Below, one piece after another: positions 1 through 64,000 of a stretch of 64,000 bases of DNA. The notes beneath the pieces are model-generated. The model searched no databases and was not told the DNA's origin. It saw only the letters and a program-made list of their open reading frames with translations. Each line of letters opens with the position of its first letter. The first letter of the stretch is position 1. The stretch lies in NCBI GenBank assembly GCA_029834535.1, contig JAQMWT010000389.1, forward strand, positions 222,054-286,053, read 5' to 3'. The position numbers and the translations under genes were made by a program. Origin of the DNA: Chrysophaeum taylorii. Taxonomy: Eukaryota; Sar; Pelagophyceae; Pelagomonadales; Pelagomonadaceae.

Positions 1-2
1 CG

Positions 3-2458
3 CGGGCAGAGCCTCGCGACGGGTTTCGGCGCAAAGACGATACCAAAGACCGCAAGGAGCATTCGGCGGCGGCGTCTCGGAACGAGTCGCGCCGGCGGCC
101 AGACGACGCCGAGATACGACGCCCGCCGTTAGACGAGTCGCGGTCTCGGTCTCGAGACGACGACGGATCGTCGAGGCGCAAGGCCCGGGGTGCCAGGGGC
201 GAGGATGCCCGCGTTCCGAAGCGGGTGCCGCAGCGCGATTATTCTACGTCGTCTCGCGACGACGTCGGCGGCCGACGAGACGCGCGGCGCGGGCAGCGAC
301 TCGACGACGACGGTCGCGAGTTTCGAGGAGAAGCTCGCGCCGGCAGGCAGTATCAGACGACGACGAAGTCTCGAGCTGCTTCTTCCTCTTACCGGAGCGA
401 GCCCGACGATCGGAATCAAGAATGGGCGGACCGTCGCGAGAGGAGGCGATCCTCCTTGTCTCTGGACGACGACGACGACGACGACGAGGCTTCTTATCGC
501 GAGGGCTCGGATCGCGCGGGGCGGCGGGAGACTCGGCGGCGGGGCGAGTATGAAGACGAGGGCTTGCGGCGGCGGCGGCGGCCGCCGCGTCGAGAGTATC
601 GCGAGGAGAGGCGTCGCGACGACGATAGAGGAGACGACGCGCGAGGAGGCGATGATTACGAGGAGCGAGGAGGTTCGAACGATCGAGATGCCGGGCGCAA
701 AAAACGGCGGCTCGCTCGCGACGACGTGGAGCGCAAAAGGCATCGAGGTAGTAGCGTTCGCGAGCAGCAGCGGCGGCGGCGACCGCGAGAGTACGAAGAT
801 GATGAAGAGGAGCAGCGATTGTCGCGGCGAGGCAGCAGCCGAACGGAGGAGCTCGATCGTCGTCGGAGGTCGAGAGATGAGAACAAACGAGCGGACGGGC
901 GAAAGCGTCGGCCGCATTCTCCTCGTGACGACGACGACGACGACGACAGCGCGGTCGCTTCTCGTCGCGGGCGGCGGCGGCGGCGAGAGGAGGATGGCGG
1001 CGACGACAAGAGAGAGCGCGTCCCCGTCGCCCGGAAGGACGAACGGGATGGCGAGGAGCGACGGGGGTCGCGAAGAGACGAGAGCTTGGACTACTACGAC
1101 GACGACGACGACGAGGGGGCGTACGAAAGCGCGAGGCGGCGGCGGCGGCGCGAATACGGAGAAGAGAAATCGCATCGACGGGTTGAGAAGCGGCGCGACG
1201 ACGACGACGATAGCAGAGAGGACGACGCGAGAGCGCGCGTCGCGTCGAGCCGAAAGAAGGAAAACGAAGGTCGTCGTCGTCGCGACGAAGATCGGCGGGA
1301 AGCACCTCGAAGACGAGACGAAAGGAGGCGAGAGGGCGACCGCCGCAGGTCGCGTCGTCGATACGACGACTCTTCGCGCGATCGGAAGCGGTACTACTAC
1401 GAAGAGTCTTCGGACGACGAGCGAAAGGATCGAACGCTTTCGAGAAGAGGCCGTTACGACGACTCCTACTCCGACTCGGATTCTTTCGAGGACCGACGAG
1501 TCCGTTTCCCGCGAATAGTAGACGATTTGCCGATCGACGACAAAGCTAAGAGTATATTGGCCGAATTGTCCGACGGCGCGATCGATATCGTCGTCGCCGA
1601 TTTCCATCGCAGGCAGGACCGCGTCCGCAACCCGAGTGCCTACATCTGCCGCGCCGTCGCGAATCGCCAGAAAATGGAAGAACCGGCGTACTCGTCGGCG
1701 ATCGACGAGCTTCCGATCGACGAGAGAGCGAAACGAGCCCTCGCCGAATTGTCGGGCTCGGAGAGAGACGTCGTCGTCTCGGAGTACTATCGCGTGCGCG
1801 ACAGTCTCCGCAATCCGAGCGCCTACGTGTGTCGCGCGGTCGGCGACCGCCAGCAAAATCGTCGTCAGAACAAAATTCGGGAAGCCGTCGGATTTACGCC
1901 CGTGATAAACGACCTGCCCGTCGACGACGCGACCAAGCGATCTCTCGCGGAGCTACCGCGCGTCGAAGTCGATACTATCGTCGCGCAGTTCCGTCGCGTT
2001 GTCGGCGAAATCGACGATCCGAGCGCCTACGTGATGCGCGCCGTCGCCGATTGTCGGAAGAAATCGGGATATCCGGCCGTCGTCGACGAGCTGCCCGTCG
2101 ACGACAAAGCGAAGAGGATCCTGGTCAACTACATGTCCAGCGCCGAGATCGACGAGCTCGTGGCCGAGTTCGATCGCAGGCGCGACGAGATCCGGAACCC
2201 TAGTGCTTTTTTCTGCCGCGAGGTCACCAGCCGCCGGAAAAATCTTCCTCCCGCGCGCGACTTTCCTCCGATAGTCGACGACCTCCCGATCGACGACGCG
2301 GCCAAAAGGGCGCTCGCCGAATTGCCGGGTGCGGAGATAGACCTGATCACTGCCGAGTTTCAGCGCAAGCGCCAAGGAATCCGGAATCCGAGTGGCTTCA
2401 TCTGTCGACTCGTCTCCAAGGCGACCGCGGGCGCCTACAGGTCTGCCGCCACCAGGTT

Positions 2459-2492
<34 letters not shown>

Positions 2493-2588
2493 GCAACGAA
2501 GGATGAGCCGCCGGAGCCGCCGCCGCCGCCAACCTTCGCGCCGGAGCCGCTTACATTTACGCTGCCGTCGTCGGAGGCGAAGAATTAG
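3..2588 (+). CDS. RD/RS-rich protein with five hnRNP Q acidic-domain-like repeats (5' partial)
   Basis: The frame is open from the first bases of the window, so the true start lies upstream. The first ~430 visible residues are low-complexity Arg/Asp/Ser/Glu with runs of 5-8 Asp, as in SR-like splicing proteins. Then come five tandem ~60-residue domains (about 1500-1665, 1690-1855, 1890-2055, 2070-2235, 2260-2415). Each has a DLPIDD..AK..LAEL start and a (R/D)NPSA(Y/F)-x-C/M-R end. This resembles the acidic (NURR) domain of hnRNP Q/R, whose helix ends in a similar NKSAFLCG-type segment. A poly-Gln run (2458-2492) and a Pro-rich tail follow. The role is probably nuclear RNA binding or splicing; the ARS2 homologue next door fits. 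The family assignment is by eye and only the C-terminal half is informative. Long open frames on the other strand here come from the GA/CG-rich composition. Confidence 0.7.
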
Positions 2589-2939
2589 GAGTAGGAGAGA
2601 GAGAAGGCCATATTTACTTTGTTTTATTTGATTTTATTTGATTTTACACACCATCACCTCACTCAAAACCATTCGTTCGTTCGTTCGTTCTTTCGTTCGT
2701 TCTTTCTTTCTTTCTTTCGACCCGAAAAACAACAACAACACCACCACCACCAGCACCACAGGAAACAAAGACCACCACCACCACCACCACCACCACTTTT
2801 TTTTGTGTGCAGGACAGGAAGGAGGAAAGTATCCATCCGCTGTACCACTCAATCAATACTGGTGCTGCTATTATTATTATTTCACCAGCCGTTATTAGGA
2901 ATATTGTTATTATTTAATAGTACGTTACCCTTCTTGGCG
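2589..2939. other. Intergenic: TTCG/TTTC tract and (ACC)n
   Basis: This is the spacer between the RD-rich gene and the ARS2 homologue. It holds a TTCG/TTTC microsatellite at 2671-2719, ACC and CAC runs at about 2740-2795, and an AT-rich stretch just before the ATG at 2940. It probably contains the 3' UTR of one gene and the promoter and 5' UTR of the next. No gene is supported here. Confidence 0.6.
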
Positions 2940-4784
2940 ATGGGGGACCAGCGGCTGTCACCTTTCAAGAGCTACCGCGCGTTCGTCGCAGCGCAGCGGG
3001 ACGACCTGGACCCCTCGACGTTCGCGAAGCGATATGCCGAGTACAAATCCGGCTACGGGCGCGAGCTCGTGCGACGGTTCTTCGAACGGAACGCGGACTT
3101 CGAATGGTTTAGGGAAAAGTACGACCCGGCGACGATTCGGGCGTTGAAGCGCGAGAAGAAGGCCCGGGCCGCCGCCGAGGCGCGGGCGATCGCGGCGGAG
3201 ATTTCGGGGGACCCCAGCGCCTTTGGACGGCGGGCTTCGCTCGACCCGATCTCTTTGGGTGCCGGCTTCGAAGATTCTGCTCAGGCGTCGCCGTCGCACG
3301 CGGCCGATCGCGTCATTCTAATCACCGGCATCCCCGCCTCCTGCGGGGCGCGGGCCCTCGAGGGGGCGGTGGTCTCGGCCCTCGAGGACCGCGGGGTCGA
3401 AGTGAAGATAGAACGGGTATTGCTCGAACCGAGAAACCGGAGAGACGGCTTCGAAACGGAAGCTTGGGTTATTTTTGAGAATTCCGACGCCGCCAAGGCG
3501 GCCGAGGAAACCTTGGACAAGTCCGCGTGGCTCGAGATCCAAGTCCCCCCGGCCCTCGCGATGGCTCCGCTTTCCTGGCCGTTGCCCGAAGCGGAAACGG
3601 CCGCGAGGGTTGCCGAGAGGGGTTCCAAGATGAGATGTCGCGAGTGTACGGAGCGCGAGTCTTTTCGCGTGCGCGCGCGCCGCGCCTTGGTAGCTGCATC
3701 TACCGGCGGCGTCGACGACTTTGGCCGCGGAGCGCGTCCCCGGCGCTTTCCCCGCCCCGCCTCGAGCTCGAGGCTCTCGGAGCCTTCGAGAATATCCAAA
3801 GATCTCGAGACGGCGAGGGCTATCGCCCGCGCCATGGACGCCAAAGCCGACATCCCCGAGGACTGTCGTCTCGACGCGATCCTCGTCCTCGCGGGAGACG
3901 ATGTCGTGAGCTTGGATGCCAGCGCGGCCTACCTCCGCCGCGTTCACTTGGTCGTCTACTACGCCGCCGCCGTCTGTTCTTCCGAGGTCGAGCTCGTCAG
4001 CCGAGACGTCCCTTGGGTCACGCGCCGCGACAAGGTCCTGGAAGAAGACGGCACCGACGACTGGCCGGAGCTCGACGACTTCGACCAAAAGCTCCGGGAC
4101 ATTCTCGCCGCCGCGAACGACGACGAAGAGGAAGATTACGACTTGGAAGAAGACGCGTTGCTCGAGAAGACGACCGACGAATTCGTCAAGACCCACACTT
4201 CCGAAGAGGACATGGGCCGCGCGCGCTGTGCCTTCGAGTGGTGTCACAAACTTTTTAAATCTGACATGTTTTTGAAAAAACACTTAGCCAACCGTCACGC
4301 CGACTATCTCGAGGCTTGGCTCACTCCGACGCGAAGACCTTTCATGTGGCGACGGTATCAGGCCGACGCGCGCAAGCCCCTTCCTCCAATCCGAACCGAC
4401 AAGGGCGACGAAATCGAGCCCCTCGACCTCCTCGCGGACGACGACGGCGACGACGACCGTCGAAACGACGCCCCCGTTTCTTCTTCTGACCGCAGCCGAC
4501 CCCACAAGCGCTGGTTTCCTCGCCGCGATCCCCCGCCCCCCAAGCGCCACCGCGACGACCCCCGCAAGCTCACCTCATACGCGGACGTCGACGCCCCAAA
4601 ACGCGCCGTCCTCGCCCTCGACTACGGCGTCCTTCTCCCTCCGCCCGCCAAGAAAAAAAAGACCACCACCAACAAGCCTCCTCCTCCTCCTCCTCCTATT
4701 CTCACATCGAAATCACCTTCGCCCCCCGGCGCCGCCGCCGCCCCCCAAACCACCGCGACCGAGGACGCCTCCTCCACCGCCTGA
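2940..4784 (+). CDS. ARS2/SERRATE homologue
   Basis: This 614-residue protein starts at the first ATG with a recognisable N-terminus. Residues 5-75 match the SERRATE/Ars2 N-terminal domain: a SPFKSYRAFVA start, then a YAEYKSGYGREL block and WFREKYDP. Residues ~122-205 look like the divergent RRM of ARS2 (ILITGIP and AWVIFEN as RNP-like strands). Residues ~430-453 form the ARS2 C2H2 finger, C-x4-C-x12-H-x4-H with the hallmark KLFKS. The tail is acidic, then basic and Pro-rich with poly-Lys and poly-Pro, probably disordered. ARS2/SERRATE links the nuclear cap-binding complex to small-RNA processing and RNA decay. The protein is shorter than the animal and plant members (about 700-900 residues). 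The open frame extends upstream to 2619, but that part is low complexity and unlikely to be coding. Confidence 0.85.
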   Translation: MGDQRLSPFKSYRAFVAAQRDDLDPSTFAKRYAEYKSGYGRELVRRFFERNADFEWFREKYDPATIRALKREKKARAAAEARAIAAEISGDPSAFGRRASLDPISLGAGFEDSAQASPSHAADRVILITGIPASCGARALEGAVVSALEDRGVEVKIERVLLEPRNRRDGFETEAWVIFENSDAAKAAEETLDKSAWLEIQVPPALAMAPLSWPLPEAETAARVAERGSKMRCRECTERESFRVRARRALVAASTGGVDDFGRGARPRRFPRPASSSRLSEPSRISKDLETARAIARAMDAKADIPEDCRLDAILVLAGDDVVSLDASAAYLRRVHLVVYYAAAVCSSEVELVSRDVPWVTRRDKVLEEDGTDDWPELDDFDQKLRDILAAANDDEEEDYDLEEDALLEKTTDEFVKTHTSEEDMGRARCAFEWCHKLFKSDMFLKKHLANRHADYLEAWLTPTRRPFMWRRYQADARKPLPPIRTDKGDEIEPLDLLADDDGDDDRRNDAPVSSSDRSRPHKRWFPRRDPPPPKRHRDDPRKLTSYADVDAPKRAVLALDYGVLLPPPAKKKKTTTNKPPPPPPPILTSKSPSPPGAAAAPQTTATEDASSTA

Positions 4785-5131
4785 TGCTTGATGATGATTA
4801 TTTTTATTCAAAAGCTGCTGTGCCCCTCTCGCTCGGAGAGAAGGTGTATACCTTGCCTTGGCCTTCCTCGACTGCTGCTGCTGCTGCTGCTGATTACAAC
4901 AGTACGAAACCGTCGTCGTGTTCGTCGTTTTGCCTTCTTCTCTCTGGTTTTCACAACAGGATATATATACGTTGTACGACAACTATTAATAATACAAAGG
5001 GATCATCGCTAGCAATAATAACGCCTACTACGGGACTCCTACTATTCCTCAACCCTACTAAACACGGGAGGAGGGCTCGGTATGGTTGATATGTTCGATT
5101 GAATTCGCAACATAACCACGTCATCATCATC
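4785..5131. other. Intergenic spacer
   Basis: This 347-bp stretch lies between the ARS2 homologue and the Aha1-like gene. It has a (CTG)n run near 4872-4892 and is otherwise AT-richer than the genes. I see no open frame with recognisable protein and no RNA gene. Confidence 0.5.
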
Positions 5132-5851
5132 ATGCCCGTGGACTACTCCAAGTTCGACAAGATTGTCGACAGCGACGAGGAGCGCGAGGTAAAAAAAGTA
5201 ACGAAAAAAGCGGAATCGACCAAGAAGAAACCCAAGCCGAAGAAGGAGACTCCTCCTCCGGATGACGACGACGACGACGACGACGAGGGTCCAATCACTT
5301 GGTACAAACATCGCGAGACCAAGCTTCCCCCCTGCACGAACGGTCCCGTGAAGACCACCACCGTTTCGGATGGAACGACGACGGTGGGCTCGGCCTGGAA
5401 CGCTGCCGGAACGTGGGAAGAACGCGACGTCATGCCCTGGGTCTGCAGCAAGATGAAAGAGTACGAATCGCTGAGACGAGACTTTGAGCTCGGGGCCATC
5501 GTGGCCACGTCCGTTGAGGTCGAGGGCGACGCGAGCGTCGGGGTCATTCGCGGCAAGACGCGCCACATTTGCGACCTCAACGTATCGTTGAAGTTTGAAG
5601 CGCGCCTCCAAGATGTCGTCGTCGACGGTAAACTTAAGCTCGGGGACTTTTCCCAGGACGACGACATAGAGGCGATTGACCTCTACATCCACCTCGACCC
5701 CACCCACCTCGCCCCCAAGATCCGCCCCCACTTGGGGGGCGTGGGCACCCTCAAATGCAAGACTCCCGACATCGACACACCTCGAACTTTTTCCCACGAT
5801 CTCCTCCACAAACTCAAGCACGACTTTCTCCCGGCTTTCATGGTCCTCTAA
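5132..5851 (+). CDS. Short Aha1-N-domain Hsp90 co-chaperone-like protein
   Basis: A 239-residue protein, started at the ATG giving MPVDYSKFDKIVDSDEE. A Lys-rich linker and a run of eight Asp follow. From residue ~85 there is a GSAWNAAGTWEERD block and a ~140-residue beta-rich domain ending in a VHLD/YIHLD-type strand and a C-terminal helix. This is the pattern of the Aha1 N-terminal domain, which binds the Hsp90 middle segment and stimulates its ATPase. The C-terminal START-like domain of full Aha1 is absent, so the layout is like yeast Hch1, with an added acidic N-terminal leader. The first residues also recall the Cdc37 N-terminus (VDYS..D.I..SD), which may be shared co-chaperone-like composition rather than homology. 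The fold assignment is from sequence pattern only. Confidence 0.7.
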   Translation: MPVDYSKFDKIVDSDEEREVKKVTKKAESTKKKPKPKKETPPPDDDDDDDDEGPITWYKHRETKLPPCTNGPVKTTTVSDGTTTVGSAWNAAGTWEERDVMPWVCSKMKEYESLRRDFELGAIVATSVEVEGDASVGVIRGKTRHICDLNVSLKFEARLQDVVVDGKLKLGDFSQDDDIEAIDLYIHLDPTHLAPKIRPHLGGVGTLKCKTPDIDTPRTFSHDLLHKLKHDFLPAFMVL

Positions 5852-5958
5852 TAATTATTATTCTCGTGACGCTCCATTTTTAATTAATTAAACTGATCTT
5901 TTTTTTTTCCGTCTCGAGGAGGAGGAGGAGGAGGAGAGAAGGCCTGTCGCGACTCGCG

Positions 5959-6153
5959 CTACGCTTTAGAGGCTCGATGCGCGTATTGCAAGAAATAGCG
6001 AGCGACCTCGAACGACGACTCCGGACTGCCTAAAAAGATGGGCTCACGTACGCAGCCGGATCCAGAAGAAAGAAGTCTGTGCGAAGCAGTCCCTTTTTCG
6101 AGAAAAAGCACCGCGGCGTTCTTCCGTCGACCTCCGGAAAGGCTCTGCTCTGC

Positions 6154-6213
<60 letters not shown>

Positions 6214-8226
6214 TCCCAACGTTGTTTTTCGGCGGCGGTCGATGGTCTTGCGCGCGGTCAAGACGAGGAAGCCGCAACAACTGGTACATGAGGACGGATC
6301 GCCCTGATTGTGAGGAGCACGTCGTCGAGGCAACGTATCGCCGAGCCGCGAAAAAATTCGTAATGCAGCAATAACACTTGATGACGTCGTGTCGAACTCG
6401 CTGTTTTTGGATGACTCTCTGCCGAGAAAATGGGCGCGACTAGATTTTTTTCGACGAGGAGGTCGACGTCGAAGCCAAGCAGCGAGCGTGCCGCCCCTCG
6501 GGTTTGTTGCCTCGAACAGCAGATATCCAGGAAAAAACCAGAACATTTCGCGAGCGTCCTTCGCCGCTCGCCCCTGGCCGAATTTTTCCGCACGGTCGTC
6601 AAAAGGTGCGGCGTCTTAGAGTTGGACTCTGTTGTCTTCTCCGGCCACGGCATGAGATAGCTGGCCCGAGTCGCAGGACATGCGCGCGAAGTCGACAGCC
6701 GGATGAAGCGCGAGCTTAATCGACAGACGACGACTATTGCTCTCGCCGTAAAGAGGACGGCGGTTGTTGACCGCGGAGGACGGCGGTTGCGCGGTCAACA
6801 AACAACGGGCTGCGCCGAGATCAAAAGGAGGAGCTCTCCCCGCGTGACTCGGTCGACCAGGCCACATGTGTAGTCTTTGTCGCCGGTTGCCACGACCAAT
6901 CGCGGTGGTTCTCTCGATATACGTAGACGTCTTGTTGGCAGCCACCATTGGCGTGCTTCGGCAGCCAGCTCTCGTCCCCGTGCCGATCCGGTCGTCCAAT
7001 CCGCGACGTGCGCGCCATCCTATGACGCCAAGACCCCAGCGCGTAGTGAGTCTTGGGAGCCAAGCCTAGATCCTCCGCCGCGAACCGAGCCGCTGCGACT
7101 CGGTTCGGGCCTCTCCTCGTCGTCCGCCGCCAGCAACACCTCGTTGAACGCGGCTCTTCGAAAACTTCTTAAGCTTCGACCGCGCGCGTCGATGATATTT
7201 GCGTGGTCAAAGCAAGTTCGTGGCTCTCTGAGGCGGCGGCGGCGGCGGCTTTCTGAGACGACAGCATGTTGATGACCACGACACCGAGAGAACTCTGGGC
7301 GATACCCACAGACTGACGATAGCAGCATCTCTTTATTGGACGCGAGTCGGTGCGATGCTGGCGCTTAATCGTCACCAAGTTACTAGCTCGCAAAAAAGCG
7401 TGCTGCCTGCTGGCTCGTCTAGGGGACGAACGAAGTCCGCCCACCCGGACGACTCGCGAGGCGTTCGGCGGTCGACTGCGTTGGTGCTCATCGCGTCGAA
7501 CCATTCGGAAACCTCGCGGTATCGTGCTGCAGCCGAAACGAGACGAAGCGCTTTTTGGCGGCAACGAGCTGCTGCTGGCCCTCTGCTCGAGGCACAAAGG
7601 GAACGAATTCTTGGACGTTCGAAGTCTTCGGGGCTTTTTCCGAAGATTTCGCCACGCTGCTGGCGCGCGAAGAAAAAAATGGGCACCCCGACGACGACGA
7701 TGAATCAAGAGGCTCTCGCCGAGCAGTGCAAATTGCACAAGCGCGTGGGCATCGTATAAGACTCGGGCTTTCTTGCGCACTAAGCAGAGCAAAATATCTT
7801 CGGGGCCAGCTCGAAGGCTATCGTACGGTGGCGTGCTCGATCTCGACTTTGCTTGGGTGTCTACGAGGACAAAGACTAGATCGCATCCTTCGAGCACACA
7901 TCTAGCGGCGACGCTCATCAAGCCCGAGTTCTCTATCCCAGCGGTCGGTCTCAATAGTTCCACCGAATTGAAGCAGGTGGCGGCGGGCGAGTGTCGTCGT
8001 TGAACGCGGGCCACCAACACCGATCGGTCATCGCGCCGACATTCAAGCAGTCCGTCGAAGAAATAAGCACTTTCGAGATTCGCTTTGGCCATCCATCAAC
8101 GCAGGGGAGCGTCGCCAAGTTTGCCACGCCGTTTCCCCTCGTCGTTTCGTTCCAGCAGCGAAGCCTGCGTTGTATTAGGAAGCGCAAATTTTCGTGCCTT
8201 CGCGTGGTGGGCCGTCGATGCGACAC
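5959..8226 (-). pseudogene. Decayed minus-strand coding remnant, unidentified
   Basis: No intact gene is present, but short protein-like blocks appear on the minus strand in changing frames. One ends at 5959 with a plausible C-terminus (GSPESSFEVARYFLQYA). One near 6265-6380 reads LLLHYEFFRGSAIRCLDDV. One near 7760 reads KARVLYDAHALVQFALLGE. One near 8000-8150 reads RGNGVANLATLPCVDGW. Stops and frame changes separate them, and a CTTT tract sits inside. The family is not recognised; a glycosyltransferase-like origin is possible but unsupported. It could also be an intron-rich gene, but I could not define consistent splice sites. Confidence 0.25.
6154..6215 (+). repeat. (CTTT)n microsatellite
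   Basis: About 15 uninterrupted CTTT units lie roughly 300 bp downstream of the Aha1-like stop codon. The tract interrupts an otherwise decayed minus-strand coding remnant. Confidence 0.95.
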
Positions 8227-8299
8227 CCTCGAAGAGCGCCTGAAACAAGACGCAGGCGGTTTGTTTCTCGCAGCATCGACTCTAAAAACGCGTTCAGTC

Positions 8300-8866
8300 T
8301 GTGCTTTTTCATCGGCGAGGCGCGCGTGCTCGGGTTTGTGGGCGTGCGGAACGCCAAGGAGGACTGATCGGGTGCTTGCCGCTGTTACTTCAGGAAGGGC
8401 TCCAGGCTCTGCTTTGGGTGGCGATGCGCGAGGGGTGCGGCAGGGCGAACCAGGGGCTGTCGATGGGCGTGACCGCCGTCGTGCACGCGCTACCGCTCGC
8501 GTTCACGAAGCGGTCGATGCTGCGGCTGTGGCAGCTCGAGCGAGGACCGCGGCGCTAAGGCTGGCGTCGCGGTGGGCGCGACGGTGGTTCTGGTGCGTTT
8601 CGACGGCGACGTGCGGCGCGATGGTGTTCGAGCTCATGCCGCGATGCACGGTGAGGGGACCCCACTCGCACCAGGTCTGGCCTCTGGTGTTCGTGCCGGC
8701 GAGCTACGTGCGTGCTCTACACGGGCTCTATTTGGTTTGTCTCGCGACCTCAATCCGAACCCCGACCTCTTCTTCGATCTCTCGCTCAAACGTCGTCGGG
8801 GGTCCGAGGATGATGGTGGGGCTCTACATTCTCCTTGGAGTTTTTTTGAGTTTGGGCCTGGTGTAG
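8300..8866 (+). pseudogene. Decayed polytopic membrane protein remnant
   Basis: Three frames contribute protein-like pieces in order: FIGEARVLGFVGVRNAKED (ending in a stop), then LPLLLQEGLQALLWVAMREG with a hydrophobic continuation ending in a stop at about 8556, then HSHQVWPLVFVPASYV and a C-terminal hydrophobic segment MMVGLYILLGVFLSLGLV with a stop at 8866. The order and hydrophobicity suggest one multi-pass membrane protein broken by frameshifts. Very short introns are an alternative. The family is not recognised. Confidence 0.3.
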
Positions 8867-9068
8867 GGTTGGCCTCGACGCTCTGCGTTGCGAGCCTCGC
8901 CCTACGTGCCTCTGCAGAGTGTACTTCCCCGGTGCGACGGCACCAAGGAAGCGGTGGTATTGGAGAGCCGCGCCACCCTCGGTGGTGGCGGCGGCGGCGG
9001 CGGCGCCGGATGTTCCCCCCGGCGTCGCGACGACGATTATCGCGGCCTAGCTGCTGCTGCTGCTGCTA

Positions 9069-10295
9069 CTAGGACGACGACGACGACGACGACGACGACG
9101 TTAGGTATGTTCGCTTGATGTCAGTCGTCGTCATTCCCGAGTCGAGGGCGTCGAGGGCCCGTTGGGCCCGCGCGACGAGGGCGAGGGCCCGCGGCTTGAC
9201 GTCGTCTTCCTCGAGTGGTGGTGGTGGGGGGGATATAGCACTGTTCTCCCCGCCGCCGCCGCCGAGAAGGGAGGCGACGCGATGGGCAAAGTGAGGCCTC
9301 GTCGCGAGGTTCGCGTTGATCACAATCTCGGCCAAACGCGCTCGGCCGGGGTCGTTCGCGTCGAGCGTAGAGAGAGCGGCGAAGGTGGTCTCCAAGGCCA
9401 GGGGGCAGGAAGCACGCATAGCGTCGCGGCCGGCGTCGAGAACCTCGAAAACGGCCTCGGCCCTTTCGCGGGTTTGCCAAGAGACAGAACCTACGAGGGT
9501 TGAGGCGCGGTGCCGCTCCACCTCGACGTTAGCGAGGACGCCCGCCGCATCCTCGGCCTCGGCGACACGCTCGAGGGCCGCCAGCACGGCCTCCGAGCTA
9601 CACAAAGGGCTCGCGAGATCGCGAGGCGGTACGCCGCAGCGTCTCGAAAGAACGACCTCGAGTTCGTCGAGCGGTGCGTATCGGAGCTCCTCGCGGAGCG
9701 CCGCGTAGTCGTCCGAGTTCCGGCGCACGAAGCGCGTCGCGAGACCCAGGCCGAGGCAGTCGCTCGCCGTGAGTCTGGCCCCCGTAAGCGCGACCCAGAG
9801 CCCTATCGGTCTCGGCAAGCGCCGCAAGAAGCTCAAGGACCCCGCGTCGGGGCAGAGCCCGATCCGGCACTCGGGCATCGCGAACACGGTGCCCTCGGTC
9901 ACGACGCGCTCGCGGGACGCAACGAACAGCCCGGCGCCAAAACCCATCGTGACGCCGCTCGATATGGCTATCGACACCTCCCGCTCCTCCAATCGCGCGA
10001 GCGTCTGCGCCTCGCGCCACAAAAAATCTACTACCTCGGACGTCAGGGCTCGGACGTCCCCGCCGGCGCAAAACGCGCGCGAGTCGAGCGAGCTCAGGAG
10101 CACGGCGGGATGTCTCAGCGACTCGAACAGCGCCTCTAACATCGGCGCGTCCACGGCGTTCAGCCGCCGGCCTCGCGCGAGCGTGATCTCTCGCAGCGCG
10201 TTGGGCGTCTCCTCGACCAATATGCTCTTCCGCCGCACCATTTCGGCCTGGATCGACAGCGCGCCGGCACATGCCGTGAACAGTGGGACCCACAT
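9069..10295 (-). CDS. 3-hydroxyisobutyryl-CoA hydrolase-like (crotonase fold)
   Basis: A 408-residue protein of the enoyl-CoA hydratase/isomerase superfamily. FCAGGDVRAL and GVTMGFGAG supply the oxyanion-hole backbone, and FAMPECRIGLCPDAG corresponds to the HIBCH segment carrying the catalytic Glu and Asp. GLGLATRFV matches the family's next conserved block. HIBCH hydrolyses 3-hydroxyisobutyryl-CoA in valine breakdown, usually in mitochondria. I chose the ATG at 10295, which gives a hydrophobic N-terminus (MWVPLFTACAGALSIQ) that could be a targeting sequence. A start at MVRRKS about 18 residues later is also possible. The C-terminus ends in poly-Ser from a GTC repeat, an odd tail that may be recently expanded. 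Other crotonase activities cannot be excluded. Confidence 0.75.
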   Translation of the reverse strand: MWVPLFTACAGALSIQAEMVRRKSILVEETPNALREITLARGRRLNAVDAPMLEALFESLRHPAVLLSSLDSRAFCAGGDVRALTSEVVDFLWREAQTLARLEEREVSIAISSGVTMGFGAGLFVASRERVVTEGTVFAMPECRIGLCPDAGSLSFLRRLPRPIGLWVALTGARLTASDCLGLGLATRFVRRNSDDYAALREELRYAPLDELEVVLSRRCGVPPRDLASPLCSSEAVLAALERVAEAEDAAGVLANVEVERHRASTLVGSVSWQTRERAEAVFEVLDAGRDAMRASCPLALETTFAALSTLDANDPGRARLAEIVINANLATRPHFAHRVASLLGGGGGENSAISPPPPPLEEDDVKPRALALVARAQRALDALDSGMTTTDIKRTYLTSSSSSSSSS

Positions 10296-10459
10296 GTGAC
10301 AACACCACTTTCGACTTGAGCTCGCAATCGGCTCGCAGGCCAACAACAACACCCTCGGCCTCGCCGCGCGATGTGATAACACAACACAACACGAAACAAA
10401 ACCCTTCGTTAGAGTTCATTGTTCCTTGTCAAGTGAGGAGAGCACCCCGCAAAAAGAAA

Positions 10460-10624
10460 ATGGCCAAGACGTCGTCGCACGAGAGGATTGCGAAGGAGCA
10501 GGAGCTGAAAGCAGCCAAGTTCGAAACGCATCGAAGAGGCAGTTCTACTCCAAGCGCGGCGTCGACGCGCTGGAAGCCAACCTCGCTGTGCTCCGCGCTC
10601 GAGAAGATTGGCTTCTCTAGTTGA
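10460..10624 (+). other. Small ORF or decayed gene fragment
   Basis: A 54-codon frame begins MAKTSSHERIAKEQELKAAK, divergent from the HIBCH-like gene with a 164-bp gap. A second frame in the same stretch reads QFYSKRGVDALEANLAVLRA and ends at 10620. The pair looks like one charged helical protein split by a frameshift or a missed splice. No family is recognised. Confidence 0.25.
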
Positions 10625-11901
10625 CACGCTCGCGCCGCGAGTGGTCTCCTTGTCGACAAACCCCCTCGCGTCGCATCATCGTCGTTGTTGCTCACCGTGC
10701 TTTTTCATCCTCCTCGTTCCGCCGGGGGTCTCGTACTCGCGCGACGGCGATGTTTTGGGCTGCACGCTCGGCGCATCGTGGCGTGTCGCCCGAGGAACCC
10801 TCTGGACTTGCATTCCTAGTTTCAGTCTCTGTTGGGCGTTACTCTAGAGCTCTCGTCGCAAAGCTTCAACTTTCTCGACGCGCTGGCTCCGTCGAACAGT
10901 TGACGGCCGCGTTCGAGGATCGTGGCGCCCGAGCAGTGCCGCGGCGCGGCGTGGTGCCAGTGGCGAGAGCGAAGTGCTCTTTCGCGCGGAGTGCGCGTGA
11001 ACGCTGTTCTCGAGCGGCGCGGTTTTCGACATCACGTCTTGGGAGAGCGAGAGCACGCCGCGATGCGCGGGCTAAACATCTCCGACGCTGTCGCGCTCTC
11101 CATCATCATCAGAACCACCGCGCAGTTTTTTGTCCCGTTTTTCATTTTGCTGTCGTGCGTCCTCCTGCTGTTGCGAACAACGCGCGTGGTCGAAATACTT
11201 CTACCGGATGATTATTCGCTCGAGGGAACATCGATCGCAGGATGGTCGAACTGCGCTTACCACCGCCGCGCGCGGGCCAGATCAGTCGGTAGTGTGGAAG
11301 CGCCGCAACGACCTTGACGAGGTCGCCCCCGAGGTCAGTCATCGAGCTGAACTTCTAGTGCTGCGCGCTGAAGGAAGGAAGGAAGGTGTCGTCGACGCGA
11401 ATTTCGAAGTGCAACACTTTGGTCACGGTGTTCTGGTGCAGAAACGTTCGATCGCGATCGATAGGGACTCGAAGAAGATCGCCAAAAAAAACCACGCCGT
11501 GATTAGTCGAATCGAGCAGCGCTCGGCGGTGCGGCACGCGATCACGGCGAAAGACGACCGCAGTGACGGACGGACGGCGAAAGAGGACCGCAGTGACGTC
11601 GTCGTCGTCGTCGTCGCGGGCGACCCTGGTAGCGGAAAGACGCGCGGCCCAACGTGTTTTGCCGCACGCGGGAGCTGCTAGCAGAAAAAAAAAAGACCGT
11701 GATGCGCGTTGTGAGTGTATCAAGGAGTCAAAGATCATCCTCTTAAAACCTAATGCCGAATACTACGAAGCGTGGACCGAAAACGTTGGGAGGTTATAGA
11801 CGCCGCGAGCGAGCCTTCGAGCTCGTATTTAACACTATAAGAATGCCGACAAGGACAAGATAGTATTCATCACCGCAAAAATATACTATATATATAATAA
11901 A
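10625..11901. other. No supported gene
   Basis: Open frames are short and change frame. A hydrophobic stretch near 11100-11180 (RTTAQFFVPFFILLSCVLLL) could be a relic membrane segment. I see no intact gene, RNA gene or clear repeat. Confidence 0.4.
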
Positions 11902-12809
11902 TATATATAGTATATTTATATTTCCCCGGCTGCTGTAATGGCAAAAGCGCATGCAGATCCTTCAAACGTGTGCTGCCGTAAGAAAAGCACTTGGCTCCAT
12001 CGTGGCCACCACTGTTCAGCAGCTCCTGGCGAGCTGGGAATAGATTGATCACCTGCTTGCCTCTGGATCGCGTCAAGTCGCCGCATGCCGCTGCCGATAG
12101 ATCTTTGAGATATCATGCATGTCACACGCGTCTTCGACCTCAACAAAAAATTCGTTCGTCGGCGACGCCAATTTGGGAGCCCGGTCTTGAACAATGGTTG
12201 CGGCCGCCAAATCGATATCGATTCCTACACGCTCCGCGACCACAGAACGGAGCAGAGAAACCGTGCCGGAATCGGTTCCGTCGTCGGCTGGAACGAGGCC
12301 CGCGCGGGAACACCGTCTCAACGCCACTCCAATCGGGCCAGATGAAGGATATGCCAACGGCCTGTCGCTTGAACTTCTTATCCTTGAGTGTCCCGCCGGC
12401 GTCGTGCAGCACCTGGGCGAATGGATTGCCGAAAGCCGCCGCTTCATAACACACTCCGTAACGCGACGTGCCTCAAGATTCGAACAACAAAACAACGATA
12501 TTCCGCGTCCACCCATTCATCAAACAGCGCCTTTCGAGTCATGAACGAGGGCGCTTGCCTTTCCCGCCACCACCGCCGCGGTAATACTACGCCGCCTCAA
12601 TTAGGTTGCGATGATCTTCGTCGTCAGTCAAAGGTGCGTACGCGTAGTGCCGAGCCTCGAACGCCATCAGGGAAGAGTGCTTTGCCTTTCTGGGCATGGC
12701 CATGAAGTATCTCGCAATATCCGATTAACCCTTCGAGGCTGCCACAACACCCACGGCCGTCATAACGAGACAGTTTCGACGGCGGTTATATATAAATATA
12801 CTATATATA
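11902..12809 (-). mobile_element. Candidate decayed DNA transposon (hAT-like transposase) with AT-rich TIRs
   Basis: A 20-nt AT-rich sequence at 11902-11921 recurs in exact inverted orientation at 12790-12809, bounding about 0.9 kb. Minus-strand blocks inside, in changing frames, read in order: NPFAQVLHDAGGTLKDKKFK, AVGISFIWPDWS, SVVAERVGIDIDLAAATIVQ, VEDACDMHDISKI, then KQVINLFPARQELLNSG and HFSYG-like sequence. The order of a DW block, a CDMHD block and an NLFP/NPFP block resembles the RNase-H-like core of hAT-type transposases as I recall them. No convincing 8-bp target duplication is visible. It is clearly inactive. The TIRs are AT-rich, so chance similarity is not excluded. Confidence 0.4.
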
Positions 12810-14577
12810 AACCGACACTTTGGACCCGCACAAAAACAACCCCCAATCAGACGTTCGTTTGAAAGAAAGGAAAAAGATATCTCGCAGCTGCTGGTGGGCC
12901 ACACTCTGCTGTATTTGTTCAATGAAGACCAAATTTCCTTGGGCGCGATCATCATCGAGCACACAAGAATAGCAATTAAGAAGGGATCGCTCGATATTCT
13001 CGTCAACAATCCGGCTTTCGATGCGACGAGTGACGTCGTCCAAAGCTTCCTCGTCGGAGGTTCTTCACCATCGCTCCAGCCCGTGATTTTCCTGGCATGT
13101 CAGGAGGCAGGCCATCGCGTCAGTTCACGAGCTTGCCAGGCTCAGCCTCCACGCCCTCGTCGTCGAGGAGCTCGCGAGCGCGTCCTAGAGGTTTGTGTCG
13201 GTTTTTTGTTACGCTTTCGAGCGCGACGCGCGCACTTTTTAAAGAAAGCTCTCGGTGCTGCCGGCCAACTGGAAGCCGGGATCAGCGCTGGACGCTCTCG
13301 AACTCGCCGCGCGGTGATAAAATAAAATCAGACGTGAGCTCGAAGCGGAGTGCTCGGCCCCGGTCCGTGAAAGCAATAGATGGGTCCGGCGTTTTGATGT
13401 GCGTGGAACCCAGCAATTTAATTTCCCTTCCATCGACTTCCCATACAGCCCAACGCTACTGATCAAAGTCAAATAGGTGTTTAAACTCAACGCGGCGATA
13501 CTCGAAATCGAAGGGGTCGTGGTGGGAATGGCGAGTGGCGGACTGTTCCTGGAAAGGATGACTTCGTTCGTGGCTACCTACGTCTTCCTTCACCTGAATG
13601 CAGAACCTCCTAAGCCGCAGCTCGATATTGAAGGCGGTTATGAGGACCTCGTCAATCGACGTTTCGATTTCAAAAATACTGGTGTTTTTTTTTTATGTGC
13701 TCGAAAAGGTGACGGAAAAGTCAACGTCCTCGCGAAGGAGAGGAGTACGGCCTTGGCAAAACTCGTTGCGCTGAGGTCCGTCTGAAATGAGACCAGTCCC
13801 GCGCTCGCTTTTCTCTTAGGTTCTTCACGCCTTCCTTAATAATCTAGAGCTGCCTGCATCGCCGGCGTTAATAATAATTTTGCGCCACGACCTTTTTAGA
13901 ATTATTTCTATTTTAAAAAAATACGAGGAAATAATAAGAAAAAAGGGAGCTTCGCGTCTTTCGACACCACGCGAGTCCTGAGCGACTCTTTTAGCCGGAG
14001 TTATTGCACGCTTTCGCCCTCTGAGACACCACGCAGTCCGGTTCCAAGTAAGGTGAATGCAATCTATTCGATTCGATCGTGGCTTTTCATACACAGCGCA
14101 TGCCATGTTTCCAGGAGTCACAGGAATCTACGAGGCCGGCCGCGACGACTTTTGCGACCCGGTTTCCATGCTTGCCGATGGTGATATTATCGCTCTTTTT
14201 CGTGTTGACCGGCGTATCGTCCTCCCGTGTGTTAGCAGACCGACGATTAAAAGCTAGGTAAAACCTCTGGTTCTTAGTCTGAGCTGGCGGATCCTCGAGG
14301 GCCGTGTCGACACGCGGTGGTGCATTGATGACCTGACGGTCTGAAAGGAGGACTCGCGCGCCGTCTGCGGGCGCTGAGGGTGCACGGGACGACCAGCCGG
14401 AGTTGGGTGGTCGTCGAGACGGCCCGAGGGACCGATTTCTTCAGTCGGTTCCTCGTCTGGGCCACAGCCTGTGTCTTGCCGCCTCCTTTGACTGGGCCTC
14501 TGTCGCGTTGAGCTCGAAGATGGATTGCTGCACCTTCGCAGCAGAATCGCGGCCGTGGTGCTTCTCCCTCGAGGTTT
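12810..14577. other. No supported gene
   Basis: There are only short frames, for example a 102-codon frame at 13477-13785 with no recognisable family and an AT-rich patch at 13870-13945. The last ~300 bp are GC-rich and adjoin the first Helentron-like copy. Nothing here can be named. Confidence 0.4.
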
Positions 14578-14692
14578 CTTAACTACTAATCGACAGATGT
14601 TTACAGGCCCGTGATTCCGGACTGGCTCCTGTCGGTCCGGCCTGGCTCCCATGCTTGGGAGAGGTCTGAAGTCTTAACTACTAATCGACAGA

Positions 14693-14740
<48 letters not shown>

Positions 14741-15760
14741 CCTCGATTTAGGGTAAGGATCATGTAGGCGCGAGAGTAAGGATCAGGTAGGCGCGAGAGC
14801 CAGACAGTGATCCTCCAAGCCGTCTACGGCGACCTCGCAGACTATTTCCACGACCCGCGGCGGCTCTTTCAGCGCGCCATTCTCACGCCCCGTCGAAACG
14901 ATGTTGTCGATGCTGACAACGCGCGCATGACCGCGGCCTTTTTTTCCCGGAGACGAGGCGTCGGAGTTCTTTTCGGCCGACTAGGTTGGGTCGGAAGCCG
15001 ACGCCTCGCTCTTTACAGTCGAGTTTTCAACTCCCTGACAACCAACGGCATGCTGACTTTGATCGCGAGCTTAAAGTCTTCGCAACCTCGACCCGTCGCA
15101 CGGCGACTGCAACGGCACCGGATACATGATCGATCGTGTCGTTGTCACCGAGGCTCCTCCAACCTGTATCCCGTAAGGCCCGCCTACGCCAAGCGATCAA
15201 CAAGAGCCAGGGCCAGACGCCCCGCGAGGTCGGCGTCCTCTTGCCCAAGCCCGTCTTCTGTCACGTCCAGCTCTACGTGGCTCTCTGTCGATCGGCAACC
15301 CCGAGGATTTGCTCTTCTGGGTCGACGACTCCACCCTACCCCACACGTGCTGCGCAATACCGATAAGCCCCCTCACGGCGTCTACACGCGCACTGTAGGT
15401 GAACTTACTGGGACCAGGTGAACTTACTGGGGTTGGAGATTGGGACTAGGTGAGCTGAGTGCCCAGGTGAACTAACTGGGACCAGGTGAACTTACTGAGA
15501 CCAAGTGCAAACTTACTGGGGCTTTTAGAATAAACTCAAAGCTTAGCGGCGTGTGCGGATCAAAGCAGCTTAGATTGGCGGGGTTGAGAGCGACGAGCTC
15601 AAAGGAGAGTGGGGTGAGAGGGTGTGGGTTTACGCCGAACTATAGAGATTGGGTTTACGCCGAATTTACTGGGGTTAGAGATTGGGACTAGGTGAACTTA
15701 ATGGGGTGAAAATGCTGGGGTTAGAGTTTGGGACTAGGTGAACTTACTAACCTGCACTTG
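14578..15760 (+). mobile_element. Helentron-like element copy 1 (with nested SINE fragment)
   Basis: The copy begins CTTAACTACTAATCGACAG, is interrupted by a SINE-like fragment (14603-14671), continues with a (GTCT)n tract and CCCTCGATTTAGGGTAAGG, and ends CCTGCACTTG. The centre (14807-15360) encodes a decayed C-terminal PIF1/Helitron helicase: VYGDLADYFHDPRRL..AILTPR, then LRNLDPSHGDCNGT, then INKSQGQTPREVGVLLPKPVF and QLYVALCR, matching the last conserved helicase motifs but spread over three frames. The 3' part is an array of GGTGAACTTACTGG units. The flanking bases are T on both sides. It cannot encode a functional protein. Confidence 0.7.
14603..14671 (+). mobile_element. SINE-like element, 3' fragment (copy S1)
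   Basis: This 69-bp piece is nearly identical to the 3' end of the SINE-like copies at 55128 and 57543 (it ends TCCCATGCTTGGGAGAGGTC then TGAAG). It is flanked by a perfect 26-nt direct repeat (14577-14602 and 14672-14697) derived from the Helentron 5' end. This is a target-site duplication showing that it jumped into an existing Helentron-like copy, 5'-truncated, as expected for target-primed reverse transcription. Confidence 0.7.
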
Positions 15761-15761
15761 T

Positions 15762-16289
15762 CCTAACTACTAATCGACAGATGTTTGTCTGTTTGTTTGT
15801 TTGTCTGTTTGTCTTTAAATGTCGACTGCTAAGAGGGGGGGTTTGTTTGTCCCTCGATTTAGGGTAAGGATGAGGTAGGCGCGAGAGTAAGGATCAGGCA
15901 GGCGCGAGAGCCAGACAGTGATCCTCCAAGCCGTCTACGGCGACCTCGCAGACTATTTCCACGACCCGCGGCGGCTCTTTCAGCGCGCCATTCTCACGCC
16001 CCGTCGAAACGATGTTGTCGATGCTGACAACGCGCGCATGACCGCGGCCTTTTTTTCCCGGAGACGAGGCGTCGGAGTTCTTTTCGGCTGACTAGGCTGG
16101 GTCGGAAGACGACGCCTCGCTCTTTACAGTAGAGTTTTCAACTCCCTGACAACCAACGGCATGCTGACTTTGATCGCGAGCTTAATGTCTTCGCAACCTC
16201 GACCCGTCGCACGGCCACTGCACTGGGACCAGACCTGAACTTACTGGGGTTAGAGATTGGGACTAGGTGAACTTACTGGCCTGCACTTG
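15762..16289 (+). mobile_element. Helentron-like element copy 2 (internally deleted)
   Basis: It directly abuts copy 1, beginning CCTAACTACTAATCGACAG. It keeps the helicase N-terminal part seen in copy 1 up to about 16210, then jumps to the terminal GGTGAACTTACTGG array and ends CCTGCACTTG at 16289. The VYGDLADYF block is present; the INKSQGQT block is deleted. Confidence 0.7.
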
Positions 16290-16301
16290 TTTAAGCTTAA
16301 A

Positions 16302-17300
16302 CAAGTGCAGGCCAGTAAGTTCACCTAGTCCCAATCTCTAACCCCAGTAAGTTCACCTGTTTCTGTTAAGTTCACCTGGTCAGTAAGTTCACCTAGCTCT
16401 AACCAACTCCTTTGAGCTCGTCGCTCTCGCCTCCGCCAACCTAAGCTGCTTTGGTCCGCACGCGCCGCCAACCTTTGAGTTTACTCTAAAAACCCTTTAC
16501 TCTGAAAACCCCAGTATGTTCACCTGGTCCCAGTTTCACCTGGTCACTCAGTCCACCTAGTCCCAATCTCTAACCCCAGTAAGTTCACGTGGTCCCAGTA
16601 AGTTCACCTATAGTGCGCATGTAGACGCCGGGAGGGGGCTTATCGGCATTGCGCAGCACGTGTGGGGTAGGGCGGAGTCGTCGACCCAGAAGAGGATATC
16701 CTCGGGGTTGCCGATCGACAGAGAGCCACGTCGAGCTGGACGTGGCAGAAGACGGGCTTCGCCAAGAGGACGCCGACCTTGCGGGGCGTCTGCCTCTGGC
16801 TCTTGTTGATCGTTTGGCGTCGGTGGGGCTTGAGGGATACAGGTTGGAGGAGCCTCGGTGACACGACACGATCGATCATGTATCTGGTACCGTTGCAGTG
16901 GCCGTGCGACGGGTCGAGGTTGCGAAGACTTTAAGCTCGCGATCAAAGTCAGCATGCCGTTGGTTGTCAGGGAGTTGAAAACTCGACTGTAAAGAGCGAG
17001 GCGTCGGCTTCCGACCCAACCTAGTCGGCCGAAAAGAACTCCGACGCCTCGTCTCCGGGAAAAAAGGGCCGCGGTCATGCGCGCGTTGTCAGCATCGACA
17101 ACATCGTTTCGACGGGGCGTGAGAATGGCGCGCTGAAAGAGCCGCCGCGGGTCGTGGAAACAGTCTGCGAGGTCGCCGTAGACGGCTTGGAGGATCACTG
17201 TCTGGCTCTCGCGCCTACCTGATCCTTACTCTCGCGCCTAACTGATCCTTACCCTAAATCGAGGGACAGACAAACACACAGACAAACAAACAGACAAACA
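16302..17300 (-). mobile_element. Helentron-like element copy 3 (5'-truncated)
   Basis: A minus-strand copy whose 3' end (CAAGTGCAGG on the plus strand) starts at 16302. It contains the whole helicase remnant (16585-17200) and the GGTGAACTTACTGG array. It lacks the usual CCTAACTACTAATC start and stops in the (GACA)n tract, directly against copy 4. Copies 2 and 3 are tail to tail around the 12-bp palindrome TTTAAGCTTAAA (16290-16301). Confidence 0.7.
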
Positions 17301-18438
17301 CAAGTGCAGGCCAGTAAGTTCACCTACTCCCAATCTCTAACCCCAGTAAGTTCACCTGGTCCCAGTAAGTTCACCTGGTCAGTAAGTTCACCTAGTCCCA
17401 ATCTCTAACCCCAGTAAGTTCGGCGTAAACCCGCTCGTGCTCACACCCACTCACCCCACTCTCCTTCGAGCTCGTCGCTCTCACCTCCGCCAATCTAAGC
17501 CGCTTTTATCCGTACACGCCGCTAGCCTTTGCGTTCACTTTTAAAACCCTCGTAAGTTCACTTGGTCCCAGTAAGTTCACCTGGTTACTTAGTTCACCTA
17601 GTCCCAATCTCAAACCCCAGTAAGTTCACCTGGTCCCAGTAAGTTCACCTACCGTGCGCGTGTAGACGCCGGGAGGGGGCTTATCGGTATTGCGCAGCAC
17701 GTGTGGGGTAGGGTGGAGTCGTCGACTCAGAAGAGGATATCCTCGGGGTTGCCGATCGACAGAGAGCCACGTAGAGCTGGACGTGGCAGAAGACGGGCTT
17801 GGGAAAGAGGACGCCGACCTCGCGGGGCGTCTGGCCCTAGCTCTTGGTGATCGTTTGGCGTCGGCGGGCCTTACGGGATACAGGTTGGAGGAGCCTCGGT
17901 GACAACGACACGATCGATCATGTATCTGGTACCGTTGCAGTGGCCGTGCGACGGGTCGAGGTTGCGAAGACTTTAAGCTCGCGATCAAAGTCAGCATGCC
18001 GTTGGTTGTCAGGGAGTTCAAAACTCGACTGTAAAGAGCGAGGCGTCGGCTTCCGACCCAACCTAGTCGGCCGAAAAGAACTCCGACGCCTCGTCTCCGG
18101 GAAAAAAAGGCCGCGGTCATGCGCGCGTTGTCAGCATCGACAACATCGTTTCGACGGGGCGTGAGAATGGCGCGCTGGCTAAAAGAGCCGCCGCGGGTCG
18201 TGGAAACAGTCTGCGAGGTCGCCGTAGACGGCTTGGAGGATCACTGCCTGGCTCTCGCGCCTACCTGTTCCTTACTCTCGCGCCTACCTAATCCTTACCC
18301 TAAATCGAGGGACAGACAAACAGACACCCACATCCTTCATGCTCCCCACACACACCCCCCCCTCTTAGCAGTCGACATTTATAAAGACAGACAAACAGAC
18401 AGACAGACAGACAAACATCTGTCGATTAGTAGTTAGGA
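17301..18438 (-). mobile_element. Helentron-like element copy 4
   Basis: A full-looking minus-strand copy from CAAGTGCAGG (17301) to GATTAGTAGTTAGG (to about 18437), with the helicase remnant at 17640-18230. The 5' end sequence (TCTGTCGATTAGTAGTTAGG) is repeated once more directly outside at about 18439-18458, a short duplication of the terminus. The stretch between (GACA)n tracts at 18320-18375 also occurs, shorter, in copy 2. Confidence 0.7.
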
Positions 18439-18560
18439 TCTGTCGATTAGTAGTTAGGAAGCAAAAAAAAACCCCCCCTCGACGTTGAAGCATATAGATA
18501 GATCCGTTATTAGCGGACCGCGCCGTTGGTGTATAATTTTCCAACCGTGGTGGTGGAAGG

Positions 18561-21260
18561 ATGGAGAAGTGGCGGGGTGTGGTCGAGCAGATGATCGAAG
18601 GAAGGTCGCCGTCGTCGATCCGCGGGAAGGAATCGATCGACATCGACTCGCCGGATTCGTGCGTGGCCGTGGCGGCCGTGCGGTGCGGCAAGTCGGTGTG
18701 GGAGGTATATCGCGGCGCCGAGAGCGCGCGGATGGTCGCGCGTTCGCTCGCTGTTGGTTCCCGGGCGACGAAGGAGCTTTCAGCAAAATCGACGCGGTGG
18801 GTGCACGCGTCGGACCCCGATCTCGAGTTTTCGGGGGTCGCGCGGTTCGAGAACAACGTCGGGACAATCGCGGTCGCGAGCGGCGAAAATAGCGTTTCGG
18901 CGTTCGCGATCGCGCGACGGGTCGTCGAAGAAGGCGTGCCCGCGGCCCTCCTGGAGCGCGCGCGCGCCGGCGTGCCGGTGGGAGACGAGCTGCGGGAGTT
19001 GTTGATCGCTTCGTCCGATTTTTTTTATCTCGAAGCTCCGACCGAGGCGAAGTGCTGCGAATGTCATCGGCGGTTGCCGTTGGAGAAGCTGGGGGCGTGC
19101 CCCGGTCGCGGGTGCGGCGCCCCGCTGTGCGGACGGTGTCCGCTCTCGTGCGAAAGGTGTAGGTCCCGGGACGAGACGCGGCGCGCTATCCGGATATCGG
19201 ACTTGGAGCACCTCGCCGAGCACTTCGAGTTGGCGTCGAACGACCAGGGTTTGTTGGAGAGGGATAAGTTTGGTTCGTTGGTGTGCCGCGCCGCGCGCGT
19301 CGACGACGACGACGACCCCGCTTTTCTGGACGTCTTCGACGCGATCGACGACGACGGCGACGGTCTTTTGGACTTCCGCGACGTCGCGACTTGGGCGGCG
19401 GAACGCGGCGAGCGTCTCGAGCGCGCGGATTTCGCGCCTTGGCCAATCTACAGTTGCCGGGAGGTTAGTCTGGAGACGACCCCCGTTTCGCTCGTCCTCG
19501 AGCGGGGACTTTTGAAACTCGTGCGCGACCAGAAAGAAAGGGTCGCCGTCGTGCATCCGTCGGTGATGGACGTCGAGCGCGCCTCGGCGACCGACATGAG
19601 AGTGCGCGCGCCGTCCTCCGAGGAGGAGACGATGCTGCTGTCGTTTAAGGACGAAGAGGCGTGTCTCGCAGCGCTGACGGCGCTCGCCGAAACCCTCGCC
19701 ATCTGCCGGCGGCTCCGGGCGCCCGTCGTGTCGCTCGAACCGCAGCCGAAACGCGAGCAGCGGCGCGGAAAAACAACTACGTCGAGCAGCAGCAGCCTGG
19801 CTCGAGCCATGGACGGCGTCTTTCGGGGCGGGAGTGGCGGCGGGAGTGGTCATTCTTCTTCGAGGAAGTCTGTCGGGTTTTCGGATGCCGACGAAATCGA
19901 AGTGTCGCGGGGATGGGCGTTCGACAAGGTCACGACGTCCACGGGCGTACGCTGGGAAGCCGCTCCGCCGCGTCGCGCCAAGGAAGCGTATCGCGCGGTC
20001 GTCAAGCTCGTGATCAGACCGCCGCGCGCGAGATACGAGTTGAGGGAACTCGGCCCTCGAGCCTTTGTTATTCAGAACACCTCCTACATCCGGACAGATT
20101 TTTTTGTTTTCGGAAACAAGAAGCTCGCGTGCTCGATGTGGTCCGAGGGCGCGCCGCCGGCTCCGGGTCCGTGCGTCGTCTACTCTCACGGCAACGCGTC
20201 CTGCCGCCTCGAGGCTCTTCCCCACGTCGCCCCTCTTTTGTTGATGGGGATCTCGGTGTGCGCCTTCGACGCATCGGGCTGCGGAAGAAGCGACGGCGAA
20301 TTCGTGTCGCTAGGATATCGCGAAGCCTCCGACATCGCCGCGGTCGCGCGCTACCTTCTCGCGCAAAATCGCGCGACGACGATGGCTCTGATGGGTCGGT
20401 CGATGGGCGGGGTTGCTTCAATTCTGGCTGCTTCTCGGTACGCCGATTTCGGCGGTGGCGTCGCCAAGTGCGTCGTCGCCGACTCACCCTTCGCCTCGTT
20501 AGAGGGATTGGTCGATACGCTCGCGAGAACTGCCGCGGCTACCGCCTTCTCCGCGCCTCTCCCGAGCGATCTCGCACAGGCAGCCCGCCCCATCGACCCC
20601 GACGACTACCACAACAAAAAAGAAGGACCGCAGCAACAACAACAACAACAAATCACCGACTGGTGGGACAAGATTCCAGGCGTCCTCGCGTTTTCCGCTC
20701 GATCGACCTTGGCCGAAGCGGCCGCGAGAGCCGCGGTGGATTCGGTCCGCGCCGAAGTCGAGAAGCGCGCCGCCTTTCGAATGGACGACGTCAACGCGAT
20801 GCGCGCGCTCTCCTCCCTCGACGCGCCCCTCCTCTTGCTCGCCGCCGAAGACGACGCGCTAGTGCCGCCCAGACCGAACTCGGGCGCGTTGCTCGACGCC
20901 TACCTCGCGCGCCGCGACGCCAAAAACACAAAAAACTCCCTCCTCGAGGCCCAGCTCGTTTTGTGCCGCGGCGGCCACAACGCGAGGCGCCCCGTCGTCG
21001 CCAACAGAAAAATTTACTATTTTCTCGCCCGCCACCTCCTGGGCCTCAAGGACCACCCCAAAAAGCTCCGCGACAAGCTCCAGCTCCTTTCCCCCTTTTC
21101 CGCACACCTCTCCAACCACGCCCCCCCCTGGAAGTACCACCACGGACCTTGCTCCTCCAAGCCCGTCGACGATAACACCTTTGTCTCCGGGATGACTGAC
21201 GCCCGCCACAAGCGCGCCGTCAAAGAGATATCAAATATCTTCAACAACTTACCTTCGTAA
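18561..21260 (+). CDS. Multidomain alpha/beta hydrolase with Cys-rich, EF-hand and PH-like regions
   Basis: An 899-residue protein. Residues ~165-201 hold a Cys cluster (CCECHRR... CPGRGCGAPLCGRCP...CERC) like a zinc finger. Residues ~258-286 hold an EF-hand loop (DAIDDDGDGLLDF), so Ca2+ binding is likely. Residues ~298-395 look like a PH-type module. From ~505 there is an alpha/beta hydrolase: VVYSHGNASC (the HG oxyanion region), CAFDASGCGRSDG, and the nucleophile elbow GRSMGG with Ser ~614. An Asp in AAEDDALVPP and a His in CRGGHNARR would complete the triad. A Gln run lies near 690. The family resembles membrane-associated serine hydrolases of the ABHD17 or bem46 type. The domain set suggests a Ca2+- and lipid-regulated esterase or thioesterase; the substrate is unknown. 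The first ~150 residues are unassigned. Confidence 0.75.
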   Translation: MEKWRGVVEQMIEGRSPSSIRGKESIDIDSPDSCVAVAAVRCGKSVWEVYRGAESARMVARSLAVGSRATKELSAKSTRWVHASDPDLEFSGVARFENNVGTIAVASGENSVSAFAIARRVVEEGVPAALLERARAGVPVGDELRELLIASSDFFYLEAPTEAKCCECHRRLPLEKLGACPGRGCGAPLCGRCPLSCERCRSRDETRRAIRISDLEHLAEHFELASNDQGLLERDKFGSLVCRAARVDDDDDPAFLDVFDAIDDDGDGLLDFRDVATWAAERGERLERADFAPWPIYSCREVSLETTPVSLVLERGLLKLVRDQKERVAVVHPSVMDVERASATDMRVRAPSSEEETMLLSFKDEEACLAALTALAETLAICRRLRAPVVSLEPQPKREQRRGKTTTSSSSSLARAMDGVFRGGSGGGSGHSSSRKSVGFSDADEIEVSRGWAFDKVTTSTGVRWEAAPPRRAKEAYRAVVKLVIRPPRARYELRELGPRAFVIQNTSYIRTDFFVFGNKKLACSMWSEGAPPAPGPCVVYSHGNASCRLEALPHVAPLLLMGISVCAFDASGCGRSDGEFVSLGYREASDIAAVARYLLAQNRATTMALMGRSMGGVASILAASRYADFGGGVAKCVVADSPFASLEGLVDTLARTAAATAFSAPLPSDLAQAARPIDPDDYHNKKEGPQQQQQQQITDWWDKIPGVLAFSARSTLAEAAARAAVDSVRAEVEKRAAFRMDDVNAMRALSSLDAPLLLLAAEDDALVPPRPNSGALLDAYLARRDAKNTKNSLLEAQLVLCRGGHNARRPVVANRKIYYFLARHLLGLKDHPKKLRDKLQLLSPFSAHLSNHAPPWKYHHGPCSSKPVDDNTFVSGMTDARHKRAVKEISNIFNNLPS

Positions 21261-21338
21261 AAAAAAAACAACAACAACCCTACCCCGCTTACCACTGACT
21301 CTTCTTGCGCCTCTGTGGCTCTGCCTGGGATGCCATCA

Positions 21339-21389
21339 TTTTCTTTCTTTCTTTTTTTTTCTTTCTTTCTTTCTTTCTTTCTTTCTTTC
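21339..21389 (+). repeat. (TTTC)n microsatellite
   Basis: A TTTC tract about 80 bp after the hydrolase stop codon, between two convergent genes. It is followed by GTCCAGGGG. Confidence 0.95.
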
Positions 21390-21541
21390 GTCCAGGGGAG
21401 GGAGGCGACGACGACGACGTCCCAAACACGTCTCCGTAAGTTAAATTTACGACGATTATGATGAGTAATAAGAAAAAGAAACTTTTTTTTTTTTCTCGCT
21501 GCTTTAAAAGAAGAGACGCTTTTCTACTACTACGCACGTCC

Positions 21542-22297
21542 TCAGAGGTTGAGGTCCTTGAGCGGAGGAGGAGGACCGGCAGAGCGAGATTTTTTTGGGT
21601 TGTTGTTGGCGAGCTTGGCACGCTTGCGGCGACGCTTGAGGCACATCTGGAGACCGTCGACGAGGAGACTGCAGATGTCCTTCGAGTCCGCGTGAAAGAG
21701 CAGAGTGTCGTTCTTCGAGGAGACAACCACGAAGCTACGGGCAGCGAGATCGTACCCGAGGCGACCTGGCTCTGGCCCGGGCGTCACCGCCTGAATCTCG
21801 TCGAGCGGCACGCGCCCCGTGACCGGCGCGTCCCGCTTGTTACGGTAGTGCCACTCGACTGCCGACAGGCCTTGCTTGTAGGGCACGAGCATCAGATGGA
21901 CCGGGGTCAGCTCGTCGTCCTCGTAGCGCATCACCACCGTCAGACCAGTCCGCATCATCGTCGTAAATTCGCGCAGAAAATTTTGTTCTGATTCGCGAAC
22001 TTCCTGGGCCCGCGACCGCCGCGCCGCGTCGAGCCGGGCGGTCCCCGTCGCCTCAGAAAACGTCATTGGCTCCTTGGTCGCTACAACCTCGTCCGGCAAC
22101 ATTCTACCGCCTGGCTGCTGCTGCTGCTGATCGTGTTCAACCGGAATCTCGTGCTCCTCCCCCTCACCGACCTCCCCGATCGCGGTGCACGCGCACGACA
22201 CCAGCATCCGCAGCCCCGCGGCGTCGTCGAGGAGCGTCGTGCACGCGCCCCACGCCTCGGGCCTGTTGGCCTCCGCCTTGGACCCCTCGGCCCCCAT
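21542..22297 (-). CDS. Lipid-anchored PH-like protein, paralogue 1
   Basis: A 251-residue protein beginning MGAEGSKAEA, a good N-myristoylation context (Gly2, Ser6). The centre has ESEQNFLREFTTMMRTGL, a helix shared with the paralogue at 25653-26207. A beta-rich region follows and then FHADSKDICSLLVDGLQMC, which looks like the last strand and C-terminal helix of a PH-type domain. The tail is basic (KRRRKRAK) and Pro-rich. It probably sits on the cytoplasmic face of a membrane and may bind phosphoinositides. The PH assignment is inferred from the strand/helix pattern. A Gln run interrupts residues ~57-61. It is convergent with the hydrolase gene. Confidence 0.65.
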   Translation of the reverse strand: MGAEGSKAEANRPEAWGACTTLLDDAAGLRMLVSCACTAIGEVGEGEEHEIPVEHDQQQQQPGGRMLPDEVVATKEPMTFSEATGTARLDAARRSRAQEVRESEQNFLREFTTMMRTGLTVVMRYEDDELTPVHLMLVPYKQGLSAVEWHYRNKRDAPVTGRVPLDEIQAVTPGPEPGRLGYDLAARSFVVVSSKNDTLLFHADSKDICSLLVDGLQMCLKRRRKRAKLANNNPKKSRSAGPPPPLKDLNL

Positions 22298-24390
22298 GAT
22301 TCAAACCACAACGGATACAAGCGATTTATCTTGTAACGACCAAAACGGACCGACGACGGCATGGGGTTGTTTAAACGTCGTGGTCCGTTGATTATCAATC
22401 AAGACCTACCTCTATAGTATATGTTTTCTTCTATGGTCGGAGTGTTGCTCACGAGGGCTCGAGAGCACGCACGCAAATTAGGCCCTAACAGCAAAAAACA
22501 CACGATGTGGAATTCTGGCGGCGTCTTTGTTTTGGTTGGTGGTGTCGACCATATGGTCCGCGCAGGCCGTCCTTCTTGAGCTAGCTATATTCCCGCGACC
22601 AACCCGCGCGGCCATGAGACAGCGATTGTTTTTCGGCACGGGGGGCTCTACTCGAGTCCCGAGATGGCGATCACGTGCGCCTGGCCTTCATTCGATCAGT
22701 AAACTGGTGAGGTTGTCGCCACCCTCAACAACGAATACACGGCTTGCGCTCCTCCTGGGGAGGTAGATCATTCTCCTACTGTCGTGATGCCGGCGCCGCC
22801 ATCGCGGGGCTCTCTGTCTGTCTGTCACCACCAGCCTTTTTTTTTTCCGAGAGTCAGTCAGTCCGCTTGTGTCGTTGTGCGCGCTACTACAACGCAACTG
22901 ACCTACTTATTTATTTTTCCCGGAAAAACTAAGGCCCGTTCTCCACCAGATCAAAGTCGCAAAATTTGCAACAAAAGTCCCTTTTTTTGCGCACCCGTTC
23001 GTTCTCCACTAGGGAGGGCAAAGTTAAAAGCGAAATAGTCAAATCTGCCAAGCTCTTCAATGACGGCGAGCGGAAGAGGAGGCTCGAGCGGGAAAAAAAA
23101 GGATGCTCGAGGCCGTCTCACGAGTTATAAAACGTCATCGCCTCATTGCGCTCGTGGATTGCGACGAAGTTCGGGGCGCAGCGGCACGCCGCGGGCCCAC
23201 GCCGCTGCCTGTTGTCCACCTAAACCCTGTTGTGTGTCCGTCCGCCAAAAAACGTGTTGGAGCGCATAGCTTTAAGATAGATACACATTTTTTTCTGGTC
23301 GGGAACGGGAGTTCAGAGGGGCGCAGAGGTCATATGGGCGCGCAGGTCGTCGTCGGCAAACTTTTTCTTGATCGCGGTGGCGCTGGCGACATGGCCAGGG
23401 CTGGGGGGAACGGAGTGATCGGTTCGATCCTCGGGGTTTTTCGCCGTCCTTGCTAAGGAAGAGGTTCGTGTCGAGCTGGCGTCGAGCGTGTTGAAGGTAC
23501 AACAGGCCGCCTTTTTTTTCCAGAACCAGTTCCAGTGTCCTCAGCGTCCGGCTCGGCCCGCGTCGCCGTCGTCTGGTCCCGCAAGAGAAAAAAGTCGATC
23601 CCCAGCTTGACTTAAAGTCGTTGACCATATATCCGCGGGTGGCTGTGCTCGCGGGTCCAGTGATGAGTCGCAGGAGGTGGTGGCGGCGAATTCGGGCTGA
23701 TCTGAGAGTGCGACGGCTGCGCGTCCTGTACCGGCACGGCAGGAACACCGAGCGCAGCAGCTGGTCCCCGCATGATGACCGCGTACGCGGTGTCGGCGCC
23801 AGCTTCGTTCCAGTCGTCGTTCGGTGATTCATGCCTCGCCAGTCAGTCAACCAATGCCATCTCAGTTTAACCTATATTCGAGGCGCGCAGCGCTTCCTTT
23901 CCGAGAATTTCAGCCCGCCGCCCTATCTCCGTCTTGAAGGAAGTGTTGTCGGGGCACGTACCACGCGGATTATTTATTACCAGGCCTGCTTGGTCATGGG
24001 GGTCCGGTCCGTCCACCCGGGCGCGATCGACCGCAACGCCGACCGCTTCTACTCTTCCGACACCTTTCGAGCCACATCAACTTGGCGTTTGAAACAAAAA
24101 AACTTGGACAGAGTTTGAGGGGATAACGGACGTATGGGGCTCGAAAATAAGGGCCTGAAAATCTGAACTTTTAGCAACTCCTGCAAAAACAACTTTGTGA
24201 TTATTATTTCGAGCCGGTGGTGGGTGGAGAACGGCTCTCTAACAAATCTGTTTGTTGTAGTAGCTGCTTTTTTCGCAGACTTTATTAGCCTAGATTCGGA
24301 ACTAGATGTCTCTGGACAAAAATCGATTCGCGTGCTGTCCGTTGGTTTCGGAACATTTTCGCGGAGCTGTGTCGCGTTTTGCCAGGCGCA
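22298..24390. other. 2.1 kb without a supported gene
   Basis: There are scattered protein-like scraps only: minus strand near 23480-23620 (GGLLYLQHARRQLDTNLFLS, VNDFKSSWGSTFFSCG) and plus strand near 23970-24100 (SVHPGAIDRNADRFYSSDTF). They are in different frames and interrupted by stops, so they look like a decayed gene or transposon. An imperfect direct repeat CGTTCTCCAC(C/T)AG lies at ~22935 and ~23001. No RNA gene is seen. Confidence 0.4.
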
Positions 24391-25485
24391 ATGATGATGA
24401 TAAGAGGAGCAGTGGTAGTTATGGTGGTGAGGAGCGCGATAGCCGCGCCGTACGATGAGGGGCCCGAGAGGGTCGTCGACGAGATGAGGGCGCAGATCGA
24501 GGCCCTCCTCGCCACCGACGTAAACTGCACACTGCTTCCAAAGTTTGTCCGGCTCGTGTTCCACGACTGCGTAGGCGGGTGCGACGGGTGCGTCGACATG
24601 AGCGACCCCGAGAACGCGGGGCTCCTGACACCGATCGAGGCCCTGATGCCCATCTGCGAGAATATCCCCGAGGGAAGCGGCGTGACGCGGGCCGACTGCT
24701 GGGCCCAAGCAGCGCTGTCGGCCGCGGAATCGAGCCAGGACCGCTCGCGGTTCGCGTTTCCGCTAGAGAAGGTCGGCCGCCAGACCTGCGAGGCTCCCAA
24801 CGGGGTCGGGGGGCCAGAACGGACGATGCCGAATTCCCACGCGGGGACTTCGGAGCTGATCGAATGGTTCAGAGAATGGTTTGGGTTCTCGAAACGCGAA
24901 ATCGTCGCTTTGATGGGCGCTCATACGCTCGGCGGCGCGATACGAAACAATTCTGGGTACAACGGTTTCTGGACGCCGACCTGGTGCTCGCTGAACAACG
25001 ACTATTACGACAGCTTGTGGCAAATCTGGTCGCAAAAACTGACCGAGGAACCAAACGGCCATTTCCAGTGGGAGCTTACGAGTCCGCCCGACGCGGTCTA
25101 CGAGCACCGAACCGACTCGGCGGGCTGCCCCTTCCTAAATCTCCCTGGTAGAGGGCCCCCGATACCCCCCGACACCGACCTCGAGGCCTGCCCGCCCCTT
25201 TTTATGCTCAACGTCGACGTCGCCATGGCGAAGGATTTTGGGGACAAACTCAACTCGCACTCGGGCCAAGTCGACTGTTTATGGGTCGACCAACCCGACG
25301 ACTACGACCCCCGCGAACCCTGTGCCGACGCCCGCCTCCTCGACTTCGTCCTCGCCTACCGCGACGACAACCGCCTCTGGGTCAGAGACTTCCAGCAGGT
25401 TCTCACAAAGCTAATCAACACCAAGGCCAGGCCCCTCACCAAGCTCGACACGACCGACTCGCAGATGTATGACGGCTTTTTCTGA
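24391..25485 (+). CDS. Secreted plant/fungal-type heme peroxidase
   Basis: A 364-residue protein started at MMMIRGAV, giving a signal peptide that ends around AIAAPYDE. The distal site is RLVFHDC (Arg54, His58), followed by GGCDGCVD with a calcium-site Asp. The proximal site is ALMGAHTLGG (His178). These are the catalytic residues of the non-animal heme peroxidase superfamily. The Cys-rich secreted architecture and length fit class II-like enzymes more than ascorbate peroxidase, although class I and II are hard to split by eye. It probably oxidises phenolic or other reductants with H2O2 outside the cell or in the endomembrane system. There is one Asn-Cys-Thr glycosylation site near the N-terminus (Asn46) and a second at NNS near 185. 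Confidence 0.85.
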   Translation: MMMIRGAVVVMVVRSAIAAPYDEGPERVVDEMRAQIEALLATDVNCTLLPKFVRLVFHDCVGGCDGCVDMSDPENAGLLTPIEALMPICENIPEGSGVTRADCWAQAALSAAESSQDRSRFAFPLEKVGRQTCEAPNGVGGPERTMPNSHAGTSELIEWFREWFGFSKREIVALMGAHTLGGAIRNNSGYNGFWTPTWCSLNNDYYDSLWQIWSQKLTEEPNGHFQWELTSPPDAVYEHRTDSAGCPFLNLPGRGPPIPPDTDLEACPPLFMLNVDVAMAKDFGDKLNSHSGQVDCLWVDQPDDYDPREPCADARLLDFVLAYRDDNRLWVRDFQQVLTKLINTKARPLTKLDTTDSQMYDGFF

Positions 25486-25652
25486 CTCTGCTGCTGCTGC
25501 TGCTGTGTAGTTAGGAGGCCTCAATCTACAACGCTGGAGCCCTCCTCCACCTTATTCCTCTTCGGGGGGCTTCATTTCATCTCCCTCCCGCGGCAGGCCG
25601 GCCGGCTTTACGTGCTGGCGGGAACAAGATATCGCACTGTAGTAGTAGATCG

Positions 25653-26207
25653 TCACTTGAGGAGGGGGAGGTTTGTAGCGTCGCTGAGAGGAGGATGAGG
25701 AGGAGGAGGAATTTTGGCGGAGGGGCTCGCGCTGCTCGTTTTGCCTTTTTTATAGAGGAGGAGGTTCCTCTCGCGCTTGACGAGCATGGCGAGGCCGTCG
25801 ACGAGGAGCTTAGAAACGTCGGCCGATTCGAGGGAGAGGCGCCAGTCGTTGATGACGACGGCGTCGGCGTCGGCTCGAAGGGTCGCGACGTTATCGAGCA
25901 AGAGGACCGTTCCTGAGCAATCTAGGGCGAGAGCCAAATCGGTCCGCACGAGGCGGAGGGTCGCCTGGGTGCCGTCTCGAAGGACGCGGAGGCCCGTGCG
26001 CATCATCGCCGCGAACTCGCGGAGAAAATTGTGTTCGCTCTCGCGGACGGCGGCAATGCGTTCGCGCCGCACGTCGTCGAGGTCCCGCGCCCCCGCCGTC
26101 GCTTCGTCGTACGTTTTCTGGAGCGGCGACACCATCACGGGCGAGTTGAGGGTCTCTTCGGGGTCTTCGCCGCAGCCGCAGGTACACCGAGACACCTCGC
26201 TCCCCAT
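25653..26207 (-). CDS. Lipid-anchored PH-like protein, paralogue 2
   Basis: A 184-residue protein. I chose the ATG giving MGSEVSRCTCGCGEDPEE because Gly2 and Ser6 fit N-myristoylation and Cys8, Cys10 and Cys12 could be palmitoylated, a typical dual-lipid membrane anchor. VRESEHNFLREFAAMMRTGL is nearly the same as in the protein at 21542-22297. A strand-rich ~80-residue region and SADVSKLLVDGLAMLVKRER follow, which is PH-like. The rest of the two proteins has diverged strongly. It is divergently transcribed from the GPCR-PIPK gene with only 177 bp between start codons, so the two may be co-regulated. Function is inferred, not shown. Confidence 0.65.
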   Translation of the reverse strand: MGSEVSRCTCGCGEDPEETLNSPVMVSPLQKTYDEATAGARDLDDVRRERIAAVRESEHNFLREFAAMMRTGLRVLRDGTQATLRLVRTDLALALDCSGTVLLLDNVATLRADADAVVINDWRLSLESADVSKLLVDGLAMLVKRERNLLLYKKGKTSSASPSAKIPPPPHPPLSDATNLPLLK

Positions 26208-26384
26208 GTCGAGATCAACAATTTGGATTGTTGACGTAACCGTCACTTATCTTTATTAACTGTCCCCGTGAAACGGTCCGTTAGGAGGGTGGGTCGTCGG
26301 TTTCATGATCCAAGGGAGGGATCCTCTTTTGCTTGCGAAAAAAAGTAGATCCGTTGGTTGTTGTTGTTCTTCCCCTTCCAAGAG
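26208..26384. promoter_or_regulatory. Shared divergent promoter region
   Basis: This 177-bp gap separates the start codons of the minus-strand PH-like gene and the plus-strand GPCR-PIPK gene. It must hold both promoters and 5' UTRs. I see no obvious TATA or other named element. Confidence 0.5.
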
Positions 26385-28499
26385 ATGGAAGGGCGTCGGT
26401 TGCGTCGCTTATTGTTCTGGCTCGGACCCGTGTCCGGATGCGTGGCGTACGCGAGCGTATGGATGGTCGCGGGGCCTTCGCGGCGGCAGCGGCTGTGCTT
26501 CGTGAGCGGTGGCGGCTTAGGTCTCTTTTTCGCCTTGGTTCTCCTCGTCGCTCACCGACGTGGTCCGCGGCGGCTGCGCGAACATCCGCAGCCAATAATA
26601 TTTTGGCGGTGCGTCGCCGACGCCGGGACGGCCGTCCAGTTCATCGCATACGCCTACGCGCGGCGGCGGTGCGATACCCCCCGGGGACGCGTATCTTCGG
26701 GTCTCCTGGAATTCTCGATGATCGCGTCGGAAGGCTGGTACTTCGCGAGCGTGCACGACGCGAGAGCGAGCTTCCGGTCCCCGTTTACGCCCAAGGTCGC
26801 GCTCATGCGGTGCTACCACCGGATCGTCTGGGTGTCGGCGCTTTTTATGGCCGTATTTGTCGCGGAGATTCCGGGCGTCGACGGCGAGTATTTGATCGGA
26901 GAAGAAATGTTCGGGTATTGTTTGTTCAAGTCGAGCAAAGTGTGGCCGCCTTGGGTGTTTCTGTACGCGCCGATCCTCGTGCTGTACGCCGGGGCCCTCG
27001 CGATGACGCTCGCCTGCCTGGGGTCGGCCTACGAACGCTCGGCGAAGACTCGAGCCTTCGCCGAACACCTTCACGCGATAGCGGTCACGAACGCCAACCT
27101 CGTGGCCGCCTGCATGTACTGGGGTTTATTCTCGATCTTCTATTTTGGGTCGTCGTACATGAGAATCCGCGGGGCGACGTACGCGGCCGCCCTCCTGCTT
27201 CCCGCGAAGGGCGCGGTCGACTTTATGGTTTGGCTTCTTCCTCTGGACCCTTCCGACGTCGGCGCCGCGTTGGGCTTGGGGAATATGGTAGACGAGCCGA
27301 GGTGCTCGTCGGTCGACGATCGGGACGACCTTCTCGCCTCGGCCCAGGGTCGCGAGATCTTCGATTACGTGCGGTGTGGCATCGCCGAGAGTCGCGGCCG
27401 CGCGGTCGTGATGCTCGCGCGCCGCCGAGACGAGCCCGCGCTCGGTTTTTGGGCGTTCGCGAGACGCGCGCTCGCTCCAACCGTCGAGGCCCGACAGGTC
27501 CTGCGCGACCTCTGTACCGAGTCGCACCACCCGGTCTGCGTCGTCGACGCCTCGAGAGTACTGTTTCGATCGATCGCGCGCGATTCTCTAAGGCGGCTTC
27601 GGGCGACCTTTGGGATATCGGAAACCGACTACGCGCGCTCGTGGCGGGCCGTCACCAAGGCCAGATACTCGGACGGTGCGAGCGGCGCCTTCTTCCTCTT
27701 CTCAGCCGACGAGCGTTTCCTGGCAAAGACGGCAACGGCGACCGAAATCCGAGCGCTCGCGCGACGCGCCGACGCCCTCGCCGCCTACTGCTCTCCAGAC
27801 ACCAAGCTCTGCCGAATCGTCGGCGCCCACACGCTCGAGATTTACGGCCAGCCCTTCCATCTTGTCGTCCAGGAAAACCTATTTTTCGGCTCGGACGCGA
27901 GCCTCCTCCGACGTTACGACATCAAGGGGAGCTCGGTCAACCGCCGCTCCGGCGATAAGTTCGAGAAGAGTCGCGCGCTCCTCCTCGAGCAGCCGCTCAA
28001 TTATTCTAGAGGAGGAGGAGGAGGAGGAGGATGTGTCGGCAAGGACGACGACCTTCAGGACGATCTCCACATCGATCCTCGGGACGCTGCGCTGCTTCTC
28101 GCGCAGCTCGACCGAGACTCGCGCTTCCTCGCCTCCCAGAATATCATGGACTACTCCCTGCTCATCGGGGTCGACGACCTGCCCAGACCGCCTCTCTGTT
28201 GTACCGACAACAACAGAAACTCCACATCATCGTCGTCCTCCTCTTCGTTTTTGGTGCAAGCAGAAGCGTGCCGCTACGACGCGACCTTCGGCGGACCTTC
28301 GGCCTACACGCTTGCCATCATCGACCTCCTCCAGGAGTGGAACTGGGCGAAAAAGCTCGAGCGCGCCTACAAAATTATATTCCGCTGCCGACCCCCCCTC
28401 GGCCTCTCGGCGATCGACCCCGTTCGCTACCAACGTCGCTTCATGGCCCGCGTCCACGACATCATCCCGATTGCGCGAGATGCCGAGATCGTCGCGTGA
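26385..28499 (+). CDS. GPCR-phosphatidylinositol phosphate kinase fusion (GPCR-PIPK)
   Basis: A 704-residue protein from the ATG giving MEGRRLRRLLFW. Residues ~1-300 have about seven hydrophobic segments, with a Cys/Trp pattern like Dictyostelium RpkA and the oomycete GK proteins. Residues ~430-700 are a PIP kinase catalytic domain: FLAKT (ATP-site Lys448), RYDIKGS (~510-516), MDYSLLIG (~588-595), IIDLLQEWNWAKKLE and the activation-loop-like GLSAIDPVRYQRRF. Gly-rich and Ser-rich low-complexity inserts interrupt the kinase. The fusion should couple an external signal directly to PI(4,5)P2 or a related lipid. Type I versus II specificity is not decided here. A PH-like gene shares its promoter, which fits lipid signalling. 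Confidence 0.85.
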   Translation: MEGRRLRRLLFWLGPVSGCVAYASVWMVAGPSRRQRLCFVSGGGLGLFFALVLLVAHRRGPRRLREHPQPIIFWRCVADAGTAVQFIAYAYARRRCDTPRGRVSSGLLEFSMIASEGWYFASVHDARASFRSPFTPKVALMRCYHRIVWVSALFMAVFVAEIPGVDGEYLIGEEMFGYCLFKSSKVWPPWVFLYAPILVLYAGALAMTLACLGSAYERSAKTRAFAEHLHAIAVTNANLVAACMYWGLFSIFYFGSSYMRIRGATYAAALLLPAKGAVDFMVWLLPLDPSDVGAALGLGNMVDEPRCSSVDDRDDLLASAQGREIFDYVRCGIAESRGRAVVMLARRRDEPALGFWAFARRALAPTVEARQVLRDLCTESHHPVCVVDASRVLFRSIARDSLRRLRATFGISETDYARSWRAVTKARYSDGASGAFFLFSADERFLAKTATATEIRALARRADALAAYCSPDTKLCRIVGAHTLEIYGQPFHLVVQENLFFGSDASLLRRYDIKGSSVNRRSGDKFEKSRALLLEQPLNYSRGGGGGGGCVGKDDDLQDDLHIDPRDAALLLAQLDRDSRFLASQNIMDYSLLIGVDDLPRPPLCCTDNNRNSTSSSSSSSFLVQAEACRYDATFGGPSAYTLAIIDLLQEWNWAKKLERAYKIIFRCRPPLGLSAIDPVRYQRRFMARVHDIIPIARDAEIVA

Positions 28500-29047
28500 T
28501 CACAGAGGATTAACCACGACGAACAAAATTCGGCGGCGGCGATATTTTTTTAGTCACACAATGTGATAAATGTAGTAGTAGTAGTAGTAGAGTTGTATGA
28601 AGTGGGTCGCACGAGGTGTTTTTGTTGTTCCCAGAGCGGACGGGCGGGCGCGCGTAGAACAACAAACAGGAAGGCGGGCGAACGGTGCGAAGAAGAAGGG
28701 AGCAATTTCTTTTTTTCTTTCTTTATTTCTTTCTTTCTTTCTTTCAGGGGCCGGCCGCGGGTAAGCAGAAGACATCGAGACGCGCCGCCCCGGCGTCCGC
28801 ATCGCGTTTTCGTCGCTGGCGTGCTCGTTGGCGTGCTGCGTGCGTTCCCCCAGGCCAGGAGGTCGGATTCGCGCGACGGGCGTCCTGTCAACCGCGCATA
28901 CATAATGATGATAAGGTGCTGTGTTGGTGGTGGTGGTGGTGGAAAAGAATAAGCGTGCGGCGGCGGCAGGAGCACGACACAACAGAAAGATAACAGGGTG
29001 CTGGAGAAAAAAACGGTCTCGCGTCCCGACGACGACGACGACGCGCG
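28500..29047. other. Intergenic between convergent genes
   Basis: A 548-bp spacer containing (TAG)n near 28571-28590, a TTTC tract at 28706-28745 followed by CAGGGGCC and, shortly after, GGTAAG, and (GGT)n at 28923-28941. The TTTC-CAG and GGTAAG pair look like splice signals, but no coding exon between them is supported. Confidence 0.5.
28706..28745 (+). repeat. (TTTC)n microsatellite
   Basis: An imperfect TTTC tract about 210 bp downstream of the GPCR-PIPK stop codon. Confidence 0.9.
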
Positions 29048-32000
29048 CTAGGACGAAGAAATGTCACCGCCGGCGCCGAGGGCGGGTTTGTTGTTGTTGT
29101 TGTTGTTGTAGTTGGCGCTCCAGATGTGATTTGTGTCGAGGGTCATGGAGATCGCTCCCAGCGCCGAGGCGACGGTGAAACCAAAGGAGGAGACGAGGGT
29201 AATGCCGAGGGCGGTGAAGATGCCGACGCGGGCGAAAAAGAGCTTGGATCTGTCGAGGAGGTCGAGGAGGGGTTTGTTGTCGTCGCGAGCTTTGGGAAGT
29301 CTTGCTGTCGACTCGGAAAACCACGACTTTAGGTCGAAGGCCGGGGCCCCCTTGTCGTCGAGACGGTCGAGGCGAGGAAGAGTCGCCCGCGCGTCGGCGA
29401 GGGCGCGCGCAACGCGCTCGTCGGCCTGGACGCGGGATTGGGCCTCCGCAAAAGCGTGCGCGACGCGGTCGTCGAGACCCGACGCATCTTGCTGCTTTGG
29501 AACGTACATGCCGCTCGACTCGCGTTTCCAAAATAAGTCGCGACCAAAGTCGCTGAGTTGTTTTGGCATCCACCGGGGCGGGTACCACGGCAGCTCCGAG
29601 GCGACGTCGACGAAGCCCGACGAGTACCGTTTGGTGCGACGGTGCCTCCAGGGAAACCGCGGGAGCGTCGGTAGCCGCTCGCGGCCGTAACCGACGGGCG
29701 TCCACTGCGCGTCGTACGCGTACGTATCGTTCGACGCTCCGACCATCCACTCGTCTCGGATAGCCGTGAGGTTAGCGATGTAGTCGTTCAGACTCCGAAG
29801 CGCGTTGCTGAGGGGGTTTGCCCGCTTCTTCTCCGACGGTCCCGACTCCATTCTTATGTCCTTCAGCGAGCTCAGGTAGTCCCCGGGACCCGGCGACGAC
29901 GACGACTCGCTCGGGGACGATCTAGCCATTGAGCTTAGGTAGTCGGCCGGACCAGTCGCATCGCCGATTGACGACAAGTACTCCTGCGTCGCGCCGGCGA
30001 TAGACGACAAATAGTCGGAAGGTCCTGACCCCGGAGCACCCGTCGACATGGCAGACACCGACGAGAGGTAATCGCCCGGCCCGGTTCCGGACGGAGCGGA
30101 AGCAACCTTGGGTGTCGACATGGTAGAGACCGACGACAAGTAGTCGGCCGGACCGGCACCAGACGGCGCCGGGCCTCTCGCAGTGGACCCAGCTATCGAG
30201 CTGAGATAGTCGCCGCCCGCCGCCACAGGAGCCGTCGGAGCAGACACACTGCTTGTCGAGCCGGCGATCGACGACAAGTAGTCAGTAGGTCCTGCCACAG
30301 ATGGCGCGGAGACTGCCTTACCAGTTGACATCGAGCTGACCGAGGACAGGTAGTCAGCAGGCCCAGCCCCAGGTGGTGCTGATGTTTTCGGGCCCGGCGA
30401 CATCGAGCTGACCGAGGACAGGTAGTCAGCAGGCCCAGCCCCAGGCGGAGCCGACGCAACCTTGGGTGTAGATATGGTCGAGACCGACGACAAGTAGTCA
30501 GCAGGTCCAGCGCCAGGAGGTGCCGACGCCTTCGCGCCCGGCGACATCGAGCTCACCGACGAGAGGTAGTCAGCAGGTCCAGCGCCAGGAGATGCCGACA
30601 TTTTCGTGCCCGGGGACATCGAGCTCACCGACGAGAGGTAGTCAGCAGGCCCAGCGCCAGGTGGTGCCGAAACGGACGTGCCCGACGACATCGAGCTCAC
30701 CGACGAGAGGTAGTCAGCAGGCCCAGCGCCAGGCGGAGCCGACGCAACTTTGGGCGTTGACATAGAGGAGACTGATGACAAGTAGTCAGCAGGCCCAGCG
30801 CCAGGTGGTGCCGACGTTTTCGTGCCTGGCGACATCGTGCTCACCGACGAGAGGTAGTCAGCAGGCCCAGCGCCAGGCGGAGCCGACGCAACTTTGGGCG
30901 TTGACATAGAGGAGACTGATGACAAGTAGTCAGCAGGCCCAGCGCCAGGTGGTGCGGATGTTTTCGTGCCCGGAGACATCGAGCTCACCGAGGACAGGTA
31001 GTCAGCAGGTCCAGCGCCAGGAGGTGCCGACATTTTCGTGCCCGGCGACATCGAGCCCACCGACGAGAGGTAGTCAGCAGGTCCAGCGCCAGGAGGTGCC
31101 GACATTTTCGTGCCCGGCGACATCGAGCCCACCGACGAGAGGTAGTCAGCAGGCCCAGCGTCAGGTGGCGCCGAAACTGACGCGCCCGACGACATCGAGC
31201 TCACCGACGAGAAGTAGTCAGCAGGCCCAGCGCCAGGTGGCGCCGACATTTTCGTGCCCGGCGACATCGAGCCCACCGACGAGAGGTAGTCAGCAGGCCC
31301 AGCGCCAGGTGGCGCCGAAACTGACGCGCCCGACGACATCGAGCTCACCGACGAGAGGTAGTCAGCAGGCCCAGCGCCAGGTGGCGCCGAAACTGACGCG
31401 CCCGACGACATCGAGCTCACCGACGAAAGATAGTCAGCAGGCCCAGCGCCAGGTGGCGCCGAAACTGACGCGCCCGACGACATCGAGCTCACCGACGAGA
31501 GATAGTCAGCAGGCCCCGCGCCCGGTGGTGCCGAAACTGACGCGCCCGACGACATCGAGCTCACCGACGAAAGATAGTCAGCAGGCCCCGCGCCCGGTGG
31601 TGCCGAAACTGACGCGCCCGACGACATCGAGCTCACCGACGAGAGGTAGTCAGCAGGCCCCGCGCCCGGTGGTGCCGAAACTGACGCGCCCGACGACATC
31701 GAGCTCACCGACGAGAGGTAGTCAGCAGACCCAGCGCCCGGTGGTGCCGAAACTGACGCGCCCGACGACATCGAGCTCACCGACGAAAGATAGTCAGCAG
31801 GCCCAGCGCCAGGTGGCGCCGAAACTGACGCGCCCGACGACATCGAGCTCACCGACGAGAGATAGTCCGCAGGCCCAGCGCCAGGTGGTGCTGAAACTGA
31901 CGCGCCCGACGACATCGAGCTCACCGACGAGAGGTAGTCTGCAGGCCCAGCGCCAGGTGGTGCCGAAACTGACGTGCCGGACGACATCGAGCTCACCGAA

Positions 32001-35000
32001 GAGAGGTAGTCAGCTGGCCCAGCGCCAGGTGGTGCTGATGTTTTCGTGCCCGAGGACATCGAGCTCACCGAAGAAAGATAATCTGAAGGCCCCGCCCCCG
32101 GTGGTGCCGACGCGGTCTTGCCCGACGATGACATCGAGCTGACCGACGAGAGATAGTCAGTTGGGCCAGCACCGGATGGCGCAGACGCTGTTACAGGCAC
32201 CGAGCTAGCGATCGAGGACAGGTAGTCGCCACCCGCGGGAGCAGCTGGTGATGCCGGAGTTGACGTAGGCGATGCAGCAGATGCAATTATCGGTGAGCTA
32301 GCAATCGAGGACAAATATTCGGCGGGACCAGAGCCAACCGGAGTCGACGCAGGCTTGCCTGGTGCCATGGCAGATACCGAGGAGAGGTAGTCGGCAGGGC
32401 CAGAACCCGGGGGCGCGTGTGCGACCTTTGACGTCGACATTGCTGACACAGACGACAGATAGTCGGCAGGACCGGCACCTGGCGGAACTGACATCCTCGC
32501 AGGTGCCTGGGCAGCGATGGATGACAAGTAGTCAGCAGGACCTGTGCCCAAAGGCGCCGTCGGAGCCTGAGGGGTCGACTTTGTCGTTACCGACGCCAAG
32601 TAGTCAGGAGCAGATTCCGCGGGAGTCGCGGTCTCGGCCGGCGTCTTGCCGGCAATTGAGGAAAGGTAATCACCAACTGCTGCCGCAGCCGACAACGCTG
32701 ACGATGCCACCCTGCTTACCCTGCCGGCGATCGAAGACAGATACTCTCCGGCTCCTGAACCTTTCTTTGGCGCCGGCGGTGTGGACGCAGAGACTGTCCC
32801 GACAGACATGGCGGAGACTGACGACAGATAGTCGGCAGGTCCAGATCCCGGTGGCGCAGAAGCAACTTTCGATGTGGACATTGCAGACACCGACGACAGG
32901 TAATCGGCAGGACCATTGACCGGAGGAGCCAAAACGGTCTTTCCAGCGGACACGGCAGTCACCGACGACAAGTAGTCGGCAGGCCCGGCACCAGCAAGCG
33001 AGGAGCTCGTGACAGGTGCTGAGCCAGAGATCGAGCTCAGGTAGTCGCCACCAGCAGGTGCCGCCCCAGCCGAAGGTGTCGTCGGTGCAGAAGCAACACT
33101 TGCTGAGCCCGCGATCGACGACAAGTAGTCACCAGGACCAGCACCAGGGGGAGCTGACAACTTTGCGCCCGATGACATCGAGCTCACAGACGAAAGGTAA
33201 TCGGCGAGTCCAGCGCCAGATGGCGCAGATGCGACCCCTTGCGTCGACATGGCTGACACAGACGACAGGTAGTCGCCTGTTCCAGCACCCGGCACAGGTG
33301 CCGAAGGAGCAGCTGGGGATGAAGCAGCACCAGTCGACCCGGCAATCGACGACAAGTAGTCAGCAGGCCCCGCACCAGGTGGCGCTGACGTCGTCTTGCC
33401 AGCCGACATCGAGCTTACCGACGAAAGATAGTCAGAGGGCCCAGCACCATGAGGTGCAGAGGTCTTGGTGGGCGTCGATCCAGCAATAGAGGACAAGTAG
33501 TCGCCAAAGGCAGGCGCAGCACCTTGGGTTTCTGTCGCGAGTGACTTACTCGTCGAGCCAACGATCGACGACAGGTAATCACTAGGCCCAGAGCCAGAAG
33601 AAACAACAGTCTTGCCAGACGACATTGAGCTCACTGAAGAAAGGTAATCCGCAGGACCAGAACCAGGCGGCGCAGACGCAATCTTGGGCGTTGACATGGA
33701 TGACACGGACGACAGATAGTCGGCCGGACCGGTGCCCGGCTGCGGGGAGATCTTGGCAGGTGGTGAGCCAGCGATTGAACTGAGGTAGTCGCCTCCTACA
33801 GGTGCCGACTGCGCTTCACCAGAAATCACCCCGGTCGTCGAGCCACCAATTGATGTCAAGTAGTCAGCAGGACCAGACCCAGAAGCAGGCTTGGTCACAC
33901 CAGACGACATCGAGCTGACCGACGAGAGATAGTCCGAGGGCCCAGCCCCAGGTGGCGAAGAGACGGTCTTTCCCGGCGACATCGAGCTCACCGACGAGAG
34001 GTAGTCAGCAGGCCCAGCACCAGGTGGCGCAGAGACGGTCTTTCCCGGCGACATCGAGCTGACCGACGAGAGGTAGTCAGCAGGCCCAGCACCAGGTGGC
34101 GCAGAGACGGTCTTTCCCGCCGACATCGAGCTCACCGACGAGAGGTAGTCGGCCGGACCAGAACCAGGTGGCGCAGAGACGGTCTTTCCCGCCGACATCG
34201 AGCTGACCGACGAGAGGTAGTCAGCAGACCCAGCGCCAGGAGGCGCCGACGCTGTCTTGCCCGGCGACATCGAGCTGTCCGACGAGAGGTAGTCAGCAGG
34301 CCCGGCGCCAGGTGGCGCCGACGCTGTCTTTCCCGCCGACATCGAGCTCACCGACGAGAGGTAGTCGGCCGGACCAGAACCAGGTGGCGCAGAGACGGTC
34401 TTTCCCGCCGACATCGAGCTGACCGACGAGAGGTAGTCAGCAGGCCCGGCGCCAGGAGGCGCCGACGCTGTCTTGCCCGGCGACATCGAGCTGACCGACG
34501 AGAGGTAGTCAGCAGGCCCGGCGCCAGGAGGTGCCGACGCTGTCTTGCCCGGCGACATCGAGCTGACCGACGAGAGGTAGTCAGCAGGCCCAGCGCCAGG
34601 AGGTGCCGAAGCGGTCTTGCCCGGCGACATCGAGCTGACCGACGAGAGGTAGTCAGCAGGCCCGGCGCCAGGAGGTGCCGACGCTGTCTTGCCCGGCGAC
34701 ATCGAGCTGACCGACGAGAGGTAGTCAGCAGGCCCAGCACCAGGTGGCGCAGAGACGGTCTTTCCCGGCGACATCGAGCTCACCGACGAGAGGTAGTCAG
34801 TCGGACCAGAACCAGATGGCGCCGACGCTGTCTTTCCCGACGACATCGAGCTGACCGACGAGAGGTAGTCGGCCGGCCCAGCACCAGGTGGCGCAGAGAC
34901 GGTCTTTCCCGGCGACATCGAGCTCACCGACGAGAGGTAGTCAGTCGGACCAGAACCAGATGGCGCAGAGACGGTCTTTCCCGCCGACATCGAGCTCACC

Positions 35001-38000
35001 GACGAGAGATAGTCGGCCGGACCAGAACCAGGTGGCGCAGAGACGGTCTTTCCCGCCGACATCGAGCTCACCGACGAGAGGTAGTCAACAGGACCAGAAC
35101 CAGGTGGCGCAGAGACGGTCTTGCCGGGCGACATCGAGCTCACCGACGAGAGGTAGTCAGCAGGCCCGGCGCCAGGTGGCGCCGACGCTGTCTTGCCCGG
35201 CGACATCGAGCTGACCGACGAGAGGTAGTCAGCAGGCCCAGCGCCAGGAGGTGCCGAAGCTGTCTTGCCCGGCGACATCGAGCTCACCGACGAGAGGTAG
35301 TCAGCAGGCCCAGCGCCAGGTGGCGCCGACGCTGTCTTGCCGGGCGACATCGAGCTGACCGACGAGAGGTAGTCAGCAGGCCCAGCGCCAGGAGGCGCCG
35401 ACGCTGTCTTGCCGGGCGACATCGAGCTCACCGACGAGAGGTAGTCAGCAGGCCCAGCGCCAGGAGGCGCCGACGCCGTCTTGCCCGGCGACATCGAGCT
35501 CACCGACGAGAGGTAGTCAGCAGGCCCAGCGCCAGGTGGCGCCGACGCCGTCTTGCCCGGCGACATTGAGCTCACCGACGAGAGGTAGTCAGCAGGCCCA
35601 GCGCCAGGAGGCGCCGACGCCGTCTTGCCCGACGACATCGAGCTCACCGACGAGAGGTAGTCAGCAGGAACAGCGCCAGGTGGCGCCGACGCCGTCTTGC
35701 CCGGCGACAACGAGCTGACCGACGAGAGGTAGTCGGCCGGACCAGCACCAGGTGGCGCCGACGCGGTCTTGCCCGGCGACATCGAGCTGACCGACATCGA
35801 ACTGACCGACGAGAGGTAGTCAGCAGGCCCAGCGCCAGGTGGCGCCGACGCTGTCTTGCCCGGCGACATCGAGCTCACTGACGAGAGGTAGTCAGCAGGC
35901 CCGGCGCCAGGTGGCGCCGACGCTGTCTTGCCCGGCGACATCGAGCTGACCGACGAGAGGTAGTCAGCAGGCCCAGCGCCAGGTGGCGCCGACGCTATCT
36001 TGCCCGACGACGTCGAGCTCACCGACGAGAGGTAGTCAGCAGGCCCAGCGCCAGGTGGCGCCGACGCGGTCTTGCCGGACGACATCGAGCTGACCGACGA
36101 GAGGTAGTCGGCAGGCCCAGCGCCAGGAGGTGCCGACGCGGTCTTGCCGGGCGACATCGAGCTCACGGACGAGAGGTAGTCAGCAGGCCCAGCGCCAGGA
36201 GGCGCCGAAACGGACGTGCCCGAAGACATCGAGCTGACCGACGAGAGGTAGTCAGTAGGCCCAGCGCCAGGAGGCGCCGACGCTGTCTTGCCCGGCGACA
36301 TCGAGCTCACCGACGAGAGGTAGTCAGCAGGCCCAGCGCCAGGAGGCGCCGACGCTGTCTTGCCCGGCGACATCGAGCTGACCGACGAGAGGTAGTCAGC
36401 AGGCCCAGCGCCAGGAGGCGCCGACGCCATCTTGCCCGACGACATCGAGCTCACCGACGAGAGGTAGTCAGCAGGCCCAGCTCCAGGTGGCGCCGACGCG
36501 GTCTTGCCGGACGACATCGAGCTCACCGACGAGAGGTAGTCAGCAGGCCCAGCGCCAGGTGGCGCCGACGCTGTCTTGCCCGGCGACATCGAGCTGACCG
36601 ACGAGAGGTAGTCAGCAGGCCCAGCGCCAGGTGGCGCCGACGCTATCTTGCCCGACGACATCGAGCTCACCGACGAGAGGTAGTCAGCAGGCCCAGCGCC
36701 AGGTGGCGCCGACGCGGTCTTGCCGGACGACATCGAGCTGACCGACGAGAGGTAATCGGCAGGCCCAGCGCCAGGAGGCGCCGACGCGGTCGTGCCGGGC
36801 GACATCGAGCTCACGGACGAGAGGTAGTCAGCAGGCCCAGCGCCAGGAGGCGCCGAAACGGACGTGCCCGAAGACATCGAGCTGACCGACGAGAGGTAGT
36901 CAGTAGGCCCTGCCCCAGGTGGCGCAGAGACTGTCGTACCAGACGACATCGAGCTGACCGACGAGAGGTAGTCGGCAGGCCCAGCGCCAGGAGGTGCTGA
37001 CACTTTGGTGCCTTGCGACATCGAGCTGACCGATGAGAGGTAGTCCGTCGGCCCTGCTCCTGGTGGTGCTGACGCTGTCTTGCCCGACGACATCGAGCTC
37101 ACTGACGAGAGGTAGTCCGCAGGCCCAGCGCCAGGGGGTGCCGTCGCAGTCTTGCCCGACGACGACATTGCGCTGACCGACGAGAGGTAGTCAGCAGGCC
37201 CAGCGCCAGGTGGTGCCGCCGCAGTCATGCCCGACGATGACATCGAACTCACCGACGATAGGTAATCGGCAGGGCCGATACCTGGCGGCGCAGAAGGGAC
37301 CTTCGGCGTGGACATGGTTTCCACGGACGACAAATAGTCGGGCGTGCCGGCGCCTGGCGGTGCGGTCGTCCTTGCTGGCGCTGAGGCAGCAATCGAGCTG
37401 AGGTAGTCGCCGCCCGCCGGCGGTGCCGACGAAACCTTCGCGGGCGTCGTTGTGCTCGTGATTGAGGCCAAATAATCAGCAGGACCAGAGCCGGGAGGAG
37501 CAGAGGGCATCGTCCTGCCGGATGTCCGCGCGGACACCGACGAGAGGTAGTCCGCAGGCCCGGAGCCCGGCGGCGCAGACGCGATACTAGGCGTCATCGA
37601 TCTGGCCTCCACCGACGAGAGGTAATCAAGCGGGCCAGAACCAGGAGGCGGCGGCGGCGTCGACATCTGCGGAGAGGCCGCGATGGAGCTCAGGTAGTCG
37701 CCTCCCGCGGGCGCAGCCGGAACATTCGCCGAGCTGGCAATCGACGACAGATAGTCAGAAGGCCCCGAGCCGGGGGGGGCTGACGGCATAGCCTTGCCGG
37801 CGGTTCTGGCGGACACCGACGATAAGTAGTCGGAGGGGCCCGAGCCAGGCGGCGCGGGAGCGACCGTTTGGGTCGACCTCGCGGACACCGACGATAAGTA
37901 GTCGGAGGGGCCCGAGCCAGGCGGCGCGGGAGCGACCGTTTGGGTCGACCTCGCAGACACCGACGATAAGTAGTCGGAGGGGCCCGAGCCAGGCGGCGCG

Positions 38001-38800
38001 GGAGCAACCGTTTGGGTCGACCTCCCGGACACTGATGATAAGTAGTCAGCAGGAGGAGGCGGCGTTCCCTGGGCGACAGAGCTGAGGTAGTCTCCGACGG
38101 AAGTCGCGGCCGAGAGAGCGGACGATGCCGATTTTGTCACCTTTCTGGAAACAGAAGAGAGGTAGTCCGCTTGTCCCGGCCCTGGCATTGTAGTCTTGGG
38201 TGGGGACCGCATGGTGACCGAGGACAAGTAGTCCGGCGCGCCAGTCCCCGACGAGTAGTGCTTGATTGGTGACCTCGCGGAAACCGAACCTAAGTAATCG
38301 GAAGGCCCAACTCCCGGAGCATAACTTCTCTTCGGCGATGCGCCCGCGATCGCCGACAAGTAATCCCCTGCGGCGACCGCCGGCGCGACCTTGGCCACCG
38401 GCGCCTTTTGGGGGGGCGGCGGTGGCGGCGGCGTGACGGCTTGCGGCGCGACGGCTTGCGGCGTCGCGCCGCCTATACTCGAGAGATAGTCGCCCGCAGA
38501 AGGTCCAGTAATCGACCCCAGGTAGTCGGAGACCCCCGTCGTCGGCGCACTCCCCGCGATCGACGACAAATAATCACCCATCTCCTTCGCCGCGCTCCCA
38601 GATAGCGACGATAGGTAGTCGCTCGCAGCGCCACCGACAGCTTCGCTTGCTGACGCGTACGCCTCGGTCGACTCGCCGCCCAGCGAGCTCAAATAGTCCG
38701 AATCTGTGAGAGTGGCCGTGTTCTTGGTCCCCGTTTTTTTCGGGACCGACGTGAACGCCGCCGCGAACGGCACGACGGCGACGACGACAACGACGCGCAT
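29048..38800 (-). CDS. Giant plastid-targeted DYLSS-repeat protein
   Basis: About 3250 residues without a stop or intron. I chose the ATG at 38800, which begins MRVVVVVAVVPFAAAFTSVPK: a signal peptide with Phe just after the predicted cleavage site and a basic, hydroxylated stretch, the bipartite presequence of complex red plastids (ASAFAP-type). An in-frame start 27 codons upstream would hide it. After ~230 residues of irregular (D/E)YLSS/DYLGS motifs comes a long Ala/Pro/Gly/Ser array with period 24 residues, core unit SAPPGAGPADYLSSVSSMS, more than 100 DYLSS in all. The C-terminal ~270 residues are non-repetitive, with Trp/Pro-rich segments, a charged helix, and one hydrophobic segment (FFARVGIFTALGITLVSSFG) likely to be a membrane anchor, then poly-Asn. 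I know of no named family. A disordered, multivalent plastid scaffold is my inference. Confidence 0.75.
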   Translation of the reverse strand: MRVVVVVAVVPFAAAFTSVPKKTGTKNTATLTDSDYLSSLGGESTEAYASASEAVGGAASDYLSSLSGSAAKEMGDYLSSIAGSAPTTGVSDYLGSITGPSAGDYLSSIGGATPQAVAPQAVTPPPPPPPQKAPVAKVAPAVAAGDYLSAIAGASPKRSYAPGVGPSDYLGSVSARSPIKHYSSGTGAPDYLSSVTMRSPPKTTMPGPGQADYLSSVSRKVTKSASSALSAATSVGDYLSSVAQGTPPPPADYLSSVSGRSTQTVAPAPPGSGPSDYLSSVSARSTQTVAPAPPGSGPSDYLSSVSARSTQTVAPAPPGSGPSDYLSSVSARTAGKAMPSAPPGSGPSDYLSSIASSANVPAAPAGGDYLSSIAASPQMSTPPPPPGSGPLDYLSSVEARSMTPSIASAPPGSGPADYLSSVSARTSGRTMPSAPPGSGPADYLASITSTTTPAKVSSAPPAGGDYLSSIAASAPARTTAPPGAGTPDYLSSVETMSTPKVPSAPPGIGPADYLSSVSSMSSSGMTAAAPPGAGPADYLSSVSAMSSSGKTATAPPGAGPADYLSSVSSMSSGKTASAPPGAGPTDYLSSVSSMSQGTKVSAPPGAGPADYLSSVSSMSSGTTVSAPPGAGPTDYLSSVSSMSSGTSVSAPPGAGPADYLSSVSSMSPGTTASAPPGAGPADYLSSVSSMSSGKTASAPPGAGPADYLSSVSSMSSGKIASAPPGAGPADYLSSVSSMSPGKTASAPPGAGPADYLSSVSSMSSGKTASAPPGAGPADYLSSVSSMSSGKMASAPPGAGPADYLSSVSSMSPGKTASAPPGAGPADYLSSVSSMSPGKTASAPPGAGPTDYLSSVSSMSSGTSVSAPPGAGPADYLSSVSSMSPGKTASAPPGAGPADYLSSVSSMSSGKTASAPPGAGPADYLSSVSSTSSGKIASAPPGAGPADYLSSVSSMSPGKTASAPPGAGPADYLSSVSSMSPGKTASAPPGAGPADYLSSVSSMSVSSMSPGKTASAPPGAGPADYLSSVSSLSPGKTASAPPGAVPADYLSSVSSMSSGKTASAPPGAGPADYLSSVSSMSPGKTASAPPGAGPADYLSSVSSMSPGKTASAPPGAGPADYLSSVSSMSPGKTASAPPGAGPADYLSSVSSMSPGKTASAPPGAGPADYLSSVSSMSPGKTASAPPGAGPADYLSSVSSMSPGKTASAPPGAGPADYLSSVSSMSPGKTVSAPPGSGPVDYLSSVSSMSAGKTVSAPPGSGPADYLSSVSSMSAGKTVSAPSGSGPTDYLSSVSSMSPGKTVSAPPGAGPADYLSSVSSMSSGKTASAPSGSGPTDYLSSVSSMSPGKTVSAPPGAGPADYLSSVSSMSPGKTASAPPGAGPADYLSSVSSMSPGKTASAPPGAGPADYLSSVSSMSPGKTASAPPGAGPADYLSSVSSMSPGKTASAPPGAGPADYLSSVSSMSAGKTVSAPPGSGPADYLSSVSSMSAGKTASAPPGAGPADYLSSDSSMSPGKTASAPPGAGSADYLSSVSSMSAGKTVSAPPGSGPADYLSSVSSMSAGKTVSAPPGAGPADYLSSVSSMSPGKTVSAPPGAGPADYLSSVSSMSPGKTVSSPPGAGPSDYLSSVSSMSSGVTKPASGSGPADYLTSIGGSTTGVISGEAQSAPVGGDYLSSIAGSPPAKISPQPGTGPADYLSSVSSMSTPKIASAPPGSGPADYLSSVSSMSSGKTVVSSGSGPSDYLSSIVGSTSKSLATETQGAAPAFGDYLSSIAGSTPTKTSAPHGAGPSDYLSSVSSMSAGKTTSAPPGAGPADYLSSIAGSTGAASSPAAPSAPVPGAGTGDYLSSVSAMSTQGVASAPSGAGLADYLSSVSSMSSGAKLSAPPGAGPGDYLSSIAGSASVASAPTTPSAGAAPAGGDYLSSISGSAPVTSSSLAGAGPADYLSSVTAVSAGKTVLAPPVNGPADYLSSVSAMSTSKVASAPPGSGPADYLSSVSAMSVGTVSASTPPAPKKGSGAGEYLSSIAGRVSRVASSALSAAAAVGDYLSSIAGKTPAETATPAESAPDYLASVTTKSTPQAPTAPLGTGPADYLSSIAAQAPARMSVPPGAGPADYLSSVSAMSTSKVAHAPPGSGPADYLSSVSAMAPGKPASTPVGSGPAEYLSSIASSPIIASAASPTSTPASPAAPAGGDYLSSIASSVPVTASAPSGAGPTDYLSSVSSMSSSGKTASAPPGAGPSDYLSSVSSMSSGTKTSAPPGAGPADYLSSVSSMSSGTSVSAPPGAGPADYLSSVSSMSSGASVSAPPGAGPADYLSSVSSMSSGASVSAPPGAGPADYLSSVSSMSSGASVSAPPGAGSADYLSSVSSMSSGASVSAPPGAGPADYLSSVSSMSSGASVSAPPGAGPADYLSSVSSMSSGASVSAPPGAGPADYLSSVSSMSSGASVSAPPGAGPADYLSSVSSMSSGASVSAPPGAGPADYLSSVSSMSSGASVSAPPGAGPADYLSSVGSMSPGTKMSAPPGAGPADYFSSVSSMSSGASVSAPPDAGPADYLSSVGSMSPGTKMSAPPGAGPADYLSSVGSMSPGTKMSAPPGAGPADYLSSVSSMSPGTKTSAPPGAGPADYLSSVSSMSTPKVASAPPGAGPADYLSSVSTMSPGTKTSAPPGAGPADYLSSVSSMSTPKVASAPPGAGPADYLSSVSSMSSGTSVSAPPGAGPADYLSSVSSMSPGTKMSASPGAGPADYLSSVSSMSPGAKASAPPGAGPADYLSSVSTISTPKVASAPPGAGPADYLSSVSSMSPGPKTSAPPGAGPADYLSSVSSMSTGKAVSAPSVAGPTDYLSSIAGSTSSVSAPTAPVAAGGDYLSSIAGSTARGPAPSGAGPADYLSSVSTMSTPKVASAPSGTGPGDYLSSVSAMSTGAPGSGPSDYLSSIAGATQEYLSSIGDATGPADYLSSMARSSPSESSSSPGPGDYLSSLKDIRMESGPSEKKRANPLSNALRSLNDYIANLTAIRDEWMVGASNDTYAYDAQWTPVGYGRERLPTLPRFPWRHRRTKRYSSGFVDVASELPWYPPRWMPKQLSDFGRDLFWKRESSGMYVPKQQDASGLDDRVAHAFAEAQSRVQADERVARALADARATLPRLDRLDDKGAPAFDLKSWFSESTARLPKARDDNKPLLDLLDRSKLFFARVGIFTALGITLVSSFGFTVASALGAISMTLDTNHIWSANYNNNNNNKPALGAGGDISSS
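30040..38060. repeat. 72-bp coding minisatellite
   Basis: Tandem 72-bp units (minus-strand coding) with anchor GACGAGAGGTAGTCAGCAGG on the plus strand. Two rather homogeneous blocks (about 30340-32130 and 33950-37260) flank a more diverged centre, with older, irregular units at both ends. Within the second block a 9-unit (648-bp) segment is duplicated: GCGCCGAAACGGACGTGCCC occurs at about 36202 and again at 36850. Multiples of three are kept throughout, so the array expands without breaking the frame. Long plus-strand frames here are shadows. Confidence 0.9.
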
Positions 38801-39764
38801 GACAAATGCTTTGATCGATTCTAGTTGAATTTGAAGTCCAGACGTCACTATTGGGCCCCAACAGGTGACCATCAACGGCAACCGAACTCGGGATGTGCTA
38901 GGGATTCAAATCTACCGACGTGCGGGTTGAGTTTGTCAAAGCCGAACAACCAGCAGTCGAGAAGCATTGGCGAAGCTCTGTTGAGATCGCCACGCTCATG
39001 GCGACGATCTCTCAGATCAACCGCGCGATACGATATCCGAATATTCGGAAGGTGTTGGTTGATCCCCCGCGCATTCGGGAGTCGGCGAACGCCTGACGAC
39101 GACGAGTAGACGAACCGCTTTCCCCCCAGAGGAGCCTTGTCGTACGCAGAAACAAACGCCAGAGGTACGAAGTATGGTGTTTGTCCTGAGAGAAACACCA
39201 CCTGTTCTTACCGAGGCGGCAGGTGACGTGAGGCTTGGCAGGTGGCATCGCAGCAGCAAATGGCGCATCGGGCGGACGGACGGACACCCTACTTCAGATC
39301 GCCAGGCTGTGCGAAGACCGCTTCCATAAGGGGGGGGGCGAGGACAGCGAGTTGCTGGTCGGCGGGGGGTCTCGACCCCCCAGCGCTAAAGATTCGTGCA
39401 GGGTGGGACTTTCCTGGGTGCGAACACACGAAACTACCGTCTACCGTCATTCGCCGAGCCGCTCCAACGTCCCGAAAAACTGCGATCCCAGAAAATCAAT
39501 CCCAACCAACCAGGCGAAAATTTTTTGACCCTTACAAATCAAACCCAACCTTCCAGGAGAACGCAATCAACCTGAGCAATCCAACCACACCAACCGCCAA
39601 ACCAGCCAAAACCAACATCCAGCGTTCTCGGTCGCGTCGTCTTCTGGGGCCCGCAAGACACGCGCGCCGTTCCTTCCGAGCGACGCGCGTCATTGTGGCC
39701 AAAAATCTTGGCATGGAGATGACGAACACGTTCTGAGTAGCTCTCTTCCCATTCGTACGGCGGC
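38801..39764. other. Spacer upstream of the repeat-protein gene
   Basis: It contains the promoter of the giant gene and several short frames without recognisable products. A ~94-bp segment (39306-39399) recurs inverted at 52899-52973. No complete gene is supported. Confidence 0.4.
39306..39399 (+). repeat. Dispersed repeat, left copy
   Basis: It shares a perfect 21-nt block (39306-39326, starting GCTGTGCGAAGACCGC) and diverged downstream blocks (CGAGGACA, CAGC(G/A)CTAAAG) with the inverted copy at 52899-52973 on the other side of retrotransposon A. Confidence 0.6.
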
Positions 39765-39996
39765 ATGGCGACAGCCGGCGCTCTGACACCCGCCCTGGGA
39801 CCAACAAAGAAAGATCCAATAGAGGTTTTGCATGTCGCTTCGTTGTACACGGTGCAGCGGCTTCAGCCGGAGCCGCCGCCGCCGTTGTCGTCGCAGGTGC
39901 TGGTGCCGGTGCTGGTGCCGGGGGTGGTGCCGGTGCTGGCGCTTGCGTCGGCGCAGGCTCTGCAGCGTATTTCTTTAGGATTTCCTCGACGGCAGC
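39765..39996 (-). pseudogene. Coding remnant split by retrotransposon A
   Basis: If element A and one copy of its target duplication are removed, the minus strand reads continuously from about 52060 into 39996 as FDEKLLTQEMYDAAVEEILK followed by KYAAEPAPTQ and an Ala/Pro-rich run. A helical motif of this kind (LL..E.Y...V.EIL) is common in host proteins with short C-terminal SHOCT-like domains. The parts further downstream are unclear (AMPPYEWEESYSERV in another frame). It may be an exon of a host gene that was broken by the insertion. Its upstream side is pyrimidine-rich and could be an intron end. Confidence 0.35.
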
Positions 39997-40298
39997 TGGA
40001 GAGAAATCTGCTAACTCCTTACCTTTATCCGTCCGTTGAGAACGCGATCTCTTCCTTACCCTTCTTCTTCAAATAGTGCTCTGATTTGTGCTCACGCTCA
40101 TCATCATGGTCTAGCGCGCCCCGTTGGTATGTAGGATCACATGTTACCCTGGTGTGTTTCTATGTATCGTCTGTCGTGTGCCGAGGCTAGGGGGGCCCTG
40201 CCTTTTGTTCCCTGAAATCTATCTGCCCTACCAGACTCACACGGTGAGACGGGATGATCTCTCAGTGACTTAACCACTGCCTCGCGGAATTCTCTGCA
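39997..40298 (+). repeat. 5' LTR of element A
   Basis: 302 bp, TGGAGAGAA...TTCTCTGCA. The end is an inverted match to the start (one mismatch; the 3' LTR has TGCAGAGAA and is perfect). Directly followed by the primer-binding site. Confidence 0.9.
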
Positions 40299-40313
40299 GG
40301 TTATGGGCCCAGC
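40299..40313 (+). other. Primer-binding site for initiator tRNA-Met (anticodon arm)
   Basis: GGTTATGGGCCCAGC directly after the LTR is the exact complement of the anticodon stem-loop of eukaryotic initiator tRNA-Met (GCTGGGCCCATAACC). Internal priming by a half tRNA is known for Drosophila copia and yeast Ty5. The same site occurs in element B at 53605. Confidence 0.85.
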
Positions 40314-40815
40314 GGGGTCCTGAGGGATCATGTGTTGCATGCACATACCATATTGGGTTTTGGACCGTTACCGCGCCGGTCTAGCCTCGCCATGCGACAC
40401 AATTGTTTGTATACGCTTTAACATGGGTTGTACATAGCTACACCGCACACGTTAAGATTGCGTACCCCCTGTGTGCTTGTTTATGGTCATCGTATTGTCG
40501 TGATAGTGTCGGTGTGTGTGTGTAGTCTGGCTACCCTGTACTGATTGCACGCGCGCTTGGAATATTTTGGGTATGTCCACTAGGACATTCCACGACAGTA
40601 CAAACCTACCGGCTCTCTGAGCACCACCTTACACAACTGCCTGTCAGTGCACACCCTTTCACACTGGCAGGAACCACAGTTTGTACAGTTGCCATATAGG
40701 CACTTTCCATTGTCTACCTGATGAGTGTACATAGACACCGCGAGACAGACCCCCTTAGAATGTCTAACTTTTGTCAACTGCTCTGACTGAACCATAGGTT
40801 CACGTCACCGTTCTC

Positions 40816-42546
40816 ATGGCGGAACGAGCAGCAAGAGCCGCGCCCAAGGCAGTCACTGGTGCGGATATTCTCAAGTTAGAGGCCCCTGTAGTTGAGTTTC
40901 TCAACGATGGGAATCGGTTTCAGCTTCAAAGCCGGAAGGTCTCACTCCAAGTGAGACAGATTAGGCAATTACTGCGTTTTCACCACGCAGGAGCCCTCTT
41001 CGAGCTCGACCTTATACGAGGTCCTGCCCTGACTACGAAGTCATATGCAATGGGATCTTAGACCAGGTTTTCCTGGACTGGCAACGAAATAGAGCGTTAG
41101 AACTCAACCTCCAAAATGTTGAAGACTTGCCTCGTGAATATCAGAGCCGGCACTGCACATCTGAGGCGTTCCCAAATTTACCTGACCCCGAAGTTGCACA
41201 GTTGGCCACTGTATGCTATGGTAATGAGGTCAGGGCCCTTCGCCCCGAAATAAATAACCCTTTTGAAGACGCTGAACGGGAACTCAACCGTAACTACCCC
41301 CGTGAGCTCCCCTTTGATGAGAGAATCAACGCTCCAGTGTCCACCTTTGCCTTGTCACATGCCGATTGGCATACTTACCAATCTACCTATGCCACCTTTT
41401 TATATACCTTCTTTAATAACGAGAGTGCGGGGAAACCCGCTCTTGCGGCCTGGCCAACCATTACCGAAGTATACAACCGGCACTACCACCCTAATAAAAC
41501 CCGAGCTATCATGCTCATTGCTTTTAACCTTTATGAAACTGTCTCTAGTAACGATGTTTCGTATTTGAAACAGCAATTTAACGCTGTCGTGTATAATCCC
41601 AACTGGTATGTACATGTCTTCATTGAATGCGTGCAGCCCTTCAGACATCTCTCTTTTCAGCTTAACCAGGAAGAGACAAATCTACAGTTCGACGAATCTA
41701 CACTTTGCCGCAAAATGTATGAAGAGCTTTATAAACACTTTGCTGATAATACCAGCAACAACCGCTATGACCGGGGATGGGTCGACTGGTGTCTCATTTA
41801 TGAGACATGATCTTCTGCCAGAGCACGACCCGAAGCCGACAGGTTATGTCATCCGTCTGACTATTCAGCTATTCTTGAGTTTGTTTTGGATCTCTACAAT
41901 TCCGCACCCAATACCGCAAGCGATAAAAGGCGCCTCGAATCTCCTGTCTCAAGGATACCTTATGTTGAAGGTTTATCCTCTCACCAGAAAACCTAAACTT
42001 CTGTTGACCCAGCTACTGGACAACACGGATTCTGAGCTAGAACACACAGCTCATGTTTTCGCGTTGCTTACCACTCCAGCAAATGGACAACAATCTAAAC
42101 CCGCTTTTAACGCACGACGCCTCCGTAATTCAAAAGACGCTAGCCAGCCGTACTCAACCAATGATCTTAGCTACTACCGCCCTGGCGACTCTTATGTCAC
42201 CAGAGCTCGCAGTCCTGGTCAATCTAACGACCGACCAGTGTATGCACGCACTTTCGACAGACCTTCCCGATCGGATATGATGTTGTTAGATCGCATAAAC
42301 ATACAATGCACGCACTCAAAGATCAATTTCGCGAGCTGTCTAAGCATACTGCCCAAAGTGCAACTAGGTCTCAATTGCAAGATAAGATCAACAAGCTGTT
42401 TGAAACTTTATTACAATCAGCCGATATCGTTGCTACTTCTACCTCGGACGATAACGCCGATTTTCTCCGCCTTAACGATCAACTCTCCTATGCCGAAGAT
42501 ATTGTTCGGAAAGTTGATATACATCTGCTTTCGACCGCAACGAACG
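40816..42546 (+). pseudogene. Element A Gag-like region
   Basis: It begins at ATG 40816 (MAERAARAAPKAV). A stop at 41061 is followed by a frame change; the body runs in a second frame (PEVAQLATVCYGNEVRAL, YHPNKTRAIMLIAFNLYETV, GWVDWCLIYET), passes a further stop at 41808, and parts switch frame again near 42000 and 42300. Every block has a counterpart in element B (for example FNARRLRNSK versus FNARKLRNAK). No CCHC knuckle is seen. It is assigned as Gag by position and by lack of similarity to the enzymes. Confidence 0.65.
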
Positions 42547-43625
42547 TCGTTAAACTATGGGGCAGACCAACTATCTGTGTCTGCACCCAATCCCTCTACT
42601 TCACCGAACGCAGATGGCAACAGTTCTTCACCCGCCGCTTCTCCCACTGAGTCCGTCAATCTTACTGCGGATGCTATAGCGCAATTATCACCTGAGCGGC
42701 TGAATGAGCTTTCTTCTCACGTTACTACAGCCTTGTGTCTCAACAGTACTGCTCAAGCAAAATCCCAGTCTACTTCATCCCCTACAACGCAAGATACCCT
42801 CTCGCCTTTCGACATCAATAACAGACTAGGAAAAGTCAACGGTGAACTAACTGCACCCGTCGCCCCCATTAAATTCTCTCAAGTGGTTGTCATCTCCAAG
42901 CTCCTTAATCAGCCCAATCTATTTGCAGCCAGCATTCCCTCTACCAGTGTGCCCCGCGAGAATGCCTTTCTCACCAAATATCGGAGAGATCATAATCTTT
43001 CCCTTCATTTCCAATTTCTTCACTTGGATTGCTGTGCCTCCATCTCGTTGATGACCACGTTTGATTTCGCTTTACCGAACCTCATCGTCCCTATTGATCC
43101 AAAATGTGCCCCCGTTGTCCAAACTGCCACAGGACAACAACAAGTCTCGCACATCATGCTAACGAAAAACATCGTGTCTCCACCACCGAATCACCCTGGT
43201 ATCGGCTACGTGAAGCTTTAATACGCTTTGTTTCTCAAGCCAGTGCAAGGTCGTCACTTATTTATACTCGGCGCACCTGAATGGAACAAGGCTCAGTTGA
43301 CCCGTCACCCTTAACGACAACAGCGAACAACCAAGTATGTCCCACTTAACTAGTCTGATTGACAAAGACGTGCACATGCCTATTCACTTCGTTGATCACG
43401 ACCTACCAGCGCTACCGTGTCTACTTTATGCCCTGGCACGTGATAGGAACCTCGAATTACGCTCGCTAGCATTCCCTCTGAAGAGGTACAACGAAAATCG
43501 TGATTTACTCAACTATTACAATTATCTGGTTACGAAGCTCTCCGCCCGTCCTTGGCTCCGTACCCTACTTCTCAATCTTCGGAAACAAAACGAATACGCT
43601 AAGAAAAATACCTCGCCTCTCGCCT
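42547..43625 (+). pseudogene. Element A protease region
   Basis: It starts at the SLNYGADQ junction. A Ser/Asn-rich linker is followed by the aspartic-protease-like block LDCCASISLMTT (43024-43060), where element B has YADTCASQHVI, i.e. the DSGAS-type active-site loop of copia proteases in altered form. VQTATGQQQVSHIML and PGIGYVKL follow. A stop at 43221 and another near 43312 interrupt the continuation, and a last block (LELRSLAFPLKRYN) ends at 43625. The catalytic Asp survives, but Gly of D-S/T-G is Cys in both elements. Confidence 0.6.
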
Positions 43626-43687
43626 GACTGCGAACCCGATCAGCATTCCTATCATCCACAAATAACGGTTCTCGCAAACCAACGGCC

Positions 43688-45465
43688 ATGCTATTATGTT
43701 CTGGGCTGTCCACTCCTGCGTTTCTGTCACAAGCAACAAATGACTTGGTCATAAACATCGACGTCAAGGTCGTTGTTGAGTCCGATGAAGCCATTGTTCG
43801 CATGCTACGCAAACAATTCCCGAATGTTATTACCTTCGGATCTCTTCCTTCTTTATCCTTAACCATCTCCTTGCTATATCGGAAGAAGAAAGACAACATT
43901 TCTATTGCGACGTGATAGAAATCACCCCTCCATGTACCAATCGCAATCTGCTCAAGAGCACCAAAACATCCGACTTGGTTAGTTTGCTCGACGACTCTCT
44001 CTTTGACAGTATGCTCTCAGTCATCAAATTACCTGGTTCTGCTTGCGGAGATGACGCCTCCACATAAGTTGGTTCACAGGGATCACATCTCAGTGGCTAG
44101 TCTCACCCACGCTACACTAGACTATACCGTCGATGTAGTCGACCGCTTCCATACTTACCTTTGCGGCGATTACCACGCTCGGGAACGATGGATCTGCATT
44201 GCTCGCAGGTACAACACTGGACCCATTGGTATGCTTTCCTGGCCTAACCAACACCCTAGGCGTTTCCTGGACATAGCAGATGACATCCACTCTGTTTCCA
44301 AAACACTCTGGCTGCCTAAGACGTCAGCTCAAGACTGGATTCGCACTTACCCAGATCCGCCGCTTGTTCATTCACCCAAAACATTTCCTCTATATTCTCG
44401 CACAGGCTCTGTTCGACTAAGCTTCTATGAGCTTGAGACTCTGAACCTCCTGTTTCTCAGGCTTCATTCACAGCACGCCCTTGAACAAAATACCCACAAA
44501 TCGCACTCTGAATGCACGTACCACCATCTAGGTTCTAGAAGATCCTCTAGCCAACCACGACCTGAATCATCCAATCCCATCCGTCTCAAGGCATTCGTCA
44601 CTCTATACAATTTGTTCGCCAGAATCTCGCCGAACAACCCTACACCTGTGTCCTACTATGTTACGATTTTCGAAACTAACCAGCCCGCACCTAGGTTATT
44701 TCTTACAATTTCCTCATCGACCTTCAACATCCACATCCTTACGGGTGGACATCACTCTTAAGGCCACCTACTCGTCGAAAGTATGACTAGTAAATACCAT
44801 GCCTCCATTGACGCATTTGGATCTACCTACACCCTAACTGCCAGCGATAATCCCGCTGATAAGACGCTTCACCTCGATTCGTTTCAAGGCTATCTGTGGC
44901 TCGTGCAAGCCTATCCCCCTGTTGACACAGCTCACGGCACCTTCCCTGCCATCCGCAATCTGCTACAACAGTGTTCCCTTATCATGCCCAACGTGTTGCG
45001 TACGATCAATCTCTCGACCGACTCTCTTTTAAGGATAAATACTTCGCCTCGGAAGATCATCATGTCTCCCACAGCAGGTACATTGGCTACTTACGCGGCA
45101 GCGACCGCAAGCTTGGATCCAAAATACATTCAATGCTTGCACCACTGCCCGCGATACGTGGATATGCCAATATGATCCTGCTGGATCCTCGCAATGGCAA
45201 ACTTCGTTACCCAGCTCGTTCTGAACTTATCAGAGCTCTCAACCACACTCGCCCTCAGGCAACCTTCTTACTCTCACTGAAGAAAGACCTGTGCTGTGAT
45301 CTTCTCGGCAATGCCGTACCTGCTGGCACTTACCATACCCTCTACACGCATATTTGTCGCATAGGTGTAGATATGGAGCCTCTTATGTTGGACCCTTCTT
45401 TCCAACATGATATTGCTACCTTGAAGAAGACCTATGTGCCTACCTTCTTCACGCGTGAACTTTAA
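43688..45465 (+). pseudogene. Element A cytosine-5 DNA methyltransferase domain (frameshifted)
   Basis: The C5-methyltransferase motifs occur in order. Motif I is LLCSGLSTPAFLS (43691). The acidic SAM contact is VVVESDEA. Motif IV is EITPPCTNRN, with the nucleophile Cys at 43933-43935. Motif VI is AEMTPPH (~44045). Motif VIII is DYHARERWICIARR (~44170). A variable region follows. Motif IX is the R...E segment near 45200, and motif X is LLGNAVPAGTYHTLY (~45300). Frameshifts near 43900 and 44040 and a stop at 44761 break the frame. Element B has the same domain in the same place. Capture of such enzymes by retrotransposons has been reported in dinoflagellates and a charophyte. It would methylate cytosine in DNA; the target sequence is unknown. 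Confidence 0.75.
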
Positions 45466-45546
45466 CTCTCCAGTCACAGCTCAGACTCTATCTCTCAGGC
45501 TGATGCATTAATGAGTTACATCTCCAACCGAAGCTAGACCAAAAAG

Positions 45547-46645
45547 TCGTTAAACTACCGCTCTTCAGGAACTAAACCTGAAGAAGCACTCTCTACAACC
45601 ACAACTGCTGCTGATGGTGACTCCAACGACGATACTGACGCTCCCTCCTTAGATGCGTCCACGGAACTCAAATTCAACGTTCGCAGAAAGCGACATATCG
45701 CTGTCAAGGCTATTCCCCGTAAGTCGCTCGCTCATGGCACAGTAGAATACCAAAATGCCAAGGAAAGAGCCAACCGATTCCACAAAGTACACCACTGCCC
45801 TGACAACGTTGCCGCAAAAGCCCCCGACGTCATTGCTCGCCCTGGCTTCTCAGCAGCGGACATCCCCTATAGAGATCTCTGCATCGACTGTATTCGCCAC
45901 AACAAACGTCATACTCACGATCACGAGAATCAAACTAAGCCCAATTTTGAACAGCCTCACCGGCCAGGTGAAGTCTGGGCTTGCGATGGTGGGTACGTCA
46001 CCGTTCCCTCCGAATGGGGTGGATTCACCCACATTATTGTCTTCAAAGAACTGCTATCAAAGTTTTTACTAGCGTACTTTACGCGCACTACCAACGCGAC
46101 CAAATTCACGCATTCTCTGGACTACTTGCCTTTTGTAAAACACAACTGAACGTCCATTTGCGCACGGTATACTCCGACGCGTTCCGGCCGTACTTCAGCC
46201 ACCCCCCACCGGGTAGATAAAGGCATCAACCTTGTTGCGTTCCCGCCTTACCTTCACCATTCTAACCACGAAGTCGAACAAAGTATACGTTATATTTCTT
46301 CTGCCTCCTCCACTCGCCTCAGTAACCTACGCAATGCTCACTACCGTGGTGCCAAGATCGTGGAACCTGCAGTCCACTTTCCCTGGGCTGTAATCCACAC
46401 CATCCAATCATACAATATTCTCCCCAAAGCCTCACTCGAGCGCATTCAACACTCTATCATAAGTCCCCAGCAATTCCTTTATACTCAACTGACAACACCT
46501 CACCATGACCTCCTCAAAATATTCGGCAGCGCGTGCTTCCTCCTCGAACCTCATGAACACCACAAGCACGAACCGTCCCGACGGCACTATCTATCTGCGC
46601 CAATTCGCCAAACTCGCTCGTTTCTCCTCATGTTGACCATCAATT
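45547..46645 (+). pseudogene. Element A integrase
   Basis: It begins at the SLNYRSSG junction. FHKVHH...LCIDCIRHNKRHTH provides the HH-CC zinc region (about 45775-45915). PGEVWACDGGYVTV carries the first catalytic Asp, RTVYSDAFRPY the second, and NHEVEQSIRYISS the Glu of the DDE core. A stop/frameshift near 46145-46220 breaks the middle. SLERIQHS and SACFLLEPHEHHKHEP resemble the copia integrase C-terminal part. It inserts the cDNA copy into the genome in an active relative. Confidence 0.75.
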
Positions 46646-46710
46646 GATGTTGTGTCCTCAATCCCGAATATGGCCAGCTTCGCGTTACCTCCAAGTTGAC
46701 CTTCACCTAT

Positions 46711-47665
46711 ATGATCCAACGCCCCACAGAACATGCTCCTCCACCTGACGCTCCGCCTGTGTCTTTCGACATTAACCCTCACCGCGATGAAAACCCCGAT
46801 GATGCGTTGCAGAGGGGGATTCATACTCGGAGGGGGCACCCTCCTGCTCCCGCTCCGTCGCCGTCTCCGCCTCAATCTTCTACTTCTACCCCAGCAGCTT
46901 CACCTCCTGCTGACAACAATACTCCTGCTGACGACCATACTATTTCGCCGCCTCCAATCCTTCCTTCGTACAAGGACTTTTTCTCTCACGACAACCTTCA
47001 CCTTGTCCCGGGGCCCAAGCGCCCCAACCAACGCAAGGCCTCCTCCATGGCCTGCGTGACTGCTCGGCTTCAAGCTTCCACTGTTGGTGGGTACAAAGTC
47101 GCTGGTGGCAAACTCGCTGACTTCCGATGGGACCTTCAGCATTGCTTTCTCGATTTCAAATCACCCCACCCTCTCCGCCCTTTACTCCTCCTCTGGTGGC
47201 ATGCACTGGACGGCTCTCTACGCAGAGGGGGAACAGGCTATGCTGGTCCAACACATCCTTCCACTGCGCACCGATCTTCTATCTCGATACGCTTTGCTTG
47301 ATGGTGCTTTCTCGCAAATCAAATGCGCATCCAGCATTCCAGTGGCTACACACCTCACCACTGATGACACACCATTGTGCCATCTTCCGTCTTCACTCAC
47401 TGCCATGTTCATGGAACACGCCTCGGCTTTCGGTGTCTCTCCAATGTGTTTACTGCTACCTGTCTCATCGATCATTCCCCATCTGAGTTTGGCGCTGCAT
47501 CCGCTGACCTATCTGACACCTGGAGGAATATCTCCTCTGCTCTACCGAGTACATTACCCAGGTACTTCATGCGGAGCCTCTCCTGGTGGTTGCGTTGGAA
47601 CCAGACACCTCCACTCCTTCCACCCGTGCCTCTCACTCCTATCCTGAAGTCCTTTACACTGCTTC
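46711..47665 (+). pseudogene. Conserved domain of unknown function between integrase and RT (element A)
   Basis: A Pro-rich linker (PAPAPSPSPPQ) is followed by VTARLQASTVGGYKVAGGKL then ADFRWDL, MHWTALYAEGE and a ~100-residue segment. Element B has matching pieces (TVAAYKQAGGALADFKYDL, IHWTAIPPEGEF). The frame changes near 47160. Copia elements usually have only a variable linker here, so a conserved globular module is notable. Function unknown. Confidence 0.5.
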
Positions 47666-47675
47666 GACCGAAAAG

Positions 47676-49485
47676 TCGTTAAACTATGGCTCCCCAGCCA
47701 CCGTAGGCAATAAAAAGTCCAAGCGGCCGACGTATCTATCGAAGAGTACAAGCTCAAGTGTCTACAAGGACTTACTCCCGAAGACCGACAAGCTTACATC
47801 AAGGCGGCGATTGCAAAGGAGCTGCACGATATAGTGCGCTTGGGTTGCTTCAAGCTAGCTCTCCGTGATGCTTCGACTCGTCCAATCGACAGTCGCCTGA
47901 TATTCAAGATCAAGACCAATGCCTCCGGGCAATACATCAAGCACAAGGCTCGGTTAGTCCTACGTGATTTCTTATCCTCGCTTGGCGCTGACTTCTTTGG
48001 GACGTTTAGTCCCATGGCGACGATGACTGCTACACGTGTCGTCCTTGCCATTGCTGCTTACAAGAACCTCCCCGTGAACCATGCCGACGTGCCCAATCCG
48101 ACATCGACGCGCACGTCAACGTACAGCTTCCACAAGGCTTCAAATTACTCGATCCACAAGACGAAAAGTATCGAGGTCGTCGCTTGCCCAAGTTACTGAA
48201 GTCTCTTTATGCACTCAGGCAGTCTCCCTCTCTCTGGAAGAAGGAGATCGACAGCTTCTTTCGAAGCCTTGGGTATAAGCGTCTCCATGCTGACACTTGT
48301 TTATACGTTCGCACTTCTACGCACGCTCGATTTGTCATATGCAGTTTATCGGTGGACGATATTGTCATAGTGTCGAACGACGACACCCTGCGCACCGAGC
48401 TTCAAGAAGCACTACACAAACGCTTTTCCGTGGACCAGTTCGAGCCAGTACATACTCTTCTGGGAATGCGCGTCTGCAGGACGTCTGACGGATCTATATC
48501 TTTAGACGTTCAAGCCAAGTTAGACGCGCTATTCGATGACCATCCCATATTGAAGGCACTCACTCCGATGAAGTATCCTATGTCCTCAACTTTCACCTAC
48601 AAGGAAGGCTCTCCTTCCGCTGATGTAGAAGTTTATATACACAACCACTTTACTACACTACTTGGCAAGTTGGTATTTATGCAAGTCGCATGTCGCCCAG
48701 ACTTTTCTCAAGCTCTAGGACGTTGTTTCCGAGGTATGCACTCTCCTACCTATGTGCATGTCCAGGTGCTCTGCCACCTCCTACGGTACCATAGTAAGCC
48801 AGCCAACAGAGCTCTCCATCTCTGGTTTCACCCAAAATGGAACGCTATTGAGAATCACTTACGCGTTATCTCATCTAACCGAATTGACCTGTCGACTATA
48901 GTCGACTATCAGGACAAAGATGTTGCTACGGGCAAGTTCGACCCCCTTGGTGCTATGGTGGATGCTGACAATGCTCCTTCACTGGAACAGGAGGATAGGA
49001 AATCCACTACTGTTTTTGTCTTCTACCTGTTCAACTGCCTCATCGCGTGGAAAAGCAAATTGCAACCTATCGTCTCGTGCTCTACCCACGAAGCTGAGCT
49101 TATTGCCCTCAGCATCTGCGCTGACGAAGCAGTCTGGCTCCGTAAACTACTCCTTGAGCTTTCGTTTGTGGTTAACCCGACATTCGACACGAATACGCAA
49201 GCTGACCCTCCATCCGATTTTGAAGCAGACAACAATCCTATTGCCGAGGACATGCGCTTCATCAGAAGCCTACCTCTCTTGTCTGACAACGCGGCTGCCG
49301 TGCACACTTCCAATAATCCTGACGGCTCTTCTCGCAGCAAAGCCCTTTCTACACGATGGTTCAAAATTCGCGAGTATGTCGCATTACAGAAGATTCGCGT
49401 CCATCATGTCCCTGGCAAGCTAAATGTAGCTGATGGCTTTACAAAGCCTCTTGCAGCCGACTTTGCTACGTTCGCTCTCTTCTAG
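47676..49485 (+). pseudogene. Element A reverse transcriptase and RNase H
   Basis: It begins at the SLNYGSPA junction and then shifts frame. IFKIKTNASGQYIKHKARL, FFGTFSPMATMTA and NHADV are copia RT fingers/palm. LYALRQSPSLWKKEI and LSVDDIVIVS follow; the catalytic pair DD is kept, but the usual YVDD Tyr is Ser. RNase H is seen as STHEAELIALSICADEAVWL, PLLSDNAAAV and VADGFTKPLA. The 3' part (48184-49485) is one intact 433-codon frame; the 5' part is broken near 47720 and 48195. Confidence 0.85.
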
Positions 49486-49547
49486 GTATGCATCATGTTA
49501 CTGATGAAGACCAAGATGTGACCTAATCGCTAACCCTGGTGACCGCA

Positions 49548-51038
49548 ATGTCGTTAAACTACCCCTCAGCTTTTGCCACTACCCTTACTCGTACGTCGCC
49601 GATGCAGCCCTGGCGAAACTTTCCACGGGGAGTCACGCCCGCTCGTCGCGAACTGCCTCGCACCCTTGCTCCTGCGGTGTCCTCTGTCAACACTCCCCCG
49701 AGCCGCAGGAAGCCCACTCGCGATGACATTACTCGTCTCCTCTCTACTTCGGCCGCTGCGATGCGTGCTGACTCAAGCTCACCAACTGCTCTTGCCGACG
49801 CCGTGATTTTCAATGTTACTCAGCTTGAACAGGGCCTACCTGTTCTCCCTGATGAAAAATACAGGCCTCCTTTTACCAATCTACTTTCTTCTTTCTTGCG
49901 CACTGATTTACAGGAAGCTATTAATTCCGTCTATGCTTCTCGAGACCATTTGTATTACCAAGTCTTCGTGGGACTAGCAAACTTCATATCCCTTCGCACA
50001 CCGGTGATCTTTCCTCTGCCCTATGCACCCGCTGTTCACGCCACTATATGCTATCGCGGCCTTAAGAAGGAGACACAACAAGTCTCATTCCATTGCATAC
50101 AATGTTTCGATAAAGATGGCAAGCCGCTTCAAATCTGTGTTACGGCTTATAAGAGGAAAATGGATGAAATTCCCGCCGCTGTCCTGGAACATCTAGCCAG
50201 TGCATCTCATATCGGAAATGCTTTCATCCCATTTTCTGTTCCCACCATGTCCCTGTGTTGCGCCTGTCTAAATTCCGACCACAATATTCTGTCGTTTCTC
50301 TTCGTTCCATGGAATGCGCGTCGATTTTTTTTTTCGTATGAATCGCCCCAAGCTAGTCACCTCTGGGCCACCATTCTCCGCGTTTATTTCCTTCCTGCCG
50401 ATCTCCATGCTCTGTTGCAAGAAATAGCTAAAGAGCATACGCTAACCGCCGATATTATTGTGCCGTCCATGCTCACCACAGATTCTCATAAAGTGCCATA
50501 TCCTCCCAACCTAAAGTACATCTCCAGACTGCACTTGGAGCATTTGTCGTTTATTGTGACGGTTGTGCGAACACATGCAAAGAAACAGTCGATCATAAAA
50601 GCTGGTGCCTACAAACCGTTGGTCCAAACACTCTCTCGCTCCCTCATTCAACATATTGCCGATTACAATTCACTAGGTGATGAAGAAAAGCCACCGTCTG
50701 TCTTTGACGAAATATCGTCACCTACTACGCTCACTGATGCCGAACGCAAAGACTTTGCTGAGCTGTTATCGTCACGATATCCTCAGCTCTATGCTGAACT
50801 TACCGCTGCGACCGAAACGTCGTTAAACTACTCGCCAACGGCATCTACTGCCCCGGCACCAACTACTGCTACTTCCCCAGACCTCGAAGTCTTATCTTCC
50901 CAAGTAACTCAGCTTACTCAACAGGTTGAGACGCTCCAGATATCGCATGAGCAGCCTGACCGACGCCTTCATGCCCTGACAACAGAAATACTGCCCTACG
51001 ATCTGACTTGCGCAACGCTGTCACCAATATCAGTGTGA
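49548..51038 (+). CDS. Element A extra ORF downstream of RNase H
   Basis: A 496-residue intact frame starting MSLNYPSAFA directly at an SLNY motif. The N-terminus is basic/Pro-rich. A globular middle (~90-400) has Cys pairs (CFDKDG, CCACLNSDHN) and helical segments. A second SLNY (50820-50831) comes before a Ser/Thr/Pro linker and a short coiled coil (VLSSQVTQLTQQVETLQ). No family is recognised and there is no clear membrane segment, so it is not an obvious envelope. It is the best-preserved frame of the element, with no stop in 1.5 kb, which suggests recent function. Second Gag-like or accessory roles are possible. Confidence 0.6.
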   Translation: MSLNYPSAFATTLTRTSPMQPWRNFPRGVTPARRELPRTLAPAVSSVNTPPSRRKPTRDDITRLLSTSAAAMRADSSSPTALADAVIFNVTQLEQGLPVLPDEKYRPPFTNLLSSFLRTDLQEAINSVYASRDHLYYQVFVGLANFISLRTPVIFPLPYAPAVHATICYRGLKKETQQVSFHCIQCFDKDGKPLQICVTAYKRKMDEIPAAVLEHLASASHIGNAFIPFSVPTMSLCCACLNSDHNILSFLFVPWNARRFFFSYESPQASHLWATILRVYFLPADLHALLQEIAKEHTLTADIIVPSMLTTDSHKVPYPPNLKYISRLHLEHLSFIVTVVRTHAKKQSIIKAGAYKPLVQTLSRSLIQHIADYNSLGDEEKPPSVFDEISSPTTLTDAERKDFAELLSSRYPQLYAELTAATETSLNYSPTASTAPAPTTATSPDLEVLSSQVTQLTQQVETLQISHEQPDRRLHALTTEILPYDLTCATLSPISV

Positions 51039-51039
51039 C

Positions 51040-51567
51040 ATGGAGAACCGACTGTTCCCGGCCACTTCCAACGCCAATATCCTGCTAGTCACTTTATTCA
51101 AAATGTGTGAACTGCTTAACAGGCTCACGCTTGCGCTCAACGACCAACACGATATTAAACATGGCGTACCCGATAACACTCTTCTTAAGCTGCGTCATGA
51201 TCTAATTCTCATGACACATCACCCATCTCCACAACAGGAGGACTCGCTCCAAGACCCTTTTACTTCTCCTAGGTTTATTGAAGATAACCTCAATGAACTG
51301 CAGTTGAGCAATCTCATTCCGCAGATTTTAAACCAATTGCTCGCGCTTACCCACAGAACCTTTCCTCAGCACAGCTGTGCAAAGAGCATCAATCCCTCTG
51401 CCGAACCTGAGGATGATGACGTTTCTGCCATACGTGAAATAGCTGAGGATCACGCCATCTCCTCACCATTACCGTTGACAACCCAACACTCGATACCTTT
51501 TATCAAGGCCTCCCTTGCTAAGAGTATTCAAAGTGTTACCTCTCTGGCCAAGTCTTCTAAGTCCTGA
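51040..51567 (+). CDS. Element A second extra ORF (or continuation)
   Basis: A 175-residue frame (MENRLFPATSNANILLVTLF) starting 1 nt after the previous stop, in another frame, so it may be the frameshifted C-terminal part of the same protein. It is helical, Leu-rich and acidic in the last third. No family is recognised. Confidence 0.4.
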   Translation: MENRLFPATSNANILLVTLFKMCELLNRLTLALNDQHDIKHGVPDNTLLKLRHDLILMTHHPSPQQEDSLQDPFTSPRFIEDNLNELQLSNLIPQILNQLLALTHRTFPQHSCAKSINPSAEPEDDDVSAIREIAEDHAISSPLPLTTQHSIPFIKASLAKSIQSVTSLAKSSKS

Positions 51568-51697
51568 CACCTATGTGTCAATGATGAACAAGTTGTGCCA
51601 CCTTATGTGACCTCTGAGGTACACCTCTTGTTCATCCTGATCTCGTCCTTATCACATTTTTCAAGAGACGTCATATTGCTCTGCATCAAGACATCTC

Positions 51698-51704
51698 GAG
51701 GGGG
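51698..51704 (+). other. Polypurine tract of element A
   Basis: GAGGGGG lies directly before the 3' LTR start, the expected plus-strand primer position. It is short. Confidence 0.6.
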
Positions 51705-52016
51705 TGCAGAGAAATCTGCTAGCTCCTTACCCTTATCCGTCCGTTGAGAACGCGATCTCTTCCTTACCCTTCTTCTTCCCTTTTACACAATCAAATAGTC
51801 CTCTGATTTGTGCTCACGCTCATCATCATGGTCTAGCGCGCCCCGTAGGTATGTAGGATCACATGTTACCCTGGTGTGTTTCTATGTATCGTCTGTCGTG
51901 TGCCGAGGCTAGGGGGACCCTGCCTTTTGTTCCCTGAAATCTGCCCTGCCAGACTCACAAGGTGAGACGGGATGGTTTCTCAGTGACTTAACCACTGCCT
52001 CGCGGAATTCTCTGCA
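51705..52016 (+). repeat. 3' LTR of element A
   Basis: 312 bp, TGCAGAGAA...TTCTCTGCA with a perfect 9-bp terminal inverted repeat. It has a 14-bp insertion and a 4-bp deletion relative to the 5' LTR and about ten substitutions. Followed by the target duplication GCAGC. Confidence 0.9.
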
Positions 52017-52021
52017 GCAGC

Positions 52022-53372
52022 GTCGTACATCTCCTGGGTCAACAACTTCTCGTCGAAAAAAGTCGTGCGTCGGCGACGAGAATGAATCAAACCAAACCAA
52101 CCAAAAAAGCGTACGTCGGCGAAGAAATGAATCTAACCAAACCAACCCGGAGACGCGTCGCGTCAAGATGATAATCCAACCCAACCAACTGCTTGCGAAG
52201 AATTGTATCGAAAAAAAAACAAACAAACTTACCATTATATATATATTTTTTTGGATCAAACCAGGTTAGATTGGCTCGGGACGGTAGGAACGCGCCCCTA
52301 GGCCTACGCGCCTGTCTCTACCCCTCGCTAGTCGCGAGAAGGCCATAAATTATTTTGGCATAATATACGCGAGGTTTTCTTGCCAGGCGGCCTTCAGAGC
52401 CACCATTTTACGGACGCCCACTAACGTCCGGGGGAGCCGCCTCTGTCGGCTGGGCGCGCCTCTGAGAGCCTCGCGCTCTTCTCGGGCATGGGTGTTGGAG
52501 GCTCGGATCAGATGGAGCGTTCCTGCAGAGAGATCACTGTGTCGTTGCAGAACGCGCGACTCCGAGCCATAGTACTTGACGAGTTTCTGAACTGTCTGTC
52601 TGTCTGTCTGTCTGTCGGCTCGGATCGCCTACTTTCTACAGTTTCAGGGATGCGAAGATTTGCCGCGATGCATGAGAGGCATGCACAGGGTCCAAGCGGG
52701 ACTTCGGTGGGCCCTGAGGTGCACGTGTGGGCTTCTTTCTGGTTGCTGTCGCACGCCACAACCCTCCTTCCAGCCCCAAATGCCCTGCTGATCTGTAGCT
52801 TGACGAGTAGAGACGGTCTCGCGCAGCAATGTCAGTCGTACCGCGGGACCCCCTGGTGCTACTGACAAGCTCCGCGGAGGGGGTCGCCGACCCCACGGCG
52901 CGAAACTTTAGTGCTGGGTTTCCGTCGTGTCCTCGCGCCACCCTCCCCCCTTGGAAGCGGTCTTCGCACAGCCCCGCGTAGTGTTGCGCTGTCAGAACGC
53001 ACGAGCTCTCTTTTGAGGCGCTGGCGTTACCTCCTTACCTGAGCACTGCGCTGAGGTCGAACGAAGCCCGTGAACGTCGACTCACTCCAAAAATTGAAGT
53101 GGTATTGAGTTACTGTGCTTATTATTATTGACGCGGCTTTCGCCCGCAAGCTTAGCCGCTCCCGCCAACACCATGACGACCCAATAGTGCGACATTGCGA
53201 GTTGCCTCTCCAGAGAGCTACACTATTATTCTTTGCGACACTGGAACATTTCACACCTATCTCTACAAGAGGGTTTTCTCTCCATCATACGGCTTTCCCT
53301 CCTTCCTTCCTTACCCCTTCCGCCCTTTTATCTCAGATTATGAAGAACCCAATCTGAAGCTCTTTTCCAACA
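52022..53372. other. Spacer between retrotransposons A and B
   Basis: The first 40 bp belong to the coding remnant split by element A. The next ~150 bp carry a diverged tandem repeat (GCCGACG(C/T)(A/T)CG plus TTGGTT-type tracts). A (GTCT)n run is at 52592-52617. The inverted copy of the 39306 repeat is at 52899-52973. A frame at 53195-53380 ends ESYTIILCDTGTFHTYLYKR plus an aromatic-rich tail; its origin is unknown. No intact gene. Confidence 0.4.
52899..52973 (-). repeat. Dispersed repeat, right copy
   Basis: Inverted, diverged copy of 39306-39399; the 21-nt core at 52953-52973 is identical. Confidence 0.6.
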
Positions 53373-53604
53373 TGGAGTAGGCATCCAGGTGCGTACCGTC
53401 AGGTTCGAGGTTTTCTGTTTAATTAACAGAGACTTTGTTCCTCGTTGTCAGTGTAAACGCTTCTATGGGACCTGATGTGCTTAAGGAGTTAGGGCTTAAA
53501 TCCCTACCTTGTGTAGTATAGCATGTGACAAGCGGAATGGTCTGTACACGCCTAAGACTGCACGCAGTCTCTACCATGTACCCGGAGAGAGTCAAATCTC
53601 TCCA
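53373..53604 (+). repeat. Candidate 5' LTR of element B
   Basis: The right end is fixed by the primer site that follows (…AATCTCTCCA then GGTTATGGGCCC). The left end is a guess: TGGAG at 53373 is the inverted match of the terminal CTCCA. The partner LTR lies outside the window, so the length (232 bp) cannot be confirmed. Confidence 0.4.
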
Positions 53605-53618
53605 GGTTATGGGCCCAG
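53605..53618 (+). other. Primer-binding site of element B
   Basis: GGTTATGGGCCCAG, complementary to the anticodon arm of initiator tRNA-Met and the same as in element A. Confidence 0.8.
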
Positions 53619-53972
53619 ATGCGTAGGTGTGTCAGCCCAACTGTGTTGTACGTTTAAATGGAGTGATCAATTTGCGCCTGATCACGAGTACAATGCGACA
53701 ATGAGTTTGGCGGTGGTCTACTGTACATATTTGTTGTGTGACGACGGTATGTATGTGCCCACCAGTTAATTTGGTTTGTGACCAAGTTGGGTCGGTCACT
53801 GGTCACATGCACTCGCATAACCAATAAAATTAAAATTTTTCCTATACAAGCCGCGGAAACTTGTACGGGTTTTTCCTTCCATTCCCCAACAAAAGACTGA
53901 CTGCTCGAGAACTAATCCATTCTTCAGTCTCAAGTCATCCTGTTTTTTAAATAGCATATTGATTTGTTTGGT

Positions 53973-54990
53973 CCTAACTACTAATCGACAGATGTTTGTC
54001 TGTCTGTCTGTCTGTCCCTCGATTTAGGGTAAGGATCAGGTAGGCGCGAGAGTAAGGATCAGGTAGGCACGATAGCCAGACAGTGATCCTCCAAGCCGTC
54101 TACGGCGACCTCGCAGACTATTTCCACGACCCGCGGCGGCTCTTTCAGCGCGCCATTCTCACGCCCCGTCGAAACGATGTTGTCGATGCTGACAACGCGC
54201 GCATGACCGCGGCCTTTTTTTCCCGGAGACGAGGCGTCGGAGTTCTTTTCGGCTGACTAGGCTGGGTCGGAAGACGACGCCTCGCTCTTTACAGTAGAGT
54301 TTTCAACTCCCTGACAACCAACGGGATGCTGACTTTGATCGCGAGCTTAAGGTCTTCGAAACCTCGACCCGTCGCACGGCCACTGCAACGGTACCAGATA
54401 CATGATCGATCGTGTCGTTGTCACCGAGGCTCCTCCAACCTGTATCCCTTAAGGCCCGCCTACGCCAAACGATCAACAAGAGCCAGGGCCAGACGCCCCG
54501 CGAGGTCGGCGTCCTCTTGCCCAAACCCGTCTTCTGCCACGTCCAGCTCTACGTGGCTCTCTGTCGATCGGCAACCCCGAGGATATCCTCTTCTGAGTCG
54601 ACGACTCCACCCTACCCCACACGTGCTGCGCAATACCGATAAGCCCCCTCCCGGCGTCTACACGCGCACGGTAGGTGAACTTACTGGGACCAGGTGAACT
54701 TACTGAGGTTTGAGATTGGGACTAGGTGAACTGAGTGACCAGGTGAAACTGGGACCAGGTGAACATACTGGGGTTTTTAGAGTAAAGGGTTTTTAGAGTA
54801 AACTCAAAGGTTGGCGGCGCGTGCGGATCAAAGCAGCTTAGATTGGCGGAGGCGAGAGCGACGAGCTCAAAGGATTGGTGTGAGCTGGGTGAACTTACTG
54901 ACCAGGTGAACTTATACGAAACTTACTGGGACAAGGTGAACTTACTGGGGTTAGAGATTGGGACTAGGTGAACTTACTGGCCTGCACTTG
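53973..54990 (+). mobile_element. Helentron-like element copy 5
   Basis: From CCTAACTACTAATCGACAG to CCTGCACTTG with T on each side. It sits in the leader of element B. It has a helicase remnant at 54100-54640 with the same frame breaks as copies 1-4 (YGDLADYFHDPRRL, INKSQGQTPREVGVLLPKPV), then the GGTGAACTTACTGG array. Confidence 0.75.
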
Positions 54991-55127
54991 TCTTGGCAAT
55001 AAGCCCACGTTTAAAATAGCGTACTGTACATAGAACCCGCACTTGAGAAACCCTTCATTCTTATGTGTCGAATATGTCTATCAATCCCATAACCTATTTT
55101 TTTAATAGGTCACAATCATGTCAAAAC

Positions 55128-55493
55128 TAACTAACTTAACTAACTTCAGACCTCTCCCGAGCATGGGAGCCAGGCCGGACCGACAGGAGCCAGTCCGGAA
55201 TCACGGGCCTGTAGACGAGGAGCGCCGAAAGGTCGGTCGGCGGAGAGTGATCATCAAGCTTGTCGCCATGCGACGAGGAGACCGCGATGTGACTGACAAC
55301 CAACTCGTCGATGACCTTCCGTCTTCGCCCCCCGGCCATACCCCGTCCCACTGCGAACGTTCCGGCTGCCAACCGGCCCGCCCGGGAGGCGAATAGGTGC
55401 CAACCTACGCCGGGAGGGCGGATGCCCTCGCAAGGCTCAGGATTCATGAGGCACCGTCCTCCATCGCAACCGCAGTCGGCGATCAGGGTAAGG
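55128..55493 (-). mobile_element. SINE-like element, longest copy (S2)
   Basis: 366 bp in minus orientation, flanked by the 11-bp target duplication CATGTCAAAAC (55117-55127 and 55494-55504). The 3' end is TCTGAAGTTAGTTAAGTTAG, a TTAG-type tail. The insertion split the region just at the Gag start codon of element B. The 5' head (plus strand ~55395-55493) has no clear tRNA A/B boxes; a faint likeness to a 5S rRNA box C is not convincing. No coding capacity. Confidence 0.75.
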
Positions 55494-56183
55494 CATGTCA
55501 AAACAAAAACCAATATCCACTATGGATATCTACAAACAAGAACAAATCCTCGTTGATAAGATTAACGCAGGATTGCGTTTCCAAGACAATTCAACCTAGG
55601 TGAGCTTGCAAATTGAGGTGCTTCGCAGGCATATGACAAGTCCATATGTGGACGCGTTATTCTGCTTCGATTCATATGAAGCTTACACCCGGAATGCTCC
55701 GGAATATAATCAACTTCTTGAATAAGAAGCTGGTATCATCTTCGCTCAATGGAAAGCTGAACAAGTAAACGATTTAAACTTACCTGATGAAGATGCCCTG
55801 CCTGATGATCTTAAAACTTGGCACGTCAATTCATCACATCAACTATCAGTTGATGTCCGTAATAATCTTGAACGACTTTACTACCAAGAGTCGTACAATC
55901 TCGTTCGTCCCGAATTAAATGAGGATGTCAAACGTGTCCTCACTCTATTAGATACCCGACTCCCTAAATCAATTGTGTATGATTCATCTCTAACTAACAT
56001 ATCCTTTACAGGTCTCTCTAATGCCGACTGGATCAAACACTGCGAAACTTATGCTGGTTTCTTGTACACATTCTTTAACTTAGAGTCACAAGAAAAACCC
56101 GCACTCGCTATGTGGCCTCAATTAAAGAAGATTTATTATGCAATTACTGCACATCCTAATAAACTACGTGCAGTAATGCTTTT

Positions 56184-57194
56184 CCTAACTACTAATCGAC
56201 AGATGTTTGTCTGTCTGTCTGTCTGTTTGTCCCTCGATTTAGGGTAAGGATCATGTAGGCGCGAGAATAAGGATCAGGTAGGCACGAGAGCCAGACAGTG
56301 ATCCTCCAAGCCGTCTACGGCGACCTCGCAGACTATTTCCACGAGCCGCGGCGGCTCTTTCAGCGCGCCATTCTCTCGCCCCGTCGAAACGATGTTGTCG
56401 ATGCTGACAACGTGCGCATGACCTCGGCCTTTTTTTCCCGGAGACGAGGCGTCGGAGTTCTTTTCGGCCGACTAGGTTGGGTCGGAAGACGACGCCTCGC
56501 TCTCAAGAGTCGAGTTTTGAACTCCCTGACAACCAACGGCATGCTGACTTTGATCGCGAGCTCAAAGTCTTCGCAACCTCGACCCGTCGCACGGCCACTG
56601 CAACGGTACCAGATACATGATCGATCGTGTCGTTGTCACCGAGGCTCCTCCAACCTGTATCCCTTAAGGCCCGCCTACGCCAAACGATCAACAAGAGCCA
56701 GGGCCAGACGTCCCGCGAGGTCGGCGTCCTCTTGGCGAAGCCCGTCTTCTGCCACGTCCAGCTCGACGTGGCTCTCTGTCGATCGGCAACCCCGAGGATA
56801 TCCTCTTCTGGGTCGACGACTCCGCCCTACCCCACACGTGCTGCGCAATGCCGATAAGCCCCCTCCCGGCGTCTACACGCGCACTATAGGTGAACTTACT
56901 GGGACCACGTGAACTTACTGGGGTTAGAGATGGGACTAGGTGGACTGAGTGGCCAGGTGAAACTGGGACCAGGTGAACATACTGGGGTTTTCAGAGTAAA
57001 GGGTTTTTAGAGTAAACTCAAAGGTTGGCGGCGCGTGCGGACCAAAGCAGCTTAGGTTGGCGGAGGCGAGAGCGACGAGCTCAAAGGAGTTGGTTAGAGC
57101 TAGGTGAACTTACTGACCAGGTGAACTTAACAGAAACAGGTGAACTTACTGGGGTTAGAGATTGGGAGTAGGTGAACTTACTGGCCTGCACTTG
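56184..57194 (+). mobile_element. Helentron-like element copy 6 (inside element B Gag)
   Basis: It begins CCTAACTACTAATCG after a T run, ends CCTGCACTTG before a T. On either side the Gag reads HPNKLRAVML and AYYYYETVSCADVTE, which matches the uninterrupted HPNKTRAIMLIAFNLYETVS of element A. The element therefore landed in a T-rich site without removing coding sequence (one T is ambiguous). Helicase remnant 56298-56860. Confidence 0.8.
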
Positions 57195-57542
57195 TAGCTT
57201 ACTATTACTATGAGACAGTGTCTTGTGCAGATGTTACTGAGCTTAAATCACAGTTTAATCGAATGTCTCTAAATGTTAATTGGTATGCCCATGTATTTGT
57301 CGAACAGCTCCTTGCCTTCCAATCTCAGGCAAAGCAATTAAATAATGATGAAGCATCAATCCAATTTAATAACTCCATAAGCACTCTTAAAGCTCACGAG
57401 GAGATCTACCGTCTATATTCTAATCCCTCGGATCACGAGCGCTATTCTCAATCTTTATTGGAATGGTGTAAACTCTACGAGACACGCTCTGGGAATAACT
57501 CGATTCACGATCCTGAGTTATTAAAGCTAGTTGATCCTAACG

Positions 57543-57823
57543 GCGTAGGTTGGCACCTATTCGCCTCCCGGGCGGGCCGGTTGGCAGCCGGAACGTTCGC
57601 AGTGGGACGGGGTATGGCTGGGGGGCGAATACGGAAGGTTATCGACGAGTTGGTTGTCAGTCACATCGCGGTCTCCTCGTCGCATGGCGACAAGCTTGAT
57701 GGTCACTCTCCGCCGACCGACCTTTCGGCGCTCCTCGTCTACAGGCCCGTGATTCCGGGCTGGCTCCTGTCGGTCCGGCCTGGCTCCCATGCTCGGGAGA
57801 GGTCTGAAGTTAGTTAAGTTAGT
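57543..57823 (+). mobile_element. SINE-like element, 5'-truncated copy (S3)
   Basis: 281 bp flanked by a perfect 15-bp target duplication (57528-57542 and 57824-57838, TAGTTGATCCTAACG). It matches the 3' three quarters of S2 and ends in TTAGTTAAGTTAGT. It interrupts the Gag reading ...LLKLVDPN / DVRPLLEIL. Confidence 0.8.
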
Positions 57824-59567
57824 TAGTTGATCCTAACGACGTTCGTCCACTATTGGAAATCTTGTTAAAGATATACAATGAAACAAAGTTTTCCTCTAAC
57901 CGACGCTTGGATAAACCCGCTTCCTGGATCCCTTACATCCCTGGTACTACCGCTACCAAGCCACCTAAGGTATTATTGATGGATACTATTCATCAATCCC
58001 ACGATTCTCTAAACAACGCTTACTCGTTGTTAGCTACTGTCGCTGGACAGTCTGGCTTCAACGCTCGTAAGCTTCGTAATGCAAAAGACAAAGCATCGAC
58101 AATTTTACCTCGTACCAGCTTCGATCGTCCTGTCTACTCATCTTCCTCTAACCGTAATGCGCGCTCTAATATGTCTCTTATGGACCGGGCTAGTTATCAA
58201 GTTGATCGTCTTCGCCACCTGTTTGGTGAATTACAGGAAGCGAATCCCAACCCTTCTGCCGACTCTAAAATGGTACAGGGGGAAATGAAAAGCTTATTGA
58301 GTACCCTCTGGACAACCGCTTCTCAAGCTTCGACACAGTCCTTAGATCCTGATGAAGCCACCCAAGTTCATCTCTACTTATCTCGAGTTGATATTATGTC
58401 CAATACCATATCGAACCTCTTGGAAGCCGATAAGGAATCTCTTGTTTCAGAAGAAAAGTATCAAACTGAAACATCTGCTCCTGAAGCGTCCCCCAGTGAT
58501 GCGGAGCAGAGGGGGACTGCTGATACAGAGAAAATGTCCCACACTTTCCTGTCAATTAAAGATGATGAAATCGATAACATCCCTCAGCCGCTATTGCAGC
58601 ACATAAATGCTAAAGCTCAGAATGCTATCGTTCGTCGTCAAGCTCGGGAAACTTCCTCGCACTCTGAGCTCCCCAGTAATCTACCCAATGAAGATAATGA
58701 AGATGGTACAGATCCCCCTGTGTTGCTACCAAAATTAAATACTGGTTTTACACTCGTCGTTGTGCCTTCCGAACAAACGCAAAGTTTCATGACACAGTAC
58801 GTGTTTGGTCAAAGCTCAACACATGCCTGTTATGCAACAATGCTTAAACTGTACAACGAGTACAATTTGCCGCTAATGACTACGCCAGGATATGCTGACA
58901 CATGTGCTTCTCAACATGTAATCAACTTTAAACGTTATGCTGATCCTATTCACATCGTAAAGCTACCCGAGTCCTTATCACCTGCTATCCAGACTGCTAC
59001 GGATACGCAGAGAATCACACATGCTATGATTATAAGGACCGTCATTCCCGCTCTCCCAAAGCATCCAAATGTGGGATATGTAAAGCTAGACGTTGCGCTT
59101 TTTCTACCCAAGCAAAACGACCATAACGATCCCGATCTGCACATCATCAGTATGACTCAATGGGGAGAAGATAAACTTGGTATACATCTTTATGGAGTTG
59201 AATTTAAAGGACAATCATCTATCCAGAGTAAAATTGATGATAATGTCAAGATTACTTTGTTTAGACTCAGTAACCTGTTGCCAACTCTACCAATTTACTC
59301 GCTACAACAAGCAAAAGCGCGTAAAATGGAACTTCGCTCACTACAGTTCAGACTATGTGCTTTAACGAACAACGCGAAATGCTTAAACTATATTCCACCC
59401 TCATGGAACGCGTAATTTACGTCCCATGGCTTAAAACCATCCTGGAGTCAATGCATTCGCAGCTGCCTTACATACGCAAGCATTTCCCACCTCCCGTATG
59501 ACGCAAGGTTACAACACGTTTGCTCCATACAGTAACTTCATCTCCTAGCCCACGAATACCTACAGTA

Positions 59568-61260
59568 ACTCTACTTTGCTCTGGGATGTCCACTCCTGCA
59601 TTCTTGGCTTGCGCTTCTAATGACTTGCAAATCAACATCAACGTTAAAGTTCTTGTTGAGAGCGACGACAATATCACGCACATGCTACGAAGACGTTTTG
59701 GTAATTCCATCGAAGTTTTCCCATCCCTACCTAAGTTTTTGACATATCTCCATCGAGCATCGGACGTTGAACGTGCACGATATTACACTGACATAGTGGA
59801 ATTGACATCACCATGCACAAATCGCAACATAATCAATGGGAGATCCATTTCCACCTTCGAGCGCGACATGGATGATTCCTTGTTTCCAAGTGCTCTAAGT
59901 GTACTTGAGCTTTTAAAGCCGCTCGTTCTTTTCATGGAAATGACACCACCACACTCCGCATCGTATGAAGATCATATACGAGTTGCTAATCTCATCTTCT
60001 CAACGATGCACTATACGGTGGATATATGTGACCGATTTCCATGCTATCTATGTGGATTATCAAGCCAGAGAAAGATGGATCCTCGTCGCACGCAAATATA
60101 ACACCGGCCCTCTTGATCTGCTTTCATGGCATAATAAACGAGTCACTTCCTTTCTGGACATTGCAGACCACGCTAACTCCATCAGTCGCAAGTTAATAGT
60201 CGACGAACCTTGGACGCAGGTCTTTCCTGACATACCATTCGTGTCTACACCTAAAACCTACAATATTTTCAGTCGTACAGGATCCGTGCGCTTAACTGTG
60301 ACTGAGCTTGAAACCTTAACCATGCTGTTCCTTCGTCTGCACTCTAACAGAACAGTCGAACATCCCAGTCAAGATGAAATGGAGGGCATTTCTAACTTTC
60401 GCCTTGGATTCTTGACTAATTCAAGAAAACCACTTGCTTGCATGAGATCTCCTATTGAACTCAAAGCTTTCGTGCTCCTCTATAATATTATGGGACGTTT
60501 ATTCCCTAAATCTATCACATTACCTGTGTCCTTATCGTATTACAACTATCGAATCTAACAACCATCTCACAGGTTATTCTTAAATAAATCCTCTACTTCC
60601 TCCATCATTTACATCGCCGGTGGGAAGACATACAGGCGGAGGGGACATAACAGTTTCTAACTCCTCTTCTAAATACCAGGCACATATAAATGCTTTTTGG
60701 CGAAAACCTATAGCTTCCTAGCACATGATGCCGGAATCGATGAGACTGCTTATCTCGAACCTGTTGCTGGTTTTCTTTGGCTTTGCCAAGCATACCATCA
60801 CAATAATGAAAATCAAGACACGCGTCGTCTAGTACAAGCACTGGTTCCCTATACTTCTCCTGTATTTCACGATGCTTTTGTCTTCTACCCTCAGGAAAAT
60901 CGTCTCGGATTTATCGATAAAATATTTGCTTTAAGTGACATGCATTCTGTCCCAAAGCAGATACCTGGGCTTTATTACATCAAGCGATAGGAAGATGGGT
61001 GCCAAAGTTCGTTCTATATACACTCCCACTCCTACCATTCGTGGATTTGCTAGTATGCTCGTGTACGATCCACGACTCGATCGCATTCGACACTACTCAA
61101 CTCATGAATCGTCACGCGCCAATAACTTCACAGCGTACCAAATCAATTCTTTTGTCTTTGTCCCCGGACCTATGCTGTGATATCATCGCTAATGCTATTC
61201 CAGCTGGAACATATCATATATTTTATAAACATTTGTGTCAGCTTTGTCTATGACTTGCGT
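59568..61260 (+). pseudogene. Element B cytosine-5 DNA methyltransferase domain (frameshifted)
   Basis: The order is the same as in element A. Motif I is LLCSGMSTPAFLA. VLVESDDN follows. Motif IV is VELTSPCTNRN with the Cys nucleophile (~59813). Motif VI is FMEMTPPH (~59935). Motif VIII is DYQARERWILVARK (~60056-60097, one frame change just before it). A target-recognition-like region includes SRTGSVRLTVTELETL. Motif X is IIANAIPAGTYHIFY (~61183). A stop at 60556 and frame changes near 60730 and 60980 break it. Conservation of the same motifs in two diverged elements argues that the enzyme was functional in their ancestor. Confidence 0.75.
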
Positions 61261-61539
61261 AAATTAACGCTATCACCATCGTTTGACCCTGATCATGCTT
61301 TCTCTAACCAAAAACTATATGTCAACCTTCTTCACCAATATATTCCCAACAGATACATCCTTAATATTACACCAGAGTTCCATTACAATGTTCTACATCT
61401 CCAATAAAAAACTCATGTTGTGATAATCTTGCTTCTAACCACGAACTTCCATCTTTTCATATCAATTCAGTAGCTCATGTCTTCCTCTCTAACACCTCAT
61501 CCACAGATATATCATCTCCTACTAAAAAGAAAACAAATT

Positions 61540-62470
61540 CCTCTTATAACGCCAAGACAGCTCCATGAGAAGCATGCGCCCTTCGATAAGAAAGTTCATG
61601 CCAGGGGCACCCTCGCATTTCGAGATGCGCAACAGCGCGCTACCGATTTTCACACAACATCCACCATTCTAGTGATTCTCAAGCTATAAAAGCTGTTCAG
61701 GTTATTGCCAGTCCTGACACACCACCAATCTGACGTACCCTACCGTAAGTTCTGTGTGGATTGTACGATTCGCAAAAAATAAAAACGCTTTCCTCATCCA
61801 CATCACCTTACAGCAACCATCATTCGAAAAGTTTTTCAACCTGGTGAAGCCTGGGCATGTGACGGTGGTTACGTCTCTGTGCTCTCGGAATGGGGATCCT
61901 TTCGACATATCATTGTTTTTAAGTGTCTCATTTCTAAATTTTTGTTAGTGTACTTTTGTCGTAGCACTAACTCCAGCGAATTTTGTAACGCCCTTGAGTT
62001 TGTCCGCAATTTTTGCTCTACTTATGTTCATGTACAACTAAAACAAATCTATTGTGATTCCTTTAAACCCTATTTATCTCAGCATGTTACAACCCCCTTC
62101 CGTGTGGAACATGGTATTAATATGTCCGCGTTCCCCACTTATTACATGTCTTTAATCATGAAGTAGAAGCCGCTGTTGGTCACATAGCCACTGCCGCGTC
62201 TACACGACTCCGGCATATGCTTAATGTATCCTATAAAGGTCACCCCCTAACAGATCCGGCACCACACTACCCGTGGGCTGTTATATGCCATCCAATCGTA
62301 TAATCTCCTCCCAAACGCTTCCCTCGACGTATTTACAATAAAGTCCTAAGCCCCCAACAAGTTTTGTTAGACCAATGTAATGTTCCCCAACAGACTACCT
62401 CAAACCTTTTGGTTCTGTTTGTTATCTGCATTTGGAACCTAACGAATTTCATAAATATGAACCCCGATGT
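61540..62470 (+). pseudogene. Element B integrase
   Basis: The zinc region is broken by several stops. The core is clear from 61850: EAWACDGGYVSVLSEWGSF (first Asp), IYCDSFKPYLS (second Asp), then NHEVEAAVGHIATAA after a frame change at ~62160 (Glu). It aligns with WACDGGYVTV / YSDAFRPY / NHEVEQSI in element A. Confidence 0.7.
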
Positions 62471-62639
62471 CGTCCCTACATCTACTTATGTGGTGCTAAC
62501 GTTATAAACCCTTTAATAACACCCCATGTTAATCATTTAGCCGATGTTGTCCTTAATCCTGAAAACGGTCAAGTCCGTGTTTCTCTAAACTGACTTTCCC
62601 CCATCTTATTTCTAAATCTCTTCCTGATTATGAACAGCA

Positions 62640-63480
62640 TCCACCTCCCGCACCTTCACCCGACATTCCCTTCTCTGTTCACAGCACCCCAATGATGCGG
62701 CGCAGAGGGGGAATGCTATGCCTACCGACACTGACCATGAGAGGGGGACTCCTTCTTCTCATCTCCATGCTCCCTCTCCCGTTCCCGCATGTGCTCCAGC
62801 TGCTTCTGCACCCGCTTCTGCACCCGCTACTTCCGCCACCACACCCTACATCTGAAGTGTCTTCCAACACTTTGCCACTTTTACCATCTTATCGGTCTCT
62901 CTATTCCCAGGATGTCCTCCGTCTCACCCTGGTCCTCATCACCCTTAACCTCGTCGCAAAACCAATCTCAAGGATGTTCTCACTCGAATTGCCTCGCCTA
63001 CTGTTGCCGCTTATAAACAAGCCGGTGGTGCGCTTGCCGACTTCAAGTATGACCTCTCCAAGCAGTACATAACTTTCTGCGACCCCACCCTCCACTCCCT
63101 TCATCTTGCTCATGGCATCCACTGGACGGCTATACCTCCAGAGGGGGAATTTACACCATCACTTCATCACCATGTGCACCAAGCGATTTCACAGTCCTCT
63201 TCAGTTATGTGTCATAGGAGCCATAGCCACCCATCGCCTGATGCTCCCCATGTTCACTTCTGCGACGACGTCAACCTTGCAGACTTTCACCTTCCTCAAG
63301 CTCTCGTTCATTTAATTTCTGAACATGCTCACGCCTTTCAAGTTCCTCCCGCTCAATATGTTTATGCTTTGTTCACGCCCACTCCATTTTGGATCATAAT
63401 GACGCTTCTTATGGTGCCTCCGAGCCTCATCTCACCGCCATCGAAGGCTATATCACCGTGAAATCGCATTACATTGATTG
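62640..63480 (+). pseudogene. Element B conserved domain between integrase and RT
   Basis: A Pro/Ala-rich linker, then TVAAYKQAGGALADFKYDLS, IHWTAIPPEGEFTP and PQALVHLISEHAHAFQVPPA in changing frames. It is related to 46711-47665 of element A. Function unknown. Confidence 0.45.
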
Positions 63481-63589
63481 AGCCCATCTTGGTGATGCTC
63501 CTCTACTAGTCGTTCAACTCATCGAAGATCCCGATCACGCTCATCTGCACGATAATGTCGCTTCTTTACGCCATTACATCATCTGACGA

Positions 63590-64000
63590 CGACTCATGCC
63601 CAGCACGGTTGGTTCGGACGAATACAAGATTCAAGCCAAAGATGTCAAAATTGATGAATACGAGTTGAACTGCCTCAAAGGTCTTCTCAACGCTGATCGC
63701 AAAGCTTATGTTGCTGCCATCTCCAAAGAGAATTTTTGACATTGTTAAGTTTGGCTGCTTTAAACTAGCGCTGCCAATGGTCAACTCAAAGCCTATTGAC
63801 ACCCCCTCGTCCTACGTATAAAACCAACGCTGCTGGTCAGTACATTAAACATAAAAGCACGCCTGGTCCTACGAGGATTCTTAGCCTCTCTGCACCGATT
63901 TTTTCAACACATTCAGCCCTATGGCACAGCTTACCGGCATCCGTTGTGTTCTGGCGCTACAGCTCATCTGCGACTTCCCGTCACCATGTCGACGTCCCTA
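63590..64000 (+). pseudogene. Element B reverse transcriptase, N-terminal part (runs off window)
   Basis: YELNCLKGLLNADRKAYVAA, then RIKTNAAGQYIKHK and FFNTFSPMAQLTGI in different frames, matching the start of the element A RT (IFKIKTNASGQYIKHK, FFGTFSPMATMTA). Stops and frameshifts are present; the remainder is beyond the window. Confidence 0.7.

Follow-up and report, generated by a model that had tools for sequence, protein, structure and literature searches.

What is the role of a protein of 3,250 residues in which one short motif recurs well over a hundred times? This question is raised by a minus-strand reading frame in the window (the whole stretch of DNA analysed, 64,000 nucleotides). 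No stop interrupts the frame between 38881 and the terminal stop codon at 29048-29050; its ATG lies at 38800, and the product is called protein A here. The initial annotation had described an uninterrupted frame of about 3250 codons, and the exact length proved to be 3,250 codons. The N-terminus of protein A is MRVVVVVAVVPFAAAF, and the frame and its leader are laid out as follows:

29048..38800, minus strand: complete reading frame of protein A, 3,250 aa plus stop, with selection in frame.
38756..38800, minus strand: signal peptide MRVVVVVAVVPFAAA, putative cleavage before Phe16, from the sequence and by comparison with light-harvesting leaders of the same genome.
38699..38755, minus strand: short transit-peptide-like stretch FTSVPKKTGTKNTATLTDS, residues 16-34, from the sequence and an alignment to the leader of a paralogue, protein B.

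Judged by eye, the leader ends in AAA before a Phe, and a signal peptide ending AAAF, as first described, is present at the N-terminus in the form of MRVVVVVAVVPFAAA followed by F. The 19 residues that start at this Phe (16-34) are rich in Ser, Thr and Lys. A Phe at +1 of the signal peptide is a mark of plastid import in red-lineage complex plastids, and it is present, as judged by eye, in both A and B, for which the genome's own antenna genes served as reference. The light-harvesting family has 84 matches in this genome; leaders ending in Ala before Phe were found in 19 of the 20 best loci of these 84 matches, the remaining one ending SAAY, and many of the 20 are near copies that by eye fall into seven groups, six of them with Phe. 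Because of these antenna leaders and those of A and B, plastid import of protein A, which had been proposed from the Phe at +1, appears well supported. The light-harvesting genes are clustered on contigs C88, C539, C390, C533 and C518, with several per contig and equal or nearly equal scores. The same genome carries rbcL (488 aa) on a contig of 103.6 kb, and the nearest solved structures are 7yk5 and 5mz2. Since 5mz2 is the Rubisco of the diatom Thalassiosira antarctica, according to the sections of PMC10288592 used here, the red-type Rubisco of this genome is probably Form ID. By eye, the frame adjoining rbcL is a putative rbcS.

The repeat itself makes up the following feature:

29864..38698, minus strand: array in which 125 cores of DYLSS type are set in Ala/Pro/Gly/Ser linkers, residues 35-2979, from the core count and from tandem repeats of 72, 144 and 216 bp.

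Counted with the pattern [DE]Y[LF][SAGT][SA], the 125 cores comprise 115 DYLSS, 3 EYLSS, 2 DYLGS, 2 DYLAS, 1 DYLSA, 1 DYLTS and 1 DYFSS, which upholds the earlier claim of more than 100 DYLSS repeats in Ala/Pro/Gly/Ser linkers. The description of a 24-residue repeat with an invariant DYLSS stands in part: exactly 24 residues is the commonest spacing (84 of 124) and the core Tyr is found in 125 of 125 cores (the search pattern itself demands Tyr), but DYLSS as such occurs in only 115. Spacings of 20-31 residues account for 115 of the 124, with eight below 20 residues and one of 42. When mature protein A was shuffled 500 times at constant composition, the mean was 0.10 cores and the maximum 3. 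The aromatic residues of the array are Tyr in 128 of 130 cases, 125 of these being the core Tyr, and Trp is absent; there are 83 Lys, about two per three repeats, and protein A without its C-terminus is acidic (pI 4.6). Disorder-promoting residues amount to 71%, by a measure of composition alone, and the linkers are probably disordered. Tyr cores at regular spacing within Ala/Pro/Gly/Ser linkers agree with the sticker-and-spacer layout that had been suggested.

The DYLSS core is under selection on the protein. In protein A, the core pN/pS is 0.198 (bootstrap 0.15-0.23, among distinct core sequences; pS 0.72), the core pN being biased down to some degree by the choice of units by protein pattern, and the ratio is 0.54 in the linkers before the core and 0.84 in those after it. 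Shifted-frame controls over the protein A cores gave 0.90 and 2.84 (units with stops dropped). For paralogue B the core pN/pS is 0.163, and shifted frames over A and B span 0.83-3.5. Because the core ratio is low in frame and not in the shifted frames, this is a real coding array; the frame of protein A also stays open across every length change in the array.

A search of the genome (70.8 Mb, 697 contigs) revealed the second array, protein B, of 1,634 aa (contig C392:67387-72288; L009:2388-7289, with the stop just below), whose first 1,633 residues served as the query in the protein B searches. Protein B has 67 cores at a median spacing of 22, ends in ...GDYLSSISR, has a pI of 4.5 and contains no Trp. 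Its leader, MRLLLVAGLADA followed by F (ADA before Phe), aligns with that of protein A, and apart from this leader it has no clear membrane segment. The leader and the sticker are common to A and B, the linker and the anchor are not, and the comparison thus points to the sticker as the working part of both proteins; the copy numbers differ too.

Protein A ends in a region of a different kind:

29051..29863, minus strand: non-repetitive basic C-terminal region, residues 2980-3250, from a genome query, a PDB search and AlphaFold2.
29171..29227, minus strand: membrane segment VGIFTALGITLVSSFGFTV, residues 3192-3210, with a mean Kyte-Doolittle value of 1.82.

The pI of residues 2991-3250 is 9.6. 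A 265-aa query from this region matched nothing but itself in its own genome at E<=10, the best E against the PDB was only 0.92, and a single-sequence AlphaFold2 model of residues 2959-3250 was uninformative (mean pLDDT 41). The hydrophobicity of residues 3192-3210 is in line with the C-terminal membrane segment noted at the outset. There are five Lys or Arg in the 20 residues preceding this segment and none in the following 20; since these charges lie on the array side of the helix, the array should face the stroma rather than adopt a type I secreted topology.

The initial annotation knew of no such family, a statement that no longer holds: the repeat is similar to the Pfam family DPC2 (PF25195, "Diatom pyrenoid component 2"). 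DPC2 was the best Pfam model for all six protein A queries (five pieces, two of them overlapping, and the whole protein), with E-values for the pieces of 1.9e-7, 1.2e-6, 0.005, 0.068 and 0.092 (the last two overlap). The two best pieces are:

32000..33829, minus strand: array part with the strongest DPC2 match, E 1.9e-7, 31.9 bits, 5 stretches.
34001..35800, minus strand: second DPC2-matching array part, E 1.2e-6, 29.3 bits, 10 stretches.

For whole protein A, DPC2 was the one match and a weak one (E 0.74, 10.7 bits). The first 296 aa of protein B also had DPC2 as best model (E 1.4e-4), and whole protein B gave no Pfam match at E<=10. Eight decoys were built from the two best protein A pieces, both shuffles coming from the first. 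The match was lost in both shuffles, both core-scrambled and both reversed decoys, in a scan whose filters drop most matches with E above 0.1, and it fell to E 0.58 and 0.95 in the two decoys in which the cores were kept and the linkers shuffled. The likeness thus exceeds composition (E 1.9e-7 and 1.2e-6 versus six decoys without a match), and because core-scrambled decoys lose the match and linker-shuffled ones weaken it, the match depends on the core and is strengthened by the register of the linkers. Neither A nor B reaches the curated DPC2 cut-off of 70 bits, the best score being 31.9 bits; since all scores lie under this cut-off, protein A is best regarded as DPC2-like and is not filed as a DPC2 member. 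The name DPC2 reportedly traces to a tagging and pull-down study of the diatom pyrenoid; the pyrenoid role of DPC2 is taken here from its Pfam name. When the genome was searched with PF25195, the single place returned (E 1.36) lay in a frame without a YL repeat; since A and B were both missed, this search is insensitive to the DYLSS repeat.

Homologue searches, each of which scored about 8,000 candidates, yielded for residues 1-520 of protein A a single protein, P0002, at E 3.3e-3 and with 33% identity across 23% of the query; no other database relative was credible. P0002 is 289 aa long, carries a precomputed PF25195 label and a STASAAF leader, and scores 39.7 bits in the local DPC2 model. 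Its nine [SGDT]YL units have Gly at -5 in five of nine and at -3 in six of nine, with Leu (8) or Val (1) at +5. It resembles protein A in its plastid-type leader, its repeated YLxx[LV] units and its Ala/Pro/Gly/Ser linkers, but differs in scale (289 aa and 9 YL units versus 3,250 aa and 125 units), in the membrane segment, which is a feature of A, and in the position of the acid residue, which mostly follows YL in P0002 (YLD, 5 of 9) and precedes it in protein A (DYL). A 20-column HMM built from the P0002 units put 18 A units and 54 B units above 6 bits, with any such unit in 1 of 400 shuffles. The reverse HMM, from A and B units, found one P0002 unit above 6 bits (13.5), a weak result given that 3 of 500 shuffles have one, at up to 9.9. 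The sole match to residues 2700-3250 of protein A, P0001 (1,800 aa), has GYLSS-like runs and no plastid-type leader and was set aside as compositional. No relative was found for region 1-420 of protein B (about 8,000 candidates scored), and NCBIfam gave no match. Among the literature matches listed for DYLSS or for YLDSL, YLDNL and YLDAL, none was related by title.

To our knowledge, EPYC1 and CsLinker carry no membrane anchor. Compared by description with these two, protein A shares multivalent, spaced stickers, and its 24-residue spacing lies inside the range of 20-120 residues that is considered feasible for linking Rubiscos, and serves to search for such linkers, in the part of PMC11570498 consulted; 116 of its 124 spacings do so (115 at 20-31 and one of 42), with eight below 20. 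EPYC1 and CsLinker differ in serving green-lineage Rubisco with helical stickers, as far as the same part describes them (PMC11570498). PYCO1, the Rubisco linker of Phaeodactylum, has in the cited sections a pI of 10.03, repeats of about 80 residues and KWSP and GTGYNP stickers, its Tyr and Trp motifs driving self-association and its Trp motif Rubisco binding (PMC10288592). Like PYCO1, of which the same sections say that the Tyr motif aids self-association (PMC10288592), protein A is a repeat protein of the plastid whose aromatic stickers sit in linkers of low complexity; unlike PYCO1, which is basic and has KWSP stickers, its array has a pI of 4.6 and no Trp. The lack of Trp rules out the KWSP Rubisco-binding sticker in the A array and in B, and neither A without its C-terminus (4.6) nor B (4.5) shares the basic character of PYCO1 (pI 10.03). 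Protein A therefore resembles PYCO1, by description, in logic and not in sequence. There is no sequence homology among EPYC1, PYCO1 and CsLinker themselves, according to the excerpt of PMC13159521 available to us. Among pyrenoid membrane proteins, RBMP2 of the Chlamydomonas pyrenoid tubules combines membrane segments with six Rubisco-binding motifs, but differs from protein A in having few motifs plus a folded domain, and its loss of the six motifs did not abolish formation of the reticulated region, in the portion of the report cited (PMC13345187). BST4, another Chlamydomonas pyrenoid-tubule membrane protein, was judged not to be a tethering protein in the text seen of PMC11638005. Because BST4 and RBMP2 have Rubisco-binding motifs and yet are no simple tethers in these excerpts (PMC11638005, PMC13345187), claims of tethering by protein A call for caution.

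The reading that we favour, with a probability of roughly 0.55, is that protein A serves as a giant DPC2-like scaffold in the stroma, anchored to a membrane and probably part of the pyrenoid. It agrees in part with the membrane-anchored scaffold first suggested, for which Rubisco, thylakoids or a light-harvesting assembly were the proposed partners. Encoded in the nucleus of a red-lineage alga, protein A would be imported into the plastid stroma, where it would display 125 weak binding stickers of the form [DE]-Y-L-S-S-[VI], spaced about 24 residues apart along a linker that is probably disordered. The C-terminal helix would anchor it in a membrane of the plastid, that of the thylakoid being the most likely, and the array would face the stroma. 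The anchored protein A and protein B, which is without a membrane segment, would jointly condense a pyrenoid component into a cross-linked matrix, A holding this matrix on a thylakoid-type membrane and B linking it in solution. In this scheme we infer the cleavage of the leader, the disorder of the linkers, the identity of the membrane and the pyrenoid location of A. That Rubisco itself is the sticker partner is a guess with the odds somewhat against it; alternatively, the stickers might contact a shell protein, another matrix protein or one another. The acidity of the array (pI 4.6 in A, 4.5 in B), in which it is unlike PYCO1, counts against the favoured reading.

An anchored array might instead bind photosystem or light-harvesting proteins or stack thylakoids, organising thylakoids or antennae with no role in the pyrenoid. 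The membrane segment, the probably stromal array and the 84 light-harvesting matches in the genome would all suit this explanation, which we nevertheless think unlikely, as the sole named family resembling the repeat is a pyrenoid component, DPC2, and paralogue B, outside its leader, lacks a membrane segment. Less likely still is a mucin-like adhesin of the cell surface reached by the secretory route, with a signal peptide, a Pro/Ser-rich repeat, a membrane helix and a short tail. Protein A does have a type I-like layout, and S/A/T-P dipeptides, of which it contains 188, are possible glycomodules; yet Phe stands at +1 in both paralogues as in the antenna genes, Cys is absent from both A and B, both sequons of A fall outside the array and there are none in B, and the charges flanking the membrane helix favour the opposite topology. 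Moreover, tblastn with 800 array residues turned up no relative among genomes of bacteria and archaea, where none of 249 pattern stretches matched, and viral contigs held no relative of 933 residues of A (15 stretches). The case named at the outset as refuting a plastid role, that the repeat would be an extracellular adhesin family, thus gained little support from the bacterial, archaeal and viral searches, from the absence of Cys or from an array without sequons. Viral contigs likewise contained no relative of P0002 (9 stretches), and 2,155 bases used as a query matched no phage.

Tandem Repeats Finder reported 72-bp units and their multiples (144 and 216 bp) at 73 to 96 percent matches, which suggests that parts of the protein A array were recently amplified. 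It is conceivable, though improbable, that the array grew by unequal crossing-over from a short DPC2-like ancestor and that its length has no role. Similar 72-bp units do follow one another in long runs, with 88-96 percent matches in two of the Tandem Repeats Finder rows, and A and B differ in linkers and copy number. A core pN/pS of 0.16-0.20 in A as well as in B, next to drifting linkers, nevertheless shows that the cores are kept, if not that 125 of them are needed.

If the favoured reading of a DPC2-like stromal scaffold is true, a DYLSS-like repeat in a diatom pyrenoid component and a giant membrane-bearing form elsewhere in the red lineage would have a sticker in common, and this shared sticker would offer a direct way to study how compartments of red-type Rubisco form and become attached to membranes; protein A may help to organise a compartment for carbon dioxide fixation. 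A wider and distinctly doubtful extension is that A and B are the giant branch of a DPC2-like YL-sticker superfamily that forms the main pyrenoid scaffold outside diatoms, in which A would tie the condensate to thylakoids through more than 100 stickers and the motif, where it follows a transit peptide (e.g., in a cupin protein on contig C552), would be an address to the condensate.

This cupin came from scans of the genome with motif patterns that exclude the serine codons AGY. DY[LF]S[STA][ILM] matched 31 places, of which 20 belong to A and B and 11 do not (backward control 8), and of the 11 off-array places only the C552 cupin looked meaningful. DY[LF]S[SA]V gave 154 matches versus 0 in the backward control; off the array there were four among the matches listed (two being near copies), all in frames that are short or unremarkable. 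With a looser pattern around YL (17 matches versus 13 in the control), only the same cupin stood out. It is a two-cupin protein (EutQ-like, PF05899; L042:756-1622, minus strand) with a signal-like N-terminus, DYLSSL about 35 residues in and then two EutQ-like cupin stretches; Phe is missing from the likely +1 position of its leader, and the same cupin family was matched at two other loci of the genome, on C252 and C336. In Chlamydomonas, a Rubisco-binding motif is said to serve as an address, and the cupin would matter if DYLSSL were an address of this kind. Its DYLSSL may be due to chance, since the off-array matches are near the control level (11 versus 8).

Antisense to the array, a frame of 407 aa at 30919-32142 (plus strand) is probably a by-product of the repeat. 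The neighbouring plus-strand frames at 26358-28499, 24379-25485, 18561-21260 and 2619-4784 match a PIP5K kinase, a peroxidase, an alpha/beta hydrolase and SERRATE/Ars2, respectively, and are uninformative on the role of the array. From 40001 to 64000, which reaches the contig end, GC drops from about 0.6 to 0.42-0.52, and the GC skew is negative, strongly so except around 52-58 kb. Two telomere motifs were sought and neither was found. The frame at 48184-49485 matches the reverse transcriptase family RVT_2 (E 1.4e-17), and because of this match the part from 40001 to 64000 may be a transposon-rich contig end.
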